The notes beneath the pieces were generated by a model. That model searched no databases. It was not told the DNA's origin and saw only the letters and a list, made by a program, of their open reading frames with translations. Position numbers and translations under genes: made by a program. A DNA stretch of 64,000 nt from Hysterangium stoloniferum (lineage: Eukaryota > Basidiomycota > Agaricomycetes > Hysterangiales > Hysterangiaceae): assembly GCA_015178975.1 (NCBI GenBank), contig WHVD01000115.1:62001-126000 (forward strand). The letters are read 5' to 3'. Every line of letters begins with the position of its first letter. Position 1 is the first letter of the stretch. This document shows positions 1 to 64,000 of this stretch, in pieces.

Positions 1-766
1 TTTCGTCTACCTCAATGACAATGGCGCTTAGATTTAGGGAGACATGGAGAAAAGTAACTGGACTCTCCAACTCTCTAATCATTCTCCTGGCTTTAGGTAA
101 TGTCCATGTTTCTGGTAGCGGCCCCAACTGATCTTCATCAGACTCCAAACAATCGGACCATCTAAACTGATCAGCCTGGCTGCCCTCCCATGCCATAGCC
201 TTGGACGCTCCCTCCTGCCTTTCATTGTCATCGCAACTACTCTCCATTTCAAACCACTCTGGAAAAAAGAGCGACTTTGCAGGGATGAGAGGTGTCTCCT
301 TTCGCCGCCTCCTCCGGAAGGTGTTTCGAGGAGCGGCCAGCTCTTCAGGATACAATAGGCTATACTGGTATGTCCAGTTCTGAAGAGTAACCGGAGTACG
401 GAGGTATTCATCAATAAGGGGAAAAAGCTCTCTCTCTCCCCCGCTTTCAGACGATTCATTCGAGGCTTCATTACTGGGAGCATGGTCGTTTCCACCAGCC
501 GGGGCCATCGAGGAATCGGAGGTTATTGCCGCTACCTCTTCCATCTCGGCATCACAGTCCATCCTTCCCTCTCCCCCCTGATGTGTAGGGAGGATTGGTT
601 CGGGGCCCGTGGCATTCTGAGGTGAAGAAGTACTACTCACCGCTGCTATGGCCGGATCTTTCAACTCATCAACTACCACCACTTGTCGAACAATTCTCTT
701 GCTCCACATGGGGATTGCGCTTCGGACTGTGCCTCGGCGAGTAACGGGTTGATTTATCTCGGACAT
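1..766 (-). CDS. First open reading frame of a gypsy-type element (copy A), runs off the window
   Basis: Reading down from an ATG at 766, the minus strand stays open for 255 codons to the window edge, so the 3' end is missing. The product starts MSEINQPVTRRG, is acidic and Ser/Glu-rich, and has a Trp/Tyr-containing patch (QNWTYQYSLLYPEELAA) near residue 145. The same protein is encoded in decayed form at 7257-8806. There it precedes a Gag domain, a zinc knuckle and a retropepsin, so I infer this is the 5' frame of an LTR retrotransposon, probably Gag-associated. No known domain is recognised. It is CpG-rich and undamaged while copy B is full of stops, so copy A is younger or less decayed. The 816-1173 LTR lies just upstream. 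Confidence 0.65.
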   Translation of the reverse strand, partial: MSEINQPVTRRGTVRSAIPMWSKRIVRQVVVVDELKDPAIAAVSSTSSPQNATGPEPILPTHQGGEGRMDCDAEMEEVAAITSDSSMAPAGGNDHAPSNEASNESSESGGERELFPLIDEYLRTPVTLQNWTYQYSLLYPEELAAPRNTFRRRRRKETPLIPAKSLFFPEWFEMESSCDDNERQEGASKAMAWEGSQADQFRWSDCLESDEDQLGPLPETWTLPKARRMIRELESPVTFLHVSLNLSAIVIEVDE

Positions 767-815
767 TATGGCGGTATTGTTAGGTATTTGGTTTGGTAGT
801 GTGCACACGTGTTAT

Positions 816-1173
816 TGTTAAAACCTAGTGGGTGATCAGTCCACTAGTAGAAAATATAAAAGAATACGAGATTGAAGACAAAATACTCAAAAAGTGTAAG
901 GTTCGGCTTTCAAGATAGCGTAATCCTTCGGTTTGAGCTTCTTACGAAGAGGAACGAGCAGAGTAGGAATAGGCTCCAATTCGAAATAACTACTGTAGCT
1001 AATGGGTGGTTTCCCTATTTATGCTTGCATTCGTAGACTAAACCCCCTAGCGACAGATAATAAAAATGAAACAGTGTTCTGATCGGAAAATTATCTACCC
1101 TCTCTTTACCCCCTGAGACAACGGCGGTAGACCGCTCCGTGCCAAGTCCGCCACCAGGTCCGCTCCCGTTACA
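816..1173 (-). repeat. 5' LTR of gypsy-type element copy A
   Basis: This stretch aligns with 8858-9228 upstream of the same first frame in copy B. On the minus strand it begins TGTAACGG and ends TTTTAACA, giving the expected TG..CA ends. It contains the shared block GTGGGTGATCAGTCCACTAG (here reversed) and a TATTTATGC promoter-like motif. The ATG at 766 lies 50 bp beyond its inner end. Its outer 79 bp overlap the end of the F-box gene reading frame. Confidence 0.6.
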
Positions 1174-2522
1174 GTAAGCTCATCGCCATATACCTCCATC
1201 AAATCTGAACATTGCTCTTCCCAGAGAGTTTTTTGGGCCTTATCTTCCCAATAAACTCTCAGTGCCAGCGGGTTCCTACAAGCCGATCTTATCTGAAGCA
1301 GATTTTGAAGGAATGTCTTGAAATCTGGAACACTAAACGTCACGGAATATAAGGAAATCGTATTGAGAAGTGGCCCAATGATATTGGTGTCGTTCGTCCT
1401 GTCACATATAAAGGACCGGAAAAAGGACTTGTCTAGGGTCGAATAACTGAATTTGAGAGAGCGCAAAGTCTGCATGCAATCTCCCGTGCCCCGTCGAAGG
1501 GAGAATCCCCTCAAATCGAGGGCAATTAAATGTGGGTAGTGATTGAGGAAGTTGGACGGTAATTCTGTAAATCTGTACGCCTCACATCCGGCCTGCAAGG
1601 ACAGTCGTTCTAGTGAAGGAGATTTTATGCACTGTAGTGCTTGCATACAAATGGGCATGTTGGCTGGAGATAATATGGTGATCGATGTGAGGCGTGGGAA
1701 GTTGATTCGCGGGCCACAGTAACTGAAGGAAAACATACCACCTGGGGCATCATCTGTCCAATGAAGCGTCCGGAGGTTGTGACATTGTTCAAGATTCTGT
1801 AGGGTAGATGAAATGTAGGAGTGTGATATAATAACTGTTTCAAGTGATGCGCCTACATCTAACCTCATTAACCATGCCGAAGCGGTCAAAGGATGAAGTA
1901 ATTGGGAGTTAGGGAGGAAGACATGTAGAAGACTCGGTGTATCAATGTCTCCACTATAGGAAGGAATACACATTTCATTCCAACTACAAAACCCCAATAG
2001 GGTTAATTGGGGAAAATGGATGGTTTCTTTAGTACGGAACAAGTCGAAATTTGCGACACCCGAAACTACCGCGAGAGCGCGAACCTGCGCACGGTAACGC
2101 ACAACTACCGACATTAATTGGCGTAGTTTCTTAGCACTACCCTCTTCATTATATATGATGAAAATATCGAGAAGGTTGCCTTTCGCTTTGTTAAATCGCC
2201 GCTCGATAGCTCCAAGGTTGCGAGGATAATTCCGTCGCCCATGCTTTGTTCCGAATACGATAGCGCTCCATGCGCCGGGTGTAGTATCAATAATTGCTTT
2301 CCAATGGGTGCAAACAGTCCTAAGCGCTTGACGAGCCACAAATGTGGTAAAAACGGACAAAACTGCTTTCAAGGCTCCGTCCCGGCAGGCCTGGTCCAGA
2401 AATTGCTGGTAATCGGGGATGATCAGGAGGAATATCGTCTGAAGAATTTCGACTGGAAATATATGGATAGTAGTAATTGTTGTGTCGTTTACATCGGATG
2501 CTGTTGTAGAAGATGGAACCAT
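1095..2522 (-). CDS. F-box / leucine-rich-repeat protein with an LTR-derived C-terminus
   Basis: A single exon of 475 codons. Residues ~20-75 (IHIFPVEILQTIFLLIIP .. RTVCTHWKAIID) match the Agaricomycete F-box pattern: a PxEIL start and a VCxxWxxI end with a family-typical insertion. The rest has irregular Leu-rich repeats (FPQLTLLGF, SLERLSLQ, PHLIALDL). Such proteins recruit substrates to SCF ubiquitin ligases through SKP1; the substrate here is unknown. These families are large and fast-evolving in mushrooms. The start at 2522 is the first ATG before the F-box. The last ~25 codons and the stop lie inside the LTR at 816-1173, so the native C-terminus has been replaced or extended. Confidence 0.75.
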   Translation of the reverse strand: MVPSSTTASDVNDTTITTIHIFPVEILQTIFLLIIPDYQQFLDQACRDGALKAVLSVFTTFVARQALRTVCTHWKAIIDTTPGAWSAIVFGTKHGRRNYPRNLGAIERRFNKAKGNLLDIFIIYNEEGSAKKLRQLMSVVVRYRAQVRALAVVSGVANFDLFRTKETIHFPQLTLLGFCSWNEMCIPSYSGDIDTPSLLHVFLPNSQLLHPLTASAWLMRLDVGASLETVIISHSYISSTLQNLEQCHNLRTLHWTDDAPGGMFSFSYCGPRINFPRLTSITILSPANMPICMQALQCIKSPSLERLSLQAGCEAYRFTELPSNFLNHYPHLIALDLRGFSLRRGTGDCMQTLRSLKFSYSTLDKSFFRSFICDRTNDTNIIGPLLNTISLYSVTFSVPDFKTFLQNLLQIRSACRNPLALRVYWEDKAQKTLWEEQCSDLMEVYGDELTVTGADLVADLARSGLPPLSQGVKRG

Positions 2523-4389
2523 AGCTATCTGTTGTTGTAAAGATGACGATCGTGTCTTTGTCGAAGGTTTTAAGGTGACTCAAGTGTAAAAAAATGACAT
2601 TGACGATACCCATGTACAACATACATCCCGCAGGCTCCATTAGTTCCTAACCATATATTACCTCTGGATCACATTCCGACGGCCCCATGCAGATATGGGG
2701 CGCCAGCTTTGTAATCAAATACTTTTTCAATCTAGCATTGATATAAGCACTCTGTATTAGAATGAAAATGTATGACAAATACAATATCTATCGAAGGTGA
2801 TTAGCACTAATGACGGGGAACAAAAATTAATGTACATCAGTTGACACGAAGTAGAATATCAATTGAGGTATAGTGTATCGGTCGGTGTGTAATTAAATGT
2901 TAAGGGAATAATGGGAGTAAAGGAGAAAATTTAGTGCGAGGCTTGATAAAGTAAATAGTTGTAAGACATGATGGATGCAATGTGCAGGGGCTCAAACACA
3001 GACATGGGCATGTAGAGGCGAGACGAAGATCCATCAGAATTTAACTATGGACCCACAGTGGTACACAGCATGTATCGTTGTCTAGAAAAAGTTTCCTATT
3101 CAATCATCGAACTTTCTTGTATCTATCATGTAGTGAAAAATTATTAATTATTCCCACTTGAATGTCTGCTCAGTATTCAAAGTATACATGTTGAATTTAG
3201 GCTTACGCGTCGCTCACTCGGAGCCCACTGGTTGCTATATAAGGTAGTCGACCATAGTAGAAACACCTCAGTCCGTTACCTTACCTACAACGTGACTGAG
3301 GTGAGTTAAGATCCTAAACTACTCACCTTACTGTAACTAATAGTTGTTTATTAGTTAAACTACTATTAGGTACATAATATATCAGTCCGTTACCTTACCT
3401 ACAACGTGACTGAGTTAAACTACTATTAGGTTCTTGAGTCTTTCATTTTAACAATACAAGGGGTGAACCTGTGAGGCAAGCCCCCCACATATCCCATGCC
3501 TTTCCTCTGTGTTAATAATTCGAAGTATTTATCAGGGCATGTGATCTAATTCAGAGACTTTGAACAGACTAATTCCATTAGTCCATGTTCTTTGTAATGG
3601 GAATATTTCCCCTTTTAAGCTCTGTCATTGTGGAGTCAGCTCCCACCGCCTTTTGTCTCTTGCCACCATCATCTGAGTGACCGGCCCTCAAGGATTGCTC
3701 AGCCTTTTCTTGAGTAATTTTCTTTTGCCATGGAATCTACACCCGGAAACCACTCTATTTTTGGCACTGCCAATAGGGGTCAGGGGGTTCGGAAAATGGG
3801 TGGCACAGATATCCTTCACCCTTTTGAAGTCCATCCTGCCTTTCTGAAACCACTCCAGACCTTTGAACCATTGTGTCAAAATTGTGAACCTCATACCTCT
3901 CTCAAATATCAACCAATTGCTTTGTAACTTCATACACATATTTTATTACTTATATTTTCATGTTATAGCTCGAAAATTTGAACTACAGCATGTTTCCCAA
4001 AATTGCAGTCTATTTGAGCTTGCAAACCCATGCATGAGACAACAGATGTAACACTCCTAATGAGCTTGTAATATGTTGTTTTCATGAATCTAGGTAGTAA
4101 AGAATGACAGTGCCCAGCTGTTGCAGTCAAATACCAGCTGTGAACCTGTATGAGGATAGTTTGTATGCATTTACTTGGTGAACTGACTCACATTAGCACT
4201 GTTTGCATTTTCAGGCATGTGTGGTTTCAAATTATGTATATAAGGTCACTATCTAGTAAATATAAAGGCCCCAGAATCCTCTAAGTCCCCATTCCTGCTG
4301 TGCAGATCCAAGGTCCTACCCTACCATGCATTTTACCCCAGCTGCAGCATTTTCCATCCCCAGAGGCCATGAGAAGTAATTATGTATGA
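2523..4389. other. Intergenic, no gene recognised
   Basis: No convincing gene, tRNA or complete element is seen. Short frames at 3688-3939 and 3730-3927 overlap on opposite strands and have no recognisable domain. The only clear structure is the local duplication at 3269-3432. The right edge meets the broken 3' end of the copy B element. Confidence 0.4.
3269..3432. repeat. Interspersed direct duplication
   Basis: A 32-bp block beginning CAGTCCGTTACCTTACC occurs at 3269-3300 and again at 3383-3414. A 17-bp block TTAAACTACTATTAGGT occurs at 3355-3371 and 3415-3431. The interleaved order suggests a small duplication followed by divergence or deletion, possibly the footprint of a lost insertion. 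Confidence 0.6.
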
Positions 4390-4612
4390 TCAATGACTGT
4401 TGGCTACATCAAAAAGATGTGAGCAATTTATATTTTGATATACAAACTGAGCAGTCGCTGAATAATTGATTTTAGATCTTGACCCATGGACAGCAAGCTG
4501 CACAGTGAGTGGTTTGAGCAGTGGATCCTTAATGACTCACAGCTGATCGACCAGTGTTGTGGACATAAAATCTGCGAGTGACCCACTATGAATTAGGGCT
4601 TTCACCGGTCGA
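4390..4612 (-). pseudogene. Retropepsin (aspartic protease) remnant
   Basis: In a frame shifted from the end of the 444-aa frame, the minus strand reads INSRPVKALIHSGSLADF followed by MSTTLVDQL, a stop, then VIKDPLLKPLTVQLAVHGSR. This is the retrotransposon aspartic protease pattern ALIDSGSxADF, with the catalytic Asp replaced by His (HSG instead of DSG). The stop at 4537-4539 sits where Arg is usual and fits CGA-to-TGA. The protease would normally cut the Gag-Pol polyprotein in virus-like particles. Frameshift, stop and active-site loss make it non-functional. No reverse transcriptase follows. Confidence 0.7.
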
Positions 4613-4615
4613 CTG

Positions 4616-5950
4616 TTAATGAATGCTTCCCTGACAACCAGTTTTGGCAGCTACCGTGTAAAATCCTTGGGCAGCATTGAAGTATGTATGCTCGACAGTC
4701 TCAGTACCTTCATTTTTCAATTGACTCTTTTTCGGTCCTACTGATTTCTTCCTAGTCACATTGGCAGCATTTGCAAAAACAATAGGTTCTGGTGAGTCCT
4801 CCCCTGATACTGCTCGATCCAATATATGAGGCACTGTCCATTCCTCATATTGCAGATGGTCAGTCGTCATGGTATATGTCACCTTTAACTCCCGATCATG
4901 AATCATATAAACTCCTGCAGTAAAAGAAACTATGAATCGCTGCTGTTCTACTCCATTTGCATTGTCAAATATGCTAGTCTTATAGTAGACTCGGAAACGG
5001 AGATCCAGAAGATTGCACATTGCCTCTTGACAATACTGTCGAAACACAGGCATATCTTCAGAGAAACGAGGTATGTGTTCTTCATAGACTGCCTCTATTT
5101 TATCATCCATACTCTCATCCAGCCTGTACACAGACCAGGGCATAAATAGAGGCAGGTCGGTGTTGTTCTCGTCCCATATCTGCAGTCCCGACTCTTCTGT
5201 ATATACCCTAAACCGGGCTTCGGGAGACACCCCCTCCTGCACTGATGCTTCAGGTGGAAAGTACTCCTTCAGGGCTTGGAGAAGATGCTGCTCTGGAGCA
5301 GATCTCAGTGGGTCCTTGTTCTCTCTTAGCTCCCCTTGAGAAGTCCCCCCCACCATCGGGATCGCTGTTCTAACCACTTGTGGAATTTCCCAGTCATCGT
5401 TAAATAGGGCTTGCTTCATTATTGCCATGTATACGTCAGGCTGTAAGTGATCCACGATTTCATACACCCAATACCTACTATTGAACAATACCTGGAACCT
5501 CTCTGTGTGTTGCATTCCTGCTGCAATGGAGTCAGTCTGTGAAAAATGTGTACAACAACGCTGTTGTATGATCCTGGCCACTGTAACCCAGTCTGAACAG
5601 TCATCAGTAAGCTTATTCCCTAACCATTCCAGGTTCTTCATGATGCTTTGATCAACGTTAAATCCTGGTTCCCTACATACAGCTTTGCTAATGCATAGAA
5701 GATCCCCAGGCACGACATTGTCTCTCACTCTGAACTCGTCAACAGAATATGACACCTCAAACTGTGTCCTTGGATTTTGACCCTCAGCTAGAGCGGTATC
5801 CGGCCCATAATATTGTGTGATCGATCTCTGCAGCCAGGCAGTGTAAATTTGATCATGTAAGTTATCGAACTCCTGCTGAGTCTCCTCATCCCTAAGCACA
5901 AATGAAGCCATATGCAGCTGTAACTCTGCCCGATCTTTCTTTCTTTCCAA
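4616..5950 (-). CDS. Element-encoded protein between zinc knuckle and protease, four internal repeats
   Basis: An open frame of 444 codons lies between the CCHC knuckle (6032-6073) and the protease remnant, so it is the Gag-Pol linker region of this retroelement. Its first ATG may be internal to the original polyprotein. I see about four degenerate modules sharing an RF-x-V core, an aromatic-x-I/V-x-D strand and a later leucine/proline segment. The cores are near residues 64 (TQFEVSYSVDEFRVRD), 150 (ERFQVLFNSRYWVYEI), 245 (ARFRVYTEESGLQIWD) and 341 (QRFIVSFTAGVYMIHD). No catalytic motif is recognised. It is the longest frame left in an otherwise broken copy. Function unknown. Confidence 0.55.
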   Translation of the reverse strand: MERKKDRAELQLHMASFVLRDEETQQEFDNLHDQIYTAWLQRSITQYYGPDTALAEGQNPRTQFEVSYSVDEFRVRDNVVPGDLLCISKAVCREPGFNVDQSIMKNLEWLGNKLTDDCSDWVTVARIIQQRCCTHFSQTDSIAAGMQHTERFQVLFNSRYWVYEIVDHLQPDVYMAIMKQALFNDDWEIPQVVRTAIPMVGGTSQGELRENKDPLRSAPEQHLLQALKEYFPPEASVQEGVSPEARFRVYTEESGLQIWDENNTDLPLFMPWSVYRLDESMDDKIEAVYEEHIPRFSEDMPVFRQYCQEAMCNLLDLRFRVYYKTSIFDNANGVEQQRFIVSFTAGVYMIHDRELKVTYTMTTDHLQYEEWTVPHILDRAVSGEDSPEPIVFANAANVTRKKSVGPKKSQLKNEGTETVEHTYFNAAQGFYTVAAKTGCQGSIH

Positions 5951-6028
5951 ATTGGTAAGTCATTTGACTTAGACAGATCCTGCCGCCACAGTTACTCCTT
6001 TTTTTGGTGCTGATGCAAACTTCCCTTG

Positions 6029-7127
6029 AGGACAGTTGCGGGACTCGTGACCCTCCTTCTTGCAGGAAAAACATCACCCCTCTGACCGAAGTTGATTCAT
6101 CTCACTTTGACTTAGTTTAGGACATGGTTCAAGAGTAATACTTCCTGGTCCCGATGGCTTAGCCTGGTAAGTTCTCCCTGTTTGGGTATCTGTTTTATGC
6201 CCAGCCTGACCCACTAGGTCTTTCTTTTGGGCCCATATTCGAGGCAATCTGGATGAGGCATTTTCCTTTCTCCCCTTTTCTGCCAGCCGAAATTCTTGAG
6301 CAGCCTCAAACCGGGTAGCTGTTTTGATAAGTTTCTTCCACAATGTATTGTCAGGATTTAGTCGATTATCTAACCATTTCTCCTTGATATAATCATATGC
6401 TCCATCCCACACAATTTGCTTCAGTTGTTGCATGTGAATATCAGGAAACCTCCTCGCATTATTTTCGACATCTTGTGCAAAATCACAAAAACATTTTCTC
6501 CCCTGCCTAGAGGACGTCAATTGTTTTTGCAACTGCAACTTGTAGTCGGCAGGAAAACAGTAGTTGAAAAGTCCATCATAGACTGCCTTCAATGTCCACT
6601 TCCATTTGCTCAAAGCTACATGCTTCATGTAAAATGAGCTGGCCCTTTCCATCCAAGAAGTATATGATAAGTTTTACCACCCACTTGTGATCTAACCCAT
6701 TAATCTCTGCCCAAAGGTCATAGGTGTATATGAAGGCTTCCAAAACATCAATTTCTGCTGTCCCAGTATAGATCATGGCTTGCTTGGTCTTTCCAGCAAG
6801 TAGTTGTTTGGTTCTTCGGGCGTCTGTCTTAGACTGCTGGTGTTTCTCATGCTTTATGCGCTGGGAGCTAGGTGAGTTTTTGTGTCTCCGCCTCTTCTTC
6901 TCTCTTTCAGAGTCAGTCGAATGAGTGCTATCTGATCCTGACCCAGAATTAGGCGAATCAGTACTTTCTCTGCTATTCATTGAGCTGGAACCTGATGTAC
7001 TGCTGTGGGATGACTCCTCATCGTCATCACTAGAAGGTGAGGTGCTGGAATCTGATGGCGGTCCAAATTTCCCTTGCTCTCCCATGGCGAAGTACCCTCC
7101 CCTGGGTACTTGGGATGGTTCCCGCAC
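6029..7127 (-). pseudogene. Gag: serine-rich linker, retrotransposon Gag domain and CCHC zinc knuckle
   Basis: Two overlapping frames (7127-6576 and 6652-6074) together give one Gag. It has a Ser/Asp-rich stretch, a basic patch (REKKRRRHK), then a retrotransposon-Gag core (AVYDGLFNYCFPADYK .. CFCDFAQDVENNARRF) where the frame shifts, and finally the knuckle CFSCKKEGHESRNC (C-x2-C-x4-H-x4-C) at 6032-6073. A TGA at 6074-6076 directly precedes the knuckle, where Arg (CGA) is usual. Gag would package element RNA into particles. The frameshift and stop make this copy inactive. Confidence 0.75.
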
Positions 7128-7256
7128 GTCCCGGCTTGTGACCTTCTTATTTCTTTATTTCCTAGGTGGCTTACTATTACATTTCTTGCCCCCAGCTCCG
7201 CGGTTTGGAGATGAGGTCACCTCTTCCAGACTCTTAACAGGTCTCTCGCCCTCCAT

Positions 7257-8806
7257 TCATTCCTTTCCTTTGGTGGATGATGTTCCCACTGGTGGTTTAG
7301 ATCCATCTGCCTTTGCAGGCTCTAACCCAGGAGAAGCTGGTGTGACTGTAGCAGGTTCATTGTCCTCAACCTCTATGACGATGGCACTTAATTTTAGGAA
7401 TGGAGATGGTGCAGCGATCACCATTTCTGACCCTTGGACATCCTTGGTCCTCTCCAATCCTGGTAACATCCAAACTTTGGGAAGCAGCCCCAACTGATCC
7501 TCATCTTCTTCTGAGCAATCCACCCATCTCAGTATAGAGCCCTGATGGTGCTCAACCTTCCTCTCCTGGGGAGTTCCCTCCCCCCTCTCATTGCCACTAC
7601 TGTCTTCTTCAAACCACTCTGGGAAATAGAGAGCTTCTGGGTGAATAAGAGGCTCCCCAGTACTGTACCTCCTGTGGAAGGTCTTTCTCAGTGCTGCTAG
7701 CTCTTCGGGGTACACCAAGCCATACTGATAAGTCCAGTTGCAGAGAGCAACCTGAGTACTTATATGTATACTCCATTGGATGAGGAAAAGGTAAGCTGTC
7801 TCCTTCACTCTCCCCCGATTCACTGAAGGCTTCACCTCTAGGGTGAGAACTCATTCCACCTGAAGGATTCCTTGAGGAATTGGAGGTAATTTGTGATACC
7901 TCTTCCATCTCGGCATCACAGTCCAACCTCCCCTCCCTTTCTGCCTGTGCAGGGGAGATAGGTTTGGGGCCCATGGCATTCAAAGATGAAGAGGTCATAC
8001 TCAATGAACTAATAGCTGGACTAACCAAATCATCACTAGTCACCCATTGACGAACGACTCGTTTACTCCAGACAGGGATGGCACTTCAGACAGTACCTCG
8101 GTGAGTGTGAAGGATAGGTCACATAGGAGGTGCAACTAAAGGCTCTAAGCCTTAGACCTTAAGCCGCTTTATAATGCCATTATTTCCTTTCTGTTTTATA
8201 TTTTTTATTCCTTTTTTATCACTCATAAATACGCCTTTTATTAGTTCGAGAGTCCATGTATGCTTGTGGGCGCTCTCACCCACAAGAAGTATGTGTATGT
8301 CACAGTAGTAGTCACACGATACAAACTCAGACACTTTTCAACCCCAACAACCATCACCTGCACATGCAAGTACTGGTTCGGGGTCTTGTCTAAAACAAAC
8401 CTCCACTCTATCTCTCTTCATAGAATTACAGTAACTACACTTCGCACTGAAACAGTTGAAGTCAGTTACTATTATTCGACTCGAGTTCAAGCTCTTGTCT
8501 AGTGCAGTAAGAATATCCATCGTAACTCACTTTCTTAGGATATTCTCTCTCTCTCGTGCAATATATACTTTCTCTTATCTACTCGGCCATCAGCCCAGCT
8601 AGCTACACAATTGAATCGTACTGTAAGGTCGATCCACCCTTGTAATTATCTACCGATCACACCTTAAAAGGTCAATCGTAATCTACATCTTAACTACTAG
8701 TCGATTGTATTTTGTACTATCGCTAGTCGATAACAATTGTACATTGAGTGGTAAACTACTTGACCCTTTACAGCAAGTGACAGGTTGGTTAATCTCAGAC
8801 ATTAGG
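7257..8806 (-). pseudogene. Decayed first frame of copy B, split by an insertion
   Basis: The frame starts MSEINQPV at ~8806 exactly like copy A, is interrupted by foreign DNA (8110-8779), then resumes (THRGTV-stop-SAIPVWSKR). It continues in shifted frames as 8043-7609 and 7835-7257. A stop at 8086-8088 is TGA where copy A has CGA. Patches such as WTYQYGLVYPEELAALRKTF and DEDQLGLLPKVWMLPG match copy A closely. Function is unknown; it is the element's 5' protein. Confidence 0.7.
8110..8779. mobile_element. ~670-bp insertion inside copy B, related to 25562-26140
   Basis: Alignment of copy B to copy A shows foreign DNA between ..TCGGTGAGTG and ACAGGTTGG... Imperfect direct repeats GTGAGTG and GCAAGTG flank it. 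It has no coding potential and shares blocks with 25562-26140 (ATTAGTTCGA, then AACTCAGACACTTTT plus an ACAACCAT block). It could be a solo LTR of another family or a non-autonomous element. Confidence 0.5.
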
Positions 8807-8857
8807 GAGATGTATGGTTATCTTGTTTTTTGGGTTACATGCACGTTTTTAATTGAT

Positions 8858-9228
8858 TGTTGGAAAATCTAGTGGGTGATCAGTCCACTAGTAAAGAAGA
8901 ATAATAAAAGTTCAAAATTGGATACAAAATACTCAAAAAGTGTAAGGTTCAGCTTCGCAAGATAGCATAATCCTTCAATGAGCTCTTACGAAGAGGAACG
9001 TGTGGAGTAGGAATAGGCCCCAATTCGAAAAAGGCTCCTCTAACTAGTGGGGGGTTCACCTATTTATGCTGGTCCTCCTAAGCTACGTCCCCTAACAACA
9101 TCTAATAAGCCTAAAACCCTATAATGATCGAAAACTTCTAGTGTCCTCTTTTTTTACTCCTTACCATCTAAGACTAGGGCAGTTACCTGCCCGATTTGAA
9201 GTCCACTACCCAGTCTGCTTCCATTACA
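8858..9228 (-). repeat. 5' LTR of copy B
   Basis: A 371-bp match to 816-1173, with minus-strand ends TGTAATGG and TTCCAACA. It is poorer in CpG than copy A. The adjacent base on its outer side begins the Tc1-type transposase remnant. The partner LTR has been lost with the 3' half. Confidence 0.6.
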
Positions 9229-9233
9229 CTCAT

Positions 9234-10202
9234 CATGAAAGCCATGTCTCCTCTCACAAGAGATCAAGCCATCTCCCTCCTACAAAATAAACTCTCCAAT
9301 AGGAATGTGGCCTCTATGACAGGCCTTAACAAGTCTACTATCAGTTGAATTGGTCAGGAGATGGACATAGACAAAGAAAACCTGAAAGGAGGATCATGCA
9401 TCAAATCACCACTGGCAAGCTAGATAATGCTATCCAGGCCACACACTACATTAATTCCATCAATCAATATCATGTCTCACCCAAAACAATCAGGAGGACC
9501 TTGACACACCATGGTTTCAAAGCTGTAGTCATGGCAAAAAGGCCCTTGCTCAAGGCTCAGCATAGAAAACCAGGTTAAGCTTTGCCCTCAATTAGCAAAA
9601 CTGGACAGTGGATGACTAGAAGAGGGTATTGTGGTCTGATGAAACCAAAATCAATAGCATTGGGTGGACATCAATATGTGTGGAAGAAGGCTGGAGAACC
9701 CCTTTCTGATAGGACAACCCAACCTACTGTCAAGCATGGAGATGGAAATATCATGGTCTAGGGCTGTATGGGTTGGAATGGAGTAGGAAGACTTGCAAAG
9801 ATTGAAGGATGGATGGATTATGCACAATATGTGGAGATCCTGGATCAGTACTTGTCCCAGAGAATTAGAGATTTGGAGATTCCTGAAGATCAGGCCATTT
9901 TCCAGCAAGATAATGACCCAAAGCATACATCCAAGATAGCACAAAAATGGGTTTCTGAAAATAAGATTCAGGTATTAGACTGGCCAGCACAATCTCCTGA
10001 CCTCGATCCCATAGAACATCTTTGGAATCACCTGGAGAAACAGCTACAAAAATCCTTCACTACCAAGGGAGTTTGGGAGTTATGGGAGAGGGAAGTGGAA
10101 TGGCCAAAGATTGAGCCTCAGGAGTGTCAGAAACTTATAGAAAGTATTCCAAGAAAGCTTGATGCTGTAATCAAGGCTAAGGGAGGCCATACAAAGTGCT
10201 AG
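9234..10202 (+). pseudogene. Tc1-type DD34E transposase, broken
   Basis: The reading starts MKAMSPLTRDQAISLLQNKL. It shows RVLWSDETK (first Asp), then IFQQDNDPKHTSK (second Asp), and DLDPIEHLWNHLEKQL with the Glu 35 residues after the second Asp, i.e. DD34E spacing of Tc1 transposases, which cut and paste at TA. The frame is broken by TGA at 9346-9348 (CGA expected), by TAG in place of Trp in LN-stop-QNW, VDD-stop-KR and NIMV-stop-GC, and by a frameshift near 9660. The C-terminal 144 codons are still open. No terminal inverted repeat of its own was found. Confidence 0.8.
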
Positions 10203-10229
10203 AATAACAAGATATCTGATTTAAAAAGA

Positions 10230-11196
10230 GTGGTCCCAAAACTGCCCCAATGATTGCCTATATTTAAATATTCACTGTGACACCAATTTCCATTAATATT
10301 ATGTAATGTTTGGGATATAAAAGCTAGTATGTGTTAGGATCCTTGTTATTTTGGACTCCTGCAAGCCATTTTTGCCCTGTAACTCTCTAGCATCCCACTA
10401 TCAATGCCTCCACTCATGGTAACACTGCTTGCAGCACCCCTGACACTTGTTCTTTGTGTCTTAGTACCTTAGCCTTCCATTCCATTCACTCCCCCATCAC
10501 CATTCCACATATATATCCCATTTGCCACCTCACACCTTTTTTAGTACACTTTGCTATATTGTATTTAGTCTTACTTGCATCCCCATTTCCTCCCCCTACT
10601 TTCTTTTGACCTATCATCACTCTTGCTTCTCTGATCAGCCCTCTGATCATCCATCCCCCTGTAGTATAAAGTTCTTTCATGTATGCTAGAGTTTCTTTAG
10701 TTCAAATATCAACTTAGATTACCCCCTTCTATGTAGTTCTCAAGCCCTATTACTCCCATCTAATACTCTTGAAGGCATCTTTGGCAAGCTGTGACCCCTT
10801 ACCTTACAACTCTTAGTCATTCAGCCTTCTGGTTGATTGAGCTAAGTGTTGATCTTTGTTTCCTATCATACTATCTGCTCTGTTTGAAATACTGGAGCAC
10901 CATAACAGCTTGTATGAGGGTGCAGCACATACATACATTGAAGCTAAGTTCCACTATGTTTATAGAGTCAGATTTCCCAACTAGTATGATCTCTATCATC
11001 AGCCCCCCAATTAACCTAGTTACCATCATCAGCCCTCCAAATAGAGCCCCTTTTCTCCCTTTTTAGCTTAGCTCTTAACAGTATGCTAAGGCATCTCTGA
11101 GAAAATCTTTTCCTATTTTAGGAAATTTATTTGATCAGTTATAAAACATTTAATGGGAATTATCAAAACATTGGGACAGTTTTGTCCCCCATTGTA
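10230..11196. mobile_element. Tc1/mariner-type miniature element split by a solo LTR
   Basis: The left end GTGGTCCCAAAACTGCCCC (10230) and the reverse complement of the right end (ATGGGGGACAAAACTGTCCC, ending 11196) form imperfect terminal inverted repeats continuing into CCAATG. After removing the solo LTR at 10332-11080 and one TSD copy, ~213 bp remain, close to the 211-bp miniature element at 11607-11817. No coding capacity. Confidence 0.5.
10332..11080 (+). repeat. Solo gypsy-type LTR with 5-bp TSD
   Basis: A 749-bp block beginning TGTTAGGATCC and ending CTCTTAACA is flanked by GTATG at 10327-10331 and 11081-11085. It has the GAGGGTGCAGCACATA block typical of this window's gypsy LTRs. 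A perfect TSD around a lone LTR indicates insertion followed by LTR-LTR recombination. Confidence 0.8.
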
Positions 11197-11329
11197 CAAG
11201 GGTGCAATACATAAGTTGAAGCTAAGCTCCACCTGTTTTATAGAGTCAGACCTCCTGACTAGTATGATCTCTATTGTCAGCCCTCTGACATAGAGCCCCC
11301 TCTTAACCCCTTGCTTAGATCTTAACACT
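11197..11329 (+). repeat. 3' fragment of a related LTR
   Basis: From TACAAGGGTGCAATACATAAG to AGATCTTAACA this matches the 3' part of the solo LTR ending at 11080 (shared TATAGAGTCAG and CTAGTATGATCTCTAT). The left part is missing, replaced by the miniature element. Confidence 0.6.
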
Positions 11330-11606
11330 TCAGCCTTGATTCTGCTGATTGTAGCCCTCCATAAACCAGTTTTAGTCTGGATTTGAGTGTAGGAATATCC
11401 CTCTTAAAGAAGAGAGATAATAGTAAAGTGCTAAGTAGCAGAAATAGCTTTCATGGTGGTGGGAAAGGCTAAGAAGTGGTTGAACCAACTGTTGACATGT
11501 CAAACAGATGTAAACAAAGTCACATGACATGTTTATTACAGTATGCTCACAAGTGTTTTAGATTTATATTTTTACTAAAATAGAAGCCTTTCTGTCAAAA
11601 TAATAG

Positions 11607-11817
11607 AGGTCAAAAAATCATTCCAATGAGAGATTATTCTGTTTTATTTATTATTCCACCAATTTGGATTCAAATTAAATACACCAAGTATCAGATTCAA
11701 GCGAAGATGCTGTATTATATGGGGTAATTCTTTAAAAATTGTCTGATGTCTGGTATTTATATTGTGAATCAATTTTTTCAAAACAACAAAACGTTGGAAT
11801 GATTTTTTGAGCCACTG
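11607..11817. mobile_element. Miniature mariner-type element (MITE)
   Basis: A perfect 17-bp inverted repeat, TCAAAAAATCATTCCAA and its complement, bounds an AT-rich ~211-bp non-coding interval. TA dinucleotides sit at or near both outer edges, as for Tc1/mariner targets. It has inserted at the C-terminal side of the DDE_3 transposase remnant. Confidence 0.65.
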
Positions 11818-11829
11818 TACCATGAGAGG

Positions 11830-12223
11830 ATGTAAAAATAATTTTCTGTGCAAAGGTCTGCAACACCATCAACATGATGGATGGCACAATTATCCATCAA
11901 AAGGTCACTCTGGCTGGGGGTAGGGATTCATAACATTGACAAGCTCTTCAATGAAAGTGAGGAATGAATCCCCATTGACAGACCCACAGGTAATCTTCAG
12001 GTGTATGAGGCCATGCAAGCTAAGTGTGGGAAGAATAGAGAAGCTGCAAATCAAAGCTAGTTAATTCAAACACACCCTCACATCTAGAAATAACTTACTG
12101 GTCCCCATGCTGAAAATAAGTCTGTTTGGATGCATAAGAGCCTTTCAGTGCATACATATCCCATACTGCAATAAGTGGTCAGGATGCTGACCCCACTTTC
12201 ATCCATAAAACACGTTGCTCTGG
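11830..12223 (-). pseudogene. DDE_3 (IS630/Tc1-superfamily) transposase remnant
   Basis: On the minus strand I read FMDESG, then FSILPTLSLHGLIHLK, SVNGDSFLTFIEELV, NPYPQPE and, one frame over, DLLMDNCAIHHVDGV. This is the fungal DDE_3 transposase pattern with the second catalytic Asp in MDNC. A 53-nt intron-like piece (GTAAGT .. TTGCAG, ~12051-12107) lies between the first and second blocks. Frameshifts and stops break it, the MITE removes the C-terminal side, and a solo LTR (12229-13040) splits the N-terminal side. Confidence 0.65.
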
Positions 12224-12228
12224 CTGTT

Positions 12229-13040
12229 TATTATGACCGAACAATCCTGCCGGACTCTGGGCACTAACATACGCCATCATGCCCTACACGCACCAATTGT
12301 CTGTTTATAGGATTTCCCACCCAGACTCTGTTACATCAAGACTTGTTACGTTCGACCTCATTACGACACATATCAGTCACCGGACTTCCCCCGGACTCCG
12401 TCTCTGTCTATGTCCGTCTTCGTCCCACGCATCAGTCACCGGACCCCGCTCAGAATCCCATCACCGCTCTAATTGAGCCCCGTTCCCGTTTTAGTCAAAT
12501 GACCTGTCACGATTTGTACTCCACTCCCGCTCTGTTTCCCGTTATGGGTTATGCTTTGTCACGATTCGGACTCCGCTCCGTTCTGTCCCATTCCTAACAC
12601 CAATTTGGTGTTTACTATTCCCGTTTTATGTTTTGCTCGCTTCATTTCATTATTACTGGATTCGGTATGACATTTACTCCACAGTCTATTTAAACTGGCA
12701 GATGTTGTACATACAATCCAGTCAGAAAATTAGCTTAGATTCCCCCAGTAATCTAATACATTTTCCACTCTAAAACCCTACTTGATTCACACCGCTTGCA
12801 CTAGTCGGAGCCCACGGGCTCCGGCATATCTATCTCTCTCACCAGTCTCGACTCACGACCCACGACCTCCAACTTACAACTCACGATCCACGACCCTTGC
12901 CCGGACTCCCTGGGATTCCTGTCCGCCTGTCTGAAATTGGACAACACGATCTAGCGAGGGCACAGCCTATAAGCTGAAGCCAAGTCCTACTGGATATTCT
13001 GCAGGTTTCTCCAGAGACCCACCCTGTATGTATCCTAACA
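12229..13040 (+). repeat. Solo gypsy LTR, CpG-rich, 5-bp TSD
   Basis: An 812-bp LTR starts TATTATGACCG (TGTTACGACC in relatives) and ends TATCCTAACA, flanked by CTGTT at 12224-12228 and 13041-13045. It matches the LTRs of the complete element at 53536-61664 but in the opposite orientation. It retains many CpG sites, so it is relatively young. Confidence 0.85.
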
Positions 13041-13045
13041 CTGTT

Positions 13046-14018
13046 CATCATCAATCTTGAAAAGGATCTCATGTGATGTTTAACAGTATTCCAGGACAGT
13101 CTTTAAAAGCTAAAACAATGTAAATATGAGCACACCATGTGATTATTTACAGACATCTCGTCTTTCACCCTCTATACCAAGCATTTCAAATAGATCCATC
13201 ATCTAAGTATAGATAAGGCTTCTGAAAGGAACAGTCAGATTGTGATTACACCATACATGCCTTAGTTTGAATACACACATTGCATGCCACCATACCCATC
13301 AATGGTGCCTTTCCTCACTTGTTGTATTCTGTAGGTCACATGAAACATATCCAATTCATTCTAAAGCTGCTGGTACGCAACAAGAGCCTTGATATATTTT
13401 GAGTAAGGATGGCAGGACTGGGTTACCTCGATGGGCTGCTCAGTGATGGTGAGGTAAGAGATATCAGAGGTAGTCATGTGCAGGATGCTTGAACATCTGA
13501 CAGACTCTCTGCCACTCCAAATGGGTTGACATTGGTATGCATATTTGTGGGATGTAAACCCTGTCTTCATGGGGCTGTTGTCAATCATCAAAGGTATGTG
13601 TGTGTAACATGCACTGTCAAGCTTACCCACCAGCACAACTGAAAGCATCTGGCTGCTTACCCAAGACATGCAGAGAGACAGCATAGTGCATCATGTTTCA
13701 AAGGAGCATCAAAGAGTCATAGTTCAATGAACCTTCCTAAAGATACAACTCTCATCATATTGTGCTTCAGTAATAGGCTTGCCTCACCCCATTCCTCAGA
13801 ATGGAGATCACATTCTTCAGATACCTTTTCTTACTGCATAACTGATAACTGTCGTGTAACTGTATCTCCTTAATCACAAGATTCCTTGGGACAACTCTTT
13901 CCAATGTACCCCTTCCCCAGATGCCAGAATCCATCATACCCACAGGATGACACACACTCTTGGACAATGTCTAGATTGTCTACCCTCATGCATCCTTACA
14001 TGAATCCTGACCTCCTCC
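13046..14018. other. Unassigned, possibly upstream part of the DDE_3 transposase remnant
   Basis: The minus strand has broken frames (13361-13684, 13767-13967) without a domain I can name. Position and strand would fit the N-terminal half of the transposase at 11830-12223, but no helix-turn-helix motif is convincing. Confidence 0.25.
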
Positions 14019-15450
14019 ATGTACTGGCACATTACCCCACATTACCCCACCTCACTTATTACCCCCACCTCACTTATTACCCCCACCTCACTCATTACCC
14101 CTGTTACGACCGGAATTCCCGCTGGACTCCAGGCACTAACTTATATGCACCCACACCCTATACGCACCAATTGTCAGTTTACTGGAATTCCTGCCAGACT
14201 CCATACGTCAGACTTGTTCATGTTTGACATTCATTACTTCATGTATCAGCCACCAGAATACCCACCAGACTCTGTCCCTGTCTATCTCTGACCCTGTCCC
14301 ATGCATCAGTCACCAGACCCCACTCGGAAAACCCATCAGCCCTCAAACTGAGCCCCATTCCCATTATAGTCAAATGACCTGTCACAATTTGGACTCTGCT
14401 CCCACTCCATTCCCATTATGGTTTTATGACCTGTCACAATTCAGACTCCGCTCCATTCCATCCTGTTCCTAACACCACGTTTGGTGTTTATTTATCTCAT
14501 TTTATGTTTGGTAGTTTAGCTTTCATTATTACTGGATTTGGTACATTATTCATTCCACAGTCTATATAGTCTGGCAGATGTTGTATATACAATCCAGTGA
14601 GAAAATCAGCTTAGATTCTCCCCAGTAATCTTAGTATATTTTCCGCTCTAAATTCCTCTTTGAAACACACCACTTTTAATAGTCATGGGCTCCAACACAT
14701 CTATCACTCGACCTCTGACTTATCTATCTCGACTCCCCGACCTCTCAACCCACTCACCCCACCCGGACTCCCCAAGATTCCCATCCACCCATTGAAATTG
14801 GACAAGACAATCTCATGAGGGTGCAGCCTATAAGCTGAAGCCAAGACCTACCGGCTTTCCCACAGGTTTCTCCAGAAACCCTCCATGTACACACCTTAAC
14901 AACTCCCACCTCACTCATTACCCCACCTCACTCATTACCCCACCTCACTCATTCACTCATTACCCCACCTCACTCATTACCCCCACCTCACTCATTACCC
15001 CACCTCACTCATTACCCCCACCTCACTCATTACCCCACCTCACTCATTACCCCCACCTCACTCATTACCCCCACCTCACTCATTACCCCCACCTCACTCA
15101 TTACACCCACCTCACTCATTACCCCCACCTCACTCATTACCCACCTCACTCATTACCCCACCTCACTCATTACCCCCACCTCACTCATTACCCCACCTCA
15201 CTCATTACCCCCACCTCACTCATTACCCCACCTCACTCATTACCCCACCTCACTCATTACCCCCACCTCACTCATTACCCCACCTCACTCATTACCCCCA
15301 CCTCACTCATTACCTCACTCATTACCCACCTCACTCATTACCCCCACCTCACTCATTACCACCTCACTCATTACCCCACCTCACTCATTACCCCCACCTC
15401 ACTCATTACCCCACCTCACTCATTACCCCACCTCACTCATTACCCCCACC
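14019..15450. repeat. 18-bp minisatellite, split by a solo LTR
   Basis: Tandem copies of roughly CACCTCACTCATTACCCC (units of 16-19 bp) occupy 14030-14101 and 14902-15450, about 30 copies in the right block. The unit number varies by C-run length, as expected for slippage. The 14102-14901 LTR interrupts the array. Confidence 0.9.
14102..14901 (+). repeat. Solo gypsy LTR inserted in the minisatellite, CpG-poor
   Basis: An 800-bp block begins TGTTACGACCGG and ends ACACCTTAACA. Flanks are ACCCC (14097-14101) and ACTCC (14902-14906), a TSD with one C/T difference. Compared with 12229-13040 most CpG sites have become TpG or CpA, so it is an older copy. Confidence 0.8.
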
Positions 15451-15539
15451 TTGTCTAGCTATCCACTGGCCCTGGACCCCCCATATTGGACATTTATCTT
15501 CTCTGAAGCTTACCTCAACTCTTCAGGAAATATGAAAGG

Positions 15540-17215
15540 AATGGTGAGCTCCTACCTATTATTAATTATTTTTTGCTTTTTTAATGATTAAATAATTTAT
15601 TTGTAGTCAAATTACCCTTTCCTGGGTGTTGCTCTCATTCTAATTTTGAAATACACTGTCTGAAGGCTACCCTATAATCCCAGGTATGTTTTGGGCTTTC
15701 TCATGCTGTTTTAAATTATTTATGCATTATCTTTCACATTTTTGGGCTATTTTAGACCCATTTGTCTGAATTTCTTTTCCCGGGACTCTCCACTGCTTTT
15801 TTGAGTCCTTTCTGTGAGTGTTAGGACCAGAAAACCTGCCAGGCTCTGGACTCCATCCTATATGCACCCAACTCTCTATATTGTACCCAGGGTACAGTTA
15901 CAACTGGAGTACCTGCCGGGACCCGCATGTCACCTTATACACACCAGTCCTCAGACTCCACTGGACCTGCATATCAACCTGTCTATATCTGACACTGTGT
16001 CTCATGCACCAGTCCTTGGACTCTGCCAGACCTGCACAACAACCTGTTTATACCCGACTCTCTGTGCCCATCACTGGACTCTGACCAGACTCCTGAGAAC
16101 CCCTCTAACAGAGTCCCGTTCCTGTTATGGTCTAATGACCTGTCATGATTTGTTCTCCACTTCCATTCCATCCCATCCCGAATTCCAGTTTAGTATTTAC
16201 TTGTTTTGTTTTATGTTTAATTGTTCTGCCCCTCATCATTACCATATTTGGTATTATTACATTTCAAAGTCTATATACATACATAAGTCTCCCATACTCA
16301 TGTACTTAGAATCCAGTTCAAATCTTGAACTAGTTACACCCTGAATACATCCTGATCCAGTCTCGACTCCTCTTTTCTGCCTGCATGCTTGATTCCTGGA
16401 ACTCCCATGGGAACTCCGGAATCTACATCTTCCTTGTAGGTGTTCTGTCAGCTCAAAATATGGACACCTGAATGAGTGTACGAGGGTGCAGCACATAAGC
16501 TAAAGTCAAGTCCATCTCTCAGCAGTACTTCTGGTAATTATTCTGAATAACTCCTTGTACTAATCCCCAGAAACTCCCCAGACCTATCACCCAGGGACTC
16601 CATGGGACATTCCCAGAAGAGGTGTTCGGAATAATTACTGGAAACCTCCATGGGACTTCCTTGGAACTTATCAGTTTTCGGAACTTAACAGTGAGTATAA
16701 GTGGAGTATTAAGGTGAGTCCTGTCCCTGTAATTAACCTTACCTTTTTCTGCTCAAAAATTATTCATACAGTGAAATTGACCCTCTCTTCTGTGGCCTTT
16801 TGCCTTGGTTGTTGTTTCTATTCTTGCTGGAAGATATAACATACCTCCAGGTTAGTATTGGCCCTTCCCTCATGCTGTTGAAAATTATTTATGCATTATT
16901 TTAGCATTTTTGGGCTATTTTAGACCCATTTGTCTGAATTCCTTTTCCCACTCTCTGCTGCTTATGTGACTGCTCCCTATAAGTATAAGTAGAGTATTGA
17001 AAATGAGTCCTTTCCCTATAATTAGTTTCACCATTTTTTACTTAGACATAATTCATACAGTTAAAATTGACCTCCCATTCTGTGGCTTTTGGCTGTATGG
17101 CTATGTCTATTATTACCCCTGTGAGATACAAAATACCTCCAAGTTAGTATTGATACCTTCTGTGATGCTGTTAAAACTTTTTCATGATTTTATTTTCACA
17201 TTTTTGACCTACTTT
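15540..17215 (+). repeat. ~290-bp tandem units with intron-like signals, split by a solo LTR
   Basis: Three units share CATGCTGTT followed by AAATTATTTATGCATTAT and TTTGGGCTATTTTAGACCC, near 15700, 16874 and (diverged) 17162. Each unit carries splice-like pairs in the same order: GTGAGT .. ATACAG or TTGTAG, then an ~80-nt block, then GTATGT or GTTAGT .. TATTTTAG. This looks like tandem duplication of an exon-intron module. No conserved protein could be read through the modules. They lie immediately upstream, same strand, of the antisense frame at 17318-17620. Confidence 0.5.
15819..16690 (+). repeat. Solo LTR with perfect 5-bp TSD
   Basis: An 872-bp block begins TGTTAGGACCAG and ends GGAACTTAACA, flanked by GTGAG at 15814-15818 and 16691-16695. 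Related to the other gypsy LTRs by GGACTCC repeats and the GAGGGTGCAGCACATAAGC block, but a diverged family. Confidence 0.85.
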
Positions 17216-17317
17216 GGAGAAAACAGAAACTGTGGGACTATCAGAACATGCTGGAGCATCAGAATTTCAACCTAGCATATGGGAGGTGTGCAATCTTCAT
17301 GATGAGAATCTTGGGAA

Positions 17318-17620
17318 GTGATGGAACTCAATAACCAGATCCAGGTTAAGGGTTTTAGAGCAATGGATCAAAACTTCTGGAAACAGAATGAGATTGAAAA
17401 GGTGATTATCAGTATTGGTGTTATGGTGGTAACTGAAAAATATGGATGGGAAGAGCTGGGAGGAGAAGGTTCCAGGTCGGAAAATGGTGTTGTCATGGAG
17501 CTTGAGGAAAGGATGGAGTTTCAGAGGAAGCTGGACAATAATGATGAGGTTCAGAAGGAGATGGAAGTTGTAGCAGAGTGGCTGAAATTCAGAGAAGTGG
17601 TGACTTTGAAGGAAAATTGA
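17318..17620 (+). CDS. Antisense passenger frame of the old chromovirus, C-terminal part
   Basis: An open frame of 100 codons, opposite in strand to the retroelement, lies between its chromodomain end (17819) and the tandem units. Residues GFRAMDQNFWKQNEI align with GIEAQNELLWKSNKV in the third exon of the antisense gene at 54585-55563. Farther on, SRSENGVVMELEE aligns with ARSDEDGVAAEVAEL. It is coiled-coil-like and acidic. The cysteine cluster of the homologue is not recognisable upstream. It stays open although the surrounding pol region is riddled with stops. Function unknown. Confidence 0.5.
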   Translation: MMELNNQIQVKGFRAMDQNFWKQNEIEKVIISIGVMVVTEKYGWEELGGEGSRSENGVVMELEERMEFQRKLDNNDEVQKEMEVVAEWLKFREVVTLKEN

Positions 17621-17818
17621 AATTAATTGAATAATCTTGACTTGCAAAATTATGGGCATTAACTTGTAAGATTCTGTAAAACAAAAAGATATGACAGATG
17701 GGTGAAAATGTTGGAATGTCAGAGGTTAAAGTGATGATAAAGTTCTGGGTTTACTAAGGTAAGCATTGTGGAAGTGGAGTACAATTTCCATAGTGTGACT
17801 AAGCTCCATAGCCAATAT

Positions 17819-20800
17819 CTAGGAAGTTTCCTCATTGGTACCTTCATAGGCTGCCCATTTGACCAGATAAGGCAGTTTACAAGTGTGATGGTGATTGTCA
17901 ATCTTGGAATCTAAAATCTTGGAAACTTCAAATTTGGGTTCTCCATCAATAAAGACTGGAGGCAGAGGTTGAATACATTCCAGGATAGTGTTAGGAACAC
18001 AAGGTTCCAACATGGAAATGTGGAAAATGGGGTGGACTGCTTGCATATTATTGGGAAGTTGGAGGGTCCAAGACAGTGAGCCAGCTTGTGCTGTAATCTT
18101 GAAAGGGCCTAGGAACTTTTCAGCAAGTTGTTTTGAGGGTTGGGTGGTTCAGAAGAATTGAGCTTTCACAAAAGCATGGTCTCCAATCTTGAAGTTAGGA
18201 GGTGTGATTCTGTGTTTATCTGCAGAATGTTGATAAAGTTCCTGAGTGGAAAAAATGGCTTTCCAAAGTTTCTGATGTAACTTGCCAAGATCTGTAGTGA
18301 ATTCCTGAGCATGAGTGGACACCAGGTCTTGTTCAGAGTGGATAGCAAGATTAGGGTTATAGCCTTTGTTGGCAAAGAAAGGAAGGTTTTGGAGGTGCCA
18401 GTGGTGGCATTCAGGGAGTTGTTGTATGTGAATTCTGTGAGTGGAAGAAGAGATTTCCAGTTGTCCTATTGATAATTGCAATAGATGTGGAGATATTGTT
18501 CCAGTGTTTGGTTGACATGTTCCATTTGTCTGTCACCCTCTGGGTGATATCTGGAGATGAAGTGTAACTTCATGTCGAGAGCTTTTCCAAGCAATTTGAA
18601 AGAGTGGGAACTGAACTCAGAACCTTAGTCAGAAGTGACATGTGCAAGAACACCATGTTTGGAAAATAGATGAATAACAAATAGTTCTGCTAATTGCAAG
18701 GACATGATAGTATTATGAGTGGGTATGAAAATTTCTTGTTTTGAAAATCAGTCCACAACAGCAAGGATGGATGTATAGCCTTCAGAAGATGGAAGTTGTT
18801 CAATGAAATCCATAGAGATTGAATTCCAGGGATTTTCCAGAATCAGAAGTTGCTTGAGAAGGCCATACAGCTTATGTCACTGTGCTTAAGAGTGTAAGCA
18901 AGTGGGACAGGATTTACAGTACTGAGTGATGAAATCTCAGAGATTGACCAAGTATATTCCTGTCAGATGAATTTGAGGGTCTTGTTAATGCCAGAATGTC
19001 CAAAGATAAGATGATTGTGCTTGTACTGAAGTACATATGTGGAATATAGATATGTCCATGGAGTCAGATAAAACCTTGAGAGTCTTGAGACCAATGTGGT
19101 TGTTTGGGATCTTCAGGAACATCCAGGTGAGGTTTCAGAGATCAGAAGATGTGCCAATAGGATTTCTTGATGTAGTTTTTTCAATGTCCATGATTATAAC
19201 ACTGTGGAGGATGGGATAGATGAGGTGGGTAGCTCAGATTGATGAGGACAGTTGCTGAGTTGAAAAAACCAGTTTAAAATTGTGTGGGATTATGACAGCA
19301 TAGTTGCTTTCCCCCTCTTTAAGAGTAGACATCCCATCATCAAGTCATGGCATCTGGTTTTCCACCAAGATGTCTTGGCTGTAAATGGATAATCATATTA
19401 AAAGTGGAGAGACACTCAGACCAGCAGGCTTGCTGGCAGGTCAGAAGTTTAGTGGTCAAAAAATATTCTAGGTTCTTGTGGTCAGTAATGATATCAATCA
19501 GAAATCCAGAACCTTTGAGGTAGTGCCACCAATGCTTGAAGGCCTCAAAAATTGCCAGAGGTTCCTTGTCATGAACATCATAATTGAGCTTGGAAACTGA
19601 AAGTGTCTGGGAAAGGAATTCAACTGGGTGAATTTCTCCATCAGAATCCCAGATAGAGAGAATAGTGGCAATTGCATAGTCAGAAGCATTGGTTTCTATA
19701 ATTATTGGAACATTGAGTTTCCAATGAGACAAGATAGGAGTGGAAGTGAAGGCATCCTTCCAGGTTTGAAAAGCAGAGTGACATTTGTAATCAAAAACCC
19801 ATGGAGTCGTTTTGTGGGTAAGATGAGTGAGAGGTATCATAATATCCAAATAGTTCTGAATAAATTGACAGTAGAAATTTGTGAACCCTAGGAAAGATTT
19901 AATATCCTTGACTTTCTAGGATTCATGCCAATCACAGACAACTTGAACTTTGGTTTTGTCCATGCACAGGCCATCAGTCCTATAATAAAACCCAGGGATT
20001 CAATAGAATCCATATTGAAGGAATATTTTTCCCATTAGTGAAAAGACCATTCTTTCAGAGCCTTTGGAAAATCTCATGAATTTGTTCATTGTGAAGTGCA
20101 GGATTTTCAGAAAATACCAAAATGTCATTTAAATCAAATATAACACATACATCAAGCATGTCAGAAAATATATTATTAACAAAACATTGAAAAGTGGTGG
20201 GGGCATTGGTAAGGCCAAATGGCATTATCAACCATTCAAAAGGTCCATAGAGGTTACAAAAAGCAGTCTTCCACTCATTGCCTTCAGCAATTCAGACCAA
20301 GTGATAGGTGTGTTTAAGGTCTATCTTGGTATAAATTTGGGCTTTTTGAGGGACATTGAGTAAATCTGTGATGAGCAGGGGTGGATATTTATCTTTCCAT
20401 GTTAGGGAATTTAGGCCTCAGAAATCAACACAGAGGTGAAGAGTCCATCCTTCTTTTGGACAAAAAGGATGGGTGCTCCAAAAGGAGACTTGGAAGGGCA
20501 CATAAAACCTATTGACAAATGTTAATCCAGGAACTCTCAGATAGAGGAAAGTTCCAATTGGGACAATGGGTAAATATGTCCTAAGGGAGGGTTTGAACCA
20601 GGCTCAATATCAATTTTTAAATTGTAAGGCCTATGAGGTGCAAGCCAGTCAGCTTTTTGCTTACTGAAAATGTCCACAAAATTATGATATTTTTCAGGAA
20701 CCCCTTCCAGATTGGCATTTAGCTCAGATATTTCTGGAGTTGCAAAGTGTCAAGATGCTTCATCAGTTTGTAGACTAATTGAAAAACACTGAGAACTGTC

Positions 20801-21486
20801 CAATTTACTTGCCTGAAAAAATGCCACACCATTGATGAGGGAATCTTCAGAGGGTTGGAGGATTTCAGAGAAGCCAGAATTGCTATTGAGACTGAAGAGG
20901 CTTTGGCCAGAATAGATGCTGCAGGAACAGAAGTGTTGGGAATCTGGAAAGTTATACTGCCTAATACCCAGTCAATTAACAGATTGTGTTGGGTGAGCCA
21001 GTTGTATCCTATAATGACTGAACAGCTAGAGTCCAACTGTGTTATGAAGAATGTAACCATCTGAAATGTTCCACATGGAAACCAGATAGGCATGTTGCAA
21101 GCTTGAGTAAGAGCTGTATTGCTGGTCCCATCAAGCAAATGCAAGGAAATTGTGGGTACAGATCAGAGTTTCAGATTATGTGTCATAGCAAAAGTGGTAT
21201 CTACAAAACAGTGTATAGAGTCACAATCTATGAGAGCTCAGAACACTAAATTTCCAAGAAGGTCAGAATTGAGTTTTACAAATAATGAGTTGGGGTTGGA
21301 AAGAATGGAAGCATTGAGATGTATAATCTCCAAAACATGGAGGGAGTCAATGCAACCCTCTGTCCATGCTGAATCTGGAGGTGGCTTACTCTTATTTTTG
21401 ACTCTGTGGCAGGTTTCTCCCTTGATGTAGTTGCCATGGAGGTAGTTGCTGCATGAGCCTTGGAAGAGTTTTCCTTGATGGTGCAT
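17819..21486 (-). pseudogene. Pol of the old chromovirus (PR, RT, RNase H, integrase, chromodomain)
   Basis: Surviving blocks match the complete copy in order. They are: the post-protease segment VTFFITQLDSSCSVIIGYNWL (21144-20719), RT (about 20700-19850), the RT-RNase H join MIPLTHLTHKTTPWVFDY and RNase H with [16 protein letters not shown] (19849-19340), integrase pieces (about 19300-18500, and 18481-18149 with NFKIGDHAFVKAQFF), and the chromodomain KFEVSKILDSKID .. PYLVKWAAYEGTNEETS (18046-17819). Many stops and frameshifts. The chromodomain would have steered insertion to marked chromatin. Clearly dead. Confidence 0.75.
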
Positions 21487-21699
21487 TCAGAAACCTTATG
21501 TCAGCTTTTTCCACAGAATTGGCAGAGGTTGTTATCCATGTGTCATTTTTTTCCTTGGGTTTGAGCATTGGAACCAATAAATGGGATATGTCAGGTTTTT
21601 TGGAAGTTGACTATTTGCCCTTCAGACTTCTTGTTATTTTTCCAATTGGAATTTGATTTTCCAGAATTATTGCCAGAGCTATTGCCAGAAAACTTGCTA

Positions 21700-22071
21700 C
21701 TTGATACCTTTTTTGCCTTGAGTGTGTTCCATCAGATTTTCTCAGGAAATCTCGCACAGCATTCCCAACATCAGGGGTCAGATTTCTGAGCTTTCATCTG
21801 GATGAGTTGGAGAGTTTTCAGCTTCCCTGTTTGCAGATATTGTCTTTGAGGTGAGATGGAAGACCCAAATAGAAATGGTGTCTGAGAGTGGAATCATCCC
21901 AAACACAACACACAGCAAGAGTGTTGAGCTTGACAAGATATTTGGAAACCCATTGATTGTCCTTGAGTACCATAAGTTCATTTTCTGCATTGCTGGATTG
22001 ATCACAAGGTCCAAAGTTAGTTTCCAGTTCTTCAACAAATCCATCCCAATCATTGAGCCAATTGGGCATCT
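21700..22071 (-). pseudogene. Gag of the old chromovirus, inner part
   Basis: The minus strand reads WLNDWDGFVEELETNFGPCD and LRHHFYLGLPSHLKDNI, matching ENWEAFVEELETNFGPYD and LRHQFYAGLPSRLKDEV of the complete copy. A damaged knuckle (LCQFCGKS-stop-HKVSEC) lies near 21520. The upstream Gag part resumes beyond the copia insertion as KILCNIGSNP-type sequence at 24390-24480 and the start MGPKHKATKEPSQLQ at 24702. Confidence 0.7.
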
Positions 22072-22279
22072 CATCATATTGAGTTACGAGTATTGAAGGT
22101 CCAAACCGTTGGAACCAGTGGAGCCGCACATATGATGCAACATATGATGAGACTTATGATGCAAGTGATGTAGTGATTCAATCTTATTGACGATGTCCTA
22201 GTATATAAAGGTCATGTAGTTAACATTATATATAAATGTGCTTTGCCCCGTATATTGAGACTGCCAATAATTCCTAATA

Positions 22280-23587
22280 GGTTATGGGCCCCGCTTGCGA
22301 CAGCGGTGGAGTCTTAATGCGAGCACATCCCGGAGAGCCACCGGTTACCCTGGTTAGACAGCATCTTTTCGGAATCGCCACCCGACGCCACTGCGCGAAG
22401 CTGCATAAGATCAGCAGATTTTCAAGTTGCACGCTGTCGATTATCCTCACCTCTCGCGTCGTTTGACGCAATCCCTTGCACATACAAATATGCTCCAGAT
22501 AACGCTGCGATGACCTGGTTGACTGAGGTGCCGAAGATATGTATGTTCCGGAGCCGTCGAGCCCGAGGATGGCAGCCCGACAGGTATCGTGAGCCGGAGG
22601 GATAGGAAATCTCTGCCGGAGGAAATGCTATGACTTAGAGTCTTAGGGAGCTGACGTGCATTGCGGAAGAGTTAGAGGTGGAGGAGGAGGCCCTGGGCAG
22701 GTTCGTGAGAGCGGGACTCACTAAACATGACCTTATACCATTCGGATAACTCCCCGGTCGTTTGGAACGACATTGGTCGACCTATGTATGGTCGAATAGT
22801 AGTGCGAGCTTCTAAGGCTCGAGGGGGAGTGTTGGAGTCTGCGAGCCATAGAAGCTGGCCTGTTATCATCATGGTCAATCGAGGGATTGCGAGCATTATG
22901 ACTTGCATTGCTATGGTCAGCGACCATTCACCCACATCACGGTCCGAGACTGCCATGTAACCGCAACATATCAAGAAATCGAATGTCCCTGTTTTTTCGA
23001 CGTCGCATTTGGTCTATTATTAATCACCCATCACATTCACACTACAACACGTTCATGCCGACATTCACAACGACTCTTAAAATCCGCGTTTATCATTGGT
23101 GCCCATGGGAGGGGCCAAATCGCCATTTTACTAGCCAGTAAGTTTGTCCTGGATTGCTGTCGAACATCGCCACTTGCCACTATTACCTGTGAGATCCGGG
23201 ATAGGGTTTGTGATTGGATTGGGAGTGGGAGTCGAAGCAATGGAAAACTGCGTGGGAGTAATTGGGATTCATGGAGCGCATTTGAGAGGGATTCAGAGGT
23301 TGTGGTTGTCTTAGGAGATTCAGGCAAGCGAACTCGTGAAAGCTGGTGATGGGTGACAAATTGGAAGAAGAAAATCAAGAGTTTTACTTCGGGCATATCA
23401 CACAGGACGATGAATCACATACCTGATGAAGGGGAAGGCCAACGGACACCCAGCAGGTCGTACAAGATAACACATCCGTCTCACCACAATCGGTACTCAT
23501 GATGCAAGAAGACGAAGATGACTCGAGGCAGAACGCGCGGCGTGGATCACAGACGCTGCGCCTGGTCTGTCAGCAGACCACATTCTG
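22280..23587 (+). other. Non-coding interior of the deleted copia element
   Basis: No Gag, protease, integrase or RT motif is visible. After GGTTATGGGCCC next to the LTR (primer-binding position), the sequence contains a possible second copia LTR at 22831-23050 (CTCGAGGGGGAG then TGTTGGAGTC .. CACTACAACA) and unassigned, possibly captured, sequence to 23587. Confidence 0.4.
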
Positions 23588-24187
23588 ATGAAGGCAGCGA
23601 AGAGGACGAATGGGTACAGAGGGGACTTAGCGAAACGAGTTCTGCAATATTTATTCACCACTCGAGATCGTGAGCTCCATTTGGGAGGAGAAACACTTTG
23701 CTTGTACGCATACTCGGACGCCGATTTCACTGGTGATACAGAAGATAGAAAGTCGACCGGAGGATACGCCATATTCCTAGGATCAGGAGCCGTACCTTGG
23801 TCTTCCAGGAAGCAGTCGACTGTAGCCTTATCTTCGACGGAAGCTGAATATAACGCGTTATCTGAGGCAGCACGCGAAGTTATGTGGACGCGACATTTTT
23901 TGGAAGAGTTGGATATCATTTATGAAGAGCCGACAGTGATTTTCGAAGATAATCAAGGGACGATCGCATTTCCTCAAAATCAACGTGCCTTAAGGAGAAT
24001 GAAACATATCGAGGTTAAATACCACTTTATTCGACACTTGATCGAAAACGGAACGATCCAACTCATCTATAGGCACACGAAAGAAATGATTGCGGATATC
24101 TTGACGAAATCGTTATCACCTTCGATTCACTCTTATCATACGCGTCGACTAGGTATTGACACTTCAATACTCGAGGAGGAGTATTGA
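23588..24187 (+). CDS. Copia RNase H domain, C-terminal end of Pol
   Basis: A 199-codon frame covers the copia RNase H: YSDADFTGDTEDRKSTGGY near residue 43, PWSSRKQSTVALSSTEAEY near residue 70, then EDNQGTIAF and the ADILTKSL ending. The canonical D..E..D catalytic residues (SDAD, STEAEY, EDNQ) are all seen. It would degrade RNA of the RNA-DNA hybrid during reverse transcription. The reverse transcriptase in front is deleted, so the start shown is only the first ATG left. The stop overlaps the 3' LTR. Confidence 0.85.
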   Translation: MKAAKRTNGYRGDLAKRVLQYLFTTRDRELHLGGETLCLYAYSDADFTGDTEDRKSTGGYAIFLGSGAVPWSSRKQSTVALSSTEAEYNALSEAAREVMWTRHFLEELDIIYEEPTVIFEDNQGTIAFPQNQRALRRMKHIEVKYHFIRHLIENGTIQLIYRHTKEMIADILTKSLSPSIHSYHTRRLGIDTSILEEEY

Positions 24188-24738
24188 GTTACGAGTATTG
24201 AAGGTCCAAACCGTTGGAACCAGTGGAGCCGCACATATGATGCAACATATGATGAGACTTATGATGCAAGTGATGTAGTGATTCAATCTTATTGACGATG
24301 TCCTAGTATATAAAGGTCATGTAGTTAACATTATATATAAATGTGCTTTGCCCCGTATATTGAGACTGCCAATAATTCCTAATACATCAGATAATCTGGA
24401 GAGTCTGGGTTTGAACCAATATTGCACAGAATCTTTCAGGTAAGCAAGTGCAAAATTGACTTTTTAGCTGTCAGTTTTTAACATGGAAGGTCTGTCACAG
24501 AGACTGAAATGGCATTGAAGGAGGAAATTCTTCAAATTTTTCAGATCCTTGCCAGAAAATCATTTGGGTTCCTTCATATTCAATGAAATGGCTTTTGGAA
24601 CCTGATGCTATGGGCTGAGCTGGAGTGTCCAGCTGGCTGGTGTAGAGTTGCAAAAGGGATTGAAGTTGAGATGGTTCTTTGGTAGCTTTATGTTTGGGAC
24701 CCATGATGAGTGAGTCATAGTTGTGAGAGCTGATATAC

Positions 24739-27097
24739 TGGTTAAGTTCTGTGTCAGGACATATTCCAGAACTATTGGGAAATGACTGGGAACTCAGATA
24801 CTTCCTGGTAGGGTCAGGACTTGGCTTCAACTTATGTGCTCTGCTATGCAAATGCTCAGATGTCCTTAATTTCAGAGGACTGATAAGTGTCAGAGAGCTT
24901 ATGGATATTCAGAGTTCTGAAGAGTTCTGAATATCAAGCATACAGAAAGAGAAGAGGAATAAGCTAACTAATTTGATATCAGATCTAAGGTGTAAGTAGA
25001 AATGCACAGAAACTATTATAGGTTCTCTGGCTATTGTACTACGGATTGAGAACACAATAAGAACAGATTAGGAAGAAGTTCCAAATTGGGAATATAATAA
25101 AAAAACAAATGAATACTTGTCAATGAACAAGTTACCAAATACAGAACAAGGGTGAAGTTTGGTGTGTCTGGAGATTAATGAGTTTCCAGAGATGGAGGAT
25201 ATGTTGGAATATTGGAATATTAAAATATCCAGGAACAGATTGTAATGCTGAGGAGCTTATGGATATGTAATTGGAGTTCTGAAGAGTTCCAAATATTGAG
25301 TGTACAGAAAGAGAAGAGGAATAGGCTAACTACATTGATATCAGATCTGAGGTGTGTAAGTACAAATGCATGAAACTAATATAGACAGATTGGGATAGGA
25401 GTTGCAGATTGGGAACATAATAAGCAATGAATGAATACTTGTCAACAGACAAGTTACCAAATAAGGAACAAGGACAAAGTTTGGGATGTCCGGGAATTGA
25501 TGGTATTCCAATGTGAGAGGTACAGCAAAATATACTCAGGAAATATAGTCTGGATGAGATCATACTATATTTCCATTATTATTTCTACGTTCTCTCTATT
25601 TTATTATACACTTATAATTAGTTCGATAACCTATGTATGTGGTACATCGACTCTTGTGGGTGCATACACACCAAACTTATGTATTCTAGCACCTGTAGTT
25701 AGAACTCAGACACTTTTTACCCCACAACCATGACTTACCCAGACACCAGTTAGTGTCCTGTAAGTTGTGATTGGGGTATCATCTCGACCATCACAGACAG
25801 GCTTTGACTATCTATGCAATCAGAGTTTGAACTATACTAGTCGAAACTCCACCTTTATCTCAATCCGCATGGACTACATCCACACTACTCTGTTATTTGA
25901 CTCTCTCATTATTCTCTTCTACACTCGAGCAGTCACTCATAATCATACTTCACAGTTGATTCTCCTTATTCATTTTAGCTCTCTATTCTACTTTAGATAG
26001 CTATTTCACTCGACCGTATTGAGCTAAACAGTCAATACACATTCGGTCTGTATTAGACTTAGATAGTCAATACACATTCGGTCTGTATTAGACTTAGATA
26101 GTCAATACATCTTCGTGTCATACCTAAATGGTCGATATTCTTTGTATATAGAACAGTTAGAACTTCCACCACTCTTCACATCCAGAGATGGGGGTTATAT
26201 CAGAATATTGAAATATCTGGGAACAGAGGATTATATTGTAATATTGAAATATCCAGGAATGGATTGTAACAAGATACATAGCTCATATACACATGATGAA
26301 ACACCACTTACCTACCAGAGGGATATCCAAAGAGAAAAGGATAAGGAGGCCTCTGCTAGGTGCTTTGACATATGGGATGTCTGAAAATAGAATGACAGCT
26401 TACCCCAATGGACACTAACCATTTACTCTACCTTAGAAATAATCCTAGAGGATGTAATAACTATCAGAAAAATATGTGAAAATTACAGGAAATAATATTA
26501 AAGAGCTTCTAAGAATTAAACCAGTCAGAGGAATTTGTGAGAGAGCTGGTGCCCCTAGGAGAGGGTCAGGATGTCAGCTCCAGCTTATGTGCTGTGCCTC
26601 CATGCAAATCCTCGAAGTCCTTAATTTCAGAGACAGGAATGTTATGCTGGAAGATACAGATATTCAGAGTTCTGAAGAGTTCTGAATATTGAGTGTACAG
26701 AGAGAAGGAAGGAATAAGAAATTAAGTTGATATCAGATCTAATGTAAAGTACAAATTCACAGAAACTAATATAAGTTTTCTCATTATTGTACTACAAACT
26801 AAGATCAAAATAAGATGGAATCAGAAGTATTCCAAAATGGGAATACAATAAGACAGACTAAGGGAAATATTCTGAAATGGGAATACAATGAGTAAATGAG
26901 TGAATACTTGTCAGTCAACAAGTTACTACATGCAGAACAAAGGTGAGATCTGGAAGTACAGGAACTACATATAAATGTTCTGGAATCAGAAGTTGGAATC
27001 AGATATTGAGGCAGGAAGTTGGATCAGAGACTTGGGGGTTGAGGTTGGATGTTTTGGATGATATCAGATATTGAAGTATCTGGGAATGGTCGTAACA
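24739..27097 (-). repeat. 5' LTR of the old chromovirus with internal duplications and an insertion
   Basis: It begins TGGTTAAGTTCTG and ends GGTCGTAACA. The block with ACTTGGCTTCAACTTATGTG links it to the solo LTR at 28846-29565. Repeated blocks (GATATCAGATCT with ATACTTGTCA and ACAAGTTACCAAAT) near 24970, 25340 and 26730 indicate tandem duplication, giving 2.36 kb instead of ~0.7-0.85 kb. Confidence 0.5.
25562..26140. mobile_element. Insertion related to 8110-8779
   Basis: Between repeated LTR blocks lies CpG-bearing sequence sharing ATTAGTTCGA, CCTATGTATG and AACTCAGACACTTTT with the insertion at 8110-8779. It ends in a short tandem repeat (TAGTCAATACACATTCGGTC, ~33-bp period, 26027-26110). 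No coding capacity. Boundaries approximate. Confidence 0.45.
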
Positions 27098-28845
27098 ACT
27101 GTGAATAATTGGGAAACTGGTTAATATATATATAGAAATGATGCCAAATTAAAGAAAGCAAGAAATTGAACATCCACTTGCAATATCCATCTGCTAGCCT
27201 TATGTGAGGTCCACAGGCCCTGTTGAGGTTGCCCTTACAGATGGTTTCTGAAACTACAGTTAGTTTTTAGTCCTATTATTTGTAGCAAATTTCTTTCTTT
27301 TTTTCCACTGATTTCTTATTTATTCCTAATCTCTGGTTGCCCAGATTTCCATTAATTCAGTTGTTCCAGATTGTATTTCCTACACAATGACACTTGCAGA
27401 AGGGGCCATCATGGGTTATCTTTGTCTGGCATTCACTCAGTTGGCACTGGCTTGCAAACAAATGTTTCTAGTCCAGCACATCATCATCTTCAACATTTAT
27501 CTTGAATATACCAACTATGCCTGCACCCTGACTAGTAAACACCCACCACTGAAAATCACCTCAAAGAGAAACAGCGACTTCTTGGCAAAATCAAGAACAT
27601 CTTTCTGGTTTTAGTAATGATGCAATGTGGAAGACTCCAGAACAAGTAAAAAATATTTGTCGTTTAAACGTTACAAGGCTGTTGAATGTGGTGGAGGGGC
27701 TTTCCATTCTCCAGCCGAATACATCGTCAAATAGGCCAGATCAATAGCAAGGCAAAGCAAGGTCACCGGCGTCCACCAGAGTGTCGCTGGGAACGAACAC
27801 AGGTGCCCCCCACTATGACATTTGCCAAAAAAGGAAATTATTACAAATCCAAACAATCTGAACCAAACAATGCGTCTACAAACACTATCTGAACCAAACA
27901 ACCAAACAACATGTTGGATGTCTGACTGTTCATCCTTCGCGTTGTCACAACATTAACAGAATACTAACGCAATTATAGGTTTTCACATACTATAGACACC
28001 CTACAACGTGCACTCGAGGATCTGTGCCCTGTGTAACTTCTTGTCCACAGTGTAGTGTATGTTCATACTCACCTCGTTCCAGGATAGGACCCAAGCTCAA
28101 GGAGGAGCAAGGAGCAAGGATCTTCTACAGCTAAAAGGGCACCTGTCTCAGTCAGCAGAGGAGGTGGGTGTCCCCTGAGATGCTTCCTACTCTACTTCCA
28201 ACTTGTAAATTTCACAGGTACTTACCAATTCTCCTTCTTTTTCTGGAAGAACGAGCCCCACGCAGTACTTGTAAAGGTGGTTCATACGTCCTGTAACAGC
28301 TTGTGGCTGTTAATATTTTCATACACTCGCAATTTCACCCCTGTCTCAACACCCCGGCTGGTACAATCAGATTCTCAACAGTCTGAGTTGATGGCTCTGA
28401 GTAACTCCAATAAACAGAAATGTGCAAGGGCAAAAAAAGGTGACAAGGCTACCTGCAACAATTGCGCAAAGGCATACAACAGAGAAGGCTTCAGTTGAGA
28501 TAGAAGACCCTACAAATGAAGTTGCTAATGACTCGGAGCATGAGCATGAGCTAGAAGAAGATAATGAAGAAGGTGGGATGTTGGTGTTCGGACGGGCTCT
28601 CAGTTTAATGTGTGATGATCGAGCCAGAAGTGCGGATGAAGATGAAAATGAAGGAAACACATTCCTGGGGGACGCAGATGAGAGGAGGGGAGGCCTCTAG
28701 CCCAACTCTTTGTGTTCTCTATGATATATGTGTATCTATCTATGTCCTTCCAAGCTCTTTGAGAATTTCATATTTTCTTGCTTCCCCGACCTCCCTGAAA
28801 CCATCACCTATCATCTCAAAAGTGCCATGACCCCCTGATAGTGCC
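27098..28845. other. No gene recognised
   Basis: Short frames at 27387-27614 and 28422-28700 (acidic, EHEHELEEDNEEGG) have no domain. At ~27802-27822 a block complementary to ATGTCATAGTGGGGGGCACC is repeated in inverse orientation near 29681-29700. Confidence 0.3.
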
Positions 28846-29565
28846 TGTTAAGAACTGAAAACTGACTAATGTCGGTGGCCGACAGGGACCGATCGGAAGG
28901 ACTTGGCTTCAGCTTATGTGCTGCGCCCTCGCAAATATCCGTAGGATGTCCTTAAATTTTGGGCGGGTGAAGACTAATCCTAGTGAGTACCTTTCGGCGT
29001 GATACCGATCGGAATCGAAGGACAAGTCGAGCGTCGGGCCAAGGGGTCAGGGCCGGGAGTGGGCGAGCGCATGCGAAGGCGGATGGGGGGATTCTTAGTA
29101 TGAGACTGATACAGGCGTATGAGGGTATTCTGAGTCGATATTCTGATTGCCTAGTAACTACAACTATAGCGGGTTCATATACAAGTAACAGGCGTCTGGA
29201 AAATACTAATGGGGAGAAGGGCGGAACACGGTATTAACAATAAGCTTGACTAGGAACGGGAAGTTTATGATTAGTTCAGAGGCCGATGATAACCGAGAGC
29301 GGGATTACGATAAAAGGAAATAGTTCAAGGACTACAAATATAGATAGACATATGCGAAACATAAGATTGAACGGATCAACATAATAAAGGGGACGTATCA
29401 AAGTTTGACCAGACAATACGAGTTGTTTTGACGTGGGCGTAAACAGAGTTTGATCTTCGCGAAAACATTTGTCAGCTTCGGAGCCAATGGTTTCCAAGAG
29501 GATGACTTGTCGTTGACAAGTGGCGATAACCTCGGGACCGATAGGGTTGCGACACGGTCGTAACA
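28846..29565 (-). repeat. Solo LTR with perfect 5-bp TSD, CpG-rich
   Basis: A 720-bp block starts TGTTAAGAACTG and ends GGTCGTAACA on the plus strand (minus-oriented LTR). It is flanked by GTGCC at 28841-28845 and 29566-29570. Same family as the LTR at 24739-27097 but with CpG sites preserved, so much younger. Confidence 0.85.
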
Positions 29566-29570
29566 GTGCC

Positions 29571-30941
29571 CGTAATTAGTCAAGCATCTGGCTTAGCAGA
29601 GCAATGGCTTGGATGGAACACTTGAGACAAATCTTATCGATTATCCCACCGTATTTGTATTCACCACCATTTTGGGAATGTCATAGTGGGGGGCACCAGT
29701 GGTACTTGTCGCTGGGAAGACACCACCATATCACTCGCCGCAATCAGTTTTCTCCAAAGATTGAACTTTGTCAGTTAAGGTAGAGGGTGGCTAGGGGGAG
29801 CATATTGTAACGGTTTCGAACCGACAAAAGCTCTCATCAGGGGGATACCCCTACCTACCATTTCACCCATCCAGAATTACTGATTAGGAGTCTACTACTA
29901 AGCCTGAGAGCCAAGGGAGTGATAAGATAATGGATTTCTGCTGAAAAACGAGTGCACCGAAACTCTGAGAATCTTGAGACCCAAAGGTGGGTAGTATACG
30001 GATGGGGGGTACACCTGTCAGGAGAGGAGGCTTCAACCCGAGATCAATGATCAATGAAGCTGACAGATCGTGGACCGAGGCCAGCAGGTTTCCCTGCTGG
30101 ATCGGATTTTGCTGATGTCCATGATGGTGGACACTAAACAACACAGTTGATACATTTTATTTACATTTTCAAATGTATTTCATATATTATTGCGGGGATT
30201 TTTACATATCCTCTTTACTAAATACTTGAGAAAACGTGAATAATTTGAGGGAGCACAAACCTTTCAATTATTTAATCTCTTATGCTCCTTGGATCGGCAG
30301 TTCGGTGAATTTCATTGTAGCAGCAATCACAGAAATAGATCGGCTATGTGTTAATGTGGGGGAAATAAGGCCATCTGGTGTATGGGCAACATTAGTTCAA
30401 AGGGATAGCTGGGGGCCAACCTCAAGTCGGTTCACTAATTGATGGCATCAGATCTCTCCGCGGAGTCGTACAAATCGAACAGAAACGCCTACAATGTTAC
30501 TTTTGCTTTTGGACGGTGCTAGAGGTATCGGAAAGCCAAATGCCACTTTTGGAGTATGCTGGAGGTGCCCGACCTACTTTTGGAAACTGTTGGCGTTCTT
30601 GATGATTCCAGAGTGTTCAATACGCTGCTAAATAGATCACCTTTCAACAAAGTCTGAACAAGATTTCCAATTTATCGTTTACGTACCCTATACATAGCTC
30701 ACCACGTGTCACCCAAAGTTCAGATAAGGGGTCGTGTTGAACATGCGGTCGAAAGAGTACGGCCCAAAACTGTGTGCTCGGCGGAGTTGGGGCTCGATTG
30801 TTGTTAGGTTTAACCGAGTCATCTGATACTATACAGTCAATACAGTCCTGGCAGTATATATTGGGCGTAAGTTCTGAGATTAAAAATTGAATCCTAAACC
30901 CTGTGCCGGTCGGCTGGTCGTATTCGTATATAGAGTGCAAT
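29571..30941. other. Intergenic before the P450 gene
   Basis: No supported gene. A frame at 29884-30144 (minus, 86 codons) has no recognisable domain. A small stem CGGTT-TCG-AACCG lies near 29814. Confidence 0.35.
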
Positions 30942-33177
30942 ATGAATATCCTCTATCCCCCTCATTTTTTATTGAGGATGCTCAAGCAATCCCTTTGGTT
31001 GGCTGTTCTGACCACCGGTATCTCACTTGTGATACTAGTATTGGCGCATATTGCATTAAATCGAAGACGTATCCCCAAGGGTAAGGTTTTATTTCTGCAT
31101 TTAGACTGCCAGTTACCAATGTTATATACCAGGGTTACAACTACCTCCCGGTCCACCAGGAAAATTTTTAGTTGGTAATGCAGGTGATTTGCCTACATCC
31201 AACGAGTGGAAAACATATACAAAATGGGCAGAGAAATATGGTAAGTATTTCGATTATGCAAGTATAAGCTTATCCTGGTAGTCACTTTAACTGTATCCAG
31301 GTGATCTTGTATATCTCAATGTCCTCGGTACTTCAATATTGTTTGTTAACTCGAACGACATGGCGCATGAGCTATTCGAAAGACGATCAAAGATTTACTC
31401 CGATCGCCCAGCCTTGACTATGCTTCATGAACTGTAAGCCTGGTTTCCATTTTGCTCAGTTTTTAAGAAATTATTCAAATGTAAATGCAATTCAAGGATG
31501 GGCTTTGATTGGGGTTTGGCTTTCATGCCGTACGGAGAATCGTTCCGCCGCCATCGTCAAGTAACTCAACGCACACTCACTTCGGCCTCCCTGTTGAGGT
31601 ACCAACCTATCCAACTAAAGCATGCACGGTTTGTACACTTCACTTATTCAGCCATGGGAAAATGTGATGAAATACAATCTTCAATCTTAGACATTTGTTG
31701 CAGCGACTACAAGTCTCTCCGACGAATTTTTTGGAGCATGCTCGACACACTATTAGCGGAATTCTTATGGAGGTTCGCTATAATACATTATGAGATTTAC
31801 TGCATAGTCATCTAATTATAGGTCACTTATGGTATTCAAATAAAACCACAAAATGACCCGTATGTCGCTTTGATCGAGGAGGCAATAGGTGCAGCAGCTC
31901 TGGTAGCTTCGCCTGGTGCATTTTTGGTAGATGTAATACCAATATGTGCGTTGAGAATGAATTCCCATCTTAGTAATGAAGATGTCGTCTTACTGTCTTG
32001 TGTTACAGTGAAGTATCTCCCGGAGTGGTTCCCTGGTGCAGGTTTTCAACGTAAAGCGCGAATTTGGCGCCAGATTGTGGATGACATGGCTGAAGTGCCC
32101 TTTCAAGCTGTAAAAGTAATGATGGTATGGAAGGAATTGTGCATTGGAGTTTACTCTCAATGGTGATATTTTACTTATCACTTGTAGAAAGATGGGAAGG
32201 CACAGCCTTCCTTGACATCCACTTTACTCGAAGAGCTTTCATTGACAGATGATGTAGATCGTGAACATGAAGAGAGGATCATTCGGAATGTCACTGGTAT
32301 GATGTATGGGGGCGGTGGAGACACGGTAATTTGCACTTCGCCCAATGTGAACTCATATCCCAATATAATTCAACCGCTACCCTACAGAGCGTATGTGCCC
32401 TGGAAATCTTTTTCCTCGCCATGGTTCTTTACCCGGAAGCCCAAACGATGGCCCAAAAGGAGCTCCGCGACGTGATAGGACCTCAAGCCCTTCCCACACT
32501 TGAAGACCGCGAACGATTGCCTTACACGAACGCGCTCTGCAAAGAAGTTCTTCGGTGGCACCCTGTTGCTCAAGTCTCCTTACCACATCGTTTGACCAGG
32601 GATGACATTGTTGGGAAATTTTTCATACCAGCAGGCACTATTGTATTTGGAAATTCTTGGTACGTCTCCAAGTCCCACTTTTTTTTGCAATAGCGATACT
32701 TAAAGGTGTAAGGGAAATTTTGCATTCGGAAACCCTTTACGGTCGCGATACGGACACCTTCCGACCCGAACGATTTCTTGATGATTCAAACAGAGAACCT
32801 AGCGCAGTATTTGGATATGGAAGAAGGTACCCTTGATCTCTGGTATGCTGCAAAACAACGATCTAACAGGTGGCAAAACCAGAGTTTGTCCTGGTCGTCG
32901 ACTGGCAGAAGACACTCTTTTTATCATCATCGCTTCTGTATTACATATATTTTCCATCTCTCCATCAGGATCAACTACGCCCTCGTTGCATGCATTTACT
33001 CCAGGAATCATTTGGTACGTATTACTCACTATATTATCTTATTGGTTGTATGGCTGATACAGTTAACTATTCTACAGCCACCCTGAGAACTTTCAATGCA
33101 ACATTTGGGTTCGCTCGGCACAAGCATTAAAACTTCTTTCCGATCTTTCCGATATCAATTCATTGGATCTTATCTAG
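30942..33177 (+). CDS. Cytochrome P450 monooxygenase, 12 exons, intact
   Basis: Exons: 30942-31080, 31133-31240, 31301-31433, 31497-31628, 31691-31772, 31822-31945, 32009-32115, 32188-32325, 32388-32659, 32713-32826, 32883-33014, 33078-33177. They join in frame to 526 residues, the usual fungal P450 length. An N-terminal membrane anchor (LWLAVLTTGISLVILVLAHI) precedes the hinge QLPPGPPG. The I-helix is GGGGDTS, the ExxR motif is KEVLRWHP, then DTFRPERFLDD and the haem loop FGYGRRVCPGRRLAE with the Cys ligand; an intron splits this loop. Such enzymes hydroxylate small molecules on the ER using a P450 reductase. The substrate is unknown; there is no biosynthetic cluster around it. Family resembles the expanded microsomal P450s of mushrooms. 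Confidence 0.9.
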
Positions 33178-35187
33178 GAAAATAGCGCCTTATGTAACCT
33201 TCTCCTGTCTCATTTTTCCGGCACTGAGAGCGTGGAAAGGACTAACCAGAAATCCCCCGGTATGCCTAGGCCTTCGACTATAACCCTACTTCTGAACGAC
33301 AGCCGGCCCGATCTTCATTTTTCAACTCGTTTGAAGCCATTGAAGTAGCCACTGGTGGAACATACTATTGTATGACCTTCCTCTTGTTGCCGAACGTAAT
33401 ATTCGTCACCCGCCTTTCGTTACCCCATCCGTTCCAAATTGTTAGCTACCCATAGTTTCGAATTCCTTAATACCCTCTTTTGTGACGTTCTGGAGGGTTT
33501 GAACTCTCAGAGATTCAAAATCATTCACCGATATTTATCGGATTAGCAATACGAGGAAGAGTTTATTTGCAGATGAGTGAAAACTTACGTGAATAAATCC
33601 AAATGGACGCGTGGCTTGACGGGACAAACATCAATCCACTGCTCAGATGGCTATGTCAGAGAAAGTCACAGCTAGTGTCATGTTTGACACAGACAGGGGC
33701 AACCTACCAAAAGTCACGATTTTGAATACTCGTTTGAAAATCGATTATTATTTTGGTAAACCGCCTTGACATGAGGAAAATGTGCTTCAAAGATTCAGAG
33801 TAGGGCTCAGGTTTACTCGAATCCAAGGAGTCATGAGATCGACCATGTGGTCAGTCGATTGACATAAACCATTATTATAAATCCCATACTACAGTAAATA
33901 CTGGAGAGTGAACTTCTAACCCCCCGTCTATTCTCTTAATGCAGTTGGAGAATGTCATATACCACTTATTTAATCCAAAACCATATGCACCTATATTGGT
34001 AATATATTTCTTAGTGGAGAATTTACGAAAGAATGGAATATATGACGAATCTAATCAACAGAAATAGTATTCATCTGCAGCCGCGTGCTTAGGGACTCCT
34101 TCTGAAGTGGTTGGACTACATTGCGTAGTATCATATCAACATTTAGAGCATCAGGAAAGCAGAACAGAGTGCCTAAACGGTCTCTAGCAAATGTGGGGAG
34201 TATCTAGAATAGACTGCCTATCTAGAATACATAGTATATAGAGCGGCTAGAACCGAGCATATCACTCCTTATGACGACATCTTGTGACATAGCGTGACAG
34301 GTACACTCATATCCGCTTTCGCGTCTAGACCCTCGTCTTCTCCACCACACACTACCACCTCCGCCACCACACCGGTGTCTCCGCCTTCGCCTTTACAGTC
34401 TGTTTCTTCTATCTTCCTTCATTTCTCACTCTATCCCACTCTTTTTTCATTATTGTTTACATGACATGACCGACCCTGTTGTGATGAAAGAGCCACCATG
34501 GTTGCTGTACTCTATCTCACTAGGCAATATTAAAGTTTGCTGTAACAAAAAGCGCTACATGTCTTCTTGACATTTAATTAAAATTATACAAGCTGTCTAC
34601 AGTGTGTTATTTAATTCTTTATTTATTTTTATTTATTTATTCAATGATTCCTACCCCACCATCGAATATCTTGTCTGCCCGTTATAGTCTATACCCGACC
34701 ATGTGCTGTCCGCTGTAACTAGAAATAAGTCATCGTGATGAGTTTTTCAGAACAAAGCGCTAATCATTGGAAATTCTGTTGTTGTCACCTGACCGTTTAT
34801 TGAGACACTGTGGAAACCGAGCATATAAAATACAAGGCTTGGAATGTTGAAATGAGCTCGAAAAATCATATATGTTAATTACTTGTATTGTAGTAAGAAT
34901 CCCTTACATAGTTGAACACAAAACCACGTGAAGAATTATAATGCCAGTTGATACATCGGGTTCTCGGAGGCCGGCCACCTGGACCTACCAAACGGTCCAT
35001 AAAAAAAAAGAAAAAGGAAAAGCAACTAATTGTCCTTGTGACATAGAATGCTTTTACTAAGTTCATTTGAAAAGAAGACCTACTGTAAAAATACATTGGT
35101 ATCTACCAAATATATTAAGTTTTGTTTTCCGTCCTTGCATAGGCCAGAAGTCGAACGAGTTTCAAGGAAAGCGTTCGCTATTGAAGA
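33178..35187. other. Intergenic, no gene recognised
   Basis: AT-rich sequence with T/A-rich simple runs near 34620 and an A-rich run near 35003. No domain-bearing frame, tRNA or LTR pair was found. Confidence 0.4.
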
Positions 35188-35535
35188 TTATAGTAACGGT
35201 AGTGGCAAAAATTGGCTTCGCCATCTCGTTTGACACTTGTCCTCCCTGAGCTTGGGCTTTAGCGGCTCGGGTCTGGCACAACGCAGTACGAAACGGACTA
35301 CAGTCTCGTCTTTCTGTAGGTAACCTAGACATCTGGGGACTTTGCTGTGCGCATTGTCCGCGGATGGTTGCACAGCGGAACGTGCCGGTGCGGAGCTGGG
35401 TGAAAACATTGTGGCAGGCAAGGATATCGATACCAATTGTGCAGATATAGCAGCTGATGCTATATCCATGTCAGGGATTTCTTGGCCAAAAGTTAAGGAA
35501 AGGAGGGTTTGTTGTATTTGGTCGAGATCGAGCAT
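35188..35535 (-). CDS. Hypothetical protein, uncertain
   Basis: A 115-codon frame (MLDLDQIQQTLLSLTFG ..) with balanced composition and good CpG content. It lacks known motifs, so it may be a real small gene, one exon of a split gene, or chance. No neighbour gives a hint of function. Confidence 0.25.
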   Translation of the reverse strand: MLDLDQIQQTLLSLTFGQEIPDMDIASAAISAQLVSISLPATMFSPSSAPARSAVQPSADNAHSKVPRCLGYLQKDETVVRFVLRCARPEPLKPKLREDKCQTRWRSQFLPLPLL

Positions 35536-35617
35536 GGAGGGCGCTGGTGGTAATTATGAAATTCATTAAGAGCTTACAGTAGTTCCTGCTTCTCCAAACG
35601 CAAACGCTCAACACTGT

Positions 35618-35833
35618 TGGATATGGTTGGTTTGACAGCCTAGACTCAGCTTTAGAGCAGTGCGAATGTGTGACTGTCTCTCACAGTTTCTGTGTATATG
35701 GAATGTTAATGGCCATATAGAGTTGACTTCACTACTGAGTACCTAAAGGGTTGGTAGCTCAGTGGTAGAGCATCCAGTCTAGATTACAGATGGTCCCAGG
35801 TTCAATTCCTGGCCAGTCCAATATTTTCCAATA
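35618..35833 (+). mobile_element. Mobile tRNA-like unit (SINE-like or solo miniature LTR)
   Basis: A ~216-bp interval is flanked by the 8-bp direct repeat AACACTGT (35610-35617 and 35834-35841). It contains a 73-nt tRNA-like sequence (35748-35820) followed at once by AATATTTTCC. The tRNA-like part sits in the 3' half, the same architecture as in the TRIM LTRs at 49992-50512. Confidence 0.5.
35748..35820 (+). tRNA. tRNA-like sequence, probably a tRNA-derived element head, anticodon stem degenerate
   Basis: GGGTTGG pairs with CCAGTCC (two wobbles) as acceptor stem. GCTC-AGTGGTA-GAGC is a perfect D arm, and CCAGG-TTCAATT-CCTGG a perfect T arm. Total length is a canonical 73 nt. The A box (TAGCTCAGTGG) and B box (GGTTCAATTCC) are good. 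The anticodon stem TCCAG/TACAG does not pair, so the anticodon cannot be assigned and a functional tRNA is unlikely. A TTTT pol III terminator follows within 10 nt. Confidence 0.45.
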
Positions 35834-35841
35834 AACACTGT

Positions 35842-38717
35842 CCTTGGAGGGTCGAACAGGACATTAGAGCATGAAGTGCGTGGATGACTGGCGGTTGTGC
35901 AATTTGAATGACAAAGAAGAGGGTCGTCTAGGATGGCTAGTTCTGGTGGTGGTTGCAATGGAGTAGAATGGGATGGACCAACGGTACAGCGGGGGTCAAG
36001 GGGAAATCGTCAAGGAAGGCTAAGGAAGAAATGACAGGGGGCGAATGGGAAGGGGGGCAAGGTTTTGGGCATAAATGGAAGAAAATATGAGACCGTGGAC
36101 TGGTTCTATCGAGTATGACCTTCGTGACCTTCGAGGAAACGGGCGTAATGCGAACTATAGTTTTTGATGAGTTGCAGGGAGATAGCACCTGTACGTCTGA
36201 CTTGACATCGTATTCGATCAAAATACAGTCAACTGTCCTTTCCTACATTTTCGGATTTAATTTATTCTAGATTAATACAAATGCATAGCTGCCTATGACA
36301 TGCATATAAAAATGGTCAGATGGTCGAGCAGTACCACAGTTCCCAGGGTGCTTTTCCCTCCAAAGAGTAGGTATACGTTTTAACATGTAGGTGAAAGGCA
36401 GTGAGGTAGAATCTGCCCAAAGGAATCGCTGATAATTTGGCATAATTACGCATGTTTCAAGATTCAACCATAAGAGTAGGGTGCATACGTTCTACACATC
36501 CAATGTGGGCTGATGTATAAAGCGCAGTAATTGTGATTGGTGCCCCGCGACGCCACCAGCCAAACAGCCATCTACTAGCTTGTATGCTCACCACTGTCGG
36601 CTATATACATGCCTTTAATCCTGTCTCAACGTCACTAGCGCATTTCCAATGTTGTAATCGTGGAAAAGCATCGCTGGTCAATTTGGGTAGAATAGTCCGG
36701 GCGTGGCTGGAAAATCGTCTGCAATATTCATAACGTAATTATTGCCGGTGCGTGAAGTGACACTGCTAGGCCCTGACACGTCTATCCGCAACTTTTCTTC
36801 GCTTTGTGCCCTCCCATGTCGGCACCATTGGCAATAGCAGGACCAGACAAGGTGCTGCGAGTGAACCAGTCAACTGTAATTATCAACTCCCCAATGACAA
36901 GTTACCCATTAGATTCTATATTATCCGTGTGCGATGAGGCCCAGAATGTCTGGGATGTGGCCGAGATACCAGCAAAGTCGGATGAAAGCAGGGGCAGCGA
37001 CCTGCAGGTCAGCAGCGTCGACACGGATAATGTACGAGACAATTTATCGGCAATTTGTACTGTAGCTGGAATGTAAGACGTTGGCACGGACGATGCAGAT
37101 TTAGCTTTCTTAATACTGTATTCACATCTTCGAGCACCCTTGCTACCGCCGTTGGGAAAACACGGTATTCAGCGGTGTGGAGAAATGAAAGGCTGTTGGT
37201 ATCAGCCTCACTCAGTCAGCAACGGACAGGAAAAAGTTCTCTTTGTTGATCATAAGGGGAGAACATGATAGCTATCTGGTAGGGGGGTGGAATAACTAAC
37301 TACCCTCGGAAAGGACTATTGTCAATATAATATACCTGAATTAACAATGGGATGATGGAAATAAGGTTTAAGTAATTATAAGTAGAACAAAAGGATGATC
37401 AAGGCAGAGAGATAAAATAATAGATCTTGATCGGGTCGGAATAATGTAGCCAATGTGTGGTAAGACGGGCAGGATTACAAGAAACTTGCAATTGAAGTGA
37501 ACATTAGGAGTATGCGGATTTAGACTGGGCAGATAGGGTAGTGGAGTCGACAGTAGAAGAGAGCTGCTTTCAGTCAAATAAGCATTTCTGGTTCATCGTC
37601 AAGGTAAGACTGCGATTGGACAGGCATGAATTGTTGAGAAACAGTGGACACGGAGATATGGCAGGTAGAGCGGACATAATGAAAATCCGTGTAAATTTGA
37701 ACAAGTTGTGGGAGATGTCACCTATGGCGTAGGTACAATCCACCATGGTGCAGAGAAGTGGAGTGGCACAGATGAGCTGAGTATGGAGAGCCCGGTGGAG
37801 CAGTTGAATCTGACGAATAGGTCCTTCATTCTTATGATGAAAGTTCAAAGGTGTGCCAACAGTCTTTTGCTCCGAAGGAACAGTAGATGTACTCCTACTC
37901 AGAAGACTCAATGGAGGAGATAAGCAAGGAAAAGGTCAGCTGCGTCAAGCGCCTTCCGTTTGGGCGCAGAATAGACGATGCTCGTACGGAGCGTTACATG
38001 AGTTTGCTTGGATAATATGGAACGCAGTGAATGTGGGACGATTGTATAGTTTAGGAACGACTGGACGAGTATTATATGGAATGGTGATCTACCCCGCGTA
38101 TCCTCTAGTGGTTCGAACCTAACTGGACTTCGGCATTCCTGGACTACCTTTGTCTCTTGCTCTCGACAATCAAGCAACGGTCCCGTAATTCCTTGAGAGT
38201 TTTGAAGTACTGGCAATTCACAAGACATTTGGCTGTCCCCATTACTCCCAACCAACTCCTTTCAACGCTGTGTTTAAAATAAACGTCTTCTAATGTGCCC
38301 ATCTGTTACGCACGTGGTTCAGGTTTCGATTCTCACGCTCACTAACCCCAAAAGTCAAAAGAATAGAAGCATTACGAATGTGACTATGAGAAGAACCAAA
38401 AATCAACTTTGTCCGAATGCATTCCAACCAGGTCCGAATACATTCTGGGCCCCATACCCCAACGTCCTGTCCCCCAATAGCGAGAAATGCACGTGACAAT
38501 GCACACACGTTTCTTTACACTGACGTTGACAAGTGTCGGGAATCGTGTCTCCGTGATCTTCTCAACGTCAACCGACTCTGCATCATCACAGAATGTTTCT
38601 TAGACCAGGACATCCCAGGACATACCCGAGATCGCTCCCACCGGCCAATTTCCTAATGTCATTAAGGCTATATATGTACCAACTCTTATCAAACCTCAAC
38701 GTCTAACACTCCCCATC
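35842..38717. other. Intergenic, no supported gene
   Basis: Several frames of 60-115 codons exist (36804-37076 plus, 37570-37911 minus) without domains or convincing splice structure. A TATATAT box lies at 38669-38675, 43 bp before the ribonuclease ATG. Confidence 0.35.
38669..38675 (+). promoter_or_regulatory. TATA box of the ribonuclease T2 gene
   Basis: GCTATATATG lies 43 bp upstream of the ATG at 38718 and is followed by a pyrimidine-rich leader, a plausible fungal core promoter. Confidence 0.5.
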
Positions 38718-40053
38718 ATGAAGCTCAGCCAAATTTTAGTCCCATCCCTATGCGGCCTTTCCTTCACCAACTTCACCTCAAAACATCCCGACACTCACCA
38801 TCATGGCGTCGACTTCTCAGATCCTAGCGTTTCTGCAGCCCTCTCCTATAGCGACCAATTCCCCATCTCTGCAAGTGGTGCTCACAAGGAGGCATCTCTC
38901 AGAGCCCAGCTGAACCAAGGACCTGCGATGAAATTCAAAGTCCATTCGTCCAGCCATCACGTCCGCGCCACCGAATGTCCGCAACCGCCAGTTCTCTCCT
39001 GCTCCGTCGCTGCCACCTCCGTCGATACTTGCTGTGTTCTTAGTCCGGGAGGAATATTGGTCCACACACAATTTTGGGATCTCGACGTTGGGCAGCCTGA
39101 TTCATGGGGAATTCATGGATTGTGGTATGTAGACTATCCCTTATCAAAATCTGTCGCTTACTCTCATGTCAATTCCTATTCGCCACGTCCACTCAGGCCT
39201 GACAAGTGTAATGGTGCCTTCTATGAGGTAATTTATTCCGCTTTCTCCTACCATCGTACTTTTCATGTATTTTCCCATCAGAACTGCGACCACTCCCGCG
39301 CTTACTCCGCCAGTCAAATCGTCCAGTCGCTGCAAGACGCCGGTGCACAGAGCACGTTGGATGTTATGAATGAGTTTTGGCTCAGCAATGACGAATCTCC
39401 CGAGGCATTCTGGGAGCATGAGTGGAAGACACACGGCACGTGGTAGGTCGATATCGTACCCCATGCTAATATATATATGTATATGTATCTTTGACAGTGT
39501 CTCTACCCTCGAGCCTAGGTGCTTTGAGCAGTATACTACCGCACAAGAGGTACGTCGCTAAAATCCCTCCTACGATGGTAAAAACGAGGCTCCCGATAGG
39601 TCGCCCCATACTTTGAGACCGTCGTAAAATTGTTCCAACAGCTCAACACCTACCAGGCACTGTCCAACGCAGGGGTGCATATTTGTCTTCTTTCCTAGTT
39701 TCATACGGTACAAAGCTTAGCTTGAAAACTTTACAGATTACACCCTCCGATGACCAGACTTACAACCTCGTCGACATACAAAATGCTGTTCTTCAGGCGA
39801 CAGGTTATACGCCTGATTTCGTTTGCCAACATGGTGCACTCTCGAGTGTGCAATATTATCTTCGTGCCCAGGGGTGAGTTGCTCTCATACTTCCTCCAAT
39901 CCTCACCGTCATGGGCTGTAAACACGATGTTCCTCACCCAATCTTTTCATTAGTCCTGTGCAAGATGGCAACCTTGTACAGAGCAATCCCTCGAGAAAGA
40001 GTAATTGCCCTCACTCTGGAATCAGATATCCCTTGAAGACGGTTGGAAATTAG
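38718..40053 (+). CDS. Secreted ribonuclease T2, 7 exons, intact
   Basis: Exons: 38718-39124, 39197-39227, 39282-39442, 39498-39549, 39600-39674, 39737-39873, 39954-40053. The in-frame product has 320 residues. It starts with a hydrophobic secretion signal (MKLSQILVPSLCGLSF). Both T2 active-site blocks are present with their histidines: DSWGIHGLWPDKCNG, formed across intron 1, and EAFWEHEWKTHGTC, completed across intron 3. Cysteines around CPQPPVLSC, DTCC and NCDHS fit the disulfide pattern. The enzyme cleaves single-stranded RNA through a 2',3'-cyclic phosphate, outside the cell or in the vacuole, likely for phosphate and nucleotide scavenging or defence. The reading is shorter than T2 enzymes with a C-terminal extension. 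Confidence 0.9.
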
Positions 40054-40568
40054 GAATTTGAATTGAAGTGTCTGTCTCATTATTTATATCTGGTGTATGG
40101 ACGAACGTGGGGGTATTTTAAGATCTTTCATACAGTTGGAGGAGGAGAGGGTGTATGCTGAGGGGAAGTACTAGGCTGTCAGTTTATCGGCTACACATGA
40201 ACTAAGATCTGAATTTTTCTCGTGAAAGAATCTACGTGAATCTTAAACAGCGTCCCCAATATCTACTACTCCCATGGTCCCTTGAATATCCCCCCCCACG
40301 TTGAAACGTCAGAAACCTCGTTGGCAGGGTGGTAGCCAGTGTATTCACCCGTGGTGGCGCAGCGTTTCAAAGATATCCAAGTGGTTCTAAGCCCACACTC
40401 TATGGAAACCCACATTAATGTTTTAACCGCGGCCAATTGACGAAGTAAATCCATTGCGTCCTCGTCGTGTATTGGATTAAGCTCCTCCGTAAATCCAGCG
40501 AGGTGGGTGAGATGTGTCATGGACAGGATAACATCTATGAAATATTGGATAACCTCCTCATACTCCTC

Positions 40569-41989
40569 CTAATCAACGAGCCAAAATAACAAAGTGAGTT
40601 CTCTGATGTAATTTAGGTACGGTGGTTGGCTCACATAGCGACCATTGTTGAACGGATTAGATATTCTAAGAGAAAGCTTCTCGATATTAGGAGCGGCTTC
40701 TACGAGTTTGCGAAAGCCCTCGAGAGTGCATTCGACTATACAAGTCTGAAGCGACTGCAAACTTAGAGGCAGCAGCAAGTCCAAAATAGGATGGTCGTTA
40801 AAGTCCTCAAGCGTGGCTTCCCAAAAAGTGAGTTGATGCAGTAATTCAGGAGGAAAATTATCCCGTGGGGATGGATATCCCGACGATGAAGAGAACGCTT
40901 TGAGGCGGGGTAATGATCCTGGTAGAATCCTGATGGCAGTTGGGTTGGGAATAGTGGACCCATCACGAGACTTGTCAATTGCCAGTGCTTCCAACTTCTG
41001 GTGTCGATCAAAGAACTGTGAAACTATATCTTGGTTGTCGAGAGGAGGGCCAAGAGACCTCAGTGTGGTTGAAAGATTGAGGTGTGATAGTTGCGGCCAA
41101 TTTCCATATTTAAACAATTGGATGAGGTTTAACGCCTGCCGCTGTGCGCGGCGGCCAAGGTAGCAGTAGCGTAGGTATAATTTAGCGAGATGTGGACAGT
41201 CACCAATCAGGCAGTCCAACATTTTGTGGCCAAAAGCCTTGGCATTGTCATCTCTTATAGAAATAGCGATTTGCGTAAGATGTTTATGGTTCAAAAGCTG
41301 TCCAATCTAATATATCAGCGGATTCCAGGCGATTACAAAACCTGGAAAACACTCACAGGAACGGTATTATGAGTAAACTGGCCTGACCTGATGCACTCCA
41401 ACAGAAGGACGGTGACCCCCAATGCTTTTAGATTGGGGCGATTCTCGCATATTTTGTGAACAAGGCCATCGACTGAACAATCTGGCAGCAACAGTTTATC
41501 GGCTCGGAAAGATTCCAAATGCGTCATGTAACGAGTCAGCCCCGCAAGTAGTGTACGAGATTCAGTCGTATACGCGTCATTGAAATAACTAGGAGGTGGC
41601 AGCGGGTCTGATGGCAATATAATATTCCTCAAGGATCTGTCGTCACTCGGCCCGACATCAAGGTGGAGCTGACGTATTCCCGCCAAGCAACGTCGTTTCT
41701 TTGACATGGTCTCCCAGAAATGATGATCCCCGAGGGTGTATGACACATTTCTGAAATACAGATCCATAGGAATAATAATCATTTTAAATTCCCGGCACGT
41801 CAAGGCCAGAGCAAGGAGGTCTCGCGGGTCTTCGACTTCGAGTATAATCATGTCCAGAATCTCGGCGGGTTCATTTTGTAGTGAATGTGTCGCCATAGAT
41901 GGTTTAGTAGTAATGAGGCAAGATAGACGGGGGCTTCGGGATTGACAACGGGATGGCTGTGACACTGAGGGAGAGGGTGTGTCGCACAT
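40569..41989 (-). CDS. F-box / leucine-rich-repeat protein, 2 exons
   Basis: Exon 1 is 41357-41989 and exon 2 is 40569-41306. The 50-nt intron GTGAGT..TATTAG joins VP to IGQLLNHKHL in phase 0, giving 456 residues. The F-box is LQNEPAEILDMIILEV .. DLLALALTCREF. Downstream are Leu-rich repeats (LAKLYLRYC, PQLSHLNLS, KLEALAID, LPRLKAF, NIEKLSLRI). The start may instead be the ATG 31 codons later (MATHSLQNEP), closer to the F-box. It would act as an SCF ubiquitin-ligase receptor with unknown substrate. The frame is intact. Confidence 0.8.
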
Positions 41990-42580
41990 TTTATAGCCAA
42001 GGATCGAAACAAAATGGAAATAAAGAGGGGTTTGTTTTGTGGCTACGTTTTTACGGTTTCACACCCGATAAGTCCCGGAGAGGAAAGAGCACGATCGGGG
42101 ACACAAAGCACGATCGCCCCATTGTTAAATTCAAAATCCTATTATCCTTGTGTTTCTTGTGGAAAACACTCTGTTATATCATTTTCCTTGAATTTTTTTT
42201 TGCAATGTGGCCAACATCAAACAGTATTATTGTCCTAAAAATTCAAAGCGTTACAACAATGTGGACAAGAAAATAAGAGAATATTGAAACGAACAAAGCA
42301 CGTGAATCAATGACCGCTGAGAAACTTACAAGACTATTAATGACACAGAACATAGTGAGTTACTTTCAAATGTGGAGGAGGGGGCGTATTTGAGAGCAAC
42401 GCAGAGAATTGTGGCTGTTGGGAAGCATAGTGCCAGTGGATCAAGGAGAGAGGGTGGTGGCGGTGGTGAAGGTGCATGGAACATATCAGCAGAGGAGCGT
42501 TTGGATGATCATGGAGATATTCTCGGTTGTGTATGATACTTGACTTGTGTTGATGAAGATACTGAGTAATACACATCGAC
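41990..42580. other. Intergenic
   Basis: Nothing supported. The minus-strand frame 42337-42636 overlaps the foldback arm and lacks a known domain. Confidence 0.35.
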
Positions 42581-42594
42581 ACACCGTGGAGGGT

Positions 42595-43223
42595 GATCAG
42601 GTGTACATAGGATCTTTTAAGCATCAACCATATCATTAAATATAAACTCTTTCAATTTTGTATAGTCCAGTGGGATTCTGTATCCCTTTATATTTCATGT
42701 GACTTGTCAGAGGATAATCCAATTAAAAATCCACAAAACTCCTGGATGTGGTTGCAGGATTTAACATCACATAGAACATGTGTGTAATCAACCAATTTAA
42801 AATCCCAATTCACATCCCTGAATTTGATGGAATTACAAAATGATATAGAATCTGTTAGATGGTCCACAATTGAGTTAAACTCTCCTTTGTGGAGAACAAA
42901 AGGAGTTTATATTTGCCAAGCAGTTGGAACAAAGGAGAGTTTAACTCAATTGTAGACCATCTAACAGATTCTATATCATTTTGTAATTCCATAAAATTCA
43001 GGGATGTGAATGGGATTTTAAATTGGTTGATTTTGCACATGTTCTATGTGATGTTAAATCCTGCAACCACATCCAGGAGTTTTGTGGATTTTTAATTGGA
43101 TCATCCTCTAGCAAGTAACAGGAAATATAAAGGGATATAGAATCCCACTGGACTATAAAAAATTGAAAGAGTTTATATTTAATGATATGGTTGATGCTTA
43201 AAAGATCCTATGTACACCTGATC
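42595..43223. repeat. Large foldback (inverted repeat) with ~295-bp arms
   Basis: Arms 42595-42890 and 42929-43223 are near-perfect reverse complements around a 38-nt spacer, starting GATCAGGTGTACATAGG. The outer flanks also resemble each other inverted (GTGGAG next to GATCAG). The arm sequence gives short retroelement-like frames but no clear domain. It could be a foldback transposon or an inverted duplication of an element fragment. Confidence 0.9.
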
Positions 43224-44118
43224 ATCTCCACCCACCTTTTGGATTCTTAACCAATTTAAATCTTATAAGGATCCAATAGAGATTATTGGAGTTTATATAA
43301 GATAAGGCTCTACTATGGATCTTAAAAATCTTTTGGAGAGATGGGTTTTCCCAATGACAGTAGAAATTTCATTTTATTTCTTCACTTAGTCCCCATCATC
43401 ATGAGTTGAAAAAAATCCGCAAATCATTGTGTCCATGCTGCATATATATTCCCGCTGTGGTCCAATCGACACAATAGCCACAAAACACATTCAAAGGGCA
43501 GCCCTTGCATGCCATTGGATGACTGAAATATGCACTCACACTGCTTTTGCACTAATTTGCAAAATAGTATGATTTCATAATTAGCAAGGGATGTAGCACA
43601 ACACTGCAGAATCATGGACTACTATGTAGTAAAGCACACATACTTGTAAATAAACTGTGTTAGATTAGTAAAGTAAATATATTATACAAGACTATCATAA
43701 TGAGAAGTCGGGGTGGACCACTTCAAGCCTCCTGGTTCTGGTCCGGGCTTGATCCTCCCAGTATAACATGCATTACTGATTCAGCACTATATGACCCACA
43801 ATAATCTGATCTGTGGTGGGGCTCATCAGTTCCTTGTTAGAGTATGATATTACACCTCTTACATAGTCTATGATGTTCCCTGTATTTTTCTGATATTTGT
43901 AGTATTTTTCCCAGCACTGTAGGTGCAGTATTGAGTGAGTTACCTAGTAAGGTAACTGATGTGTAGGTGCTTAGGTAAGCACCCTGTAGCATACTCCGCT
44001 GTGGGTGTGGGAAAGTCTCCTTAGTGTTTACTTTCCTCACACTCACAGGGTGTTTGTCAAGAGTTATTCAACTGTTTCAACATTCCTTGTATCCTACAAA
44101 ACTCGGGCCCGACAGATT
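43224..44118. other. Intergenic between foldback and minisatellite
   Basis: AT-rich, no gene recognised. A stretch near 43960-43980 (CTTAGGTAAGCACC) resembles the interior of the TRIM at 50 kb (GTTAGGTAAGCACC). Confidence 0.3.
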
Positions 44119-44370
44119 ACTATAAGACAGTGTTGTATTACTATAAGACAGTGTTGTATTACTATAAGACAGTGTTGTATTACTATAAGACAGTGTTGTA
44201 TTACTATAAGACAGTGTTGTATTACTATAAGACAGTGTTGTATTACTATAAGACAGTGTTGTATTACTATAAGACAGTGTTGTATTACTATAAGACAGTG
44301 TTGTATTACTATAAGACAGTGTTGTATTACTATAAGACAGTGTTGTATTACTATAACACTATATGCTTAT
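44119..44370. repeat. 21-bp minisatellite, about 12 near-identical copies
   Basis: The unit TATTACTATAAGACAGTGTTG repeats about 12 times with hardly any change. Because 21 is divisible by three, the array keeps frames open (CITIRQC repeats), but this is not evidence for a gene. There are no spacers, so it is not a CRISPR. Confidence 0.95.
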
Positions 44371-45099
44371 TATAGAATTAAAAGATGTTATTAAGTGTTT
44401 GATATAATGTAAAGTTGTTGGAATTGTCAGTATGACAATTAGCAGTCAATACTAATTGTTGAGTCACTTGGCAATTATTTTTGTTGCAGCAGAAGACGAA
44501 GCTATACTCTGTGGTACATTTTGGCTATATTACATTCTTGCGATACAACCAGATATCAATTGTTCAATATTTAGTCAACAAATTAAGAATAGCATTGCTA
44601 ACAGGTACTGATAGACTATTACACTAAAAACAAATATAAAATTGTGGCATTGTCACCTAGGCCACATCAGCACCAATTTAGTCCTCAAAATGGTTCAAAA
44701 AGGAATGGTTAAAGGAATGTCAATTGTAAAAGAAAAATGACAGATAAATCACCTTGCAAACCATGCCTCCATGGAAAGCAAACCCACAAACCCATTCTGA
44801 AGTCCACTGAAAGTTGAGAAACAATTATCCTTGCACACATACATTCAGATATTTGTGGAAAAATGCAGACAAAATCACATACTGGATAGGAATACTTTAT
44901 CACATTTATTAATGATCCAAGCTGAATGCTTGATCATGCATTATTGAAGGAAAAATCCAAAGCATTGCAAAAATTCTCTGCTTTTGTAGAAATGGTTGAA
45001 GGTGAAACTGGGATGCAAGTTACAAAATTGAGGTCAGATGGTGGTGGTGCATACATCTCAAAGGAGTTTGAAACATACCTCACTTTTAAGGACATCAAG

Positions 45100-46611
45100 T
45101 GGTACGACCAGAATTCCCACTGGACTCCAGGCACTAACTTATACACACCTGTCCCTGTCTATGTCTGATCTCATCCCACACATCAGTCACTGGACCCCAC
45201 TCGGAAAACCCGTCATCCCTCTAACTGAGCCCCATTCCTGTTTTAGTCAAATGACCTGTCACGATTCAGACTCCACTCCCACTCCATTTCCTGTTATGGT
45301 TTATGACCTGTCATGATTCAGACTCCACTCCATCACATTCCATTCCTAATACCAAATTTGGTGTTTACTTATCTCGTTTTATGTTTTGCTAGTTTCATTT
45401 TCATTATTACTGGATTTGGTATGTTATTCATTCCACAGTCTATACATATAGTCTGGCAGATGTTGTACATACAATCCAGTCAGAAAATCAGCTTAGATTC
45501 TCCCCAGTAATCTAGTACATTTTCTGCTCTAAACTCCTCTTTGAATTACACTGCTCTCACTAGTCATGGGCTTTGACACATCTATCTCTCAACCTCCAAC
45601 TTATCTTTCTCGACTCCCTGACCTCTCAACCCACGACCTCTGACCTACGACCCCTCGACCCATGAACTTCACCCAGACTCCCTGGGATTCCCATCCACCC
45701 ATTTGAAATTGGACAACACGATCTCGCGAGGGCACAACCTATAAGCTGGAGCCAAGTCCTACTGGATTTCCTGTGGGTTTCTCCGGAAACCTGCCGTGTA
45801 TGTACCCGTATGTCATCTATTTTATCACTTTGTTTCTTTATTTAACCTTTAAGGGACATTAGTCAAATAGTAGAGGACTTGATCCTTTAACTTTGGCTCA
45901 AGAGTTTAAGATGTCATTGTTCTGATAACATAAGATTCATTGCTAGCTCTAAACCCTAGAATTAGCATATCTTAACCCTAAGTAGCTAGGTGGCATTGCC
46001 ATGGAAACCAGCAGAGTCATGGATTATATACTAATAAGGTATCTCTGGCCCTTATAGTATGCAATCTACCCCATCTCCTTGACTACATATTGAGGGAGAT
46101 GACTCATTAGTGAGTCATATCAATATGACTATGCAATAAGTTATGATCAGAGCTATGACTCAGATACATAGTCATAGCTGGTTGGATGACTCTGAAATAC
46201 ACTTATGAGTCAAGTATGGGAAATACTGACTCATTCTCCTAGTCACATTACTTAGTAAGCAGGATCCTGGACTAGTATAAATACAGGCTCAAATCATGTA
46301 TTTAGAAAATAATTCAATATCACATCACTTGCTTGTTTAGCTACACTTGCCTACTAGGTCCATACATTGTGCTTAAGTTGAGTACTCTCCTTGCCAATCT
46401 GTTGACCGTCTTGTTTCCTTGAGTTGAGCTTTCTTCTCGGAAAAGGGACATGGGCACATAGTTGAATAAAAGTGGATACTGATTTAATTGACAAAACTCC
46501 TACATACAGATTAATTTGAATTTGAATCTCCTTTCTCAAGCTACACTACTTAACTCAATTAAAAAGAGTTTACAAGTATGCTAAATAGTAATAATACATT
46601 ACACCTTAACA
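45100..46611 (+). repeat. Solo gypsy LTR inserted in copia integrase, itself split
   Basis: It starts TGGTACGACCAG and ends CACCTTAACA. The TSD TCAAG is at 45095-45099 and 46612-46616. The native LTR is 45100-45810 plus 46609-46611; the rest is a second LTR-like insertion (45811-46603). It belongs to the CpG-depleted version of the LTR family at 53536-54374. Confidence 0.8.
45811..46603 (+). repeat. LTR-like insertion inside the gypsy LTR
   Basis: A 793-bp block begins TGTCATCTATTTTATC and ends ATACATTACA, with near-TSD CCGTA (45806-45810) and CCTTA (46604-46608). It has a TATA-like TAGTATAAATACAGG near 46275. Its family is unknown, possibly copia. Confidence 0.6.
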
Positions 46612-47940
46612 TCAAGCATGAAAAGATGAACACCTACACACCACAAGAAAATGGTGTCTCTGAAAGGATGAACTGCACCCTGTAGGAAGTGCAATGTCAA
46701 TGCTCAAAGATGCCAAGTTGCTCAATTTTTACTGGGCAGATGCTATTGAATATGCTGGACAAATATGAAATGTGGTCCCTACATGAGCCTTATCAAATTC
46801 CACCCCATACAAAGCCTGGTCTGGAAACTTACCAGATATTAGTCATTTTCAAATCTTTGGCTACACAGAATACAGTATGTGCTAATCCCAGAAAATAAAT
46901 GATGGAAACTGGATGGGAAGACTATTAAATGTGTCTTCATTGGTTATGCAAGGAATAAAAAGGCTTACTCCTGTATTGAATGAACCATATGAAGGTTGTG
47001 ATGTTATATTTGCTGAAGAAATGGCCACAATGTCTGAAAGAGTCATTGACCAGGTAGTCCCAAGCTCAAATATCACAGAAACCGCACAAGTGGTCACCCC
47101 AGTTGAATCTATTGAGGACAACAGTGACATACCAGACCTAATGGAAGTTGAAGATTCAAATGATGAAGAGGGCAATAAACTACATGATAGTTACCTCAAT
47201 GAGTCAGATGATGATCAAGAGGAAAGGTAACAACTCACATTCTGTAAAATCTATGCAGTTCCCCAACAGCATGAGAAAATCCACAATTAACATCCCCATC
47301 TGTGGTGCATGAGAATTCACAACTGACCTGTATCTGAAAAGCTCCAATACATGATGATAACAATCATTATTTTGTCACTTCATATGGCTCTACAAATCAA
47401 GAGTCAGTAAGTGAAACTCAGGCAACTGTGTTATGATCAATCCTAAATGAGCCAGAGACATATGAAGAAGCAATGTCTTGACCCAATGCACCCTGAATCA
47501 AATGGGTGTCAAAACAGTGTTTCTCAATGGCAACCTTGAGGAAGAGATATACATGAACTTACCTCCTGGTTTTTGCAAGCCAAATACAGTCTGTAGACTG
47601 AAGAAAGGCCTGTATGGTCTCAAGCAGGCAAGTCATGAATGGTATAAATGACTACATGCTGAATTTGAAGCTTTGGGTTTTACCCATTGTCAATCAGACC
47701 ATGGAATATTCACCAAATGCAAAAAAGATATTCTTATAATCATTGCTGTATATGTTGACAATCTGCTACTTTTGTCAAATTCTATGGATGTGGTTAAAAA
47801 GGACTGAAAAAGGAAGTTTAAAATGACTGACCTAGGAAATGCATGTTGGATCCTCAGAATGGAAATAACTTGAGATTGCAAGAAGTGCACACTCTCTGTA
47901 TCTCAGTCCCACTATGTCCTTGATGTTCTTGAATGATTGG

Positions 47941-49991
47941 GATTTTGGATTGTGTAATGTATTAGCCTTATTTTAATACTATTTTCTGAAAAAGGAGTCC
48001 AATGCTCTATCAAAATGTGCAAATACTCAATTCACTGCAAGGTAAAATAATTTAAGTATTTGATATTAATCAGTGGCAGCCTAAATAGACTTAGAACCCC
48101 TGAAGTCAAGAGTTTACTTGAATATATGCACCCAACTTCGCAAAGAAGGTTTTGAGAGCTGCTTGTGCAAGCTTGTTCTTTTTCTGTGATAACAACTACT
48201 AAAATAAGAATAACAATTTACTGATTCCGAAGCTAGATTTAACTTCAATGCTAGCTAGTTTATATGTATTTTATACTATTTGTCAAACAGTAAAAATATT
48301 TATAAACGGGTCAAAAGATTAGATATAGAATAAAACACTATTTGGCTAATATATGCTTTATTTACACTAACCTACAAGGTCTACTGTGATATTAACTTAC
48401 CAGGATCTTAATGTAGTCTTAAGGATTCTACAAGGTCTACTGTGATATTAACTTATCAGGATCTTAATGTAGTCTTAAGGATTCTGCAAGGATATTCTCA
48501 GTATTTGTTTATGTGAATATGCTTTATTGATTTACAATAAATGAACAAAGGAACGGGATTATTTGCAATGTAATAAACAGTCAAATTACTCAACTAGAGG
48601 TGACTGAAGTCTTAAACTACAAATAACAATGTAGAGAAAACTAATAATCAAATACTCAATTAAGAGATGACTATAGTGTAAGATTATTTATATATTATTA
48701 GTTGATAACCAACAACTCTAACTGAGGTGGAAATAATATATAAAAGATAGCCAACTATTCAGTTAAGAAGTGGCAAGGGGGAACAAAAGTCAACAACTCA
48801 GATTGAGGTGACAGGGGAACAGCAGATCAGTCAACAGCTCAGATTGAGGTGACAAGGGATCTGATTGGGCCAACAACTCTGATAGAGGTGGCAAGGGTTT
48901 CCAACAGCTCAGATAGAGGTGGAATTAGATGTCCAACTGCCCAGATTGGGGTGGAGTAGCCTGCTTGCTGCAGTGACACACACAGATGTGGTGAGATGAT
49001 ATGATATTTGGATTGATTGGTTTTATTCAAGGCTGGAGCTGAGCTCCTTATATACATTTTAGTCTGAGACATTTAGAAGATTCTAGAAGATTTAATGATG
49101 TCATTCTGGGAGGAATGATGTCATTTAGAATTTTCTAGAATTTTCTAGAGCATTGTGGAAGATTCTAACTACTTCTAAGACACTATAGAATATTCTTGGC
49201 ATAATAGAACTTACTGGAATCTTATAGAATATTCTACAATATTCTATCTATTATTAGTATCTACTATCTACTATTCCTTTGGAAGGCACTGGAATATTCC
49301 AGGGAATTTCCGGTTTTTGCTGTAGTAGCATATATGATTATATAATGCTCTCGCGTCTGTGCGCGCTGTAATGACACCCTTCGCGTCTTGTGACTGTCAC
49401 GCGTTGTGACTGTCGCGCGCCTGTGTGACCGTCGCGCGCCTTTGTGACCGTCGCGCGCCTCTGTGACCGTCGCGCGCCTCTGTATATTATTATATAATTA
49501 TTATATTTACTTTTAGTTAGTTATAAATATAATATTTTATTATAATAATATAAAAATATATATATTTCGCCTTGATAATGCGCGAGTATTTCAAATCGCG
49601 TTTTGTCGGCGTCGGAGTTTGAAATATCATGTGAATGTCACATGATTACTCGCGCGTTGTGAATAAGCGCTGAGTCGCCGACATATTAATCAAAAAAGAA
49701 TAAAAAGTAGAAATTCAATTACTTGCTCAATTTATTAGATAAAAATACAAAATAAATTGTATAAATTCAGGATAAATCAAACAAATATTGTACAATTTAA
49801 TCGTCGCAATATAATTACATTTGAATATTTGTTTTCGCAATTTGTTAGGGGAAATTGTTTAAAAAATTGGAAAAAACTTAGAAATACATAACAGATTGCA
49901 AACCAGCCTTAACACCCATTGAGCTGAAAGTTATTATTAATAAAGTTACAGCACCAGAAGTTGAACCAGAAGCTTACCAGAGTGGAGTTGG
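47941..49991. other. AT-rich repeat region, probable minus-strand LTR at ~48780-49340
   Basis: A 56-bp tandem duplication (CTACAAGGTCTACTGTGATA) starts at 48372 and 48428. Degenerate ~50-bp repeats (CTCAGATTGAGGTGACAAGG) span 48800-48960. On the minus strand, TATATAAGG near 49050 followed by AATAAAACC near 49025 resembles an LTR promoter and poly(A) site. No gene recognised. Confidence 0.4.
49388..49481. repeat. CpG-rich 19-bp minisatellite
   Basis: About five copies of GTGACCGTCGCGCGCCTNT (earlier copies GTGACTGTCGCG) with a 19-bp period. It is an island of dense CpG in otherwise CpG-poor, AT-rich sequence. Just downstream (49569-49660) lies an imperfect palindrome GCGCGAGTATTTCAAA .. TTTGAAATA .. 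TACTCGCGCG-like with an inner TCATGTGA-ATG-TCACATGA stem. Confidence 0.8.
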
Positions 49992-50022
49992 TGTAAGAAT
50001 TACATAAGCAGGGTGAAAATAT

Positions 50023-50101
50023 TGACCTGAGCTGGATTTGAACCAGCGACCACTAAGTTTGGATTACATGTCTAGTCCTCTTAACCCCTGAGCTATCAGG
50101 C
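50023..50101 (-). tRNA. tRNA-like unit in TRIM LTR, first copy
   Basis: On the minus strand: A box TAGCTCAGGGG (50085-50095), B box GGTTCAAATCC (50034-50044), T arm GCTGG-TTCAAAT-CCAGC perfect, anticodon stem ACTAG/TTAGT with a 15-nt loop (intron or degenerate), acceptor GCCTGA/TCAGGT. TTTT (50016-50019) follows as a pol III terminator. The anticodon is unclear (GTA or TGT), so a decoding role is doubtful. Confidence 0.5.
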
Positions 50102-50337
50102 TATTAAGAGTAGTTCTATTAAGAACCAGTTACTACTGAGATGATTAGCCATCAGTAAGATATTAATATATCCAGGTCAACCATTACTCATTCAACACTC
50201 CCACCCAATGGTTGAACTGGTTAGGTAAACAACCACTACACTCCAGGTTCGATCTTGGGCAAACTGGTTAGGTAAGCACCTCACAACAACCCAGGAGTTG
50301 CTACCATGTAAGAATTACATAAGCAGGGTGAAAATAT

Positions 50338-50416
50338 TGACCTGAGCTGGATTTGAACCAGCGACCACTAAGTTTGGATTACATGTCTAGTCCTCTTAAC
50401 CCCTGAGCTATCAGGC
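50338..50416 (-). tRNA. tRNA-like unit in TRIM LTR, second copy
   Basis: Same as the first copy, with a complete acceptor stem here (GGCCTGA with TCAGGTC, one wobble). A and B boxes and TTTT terminator are unchanged between the two LTRs. Confidence 0.5.
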
Positions 50417-50978
50417 CATTATGGGTAGTTCTATTAAGAACCAGTTACTACTGAGATGATTAGTCATCAGTAAGATATTTATATATCCAGGACAACCATT
50501 ACTCATTCAACAGTTGGGTCCTTCATGTATGTATTCCATGATTGGGACTTGCCCACTAGACAGGTTGATCATTGGAATGGGTTTGAAGAAGATTGTGAGT
50601 GTCGTGAATGTGCAGTGAATGAGCATATTGAAATACAATGCAATGTGTCTACATCAAATGCCTGTTTTGGTCCACTACAGTCCACAACCTCCACATACAT
50701 TTGTGTATGTGGCATCAAAAGCATTATATGCTGTAAGTCTGAGTTAGAAATTTGTTCCTCAGTTCTCATTTACATCTTATGAGACTGAGGTTTGTTGGAT
50801 TAGTAAGCATGCAATAGTCCCTTTCGCGACTGCAGACAAAAGATGTGCTGTTCCATTGTTCCACTATTTCCTTTGTTAGATGAAACATTTCTAGTACATT
50901 CTATACAATTGTGCCAGATCTCAGCGGTAAAGTAGGACTTCCCGATATTGTTGACCTCAGTTTCCCTCAAATCTCATA

Positions 50979-52165
50979 TTGTATCCACTTCTTCTTCAGA
51001 TCACACTCGTAACAGGTGGAAATTCCAGGATAGGTTACCAAACAGTCCGCCATCTCCTATTGAAAAATGCGAAGGTCTATCTCGCCGCTCGGTCTGCCTC
51101 CAAAGCTGCCGAAGCCGTCGCAAAGCTGAAGGAAGAGACGGGCAAGGAAACTATAGTGTTGAAACTTGACCTGGGAGATCTATCTAATGTTAAAAGGGCA
51201 GCTGCAGAATATCTTCAGAAAGAAGAGAGGTTGGATATTCTGTTCAAGTAGATGGGATATTCCGCAAGATGTTGACAGCTCGTCTTCTAGGGGTGTGATG
51301 GCACCCCCATTTTGATCAGCTCACCAGTCAGGGGTACAGCCTTCGTACGGGACGCAATTTTAGTTTCACATCTGAGGCACTAATATATTATTCAGAATTT
51401 GGTGCGCACTAATCATGCTGCCTAACAAACCAGGACACTAATTTCAAATACGTTAGGCACCAATGTCTTGGGACACTACTATTTCACGGTAATTTTCCAT
51501 TTTATTCAACACCAGCAACACCCCATAAGATACATCCATTATTCCTGGATAGATGCCTCTCTTCCCCGCCTTGCGACGCTCTACCACTGCCCGCGGTATT
51601 AGAGCTCGGGTGATCAACACATCTTCATTAGCACATGTCTGGGCCCCTGGAAACGGCCTTGATTGGTCTGTCGTAAAAGGGGGACCTGATGCCAAGATCG
51701 CCAAGTGGGAACGTCGAGCATCCCTGGAAATGGAGCTAATTGGCATCTGTATGGGATCAGCAAGATAGTGCGAAATTCTAATTGGCTCTACTTCCTTTGA
51801 AGCCATTAATTCTTAACTGTAGGGAAATATGTACAGTTTGAAGAGATATCACGGAGATGAGGTTATTTCTATTGCGCTTCATCCCGGAGGTATTCGGTCT
51901 GGTCTTCAAAGGTACGTGCGGTACTCATATTAACCATTCTTTAAACTCACATGTGGGCCTTGACAGACATGGGTCGGAGAAGATTTTGCATCCCATTGAG
52001 TACGTTCTGTCCCCTTCCATTTTTCACATTACCGACTCCCTTTTCAAATTCCAGGTTTGGACCACTAAGTCAACTTTGGGCAGGGACAATGCCGGAGGCA
52101 GAAGAAACGGCCGTCAGGGCTGTGAGTCCTTTTTTCCCTCCAGTTCCGCATCATAATAGCGGTGT
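50979..52165 (+). pseudogene. Short-chain dehydrogenase/reductase, broken
   Basis: Blocks of an SDR occur in order: TLVTGGNSRIGYQTVRHLLL (Rossmann Gly motif, with one Gly changed to Arg), VYLAARSASKAAEAVAKL, VLKLDLGDLSNVK, then GVMAPPF and DQLTSQGYS, NVLGHYYFTV, VINTSSLAHVWAP, YGISK (catalytic Tyr-x3-Lys), SIALHPGGIRSGLQR and LWAGTMPEAEE. They lie in several frames with stops between them. The expected NNAG is missing around 51250. Possible introns (51250-51292, 51914-51966) explain only some breaks. An active enzyme would be an NAD(P)H-dependent oxidoreductase of the retinol-dehydrogenase-like type common in fungi. Confidence 0.75.
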
Positions 52166-53221
52166 TAATTGGCCGGGACTTTAGTGCCTTGTTCCAATGT
52201 GGCTTCGCAAGATGAGCTCAAGGCATATATTGAAGACCAAGTTAAGGTGTTCGAGTCATCTGCCTCATAGTAAATCCTTCGAGATGCTTAGGATACTCTC
52301 AGGTGGGACATTGTTTCTTTTTATATTACGCCTTTTGGTCAAGTTCTGTGGCGTTCATTTATCTTATGCATCTTATGCCAAATTACTATTCCATCATTAT
52401 ATTTACTTCGAGCTCCCATGGTATTATTCTGAAGCCTTCAAAGGCTTTCAAGGTCTTGACATACCTTGATGTCCAATAAGACTGCTGACGACTCTCGTAC
52501 GCGTCAAGCAATGTTAAGAATGACAATCTGTTGAAATACGCATGTCTCTATCACATAATCAAGCTGTATTCACATGTACCTACATATATGTATAAACTCT
52601 TAAGAACAATGGAATATTAAAAATAGTATGAGTTGGCTTATTGTAATACACAATCTACAAGGGGGTAATAGTCTTGTAATAAAAGTATTTGTTTGTCAAT
52701 CAATGTGTCAGTTAGTGAATCACCTTCTGACATGATAGGTAGGGTGCTAGTTTAGGTGTACACTGGTTCTGGCATGCATTAACCTCAGTCCACAATTAGC
52801 ATCTTCCTATGAAAAAGTGAAGAAATGGGTGAACCGCCCCTAGGAAAATTTATCACCAATTCCAACATGGAATTCTAAATAAGGAAGACAATGAGACTGT
52901 GAAGCAAGGTAAATGAGACAGTAGGAAGGGAACAAAGGAACTCAAGCTTGTGCGATGCTCAAAATCCAACACAATCAAGGGCCAAGTTATTAGAATGAAA
53001 GAATAGAGGTGTTAGTCATGTGTGGTTTGGACCCATATGTACCCACATGTATTTACTATAGCATTATCTGTGTGTTGGCAATCTACCACTGCCAGTCATT
53101 GAGTTTGAGTCTGAGTCTGAGTTTGGTCACACTTCTGTGTCTTTCTATCATCTATTCCAACAAGAGGGGATTTGGGGAACTAGTGACCCTGGTGGACAAA
53201 TAGGAGGATATCTGAAAACTA
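52166..53221. other. Intergenic before the palindrome
   Basis: No gene recognised. A short GAGTCT-type simple repeat lies near 53100. Confidence 0.35.
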
Positions 53222-53535
53222 TTACAGCTGTTTGCATTATGTAAGGCACGCGCTTGTATTAGTTTTTGCAGAACGCGTCCCAACTTGCGAACACGATATC
53301 TCCACGAATACACCACCAAATCACATAAAGACTAGATAGTTTGTCTTGTAATTAAATATACTAGTGCTTTCCAATATTACTTTCAAAAAATTCTCCTCAC
53401 ATAACATTTGTCTTTATGCTAGTGTACATGCAGCTCACAAACTCATTTGCAGGCTGTACAATGGACTGTAGAACCTGAACTTGTAATATAGTGTTTATAT
53501 AATATATATCTAGTGTTACCAACCTTCCCCCTTTT

Positions 53536-54374
53536 TGTTAGGATACACACACAGGCCGGGTTTCCGGAGAAACCCGCGGGATATCTGGTAGGACTTGGCT
53601 TCAGCTTATAGGCTGCGCCCTCGCTAGATTGTGTTGTCCAATTTCAAATGGACGGACGGGGATCCCGGGGAGTCCGGGCGGGGTTCATGGGTCGTAGGTC
53701 GTAAGTCGGAGGTCGTGGGTCGTAGGTTGGGGGTTGTGGGTCGTGAGTCGAGTTTGGTTGAGAGAGGTAGATGCACCGGAGCCCGTGGGCTCCGACTAGT
53801 GCGAGCGATGTGAATCGAGTAAGGTTTTAGAGTGGAAAATATTATTAGATTACTGGGGGGAATCTAAGCTAATTTTCTGACTGGATTGTATGTACAACAT
53901 CTGCCAGTTTATATAGACCGTGGAATGCATGACATACCAAATCCAGTAATAACAAAATGAAACTAACAAAACATGAAACGGGAATAGTAAACACCAAATT
54001 GGTGTTAGGAACGGAATGGAACGGAGTGGAGTCCAAATTGTGACAAAGCATAACCCATAACGGGAAATGGAGCGGGAGCGGAGTCCTAAATCGTGACAGG
54101 TCATTTGACTAAAACGGGAATGGGGCTCAATTAGAGCGGTGACGGGATTCTAAGCGGGGACTGGTGACTGATGCGTGGGACGAAGACGGACATAGACAGA
54201 GATGGAGTCCGGGGGAAGTCCGGTGACTGATGTGTCGTAATGAGGTCGAACGTAACGAGTCTTGACGTGACGGAGTCCGGGCGGGAAATCCTATAAACAG
54301 ACGATTGGTGCTTGTAGCGTGTGGGGGTGTACAGGTTGGTGCCCGGAGTCCAGCGGGATTGTCTGGTCGTAACA
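53536..54374 (-). repeat. 3' LTR of the chromovirus
   Basis: An 839-bp LTR matching 60825-61664. Over the first ~275 bp I count about 12 differences, roughly nine of them CpG versus TpG/CpA. Confidence 0.95.
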
Positions 54375-54524
54375 GTATCCTCCCTTTATGCCGAAGTCCC
54401 AAAGAGGCTCTAGACCTACATAAGGTTCTTGTCGGCTATGCGCATGTGTCAAAAGTCATGTCGGTTACATGTATGTGTCAAAGAGTCATGTGATCTGGAA
54501 GGTAAGGTTCAAACGCGGCGAGCC

Positions 54525-54534
54525 TATATAAAAA
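54525..54534 (+). promoter_or_regulatory. TATA box of the antisense cargo gene
   Basis: TATATAAAAA lies 60 bp before the ATG at 54585, outside the LTR, followed by a pyrimidine-rich leader (TTTCTTCTTCTTTATTACCC). It points in the antisense direction of the element. Confidence 0.6.
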
Positions 54535-54584
54535 TTTGAAAAAATAGAAATTTCTTCTTCTTTATTACCCCCATCTTCGCAAAA

Positions 54585-55563
54585 ATGGGACCAAAACCAA
54601 CGCCCAGAAAAGCCATGCCAGCCGCGGGGCCCTCCATGGGCACCCCATATCGGGCGCCTTGGAGTGCCACGCAACTGTTAGCGCGGCATGAAGAGCAGCG
54701 CCGATTACGAGAGGAAGCAGAGAGGGAGGCCAGGGAGGCTGAGGAGGCCCTGGACCAAGAGTACCAGGCGGCATTGGCCGCAGAGGAAGAGGTGGCGAGG
54801 GAGAGGGAGCGTGAAGTGGAGGAGGCTGTGCGAGTGGCTGCGGAGAGTGCCCAGGTGGCTGTGGAGAAAGCCCGGTTGGCTGCAATTGCTGCGGGAAAGG
54901 TAAGTCCCAAAAACTTCAACTCGTCATTTTCCTTTTACTGACTTGTCATTTTCAGCGCAAGGCGACAGAGGTGGAGTCGGAGTCCAAGGGGGAGCCAGAG
55001 AGCCCCCAAAAGGTAAGCCTCAGGTCCGTGGGATAGCCGTGGAGACTAACCATAATCAACAGAAGGCAAGGAAGGCGGCGCCAGTCCGTCTTCCGATGCG
55101 GAACGAGCCGCGGTGTTCCGGTTGTAGCGACCGGAACACAGAGTGCAACCGAAAATCCGGCCAGGGTCCGGGCTGCTACCAATGTGCGCACCTCAAGGCG
55201 AGGTGCTCACTAGTACACGAGCAGGCCACGGGGTCCGGGGCGCGAGACATAAGCAGGTTGGACGGGTTGTCCGGGTTGGACGAAGTACTTGGACGGATCG
55301 CTGAGGGCATCGAGGCCCAAAACGAGTTGCTCTGGAAGAGCAACAAGGTCCAAATTGTGGTGGCAAAGGAGCTGTCCGGACTCCGTGAGGAGTTTTGGAA
55401 GTTCCTGGTGGAGCATGGCAGCTATGTCTATGAAGAGCTGCAGATCGGGAGTTCCGAGGATGCCAGGTCAGATGAGGATGGGGTTGCCGCGGAGGTTGCG
55501 GAGCTTCCTGGAGAGGTAGCTGAGGAGGCGGGGAAAAAACACAGTCCCATAAATATAGACTGA
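54585..55563 (+). CDS. Antisense cargo gene: coiled coil plus Zn2Cys6-like cluster, 3 exons
   Basis: Exons 54585-54899, 54956-55012 and 55063-55563 join in phase 0 to 290 residues. Intron 1 is GTAAGT..TTTCAG with CTGAC; intron 2 is GTAAGC..CAACAG with ACTAACC. Residues ~28-105 form a highly charged Glu/Arg/Ala coiled coil. Residues ~137-166 read CSGCSDRNTEC .. GCYQCAHLKARC, giving C-x2-C-x6-C-x9-C-x2-C-x6-C, the spacing of fungal binuclear zinc clusters that bind DNA. A second helical region (LDEVLGRIAEGIEAQNE) and an acidic tail follow. AATAAA at 55578-55583 is a likely poly(A) signal. The gene sits between integrase and 3' LTR, opposite to gag-pol, and has no stop codons. I infer a regulator or chromatin factor carried by the element; function unproven. 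Confidence 0.75.
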
Positions 55564-55774
55564 GAAAAGTAATATAGAATAAAATAATTTTGAATCATAA
55601 AAGTAAAGCGTGAAAGAAAAACATAAAAAATAAAAAGTCAAAGCCAAAGTCCGTGGGGAGTCCGCTTAAAGACTTGACAAGACATGTCAGAACCTGTAAA
55701 AGCAAAGAGAGACATAGGGCGACAGGGAAAAATGAAAATGAGTCCAAACATAAAACGGGGTCCGCGGAGTGCAG

Positions 55775-56899
55775 TCAGAGAGACGATAATGGTCCAGGTT
55801 TGAGTGGGTAAGCTGTATGAAAGTCAGTAACGATTTCCGTGGCATTACCGAGTTCCGTGGCCAAAATCCATGAGGTTTCTTCATCGGTGCCCTCGTAACC
55901 CGCCCACTTGACCAAGTAAAGCAGTTTACAAGTGCGTCGATGCTTGTCTATTTTTGAATCTAAAATCTGTGAGATTTCAAACTCGGGTTCTCCGTCAATG
56001 ACGACAGGAGGAGGTGGAGATTGCACGCGATCCGGGATAGTGTTAGCAGTACAAGGTTCAAGCATAGAAACATGAAATACCGGGTGTACTGCGCACATGC
56101 TATCCGGAAGCCGTAGAGTCCAAGAGACTGAACCTACTTGTGCAATAATTTCAAACTGGCCTAGATATTTTTCAGCAAGCTTCTTTGATGGATGGGTAGT
56201 CCTGAAGAATTGAGCTTTGACATAAACACGGTCGCCAATCTTGAAGTTGGGTGGCGGGATCTGGTGTTTGTCCGCTGAATGTTGATATTGCTCTTGGATG
56301 GACAGTATTGCAGTCCAAAGTCTCGTGGAGCTCGTGGAGGTCCGTGGTGAACTCTTGAGCACGAGCAGAGGCGAGATTTCGTTCTGGATGTACTGTAATA
56401 TTTGGATTATATCCTTTATTTGCAAAGAACGGGGAAATGCCAGTAGTGGCCGAGGGTGCATTGTTGTAAGCAAACTCTGCAAGTGGTAACAAGGTCTTCC
56501 AATTGTCCTGTTGGTAGTTGCAATATATGCGGAGGTATTGTTCCAATGTCTGGTTGACGTGTTCGGTTTGTCTGTCACCTTCCGGATGATGTCCGGGCAT
56601 GAAATGTAATGTCATGTCCAAGGATTTCCGAGGGATCTAAAGAAGTGAGACATGAACTCTGATCCTCTATTGGAAGTCACGTGGGACGGAACTCCGTGCT
56701 TGGAAAATATGTGGATAATGAAAAGTTCCGCTAACTGCACGGACGTAATTGTATCATAAGTAGGGATGAATATACCTTGTTTTGAGAATCTGTCAGCAAC
56801 GACTAGAATAGCAGAAAAGCCTTCGGAATCCAGTAGGTGTTCAATGAAATCCATAGATATAGAATTCCACGGGTGTTCCGGTACCGGGAGTTGTTTCAA
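55775..56899 (-). pseudogene. Integrase core and chromodomain of the chromovirus
   Basis: Minus-strand blocks: WNSISMDFIEHLL (first Asp), DRFSKQGIFIPTY, VTSNRGSEF where the second catalytic Asp is Asn, then [18 protein letters not shown] with the Glu. Frameshifts near 56630 and 56310 separate these from [15 protein letters not shown] and the chromodomain EFEISQILDSKID .. LYLVKWAGYEGTDEETSW. Chromodomains guide integration to methylated-histone chromatin. Asp-to-Asn plus frameshifts make it inactive. Confidence 0.85.
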
Positions 56900-57009
56900 A
56901 AGGCCGTATGGCTTGTGTCGCTGAGATTTCGAGTGGGGACAAGTAGTGCAAGATTTACAATAGTGCTTAACGAATCCACAGAGTCTGGGCCAAGTATATT
57001 CTCTTCTTA

Positions 57010-59658
57010 TTAATGATAGAGTTTTGTTGACCCGAAATGGCCTGAGAGTGGATGATCATGTTTGTATTGAAGGATCCTGAGGCGGAGGCCATCGGAGTCC
57101 GGTACATAGATACGATCGTCAAGTCTAATGAAACCATGTTGATCAAGAGACCACCGAGGTTGATCGGGGTCCACGGGATTGTCCAGATGAGCTTTAGTAA
57201 CTGGGTCTAGTGGAATTGCTGATAGAATATCTTGATGTAACTTCTCGATATCCATAATGATAATTCCATGGACAATGGGATTGACGAGGAAAGTTGCGCG
57301 GACCGATGCGGTAAGCTGTTGATTTGTGAAAATAGGTTTCAGGTTGTGCGGATTTACCGTTGCATAGTCGTTGCTCCCCTCTTTAGGATAGATGTCCCAT
57401 CGTCTAGTTAAAGCGTCGGGTTTGCCGCCGAGACGGCCAGGTCCAAAGCGGATAATCATGTTGAAGGCAGAGAGATATTCAGACAAGCGGGCCTACCGGC
57501 GGGTCAAGAGTTTTGTGGTAGAAAAGTATTCCAGGTTTTTGTGATCTGTTACAACGTCAATAGGAGCTCCTGAACCTTCCAAATAGTGTCACCACGCTTT
57601 GAAAGCTGAAAAGATTGCCAGAAGTTCTTTATCATGAACATCGTAGTTGAGCTCTGCTCCGGTAAAAGTCCGGGACAGAAAAGCCACGGGGTGGACTTCT
57701 CCGTCGGAGTCCTGGATAGAGAGAATGGCTCCAAGTGCATAGTCGGAGGTGTCCGTTTCAACAATAAGTGGGAAGTCCGGTTTCCAATGTGACAGAATAG
57801 GAGCTGTAGAAAAAGAATTTTTTAAAAGATTGAAAGCTTTTTGACACTAATCATTAAAATTCCACGGAGTACCCTTACGCGTAAGATGGGTAAGGGGTAC
57901 CGTGATGTCGGAATATCCACGGATAAAACGTCGGTAAAAATTGGCAAAGCCGAGGAAGGATTGTATATCTTTAACTTTTCGAGGTTCGGGCCAATCTTTG
58001 ATGACTTGCACTTTAGTTTCGTCCATGCGGAGTCCATCGGGTCCCAACATGAAACCTAGGTATTCCACAGAGTCCGTGTCAAAAGTACATTTTTTACCGT
58101 TTGCGAATAAACCATGTTGTCTGAGCCTCCGGAGAACTTCATGGACTTGTTTGTCGTGTTCCACGGGATTCTCGGAGTAGATAAGAATGTCATCCAAGTA
58201 AACAATGACGCATACATCGAGCATGTCGGAGAAAATGTCATTGATAAAATGCTGAAAAACAGACGGGGCATTGGTGAGTCCAAAAGGGATGACCAACCAC
58301 TCGAAGGCCCCATAACGGGTTCTAAAAGTGGTTTTCCATTCGTTGCCCACGGCAATCCAGACCAAATGATAGGCGTGCTTGAGATCTATTTTGGTGTAAA
58401 TCCGGGCATTCCGCGGGGCATCGAGCAGGTCAGATATAAGTGGGAGTGGATATTTGTCCTTTTTGGTGACGGCATTGAGTCCTCTAAAATCAACACATAG
58501 TCGAAGGGATCCATCCTTTTTTCTGACAAACAGAACAGGTGCTCCAAAAGGAGACTTTGAGGGTCAAATAAAACCTATGGACAAATGTTCATCCAGGAAA
58601 TCACGGATTGTGGATAATTCCGTGGACGAAAGCAGGTAAATATGTCCTAGGGGTGGCTGGGCGCCATCTTCAAGATCGATTTTTAAGTCGTATTCTCTGT
58701 GAGGCGGAAGCCGGTCAGCTTTTTGCTTGCTAAAAACATCCGCGAAGTCATGATATTTCTCCGGGACACCTTCTAGGTCAGTGGCTTGCTCAGATTTAGA
58801 TACCGGGGTTGAAAAACATCCAGTTGCTTCATCAATTTTTAAGTTGATAGTGAACGCCTGGGACCCATCCATTTTTGAAGCCCTAATAAAAGCTGCAGCA
58901 TTAATCAGAGAAATGGATGGAGGTGCCATGGGTTCCGGGGAAGCTGTAGGTGCTGTAGGGATCACAGGAGTCCTCGAGACTGCAGGTGCCGGGAAGGCCA
59001 TGGGTGCCGTGGAGGCCGAGACAGGCGCAGTTTCCTCAGTCGCCACGGGAGTCCGGAATGTTATACTGTTAGCTATCCAGTCAATCAACGGATTGTAGTG
59101 GGTAAGCCAGTTATGTCCTAGGACTACCGAGCAACTTGAGTCTAACTGGGTCACATAGAAAGTGACCAATTGAGATGTTCCACAAGGGAAATTGATGGGT
59201 AAATCACAAGCTTGGGTAACAACCGAATTACTTGTGCCATCGAAGAGGTGGAGTGCGACGGGATTTATTGAATAAGTTGACAAAGAATTTTTTTGCGTGA
59301 ATTTTGTATCTAAAAAACAATGAGTCGAGCCGGAATCTATAAGAGCTGAAAAAACGAATTTCGGAATCATATTAGACATAAGTTTAACGAAAAATGAATC
59401 AGAATGTGAAAGAGCGGATGTGTTGAGGCGAGTAAACTCTTGAATGCGCAGAGAGGCAATGCAACCCCTAACCCGTGTGGAGTCCGCGGGGTTGCTCACT
59501 CTTTTGTCGAATCGGCAGCCAGTTTGTCCTTCGACAGGGTTTCCGTGGAGGCTTTGGCTGTTCGACCCTTTGAAGATTTTGCTTTTGCCAGCAGACATTC
59601 CGGGACTCGATGACCGGGTTTCCCGCACAAGAGACAGAGGTTGTTGTCCATACGACAT
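57010..59658 (-). pseudogene. Protease, reverse transcriptase, RNase H and integrase N-terminus
   Basis: Protease FSALIDSGSTHCFLD keeps its catalytic DSG. RT shows [40 protein letters not shown] and the catalytic [12 protein letters not shown]. RNase H shows DHKNLEYF. The integrase zinc region is KHDHPLSGHFG .. CKSCTTC. Stops: TGA 58564-58566 (Arg expected), TAG 57847-57849 (Trp), TGA 57589-57591 (Trp), TAG 57493-57495 (Gln), and a frameshift near 57040. The protease frame overlaps the end of gag, suggesting -1 frameshifting. The domain order is that of Ty3/gypsy. Confidence 0.9.
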
Positions 59659-60788
59659 TGTCTTTCTTGTGGAGTCAATTTGCCATTGGGTCCGAGTTTG
59701 CCTGAGAGGTCGGGTTTTCCGGCTTGCTTGCCGGACTGTTGACCCTTGTTGTTGTCCTTATTGTCCTTATTGTTGTTGTTGTTATTTGAAGACTTTTTAT
59801 CGTTCTTCTTGTCGCATTGCGTGGAGTTCTGGTTGCTGGTTGACGAATTGTTGTTATTGTTTTTGTCCTTGGACTTATTTACTTTGTCCGCGGACGTCTC
59901 GCGGGCAACTTCCGCACAACGTTCCCAATAACGTGCATCCGCGTTTTGAGCTTTGAGGCGCATACGGGACAGGGTTTTTGGCTTGCCATCTTCTCCTTTC
60001 GAGACTTCGTCTTTAAGGCGGGATGGCAGACCGGCGTAGAATTGGTGGCGGAGAGCGGGATCGCCCCACTGACAACGAGCTGCAAGATTATTGAATTGGA
60101 CGATGTAGTCCGTGATGCACTGCATGTCCTTCATATGAAGATTTGTGAGACTATTCTCTGCTTCTCCTGTCGGGTCATATGGGCCAAAGTTGGTTTCAAG
60201 CTCCTCAACAAAAGCCTCCCAATTTTCAAGCCAGAGTGGCTCTTCCTCGGAAATCCTGCTAAAAGCCGGTTCGAACCATTTCAACACAGATCCCGACAAA
60301 TATGACAGTGTGTAGTTGACTTTTCGGAAGTCCGTGGAGAATGCAGCGGCACGATCATGGAAGTTGAAGTGACATTGCATGAGGAAAGTAGAGAGTTTGT
60401 TTGGGTTGGAACCCGTGAAGGGTTCCGGAGCATTGACCTTTGACCGTGGAGGTTCTTGTTCCTTTTTCTTTCGTTCTTCGAGCAGGTGCATCATGAATTT
60501 ATCTATGGTTCCTGCTAAAAATTCAGAAGTCGGATCCCCCTATTGTGGTCGTTGAACAGGTGGAGGGTGTTTGAGAGGGATTTCGACACCTTTGCCCTTG
60601 TCGGGGGCCACGGAATCGTCCTCATGCTCGGATTCGTCCAGGTTTTCCAGGACTTCTTCGATACGGGCTTCTTCCATGGGTTCCGACTGGTTCGCAAGCG
60701 TCTGACTGGTATACAGAGTTAACGGGGAATGAAGAGTCGACGGTCCAGGTATTGATGACTGTGCGCGTGTACTTCTTCTTGGTGGCAT
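59496..60788 (-). pseudogene. Gag of the chromovirus, one stop codon
   Basis: From ATG 60788, 37 bp inside the 5' LTR, the frame reads MPPRRSTRAQSSIPGPST to a TAG at 60540-60542 (Q-stop-G; CAG likely ancestral). It then stays open as GDPTSEFLAGTIDK .. to 59496. The Gag core (LSYLSGSVLKWFEPAF, FVEELETNFGPYD, LRHQFYAGLPSRLKD) is followed by an Asn/Lys-rich linker and the knuckle CLLCGKPGHRVPEC. It would form virus-like particles. One base change separates it from a complete frame. Confidence 0.85.
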
Positions 60789-60824
60789 AATGAAAACAAT
60801 CTGCGAGTATTAGTCAGAAAATAC

Positions 60825-61664
60825 TGTTAGGATACACACACAGGCCGGGTTTCCGGAGAAACCCGCGGGATATCCGGTAGGACTTGGCTTCAGCTTATAG
60901 GCTGCACCCTCGCTAGATTGTGTTGTCCAATTTCAAACGGACGGAGAGGGATCCCGGGGAGTCCGGGCGGGGTTCGTGGGTCGTAGGTCGTAAGTCAGAG
61001 GTCGTGGGTCGTAGGTCGGGGGTCGTGGGTCGTGAGTCGAGTTTGGTTGAGAGAGGTAGATGCGCCGGAGCCCATGGGCTCCTACTAGTGCGAGCGATGT
61101 GAATCGAGTAAGGTTTTAGAGTGGAAAATATTATTAGATTACTGGGGGGAATCTAAGCTAATTTTCTGACTGGATTGTATGTACAACATCTGCCAGTTTA
61201 TATAGACCGTGGAATGCATGACATACCAAATCCAGTAATAACAAAACGAAACTAACAAACATGAAAAGGGAATAGTAAACACCAAATTGGTGTTAGGAAC
61301 GGAATGGAACGGAGCGGAGTCCGAATCGTGACAAAGCATAACCCATAACGGGAAACAGAGCGGGAGTGGAGTCCTAAATCGTGACAGGTCATTTGACTAA
61401 AATGGGAACGGGGCTCAATTAGAGTGGTGACGGGATTCTAAGCGGGGACCGGTGACTGATGCGTGGGACAAAGACGGACATAAACAGAGACGGAGTCCAG
61501 GGGAAGTCCGGTGACTGATATGTGTTGTAATGAGGTCGAATGTAATGAGTCTTGACGTGACGGAGTCCGGGCAGGAAATCCTATAAACAGACGATTGGTG
61601 CTTGTAGCGCGTGGGGGCGTACGGGTTGGTGCCCGGAGTCCGGCAGGATTGTCCGGTCGTAACA
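60825..61664 (-). repeat. 5' LTR of the chromovirus
   Basis: An 840-bp LTR, the slightly more CpG-rich partner of 53536-54374. It directly abuts TSD CTTTT at 61665-61669. Confidence 0.95.
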
Positions 61665-62068
61665 CTTTTACTGACTGTCCCGTGGAATGTGTAAAGTCAA
61701 GTTGACCATGTTTTGGCACCTCCTCCAGGTGAACTCATTTATACAGGAACCACTGGCCGATCTACCTCTCCTGTGGAGCATGTTGTAGCTAATATGTGTA
61801 TTTAGTGCCTAATGTACATTTTTTGTGACAGATGTGATCCCAGCATGCCCAGCAATGTTCCCGCCCTGCCTGGGAAATGGATCACTCAAGAGTAAGCTGA
61901 GACCTGTAGATATATCAGAAGGAAATGATATAAAACAGTCATTAAATGTAAATACCATGTGGGAGAACATTTGAGATACTATAATCAGATGCCAAAGTCT
62001 CCCACTGCACTCCTATGGGCACCGGTCATCCATCCACTCTTACACAACTCCCGCACTCTCAAAGTGCA

Positions 62069-62440
62069 TCAAAAGTGTCTTAACGATACATGTAGTATTT
62101 CTGCATGCCTTTGAGTTGGAGATAAAGCACTGTATGATGTCATTGTCAGTGAGAATGAAAGAATGACAACAAAATGAGGAACATAGCACCAGTTCCACCT
62201 GCAGAAGTTGTAGTAGCTGAATATGTAGCAGGGAATCACTCGCCCATGCATGAGGAACAGCTCATAATAAAATTTTCCTGCCCAATGGAAACCCAGTAGT
62301 GGCCAATCAGCTGGCCGGATAGGAATGTGACAAAAGGCTCGTTCAAGATCCAGGGAATAATATGCAATAGGGCGATTACAAACAGTTGGCTCTTTCTTTT
62401 GCGTTATCCATTGCTGGCTGTCTGTTCTCATGTTTTGCAT
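62069..62440 (-). pseudogene. Reverse-transcriptase fragment, left arm
   Basis: The frame contains YYSLDLERAFCHIPIRPADW then PLLGFHWAGKFYYELFLMHG. This matches the fingers/palm region of retrotransposon RTs (D-x-x-x-A-F/Y-x-x-I-x-V/I-x-P-x-D-W). The D-W-PLLG style is typical of DIRS/Ngaro-type tyrosine-recombinase elements. The catalytic YxDD region is absent. Only a fragment; it is mirrored at 62660-62962. Confidence 0.55.
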
Positions 62441-62659
62441 AAACGTTTCCTCAATGCTACAACGATTTTCATGCCATTACTTTATCAATGCTCATCTCTT
62501 CCCCCCTCAAGGGAATCCCCCACTATGCCCCAACTCTGATCCCCATGTCAATGCATGTCCAGATGATGCCTCTACCCTGCCCCATGTATCTTCTACCCTC
62601 AACGGAGATGCATCGGCCTTTTTCTTGGCAGGTTATCTGGACCAACCGTTTGTAATCGC

Positions 62660-62962
62660 CCTATTGCATATTATTCCCTGGATCTTGAACGAGCCTTTTG
62701 TCACATTCCTATCCGGCCAGCTGATTGGCCACTACTGGGTTTCCATTGGGCAGGAAAATTTTATTATGAGCTGTTCCTCATGCATGGGCGAGTGATTCCC
62801 TGCTACATATTCAGCTACTACAACTTCTGCAGGTGGAACTGGTGCTATGTTCCTCATTTTGTTGTCATTCTTTCATTCTCACTGACAATGACATCATACA
62901 GTGCTTTATCTCCAACTCAAAGGCATGCAGAAATACTACATGTATCGTTAAGACACTTTTGA
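62660..62962 (+). pseudogene. Reverse-transcriptase fragment, right arm
   Basis: The inverted twin of 62069-62440 reads the same LDLERAFCHIPIRPADW and HGRVIPCYIFSYYNF on the plus strand. Near-identity of the arms implies either a recent inverted duplication or gene conversion between arms. Confidence 0.55.
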
Positions 62963-63673
62963 TGCACTTTGAGAGTGCGGGAGTTGTGTAAGAGTGGATG
63001 GATGACCGGTGCCCATAGGAGTGCAGTGGGAGACTTTGGCATCTGATTATAGTATCTCAAATGTTCTCCCACATGGTATTTACATTTAATGACTGTTTTA
63101 TATCATTTCCTTCTGATATATCTACAGGTCTCAGCTTACTCTTGAGTGATCCATTTCCCAGGCAGGGCGGGAACATTGCTGGGCATGCTGGGATCACATC
63201 TGTCACAAAAAATGTACATTAGGCACTAAATACACATATTAGCTACAACATGCTCCACAGGAGAGGTAGATCGGCCAGTGGTTCCTGTATAAATGAGTTC
63301 ACCTGGAGGAGGTGCCAAAACATGGTCAACTTGACTTTACACATTCCACGGGACAGTCAGTAAAAGGGGGAAGGTTGGTAACACTAGATATATATTATAT
63401 AAACACTATATTACAAGTTCAGGTTCTACAGTCCAGTACAGCCTGCAAATGAGTTCGTGAGCTGCATGTACACTAGCATAAAGACAAATGTTATGTGAGG
63501 AAAATTTTTTGAAAGTAATATTGGAAAGCACTAGTATATTTAATTACAAGACAAACTATCTAGTCTTTATGTGATTTGGTGGTGTATTCGTGGAGATATC
63601 GTGTTCGCAAGTTGGGACACGTTCTGCAAAAACTAATACAAGTGTGCGCCTTACGTAATGCAAACAGCTGTAA

Positions 63674-64000
63674 GTATACCAAATTCTAATATACTCTAAA
63701 GGTCATTTAAAGATCTGGGATGTGATTCAAGCATAATTTGGTTTTTAAAACTTTCAAAAAGTCTTAAACTCTTTCGTACATTACAAACTAAAGGATCTTT
63801 CCAGACATGAGTAGACAATAAAAAAAATTAGTAAATACTTTTAAAAAATAGATACCTTTAGATAGTCCATTCCATGCATATGTATATCATTGGCACCTCT
63901 AAATACATATTTATTACTTTGGAATGGATCTGTCAATCTGAACAGAGTTCTACTTGATTCAACATACCCAGAATATATAGGGGGTTTTACTTAATAAAGA
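63674..64000. other. AT-rich, nothing recognised
   Basis: No frame, repeat or RNA gene could be supported here. Confidence 0.3.

Follow-up and report, generated by a model that had tools for sequence, protein, structure and literature searches.

A selected antisense gene with introns and a Zn2Cys6-like cysteine cluster in a chromovirus family of Hysterangium stoloniferum

The window, by which we mean the whole 64,000-nucleotide stretch of Hysterangium stoloniferum DNA that was analysed (Agaricomycetes, Hysterangiales), contains an LTR retrotransposon on its minus strand, and this element houses a gene on the opposite strand. The antisense gene runs from 54585 to 55563 on the plus strand, has three exons and encodes 290 aa. 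A first-pass annotation of the sequence had proposed this gene, with a TATA box and two phase-0 introns with branch points, and when the model was rebuilt from the sequence the match was exact. The gene had also been placed between the integrase and the 3' LTR, opposite gag-pol, and this holds, with the pol domains on the minus strand and the gene on the plus strand between the integrase-chromodomain region and the 3' LTR. The features of the element and of the gene are as follows.

53531-53535, no strand: left copy of the 5-bp target duplication CTTTT, from the flank sequences and the empty-site copy
53536-54374, minus strand: 3' LTR (TGTTA...TAACA), about 95% identical to 60825-61664
54375-54584, plus strand: conserved promoter-like block and 5' leader of the antisense gene, 2-11% divergent from the window at 12 loci
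54444-54461, plus strand: first direct repeat, ATGTGTCAAAAGTCATGT, most of it deleted in L034
54473-54491, plus strand: second direct repeat, ATGTGTCAAAGAGTCATGT, from aligned rows
54525-54531, plus strand: TATA box TATATAA, about 60 bp before the ATG
54585-54899, plus strand: exon 1, with the ATG at 54585; residues 1-105, charged and coiled-coil-like by eye
54900-54955, plus strand: intron 1, 56 nt, GT..AG, phase 0, branch-like CTGAC
54956-55012, plus strand: exon 2, residues 106-124
55013-55062, plus strand: intron 2, 50 nt, GT..AG, phase 0, branch-like CTAAC/CTGAC
55063-55563, plus strand: exon 3, residues 125-290 and the stop; six-cysteine cluster, helix-like stretch and acidic tail
55114-55206, plus strand: six-cysteine cluster CX2CX6CX9CX2CX6C, with cysteines at residues 142, 145, 152, 162, 165 and 172
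55578-55583, plus strand: AATAAA, possible poly(A) signal, altered in some copies
55775-56611, minus strand: integrase C-terminal SH3-like domain and chromodomain (PF24626, PF00385)
56612-57055, minus strand: integrase zinc-binding domain and part of the core (PF17921), with the frame broken in the window copy
57847-58563, minus strand: reverse transcriptase (PF00078)
58564-59757, minus strand: protease-containing part of pol (PF08284)
59496-60539, minus strand: gag (PF03732, PF16297)
60825-61664, minus strand: 5' LTR, about 95% identical to 53536-54374
61665-61669: right copy of the 5-bp target duplication CTTTT, from the flank sequences

With a reverse transcriptase, an integrase, a chromodomain in pol, LTRs and a 5-bp target duplication, the element is a Ty3/Gypsy chromovirus. 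The match of its integrase core to rve (PF00665) reached 27 bits, under the 32.6-bit cut-off for that family. In the window copy pol is split into several frames, and the antisense gene is still open. A second, inverted copy of the element's flanks, at 62642-63673, has a single CTTTT and no element, which makes it an empty-site copy. Since the element has CTTTT on both sides and the empty site has one, the gene arrived with the element. The inverted flank pairs are 61665-62389 with 62642-63366 (99.9% identity over 725 bp) and 53222-53535 with 63362-63673 (97% over 314 bp); either the region is truly duplicated in inverted form or the assembly has taken in a second haplotype.

Other repeats were seen in the window. 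Adjoining the 5' LTR, the stretch 60810-60824 (GTATTTTCTGACTAA in the element sense) resembles, by eye, the opposite-strand AATTTTCTGACT at 53870-53882 within the LTR, as in Tf1-like self-priming. A second, related chromovirus, whose pol shows 71-73% identity in most of the aligned pieces, lies at about 17300-22000; neither tblastn nor ORF inspection found a homologue of the antisense gene in it. LTR-like stretches of related elements at 12231-13040, 14101-14889 and 45149-45807 are probably solo LTRs, and tblastn found no gene copy near them. The window also includes a long low-complexity stretch at 14839-15588, with Thr/His/Pro/Leu-rich repeats in the plus frames, and a tandem repeat at 44116-44356 with offsets stepping by 21 bp.

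The gene is repeated widely in the genome. Three assembly searches, queried with the product of the window copy and a pair of divergent exon 3 proteins and with exon-1-only rows excluded, gave at least 271 distinct gene places in the 111.1 Mb assembly among the matches listed. The chromodomain search listed 147 rows, and dropping eight that were second fragments of listed copies left 139 places. At 102 or more of these 139 listed places a gene row lay 138-251 bp away on the 3' side; among the matches listed, all 102 of these gene rows were on the strand opposite the chromodomain and none was on the same strand, and the other 37 places had no listed gene row. The gene resembles the antisense accessory ORFs known as aORF-3R in its strand, in its place between pol and the 3' LTR and in being conserved in most copies of the family.

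Fetched copies gave the same picture. In all 41 distinct copies the gene had opposite-strand pol domains as neighbours, and in 39 of them the SH3-chromodomain region was 198-242 bp from it on that strand; in L034 and L042 the opposite-strand pol domains were farther off or partly missing. An LTR match was found about 180-300 bp upstream of the gene in 18 of 20 longer loci, and the two without one, L044 and L048, are both damaged at that spot. Besides the window copy, exact 5-bp target duplications were present in five of nine other two-LTR copies examined. Association with LTR elements had been named as a test of the gene, and the copies examined were linked to such elements.

Searches beyond this species gave no homologues. 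Three protein searches matched only P0001 and P0002, both from Hysterangium stoloniferum; these searches need shared 5-residue words, and the first scored just the 8000 candidates sharing most words, so distant fungal relatives may escape them. A search of IMG/VR for homologues of the antisense gene also found none. Since no homologue beyond Hysterangium stoloniferum was found in the searches made, there is no function to borrow.

Coding selection was assessed with Nei-Gojobori counts on 12 copies. The first-pass annotation had named a dN/dS near 1 across copies as a refuting result, and the values in diverged pairs lie far below 1: pairs with dS above 0.38 had dN/dS of 0.15-0.33, as tree-free counts over non-independent pairs with gapped or stop codons dropped. 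L014 and L042, for example, differ at 43, 40 and 120 sites in codon positions 1, 2 and 3. The constraint is specific to the proposed frame, with a median dN/dS of 0.19 in exon 1 and again in exon 3 (n = 11 copies). In the same 11 copies the values for the other frames were 0.95-2.13; the one exception, the opposite-strand frame with the same third positions, had 0.35 and 0.26. Less diverged pairs ranged from 0.20 to 0.52, the upper value belonging to the closest pair, L014-L046, as would be expected if post-insertion decay is added to constraint during spread. By the same counts, the values for pol were 0.11-0.24 for the reverse transcriptase, 0.21-0.62 for the SH3-chromodomain region and 0.03-1.53, on small dS, for a short integrase piece.

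The gene structure is conserved as well. The window copy was aligned with 45 fetched copies, and all six cysteine codons are intact in 46 of 46, which cannot be counted as 46 independent cases, since near-identical copies are numerous among them. The four splice dinucleotides are conserved, site by site, in 44, 44, 45 and 46 of the 46 and the ATG in 45; one exception in these counts, L046, is an alignment shift. Across 21 copies exon lengths differ by multiples of three, except in L036, L041, L045, L046 and L054, and the retained introns vary by non-multiples of three too (48-60 nt and 47-50 nt). The earlier argument that the introns survive retrotransposition, since the genomic RNA is antisense to them, is sound, and no precise intron loss was seen among the copies examined. 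L036 lacks intron 1 and was considered as proof of splicing, yet the deletion removes exon 1 sequence too. The weakest item of the gene model is the poly(A) signal: AATAAA is present as proposed in the window, and conservation past the stop is poor, with 15 of 77 columns invariant (n = 11 copies).

By eye, the predicted protein has a long, charged, coiled-coil-like N-terminus, a KRK...KKARK stretch in exon 2 and its flanks that resembles a bipartite NLS, and, on the C-terminal side of the cysteines, a helix-like stretch followed by an acidic tail with a conserved SPIN(V/I)(D/N) end. The Zn2Cys6 spacing pattern is CX2CX6CX5-12CX2CX6-8C. The spacing of the cluster fits this pattern (PF00172), as the first-pass annotation had claimed in calling it Zn2Cys6-like; membership in the Pfam family did not follow. 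Pfam Zn_clus matched 7 of 10 exon 3 copies at E values up to 1, and none of the 10 passed the gathering cut-off, with the best score, that of L053, at 20.9 bits against a cut-off of 21.

The Zn_clus tables give one aligned stretch per copy. In L053, L054 and L042, residues 37-50 or 37-53 of exon 3 align with profile positions 2-15 or 2-16, and in the other matching copies residues 14-31 align with positions 16-32. Since the halves match the profile crosswise, the two three-cysteine halves appear in the opposite order to that of Zn_clus. A test string with the halves exchanged gave one continuous Zn_clus stretch, still at only 15.3 bits. A half-swapped Zn2Cys6 cluster is therefore a lead, not proof, and would, if real, present a very common domain of fungal transcription factors in an unusual form. 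Basic residues in the first cysteine half are usual in DNA recognition by Zn2Cys6 proteins. They are absent from the first half here, and the cluster may thus bind RNA or protein. The cysteine cluster alone matched none of the solved structures searched, and a structure model of exon 3, made with one homologue, had a mean pLDDT of 39 and was uninformative on the fold. A likeness of the helix stretch to talin, seen with the exon 3 profile, was weak (E about 0.1) and was taken as chance.

Expression from the gene's own promoter had been implied in the first-pass annotation, and a conserved promoter-like block, with low divergence, direct repeats and the TATA box, does lie upstream. At the 12 loci where this block differs little from the window, divergence is about one third at third codon positions and in intron interiors. 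Among 11 divergent copies, the mean pairwise difference was 0.11-0.13 from 54505 to the ATG; the corresponding values were 0.36 for third positions, 0.31-0.36 for the interiors of introns and 0.27 for the sequence past the stop. The LTR-to-ATG stretch is alike over 20 aligned rows, with one or two changes in the repeats of some; the L048 row lacks the LTR side of the block. The direct repeats are 18-19 bp long, and their exact cores, TGTGTCAAA and AGTCATGT, are confined to these two places in the window's element. Repeats, TATA box and pyrimidine-rich leader follow one another in the order that a promoter driving the antisense gene would have. The conserved block could instead serve the sense genomic RNA, and the few bases adjoining the LTR may be the polypurine tract.

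Between lineages, the antisense gene diverges more than the neighbouring pol, both in protein and at silent sites, and its silent sites and introns differ several times as much as the silent sites of pol beside it. In the comparison of the window copy with L041, 33 of 82 fourfold sites in the gene differ (transversions 0.21), against 15 of 105 in the SH3-chromodomain region (0.02) and 6 of 60 in the integrase (0.00); intron interiors differ at 15 of 42 sites. The near-identical copies L014 and L043 show no excess in the gene, with fourfold differences at 0 of 149 sites in the gene, 2 of 135 in the SH3-chromodomain region and 0 of 74 in the integrase. Decay of CpG alone was rejected as the source of the high silent divergence, since transversions show the same excess. 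Exchange of the gene as a module was not shown either: gene and pol trees of 15 copies agree at depth where supported, and the one shallow conflict is over the partner of L037, which is L050 in the gene tree and L047 in the pol tree. The agreement at depth speaks for a difference in rate, or constraint on silent sites in pol, rather than module exchange.

We are highly confident that this is a selected antisense gene belonging to the element. A chance ORF, or a host gene that the element had captured and was carrying as a neutral passenger, could account for the lack of homologues outside the species in the searches made and for the many decayed copies. Neither would account for the recurrence of the gene at 271 places or more, for frame-specific constraint between diverged copies or for the conservation of splice sites and of the promoter-like block; passenger status is nearly excluded, and we consider such an origin extremely improbable. 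The antisense RNA might itself be the useful product, pairing with gag-pol RNA or colliding with sense transcription and so damping the element, with the frame secondary. About 1 kb of the predicted transcript would be complementary to the sense RNA, and a possible silencing role of antisense transcripts of other elements is discussed in the available part of PMC7264820. We regard this as very unlikely, given that a frame-specific dN/dS near 0.19 and six cysteines kept in every aligned copy require a protein.

What such a protein would do is a matter for more tentative argument. Our favoured reading, to which we give about even chances as a complete chain and which draws on sequence features, is that the gene encodes a spliced, nuclear regulator that acts in trans on the element's own transcription. 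A promoter just inside the 3' LTR, in the internal region, would drive an RNA opposite to gag-pol, from which two introns would be spliced. The product would reside in the nucleus and would combine a coiled coil at its N-terminus with a basic stretch, six clustered cysteines binding zinc and presumably DNA, a second helix and an acidic tail, a layout that is most likely that of a small transcription regulator. It would enter the nucleus and act on element transcription, and its simplest candidate target sites would be the direct repeats that precede the gene's own TATA box, possibly also the LTR. A more specific form of this reading, which we hold to be doubtful, is an operator-and-regulator module like phage immunity: a half-swapped Zn2Cys6 protein would bind the two repeats of its own promoter and control copy number, and element lineages would hold anciently diverged, non-cross-reacting regulators over a much more uniform pol.

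Another possible explanation is that the selected protein acts after transcription, by binding element nucleic acid or integrase, with a part in packaging, in nuclear import of the pre-integration complex or in the choice of integration site with the chromodomain. The basic stretch and cysteine cluster would suit nucleic-acid binding, the gene adjoins the integrase-chromodomain region, and its dN/dS is in the range of the element's reverse transcriptase and SH3-chromodomain. However, a promoter-like block of its own and introns imply production apart from gag-pol, which better suits regulation than virion supply, and we judge a post-transcriptional role unlikely, if still to be taken seriously. 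The protein might also be directed at the host, countering silencing of the element or shifting host gene expression in the element's favour. Genes in conflict may diverge as this one does relative to pol, in protein and at silent sites, but dN/dS is low in all diverged pairs and the silent sites share the excess, so we rate a host-directed role as improbable.

The value of the system lies in what can be read from it. Coding selection, splice-site conservation and a compact, repeat-bearing promoter-like block are all readable from the sequence in a basidiomycete family with hundreds of copies, and a concrete protein and concrete DNA sites are now at hand for testing self-regulation in chromoviruses.

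Antisense accessory genes of LTR retrotransposons are a known kind. They have been catalogued in plants and in one group of fungi. Among the closest cases is Boty of Botrytis, which has an extra antisense gene, brtn, between pol and the 3' LTR (PMC7264820, PMC8365987, in excerpt); an excerpt on a Boty-like element likewise reports gag-pol with a chromodomain plus the brtn gene (PMC4227169). Boty brtn and the Hysterangium gene share a fungal chromodomain LTR element as carrier, the antisense strand and the position between pol and the 3' LTR, in a comparison made from descriptions. The host of Boty is an ascomycete, unlike the basidiomycete Hysterangium. A survey of fungal LTR elements returned neither "antisense" nor "intron" in a word search of its available text (PMC3248453).

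In plants, excerpts describe additional antisense ORFs in Grande (gene23), RIRE2 and Retand (PMC7264820, PMC11963269). The product of Grande gene23 is reported there as nuclear and the gene as transcribed from its own promoter (PMC7264820), which is a precedent for the favoured reading. The antisense ORFs of Retand carry TRP28 and have been proposed as regulators of transposition (PMC11963269), and the Retand product is predicted to bind DNA (PMC7264820, PMC11963269); in the available text of the Retand paper, PMC11963269, the string "splic" is found twice and "intron" not at all. The TRP28 domain, PF04195, had no match in Pfam scans of the window's element and of the exon 3 copies. As far as the excerpts describe it, Retand is a plant element and not a chromovirus, in contrast to the fungal chromovirus of Hysterangium.

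A further parallel is HBZ of HTLV-1, an antisense gene of an LTR retroelement whose nuclear product shares in control of the element, according to the available passages (PMC11963269, PMC7264820). The HBZ promoter is described as lying in the 3' LTR, whereas the promoter-like block of the Hysterangium gene is inside the internal region. HBZ is a bZIP protein, in contrast to the cysteine cluster of the Hysterangium protein. With fungal Zn2Cys6 factors (PF00172) that protein shares the six-cysteine spacing, a helix-like stretch after the cluster and an acidic tail; it differs from them in that none of the 10 copies scored reaches the Pfam cut-off and that its two halves align with the profile in exchanged positions. 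Among the literature titles and abstract openings searched, none concerned a basidiomycete element whose antisense gene has introns or encodes a zinc cluster. The kind of gene is thus already known, and its combination of introns, a zinc-like cluster, a basidiomycete chromovirus, copies in the hundreds and a conserved promoter-like block is one that we did not meet in the literature listings.
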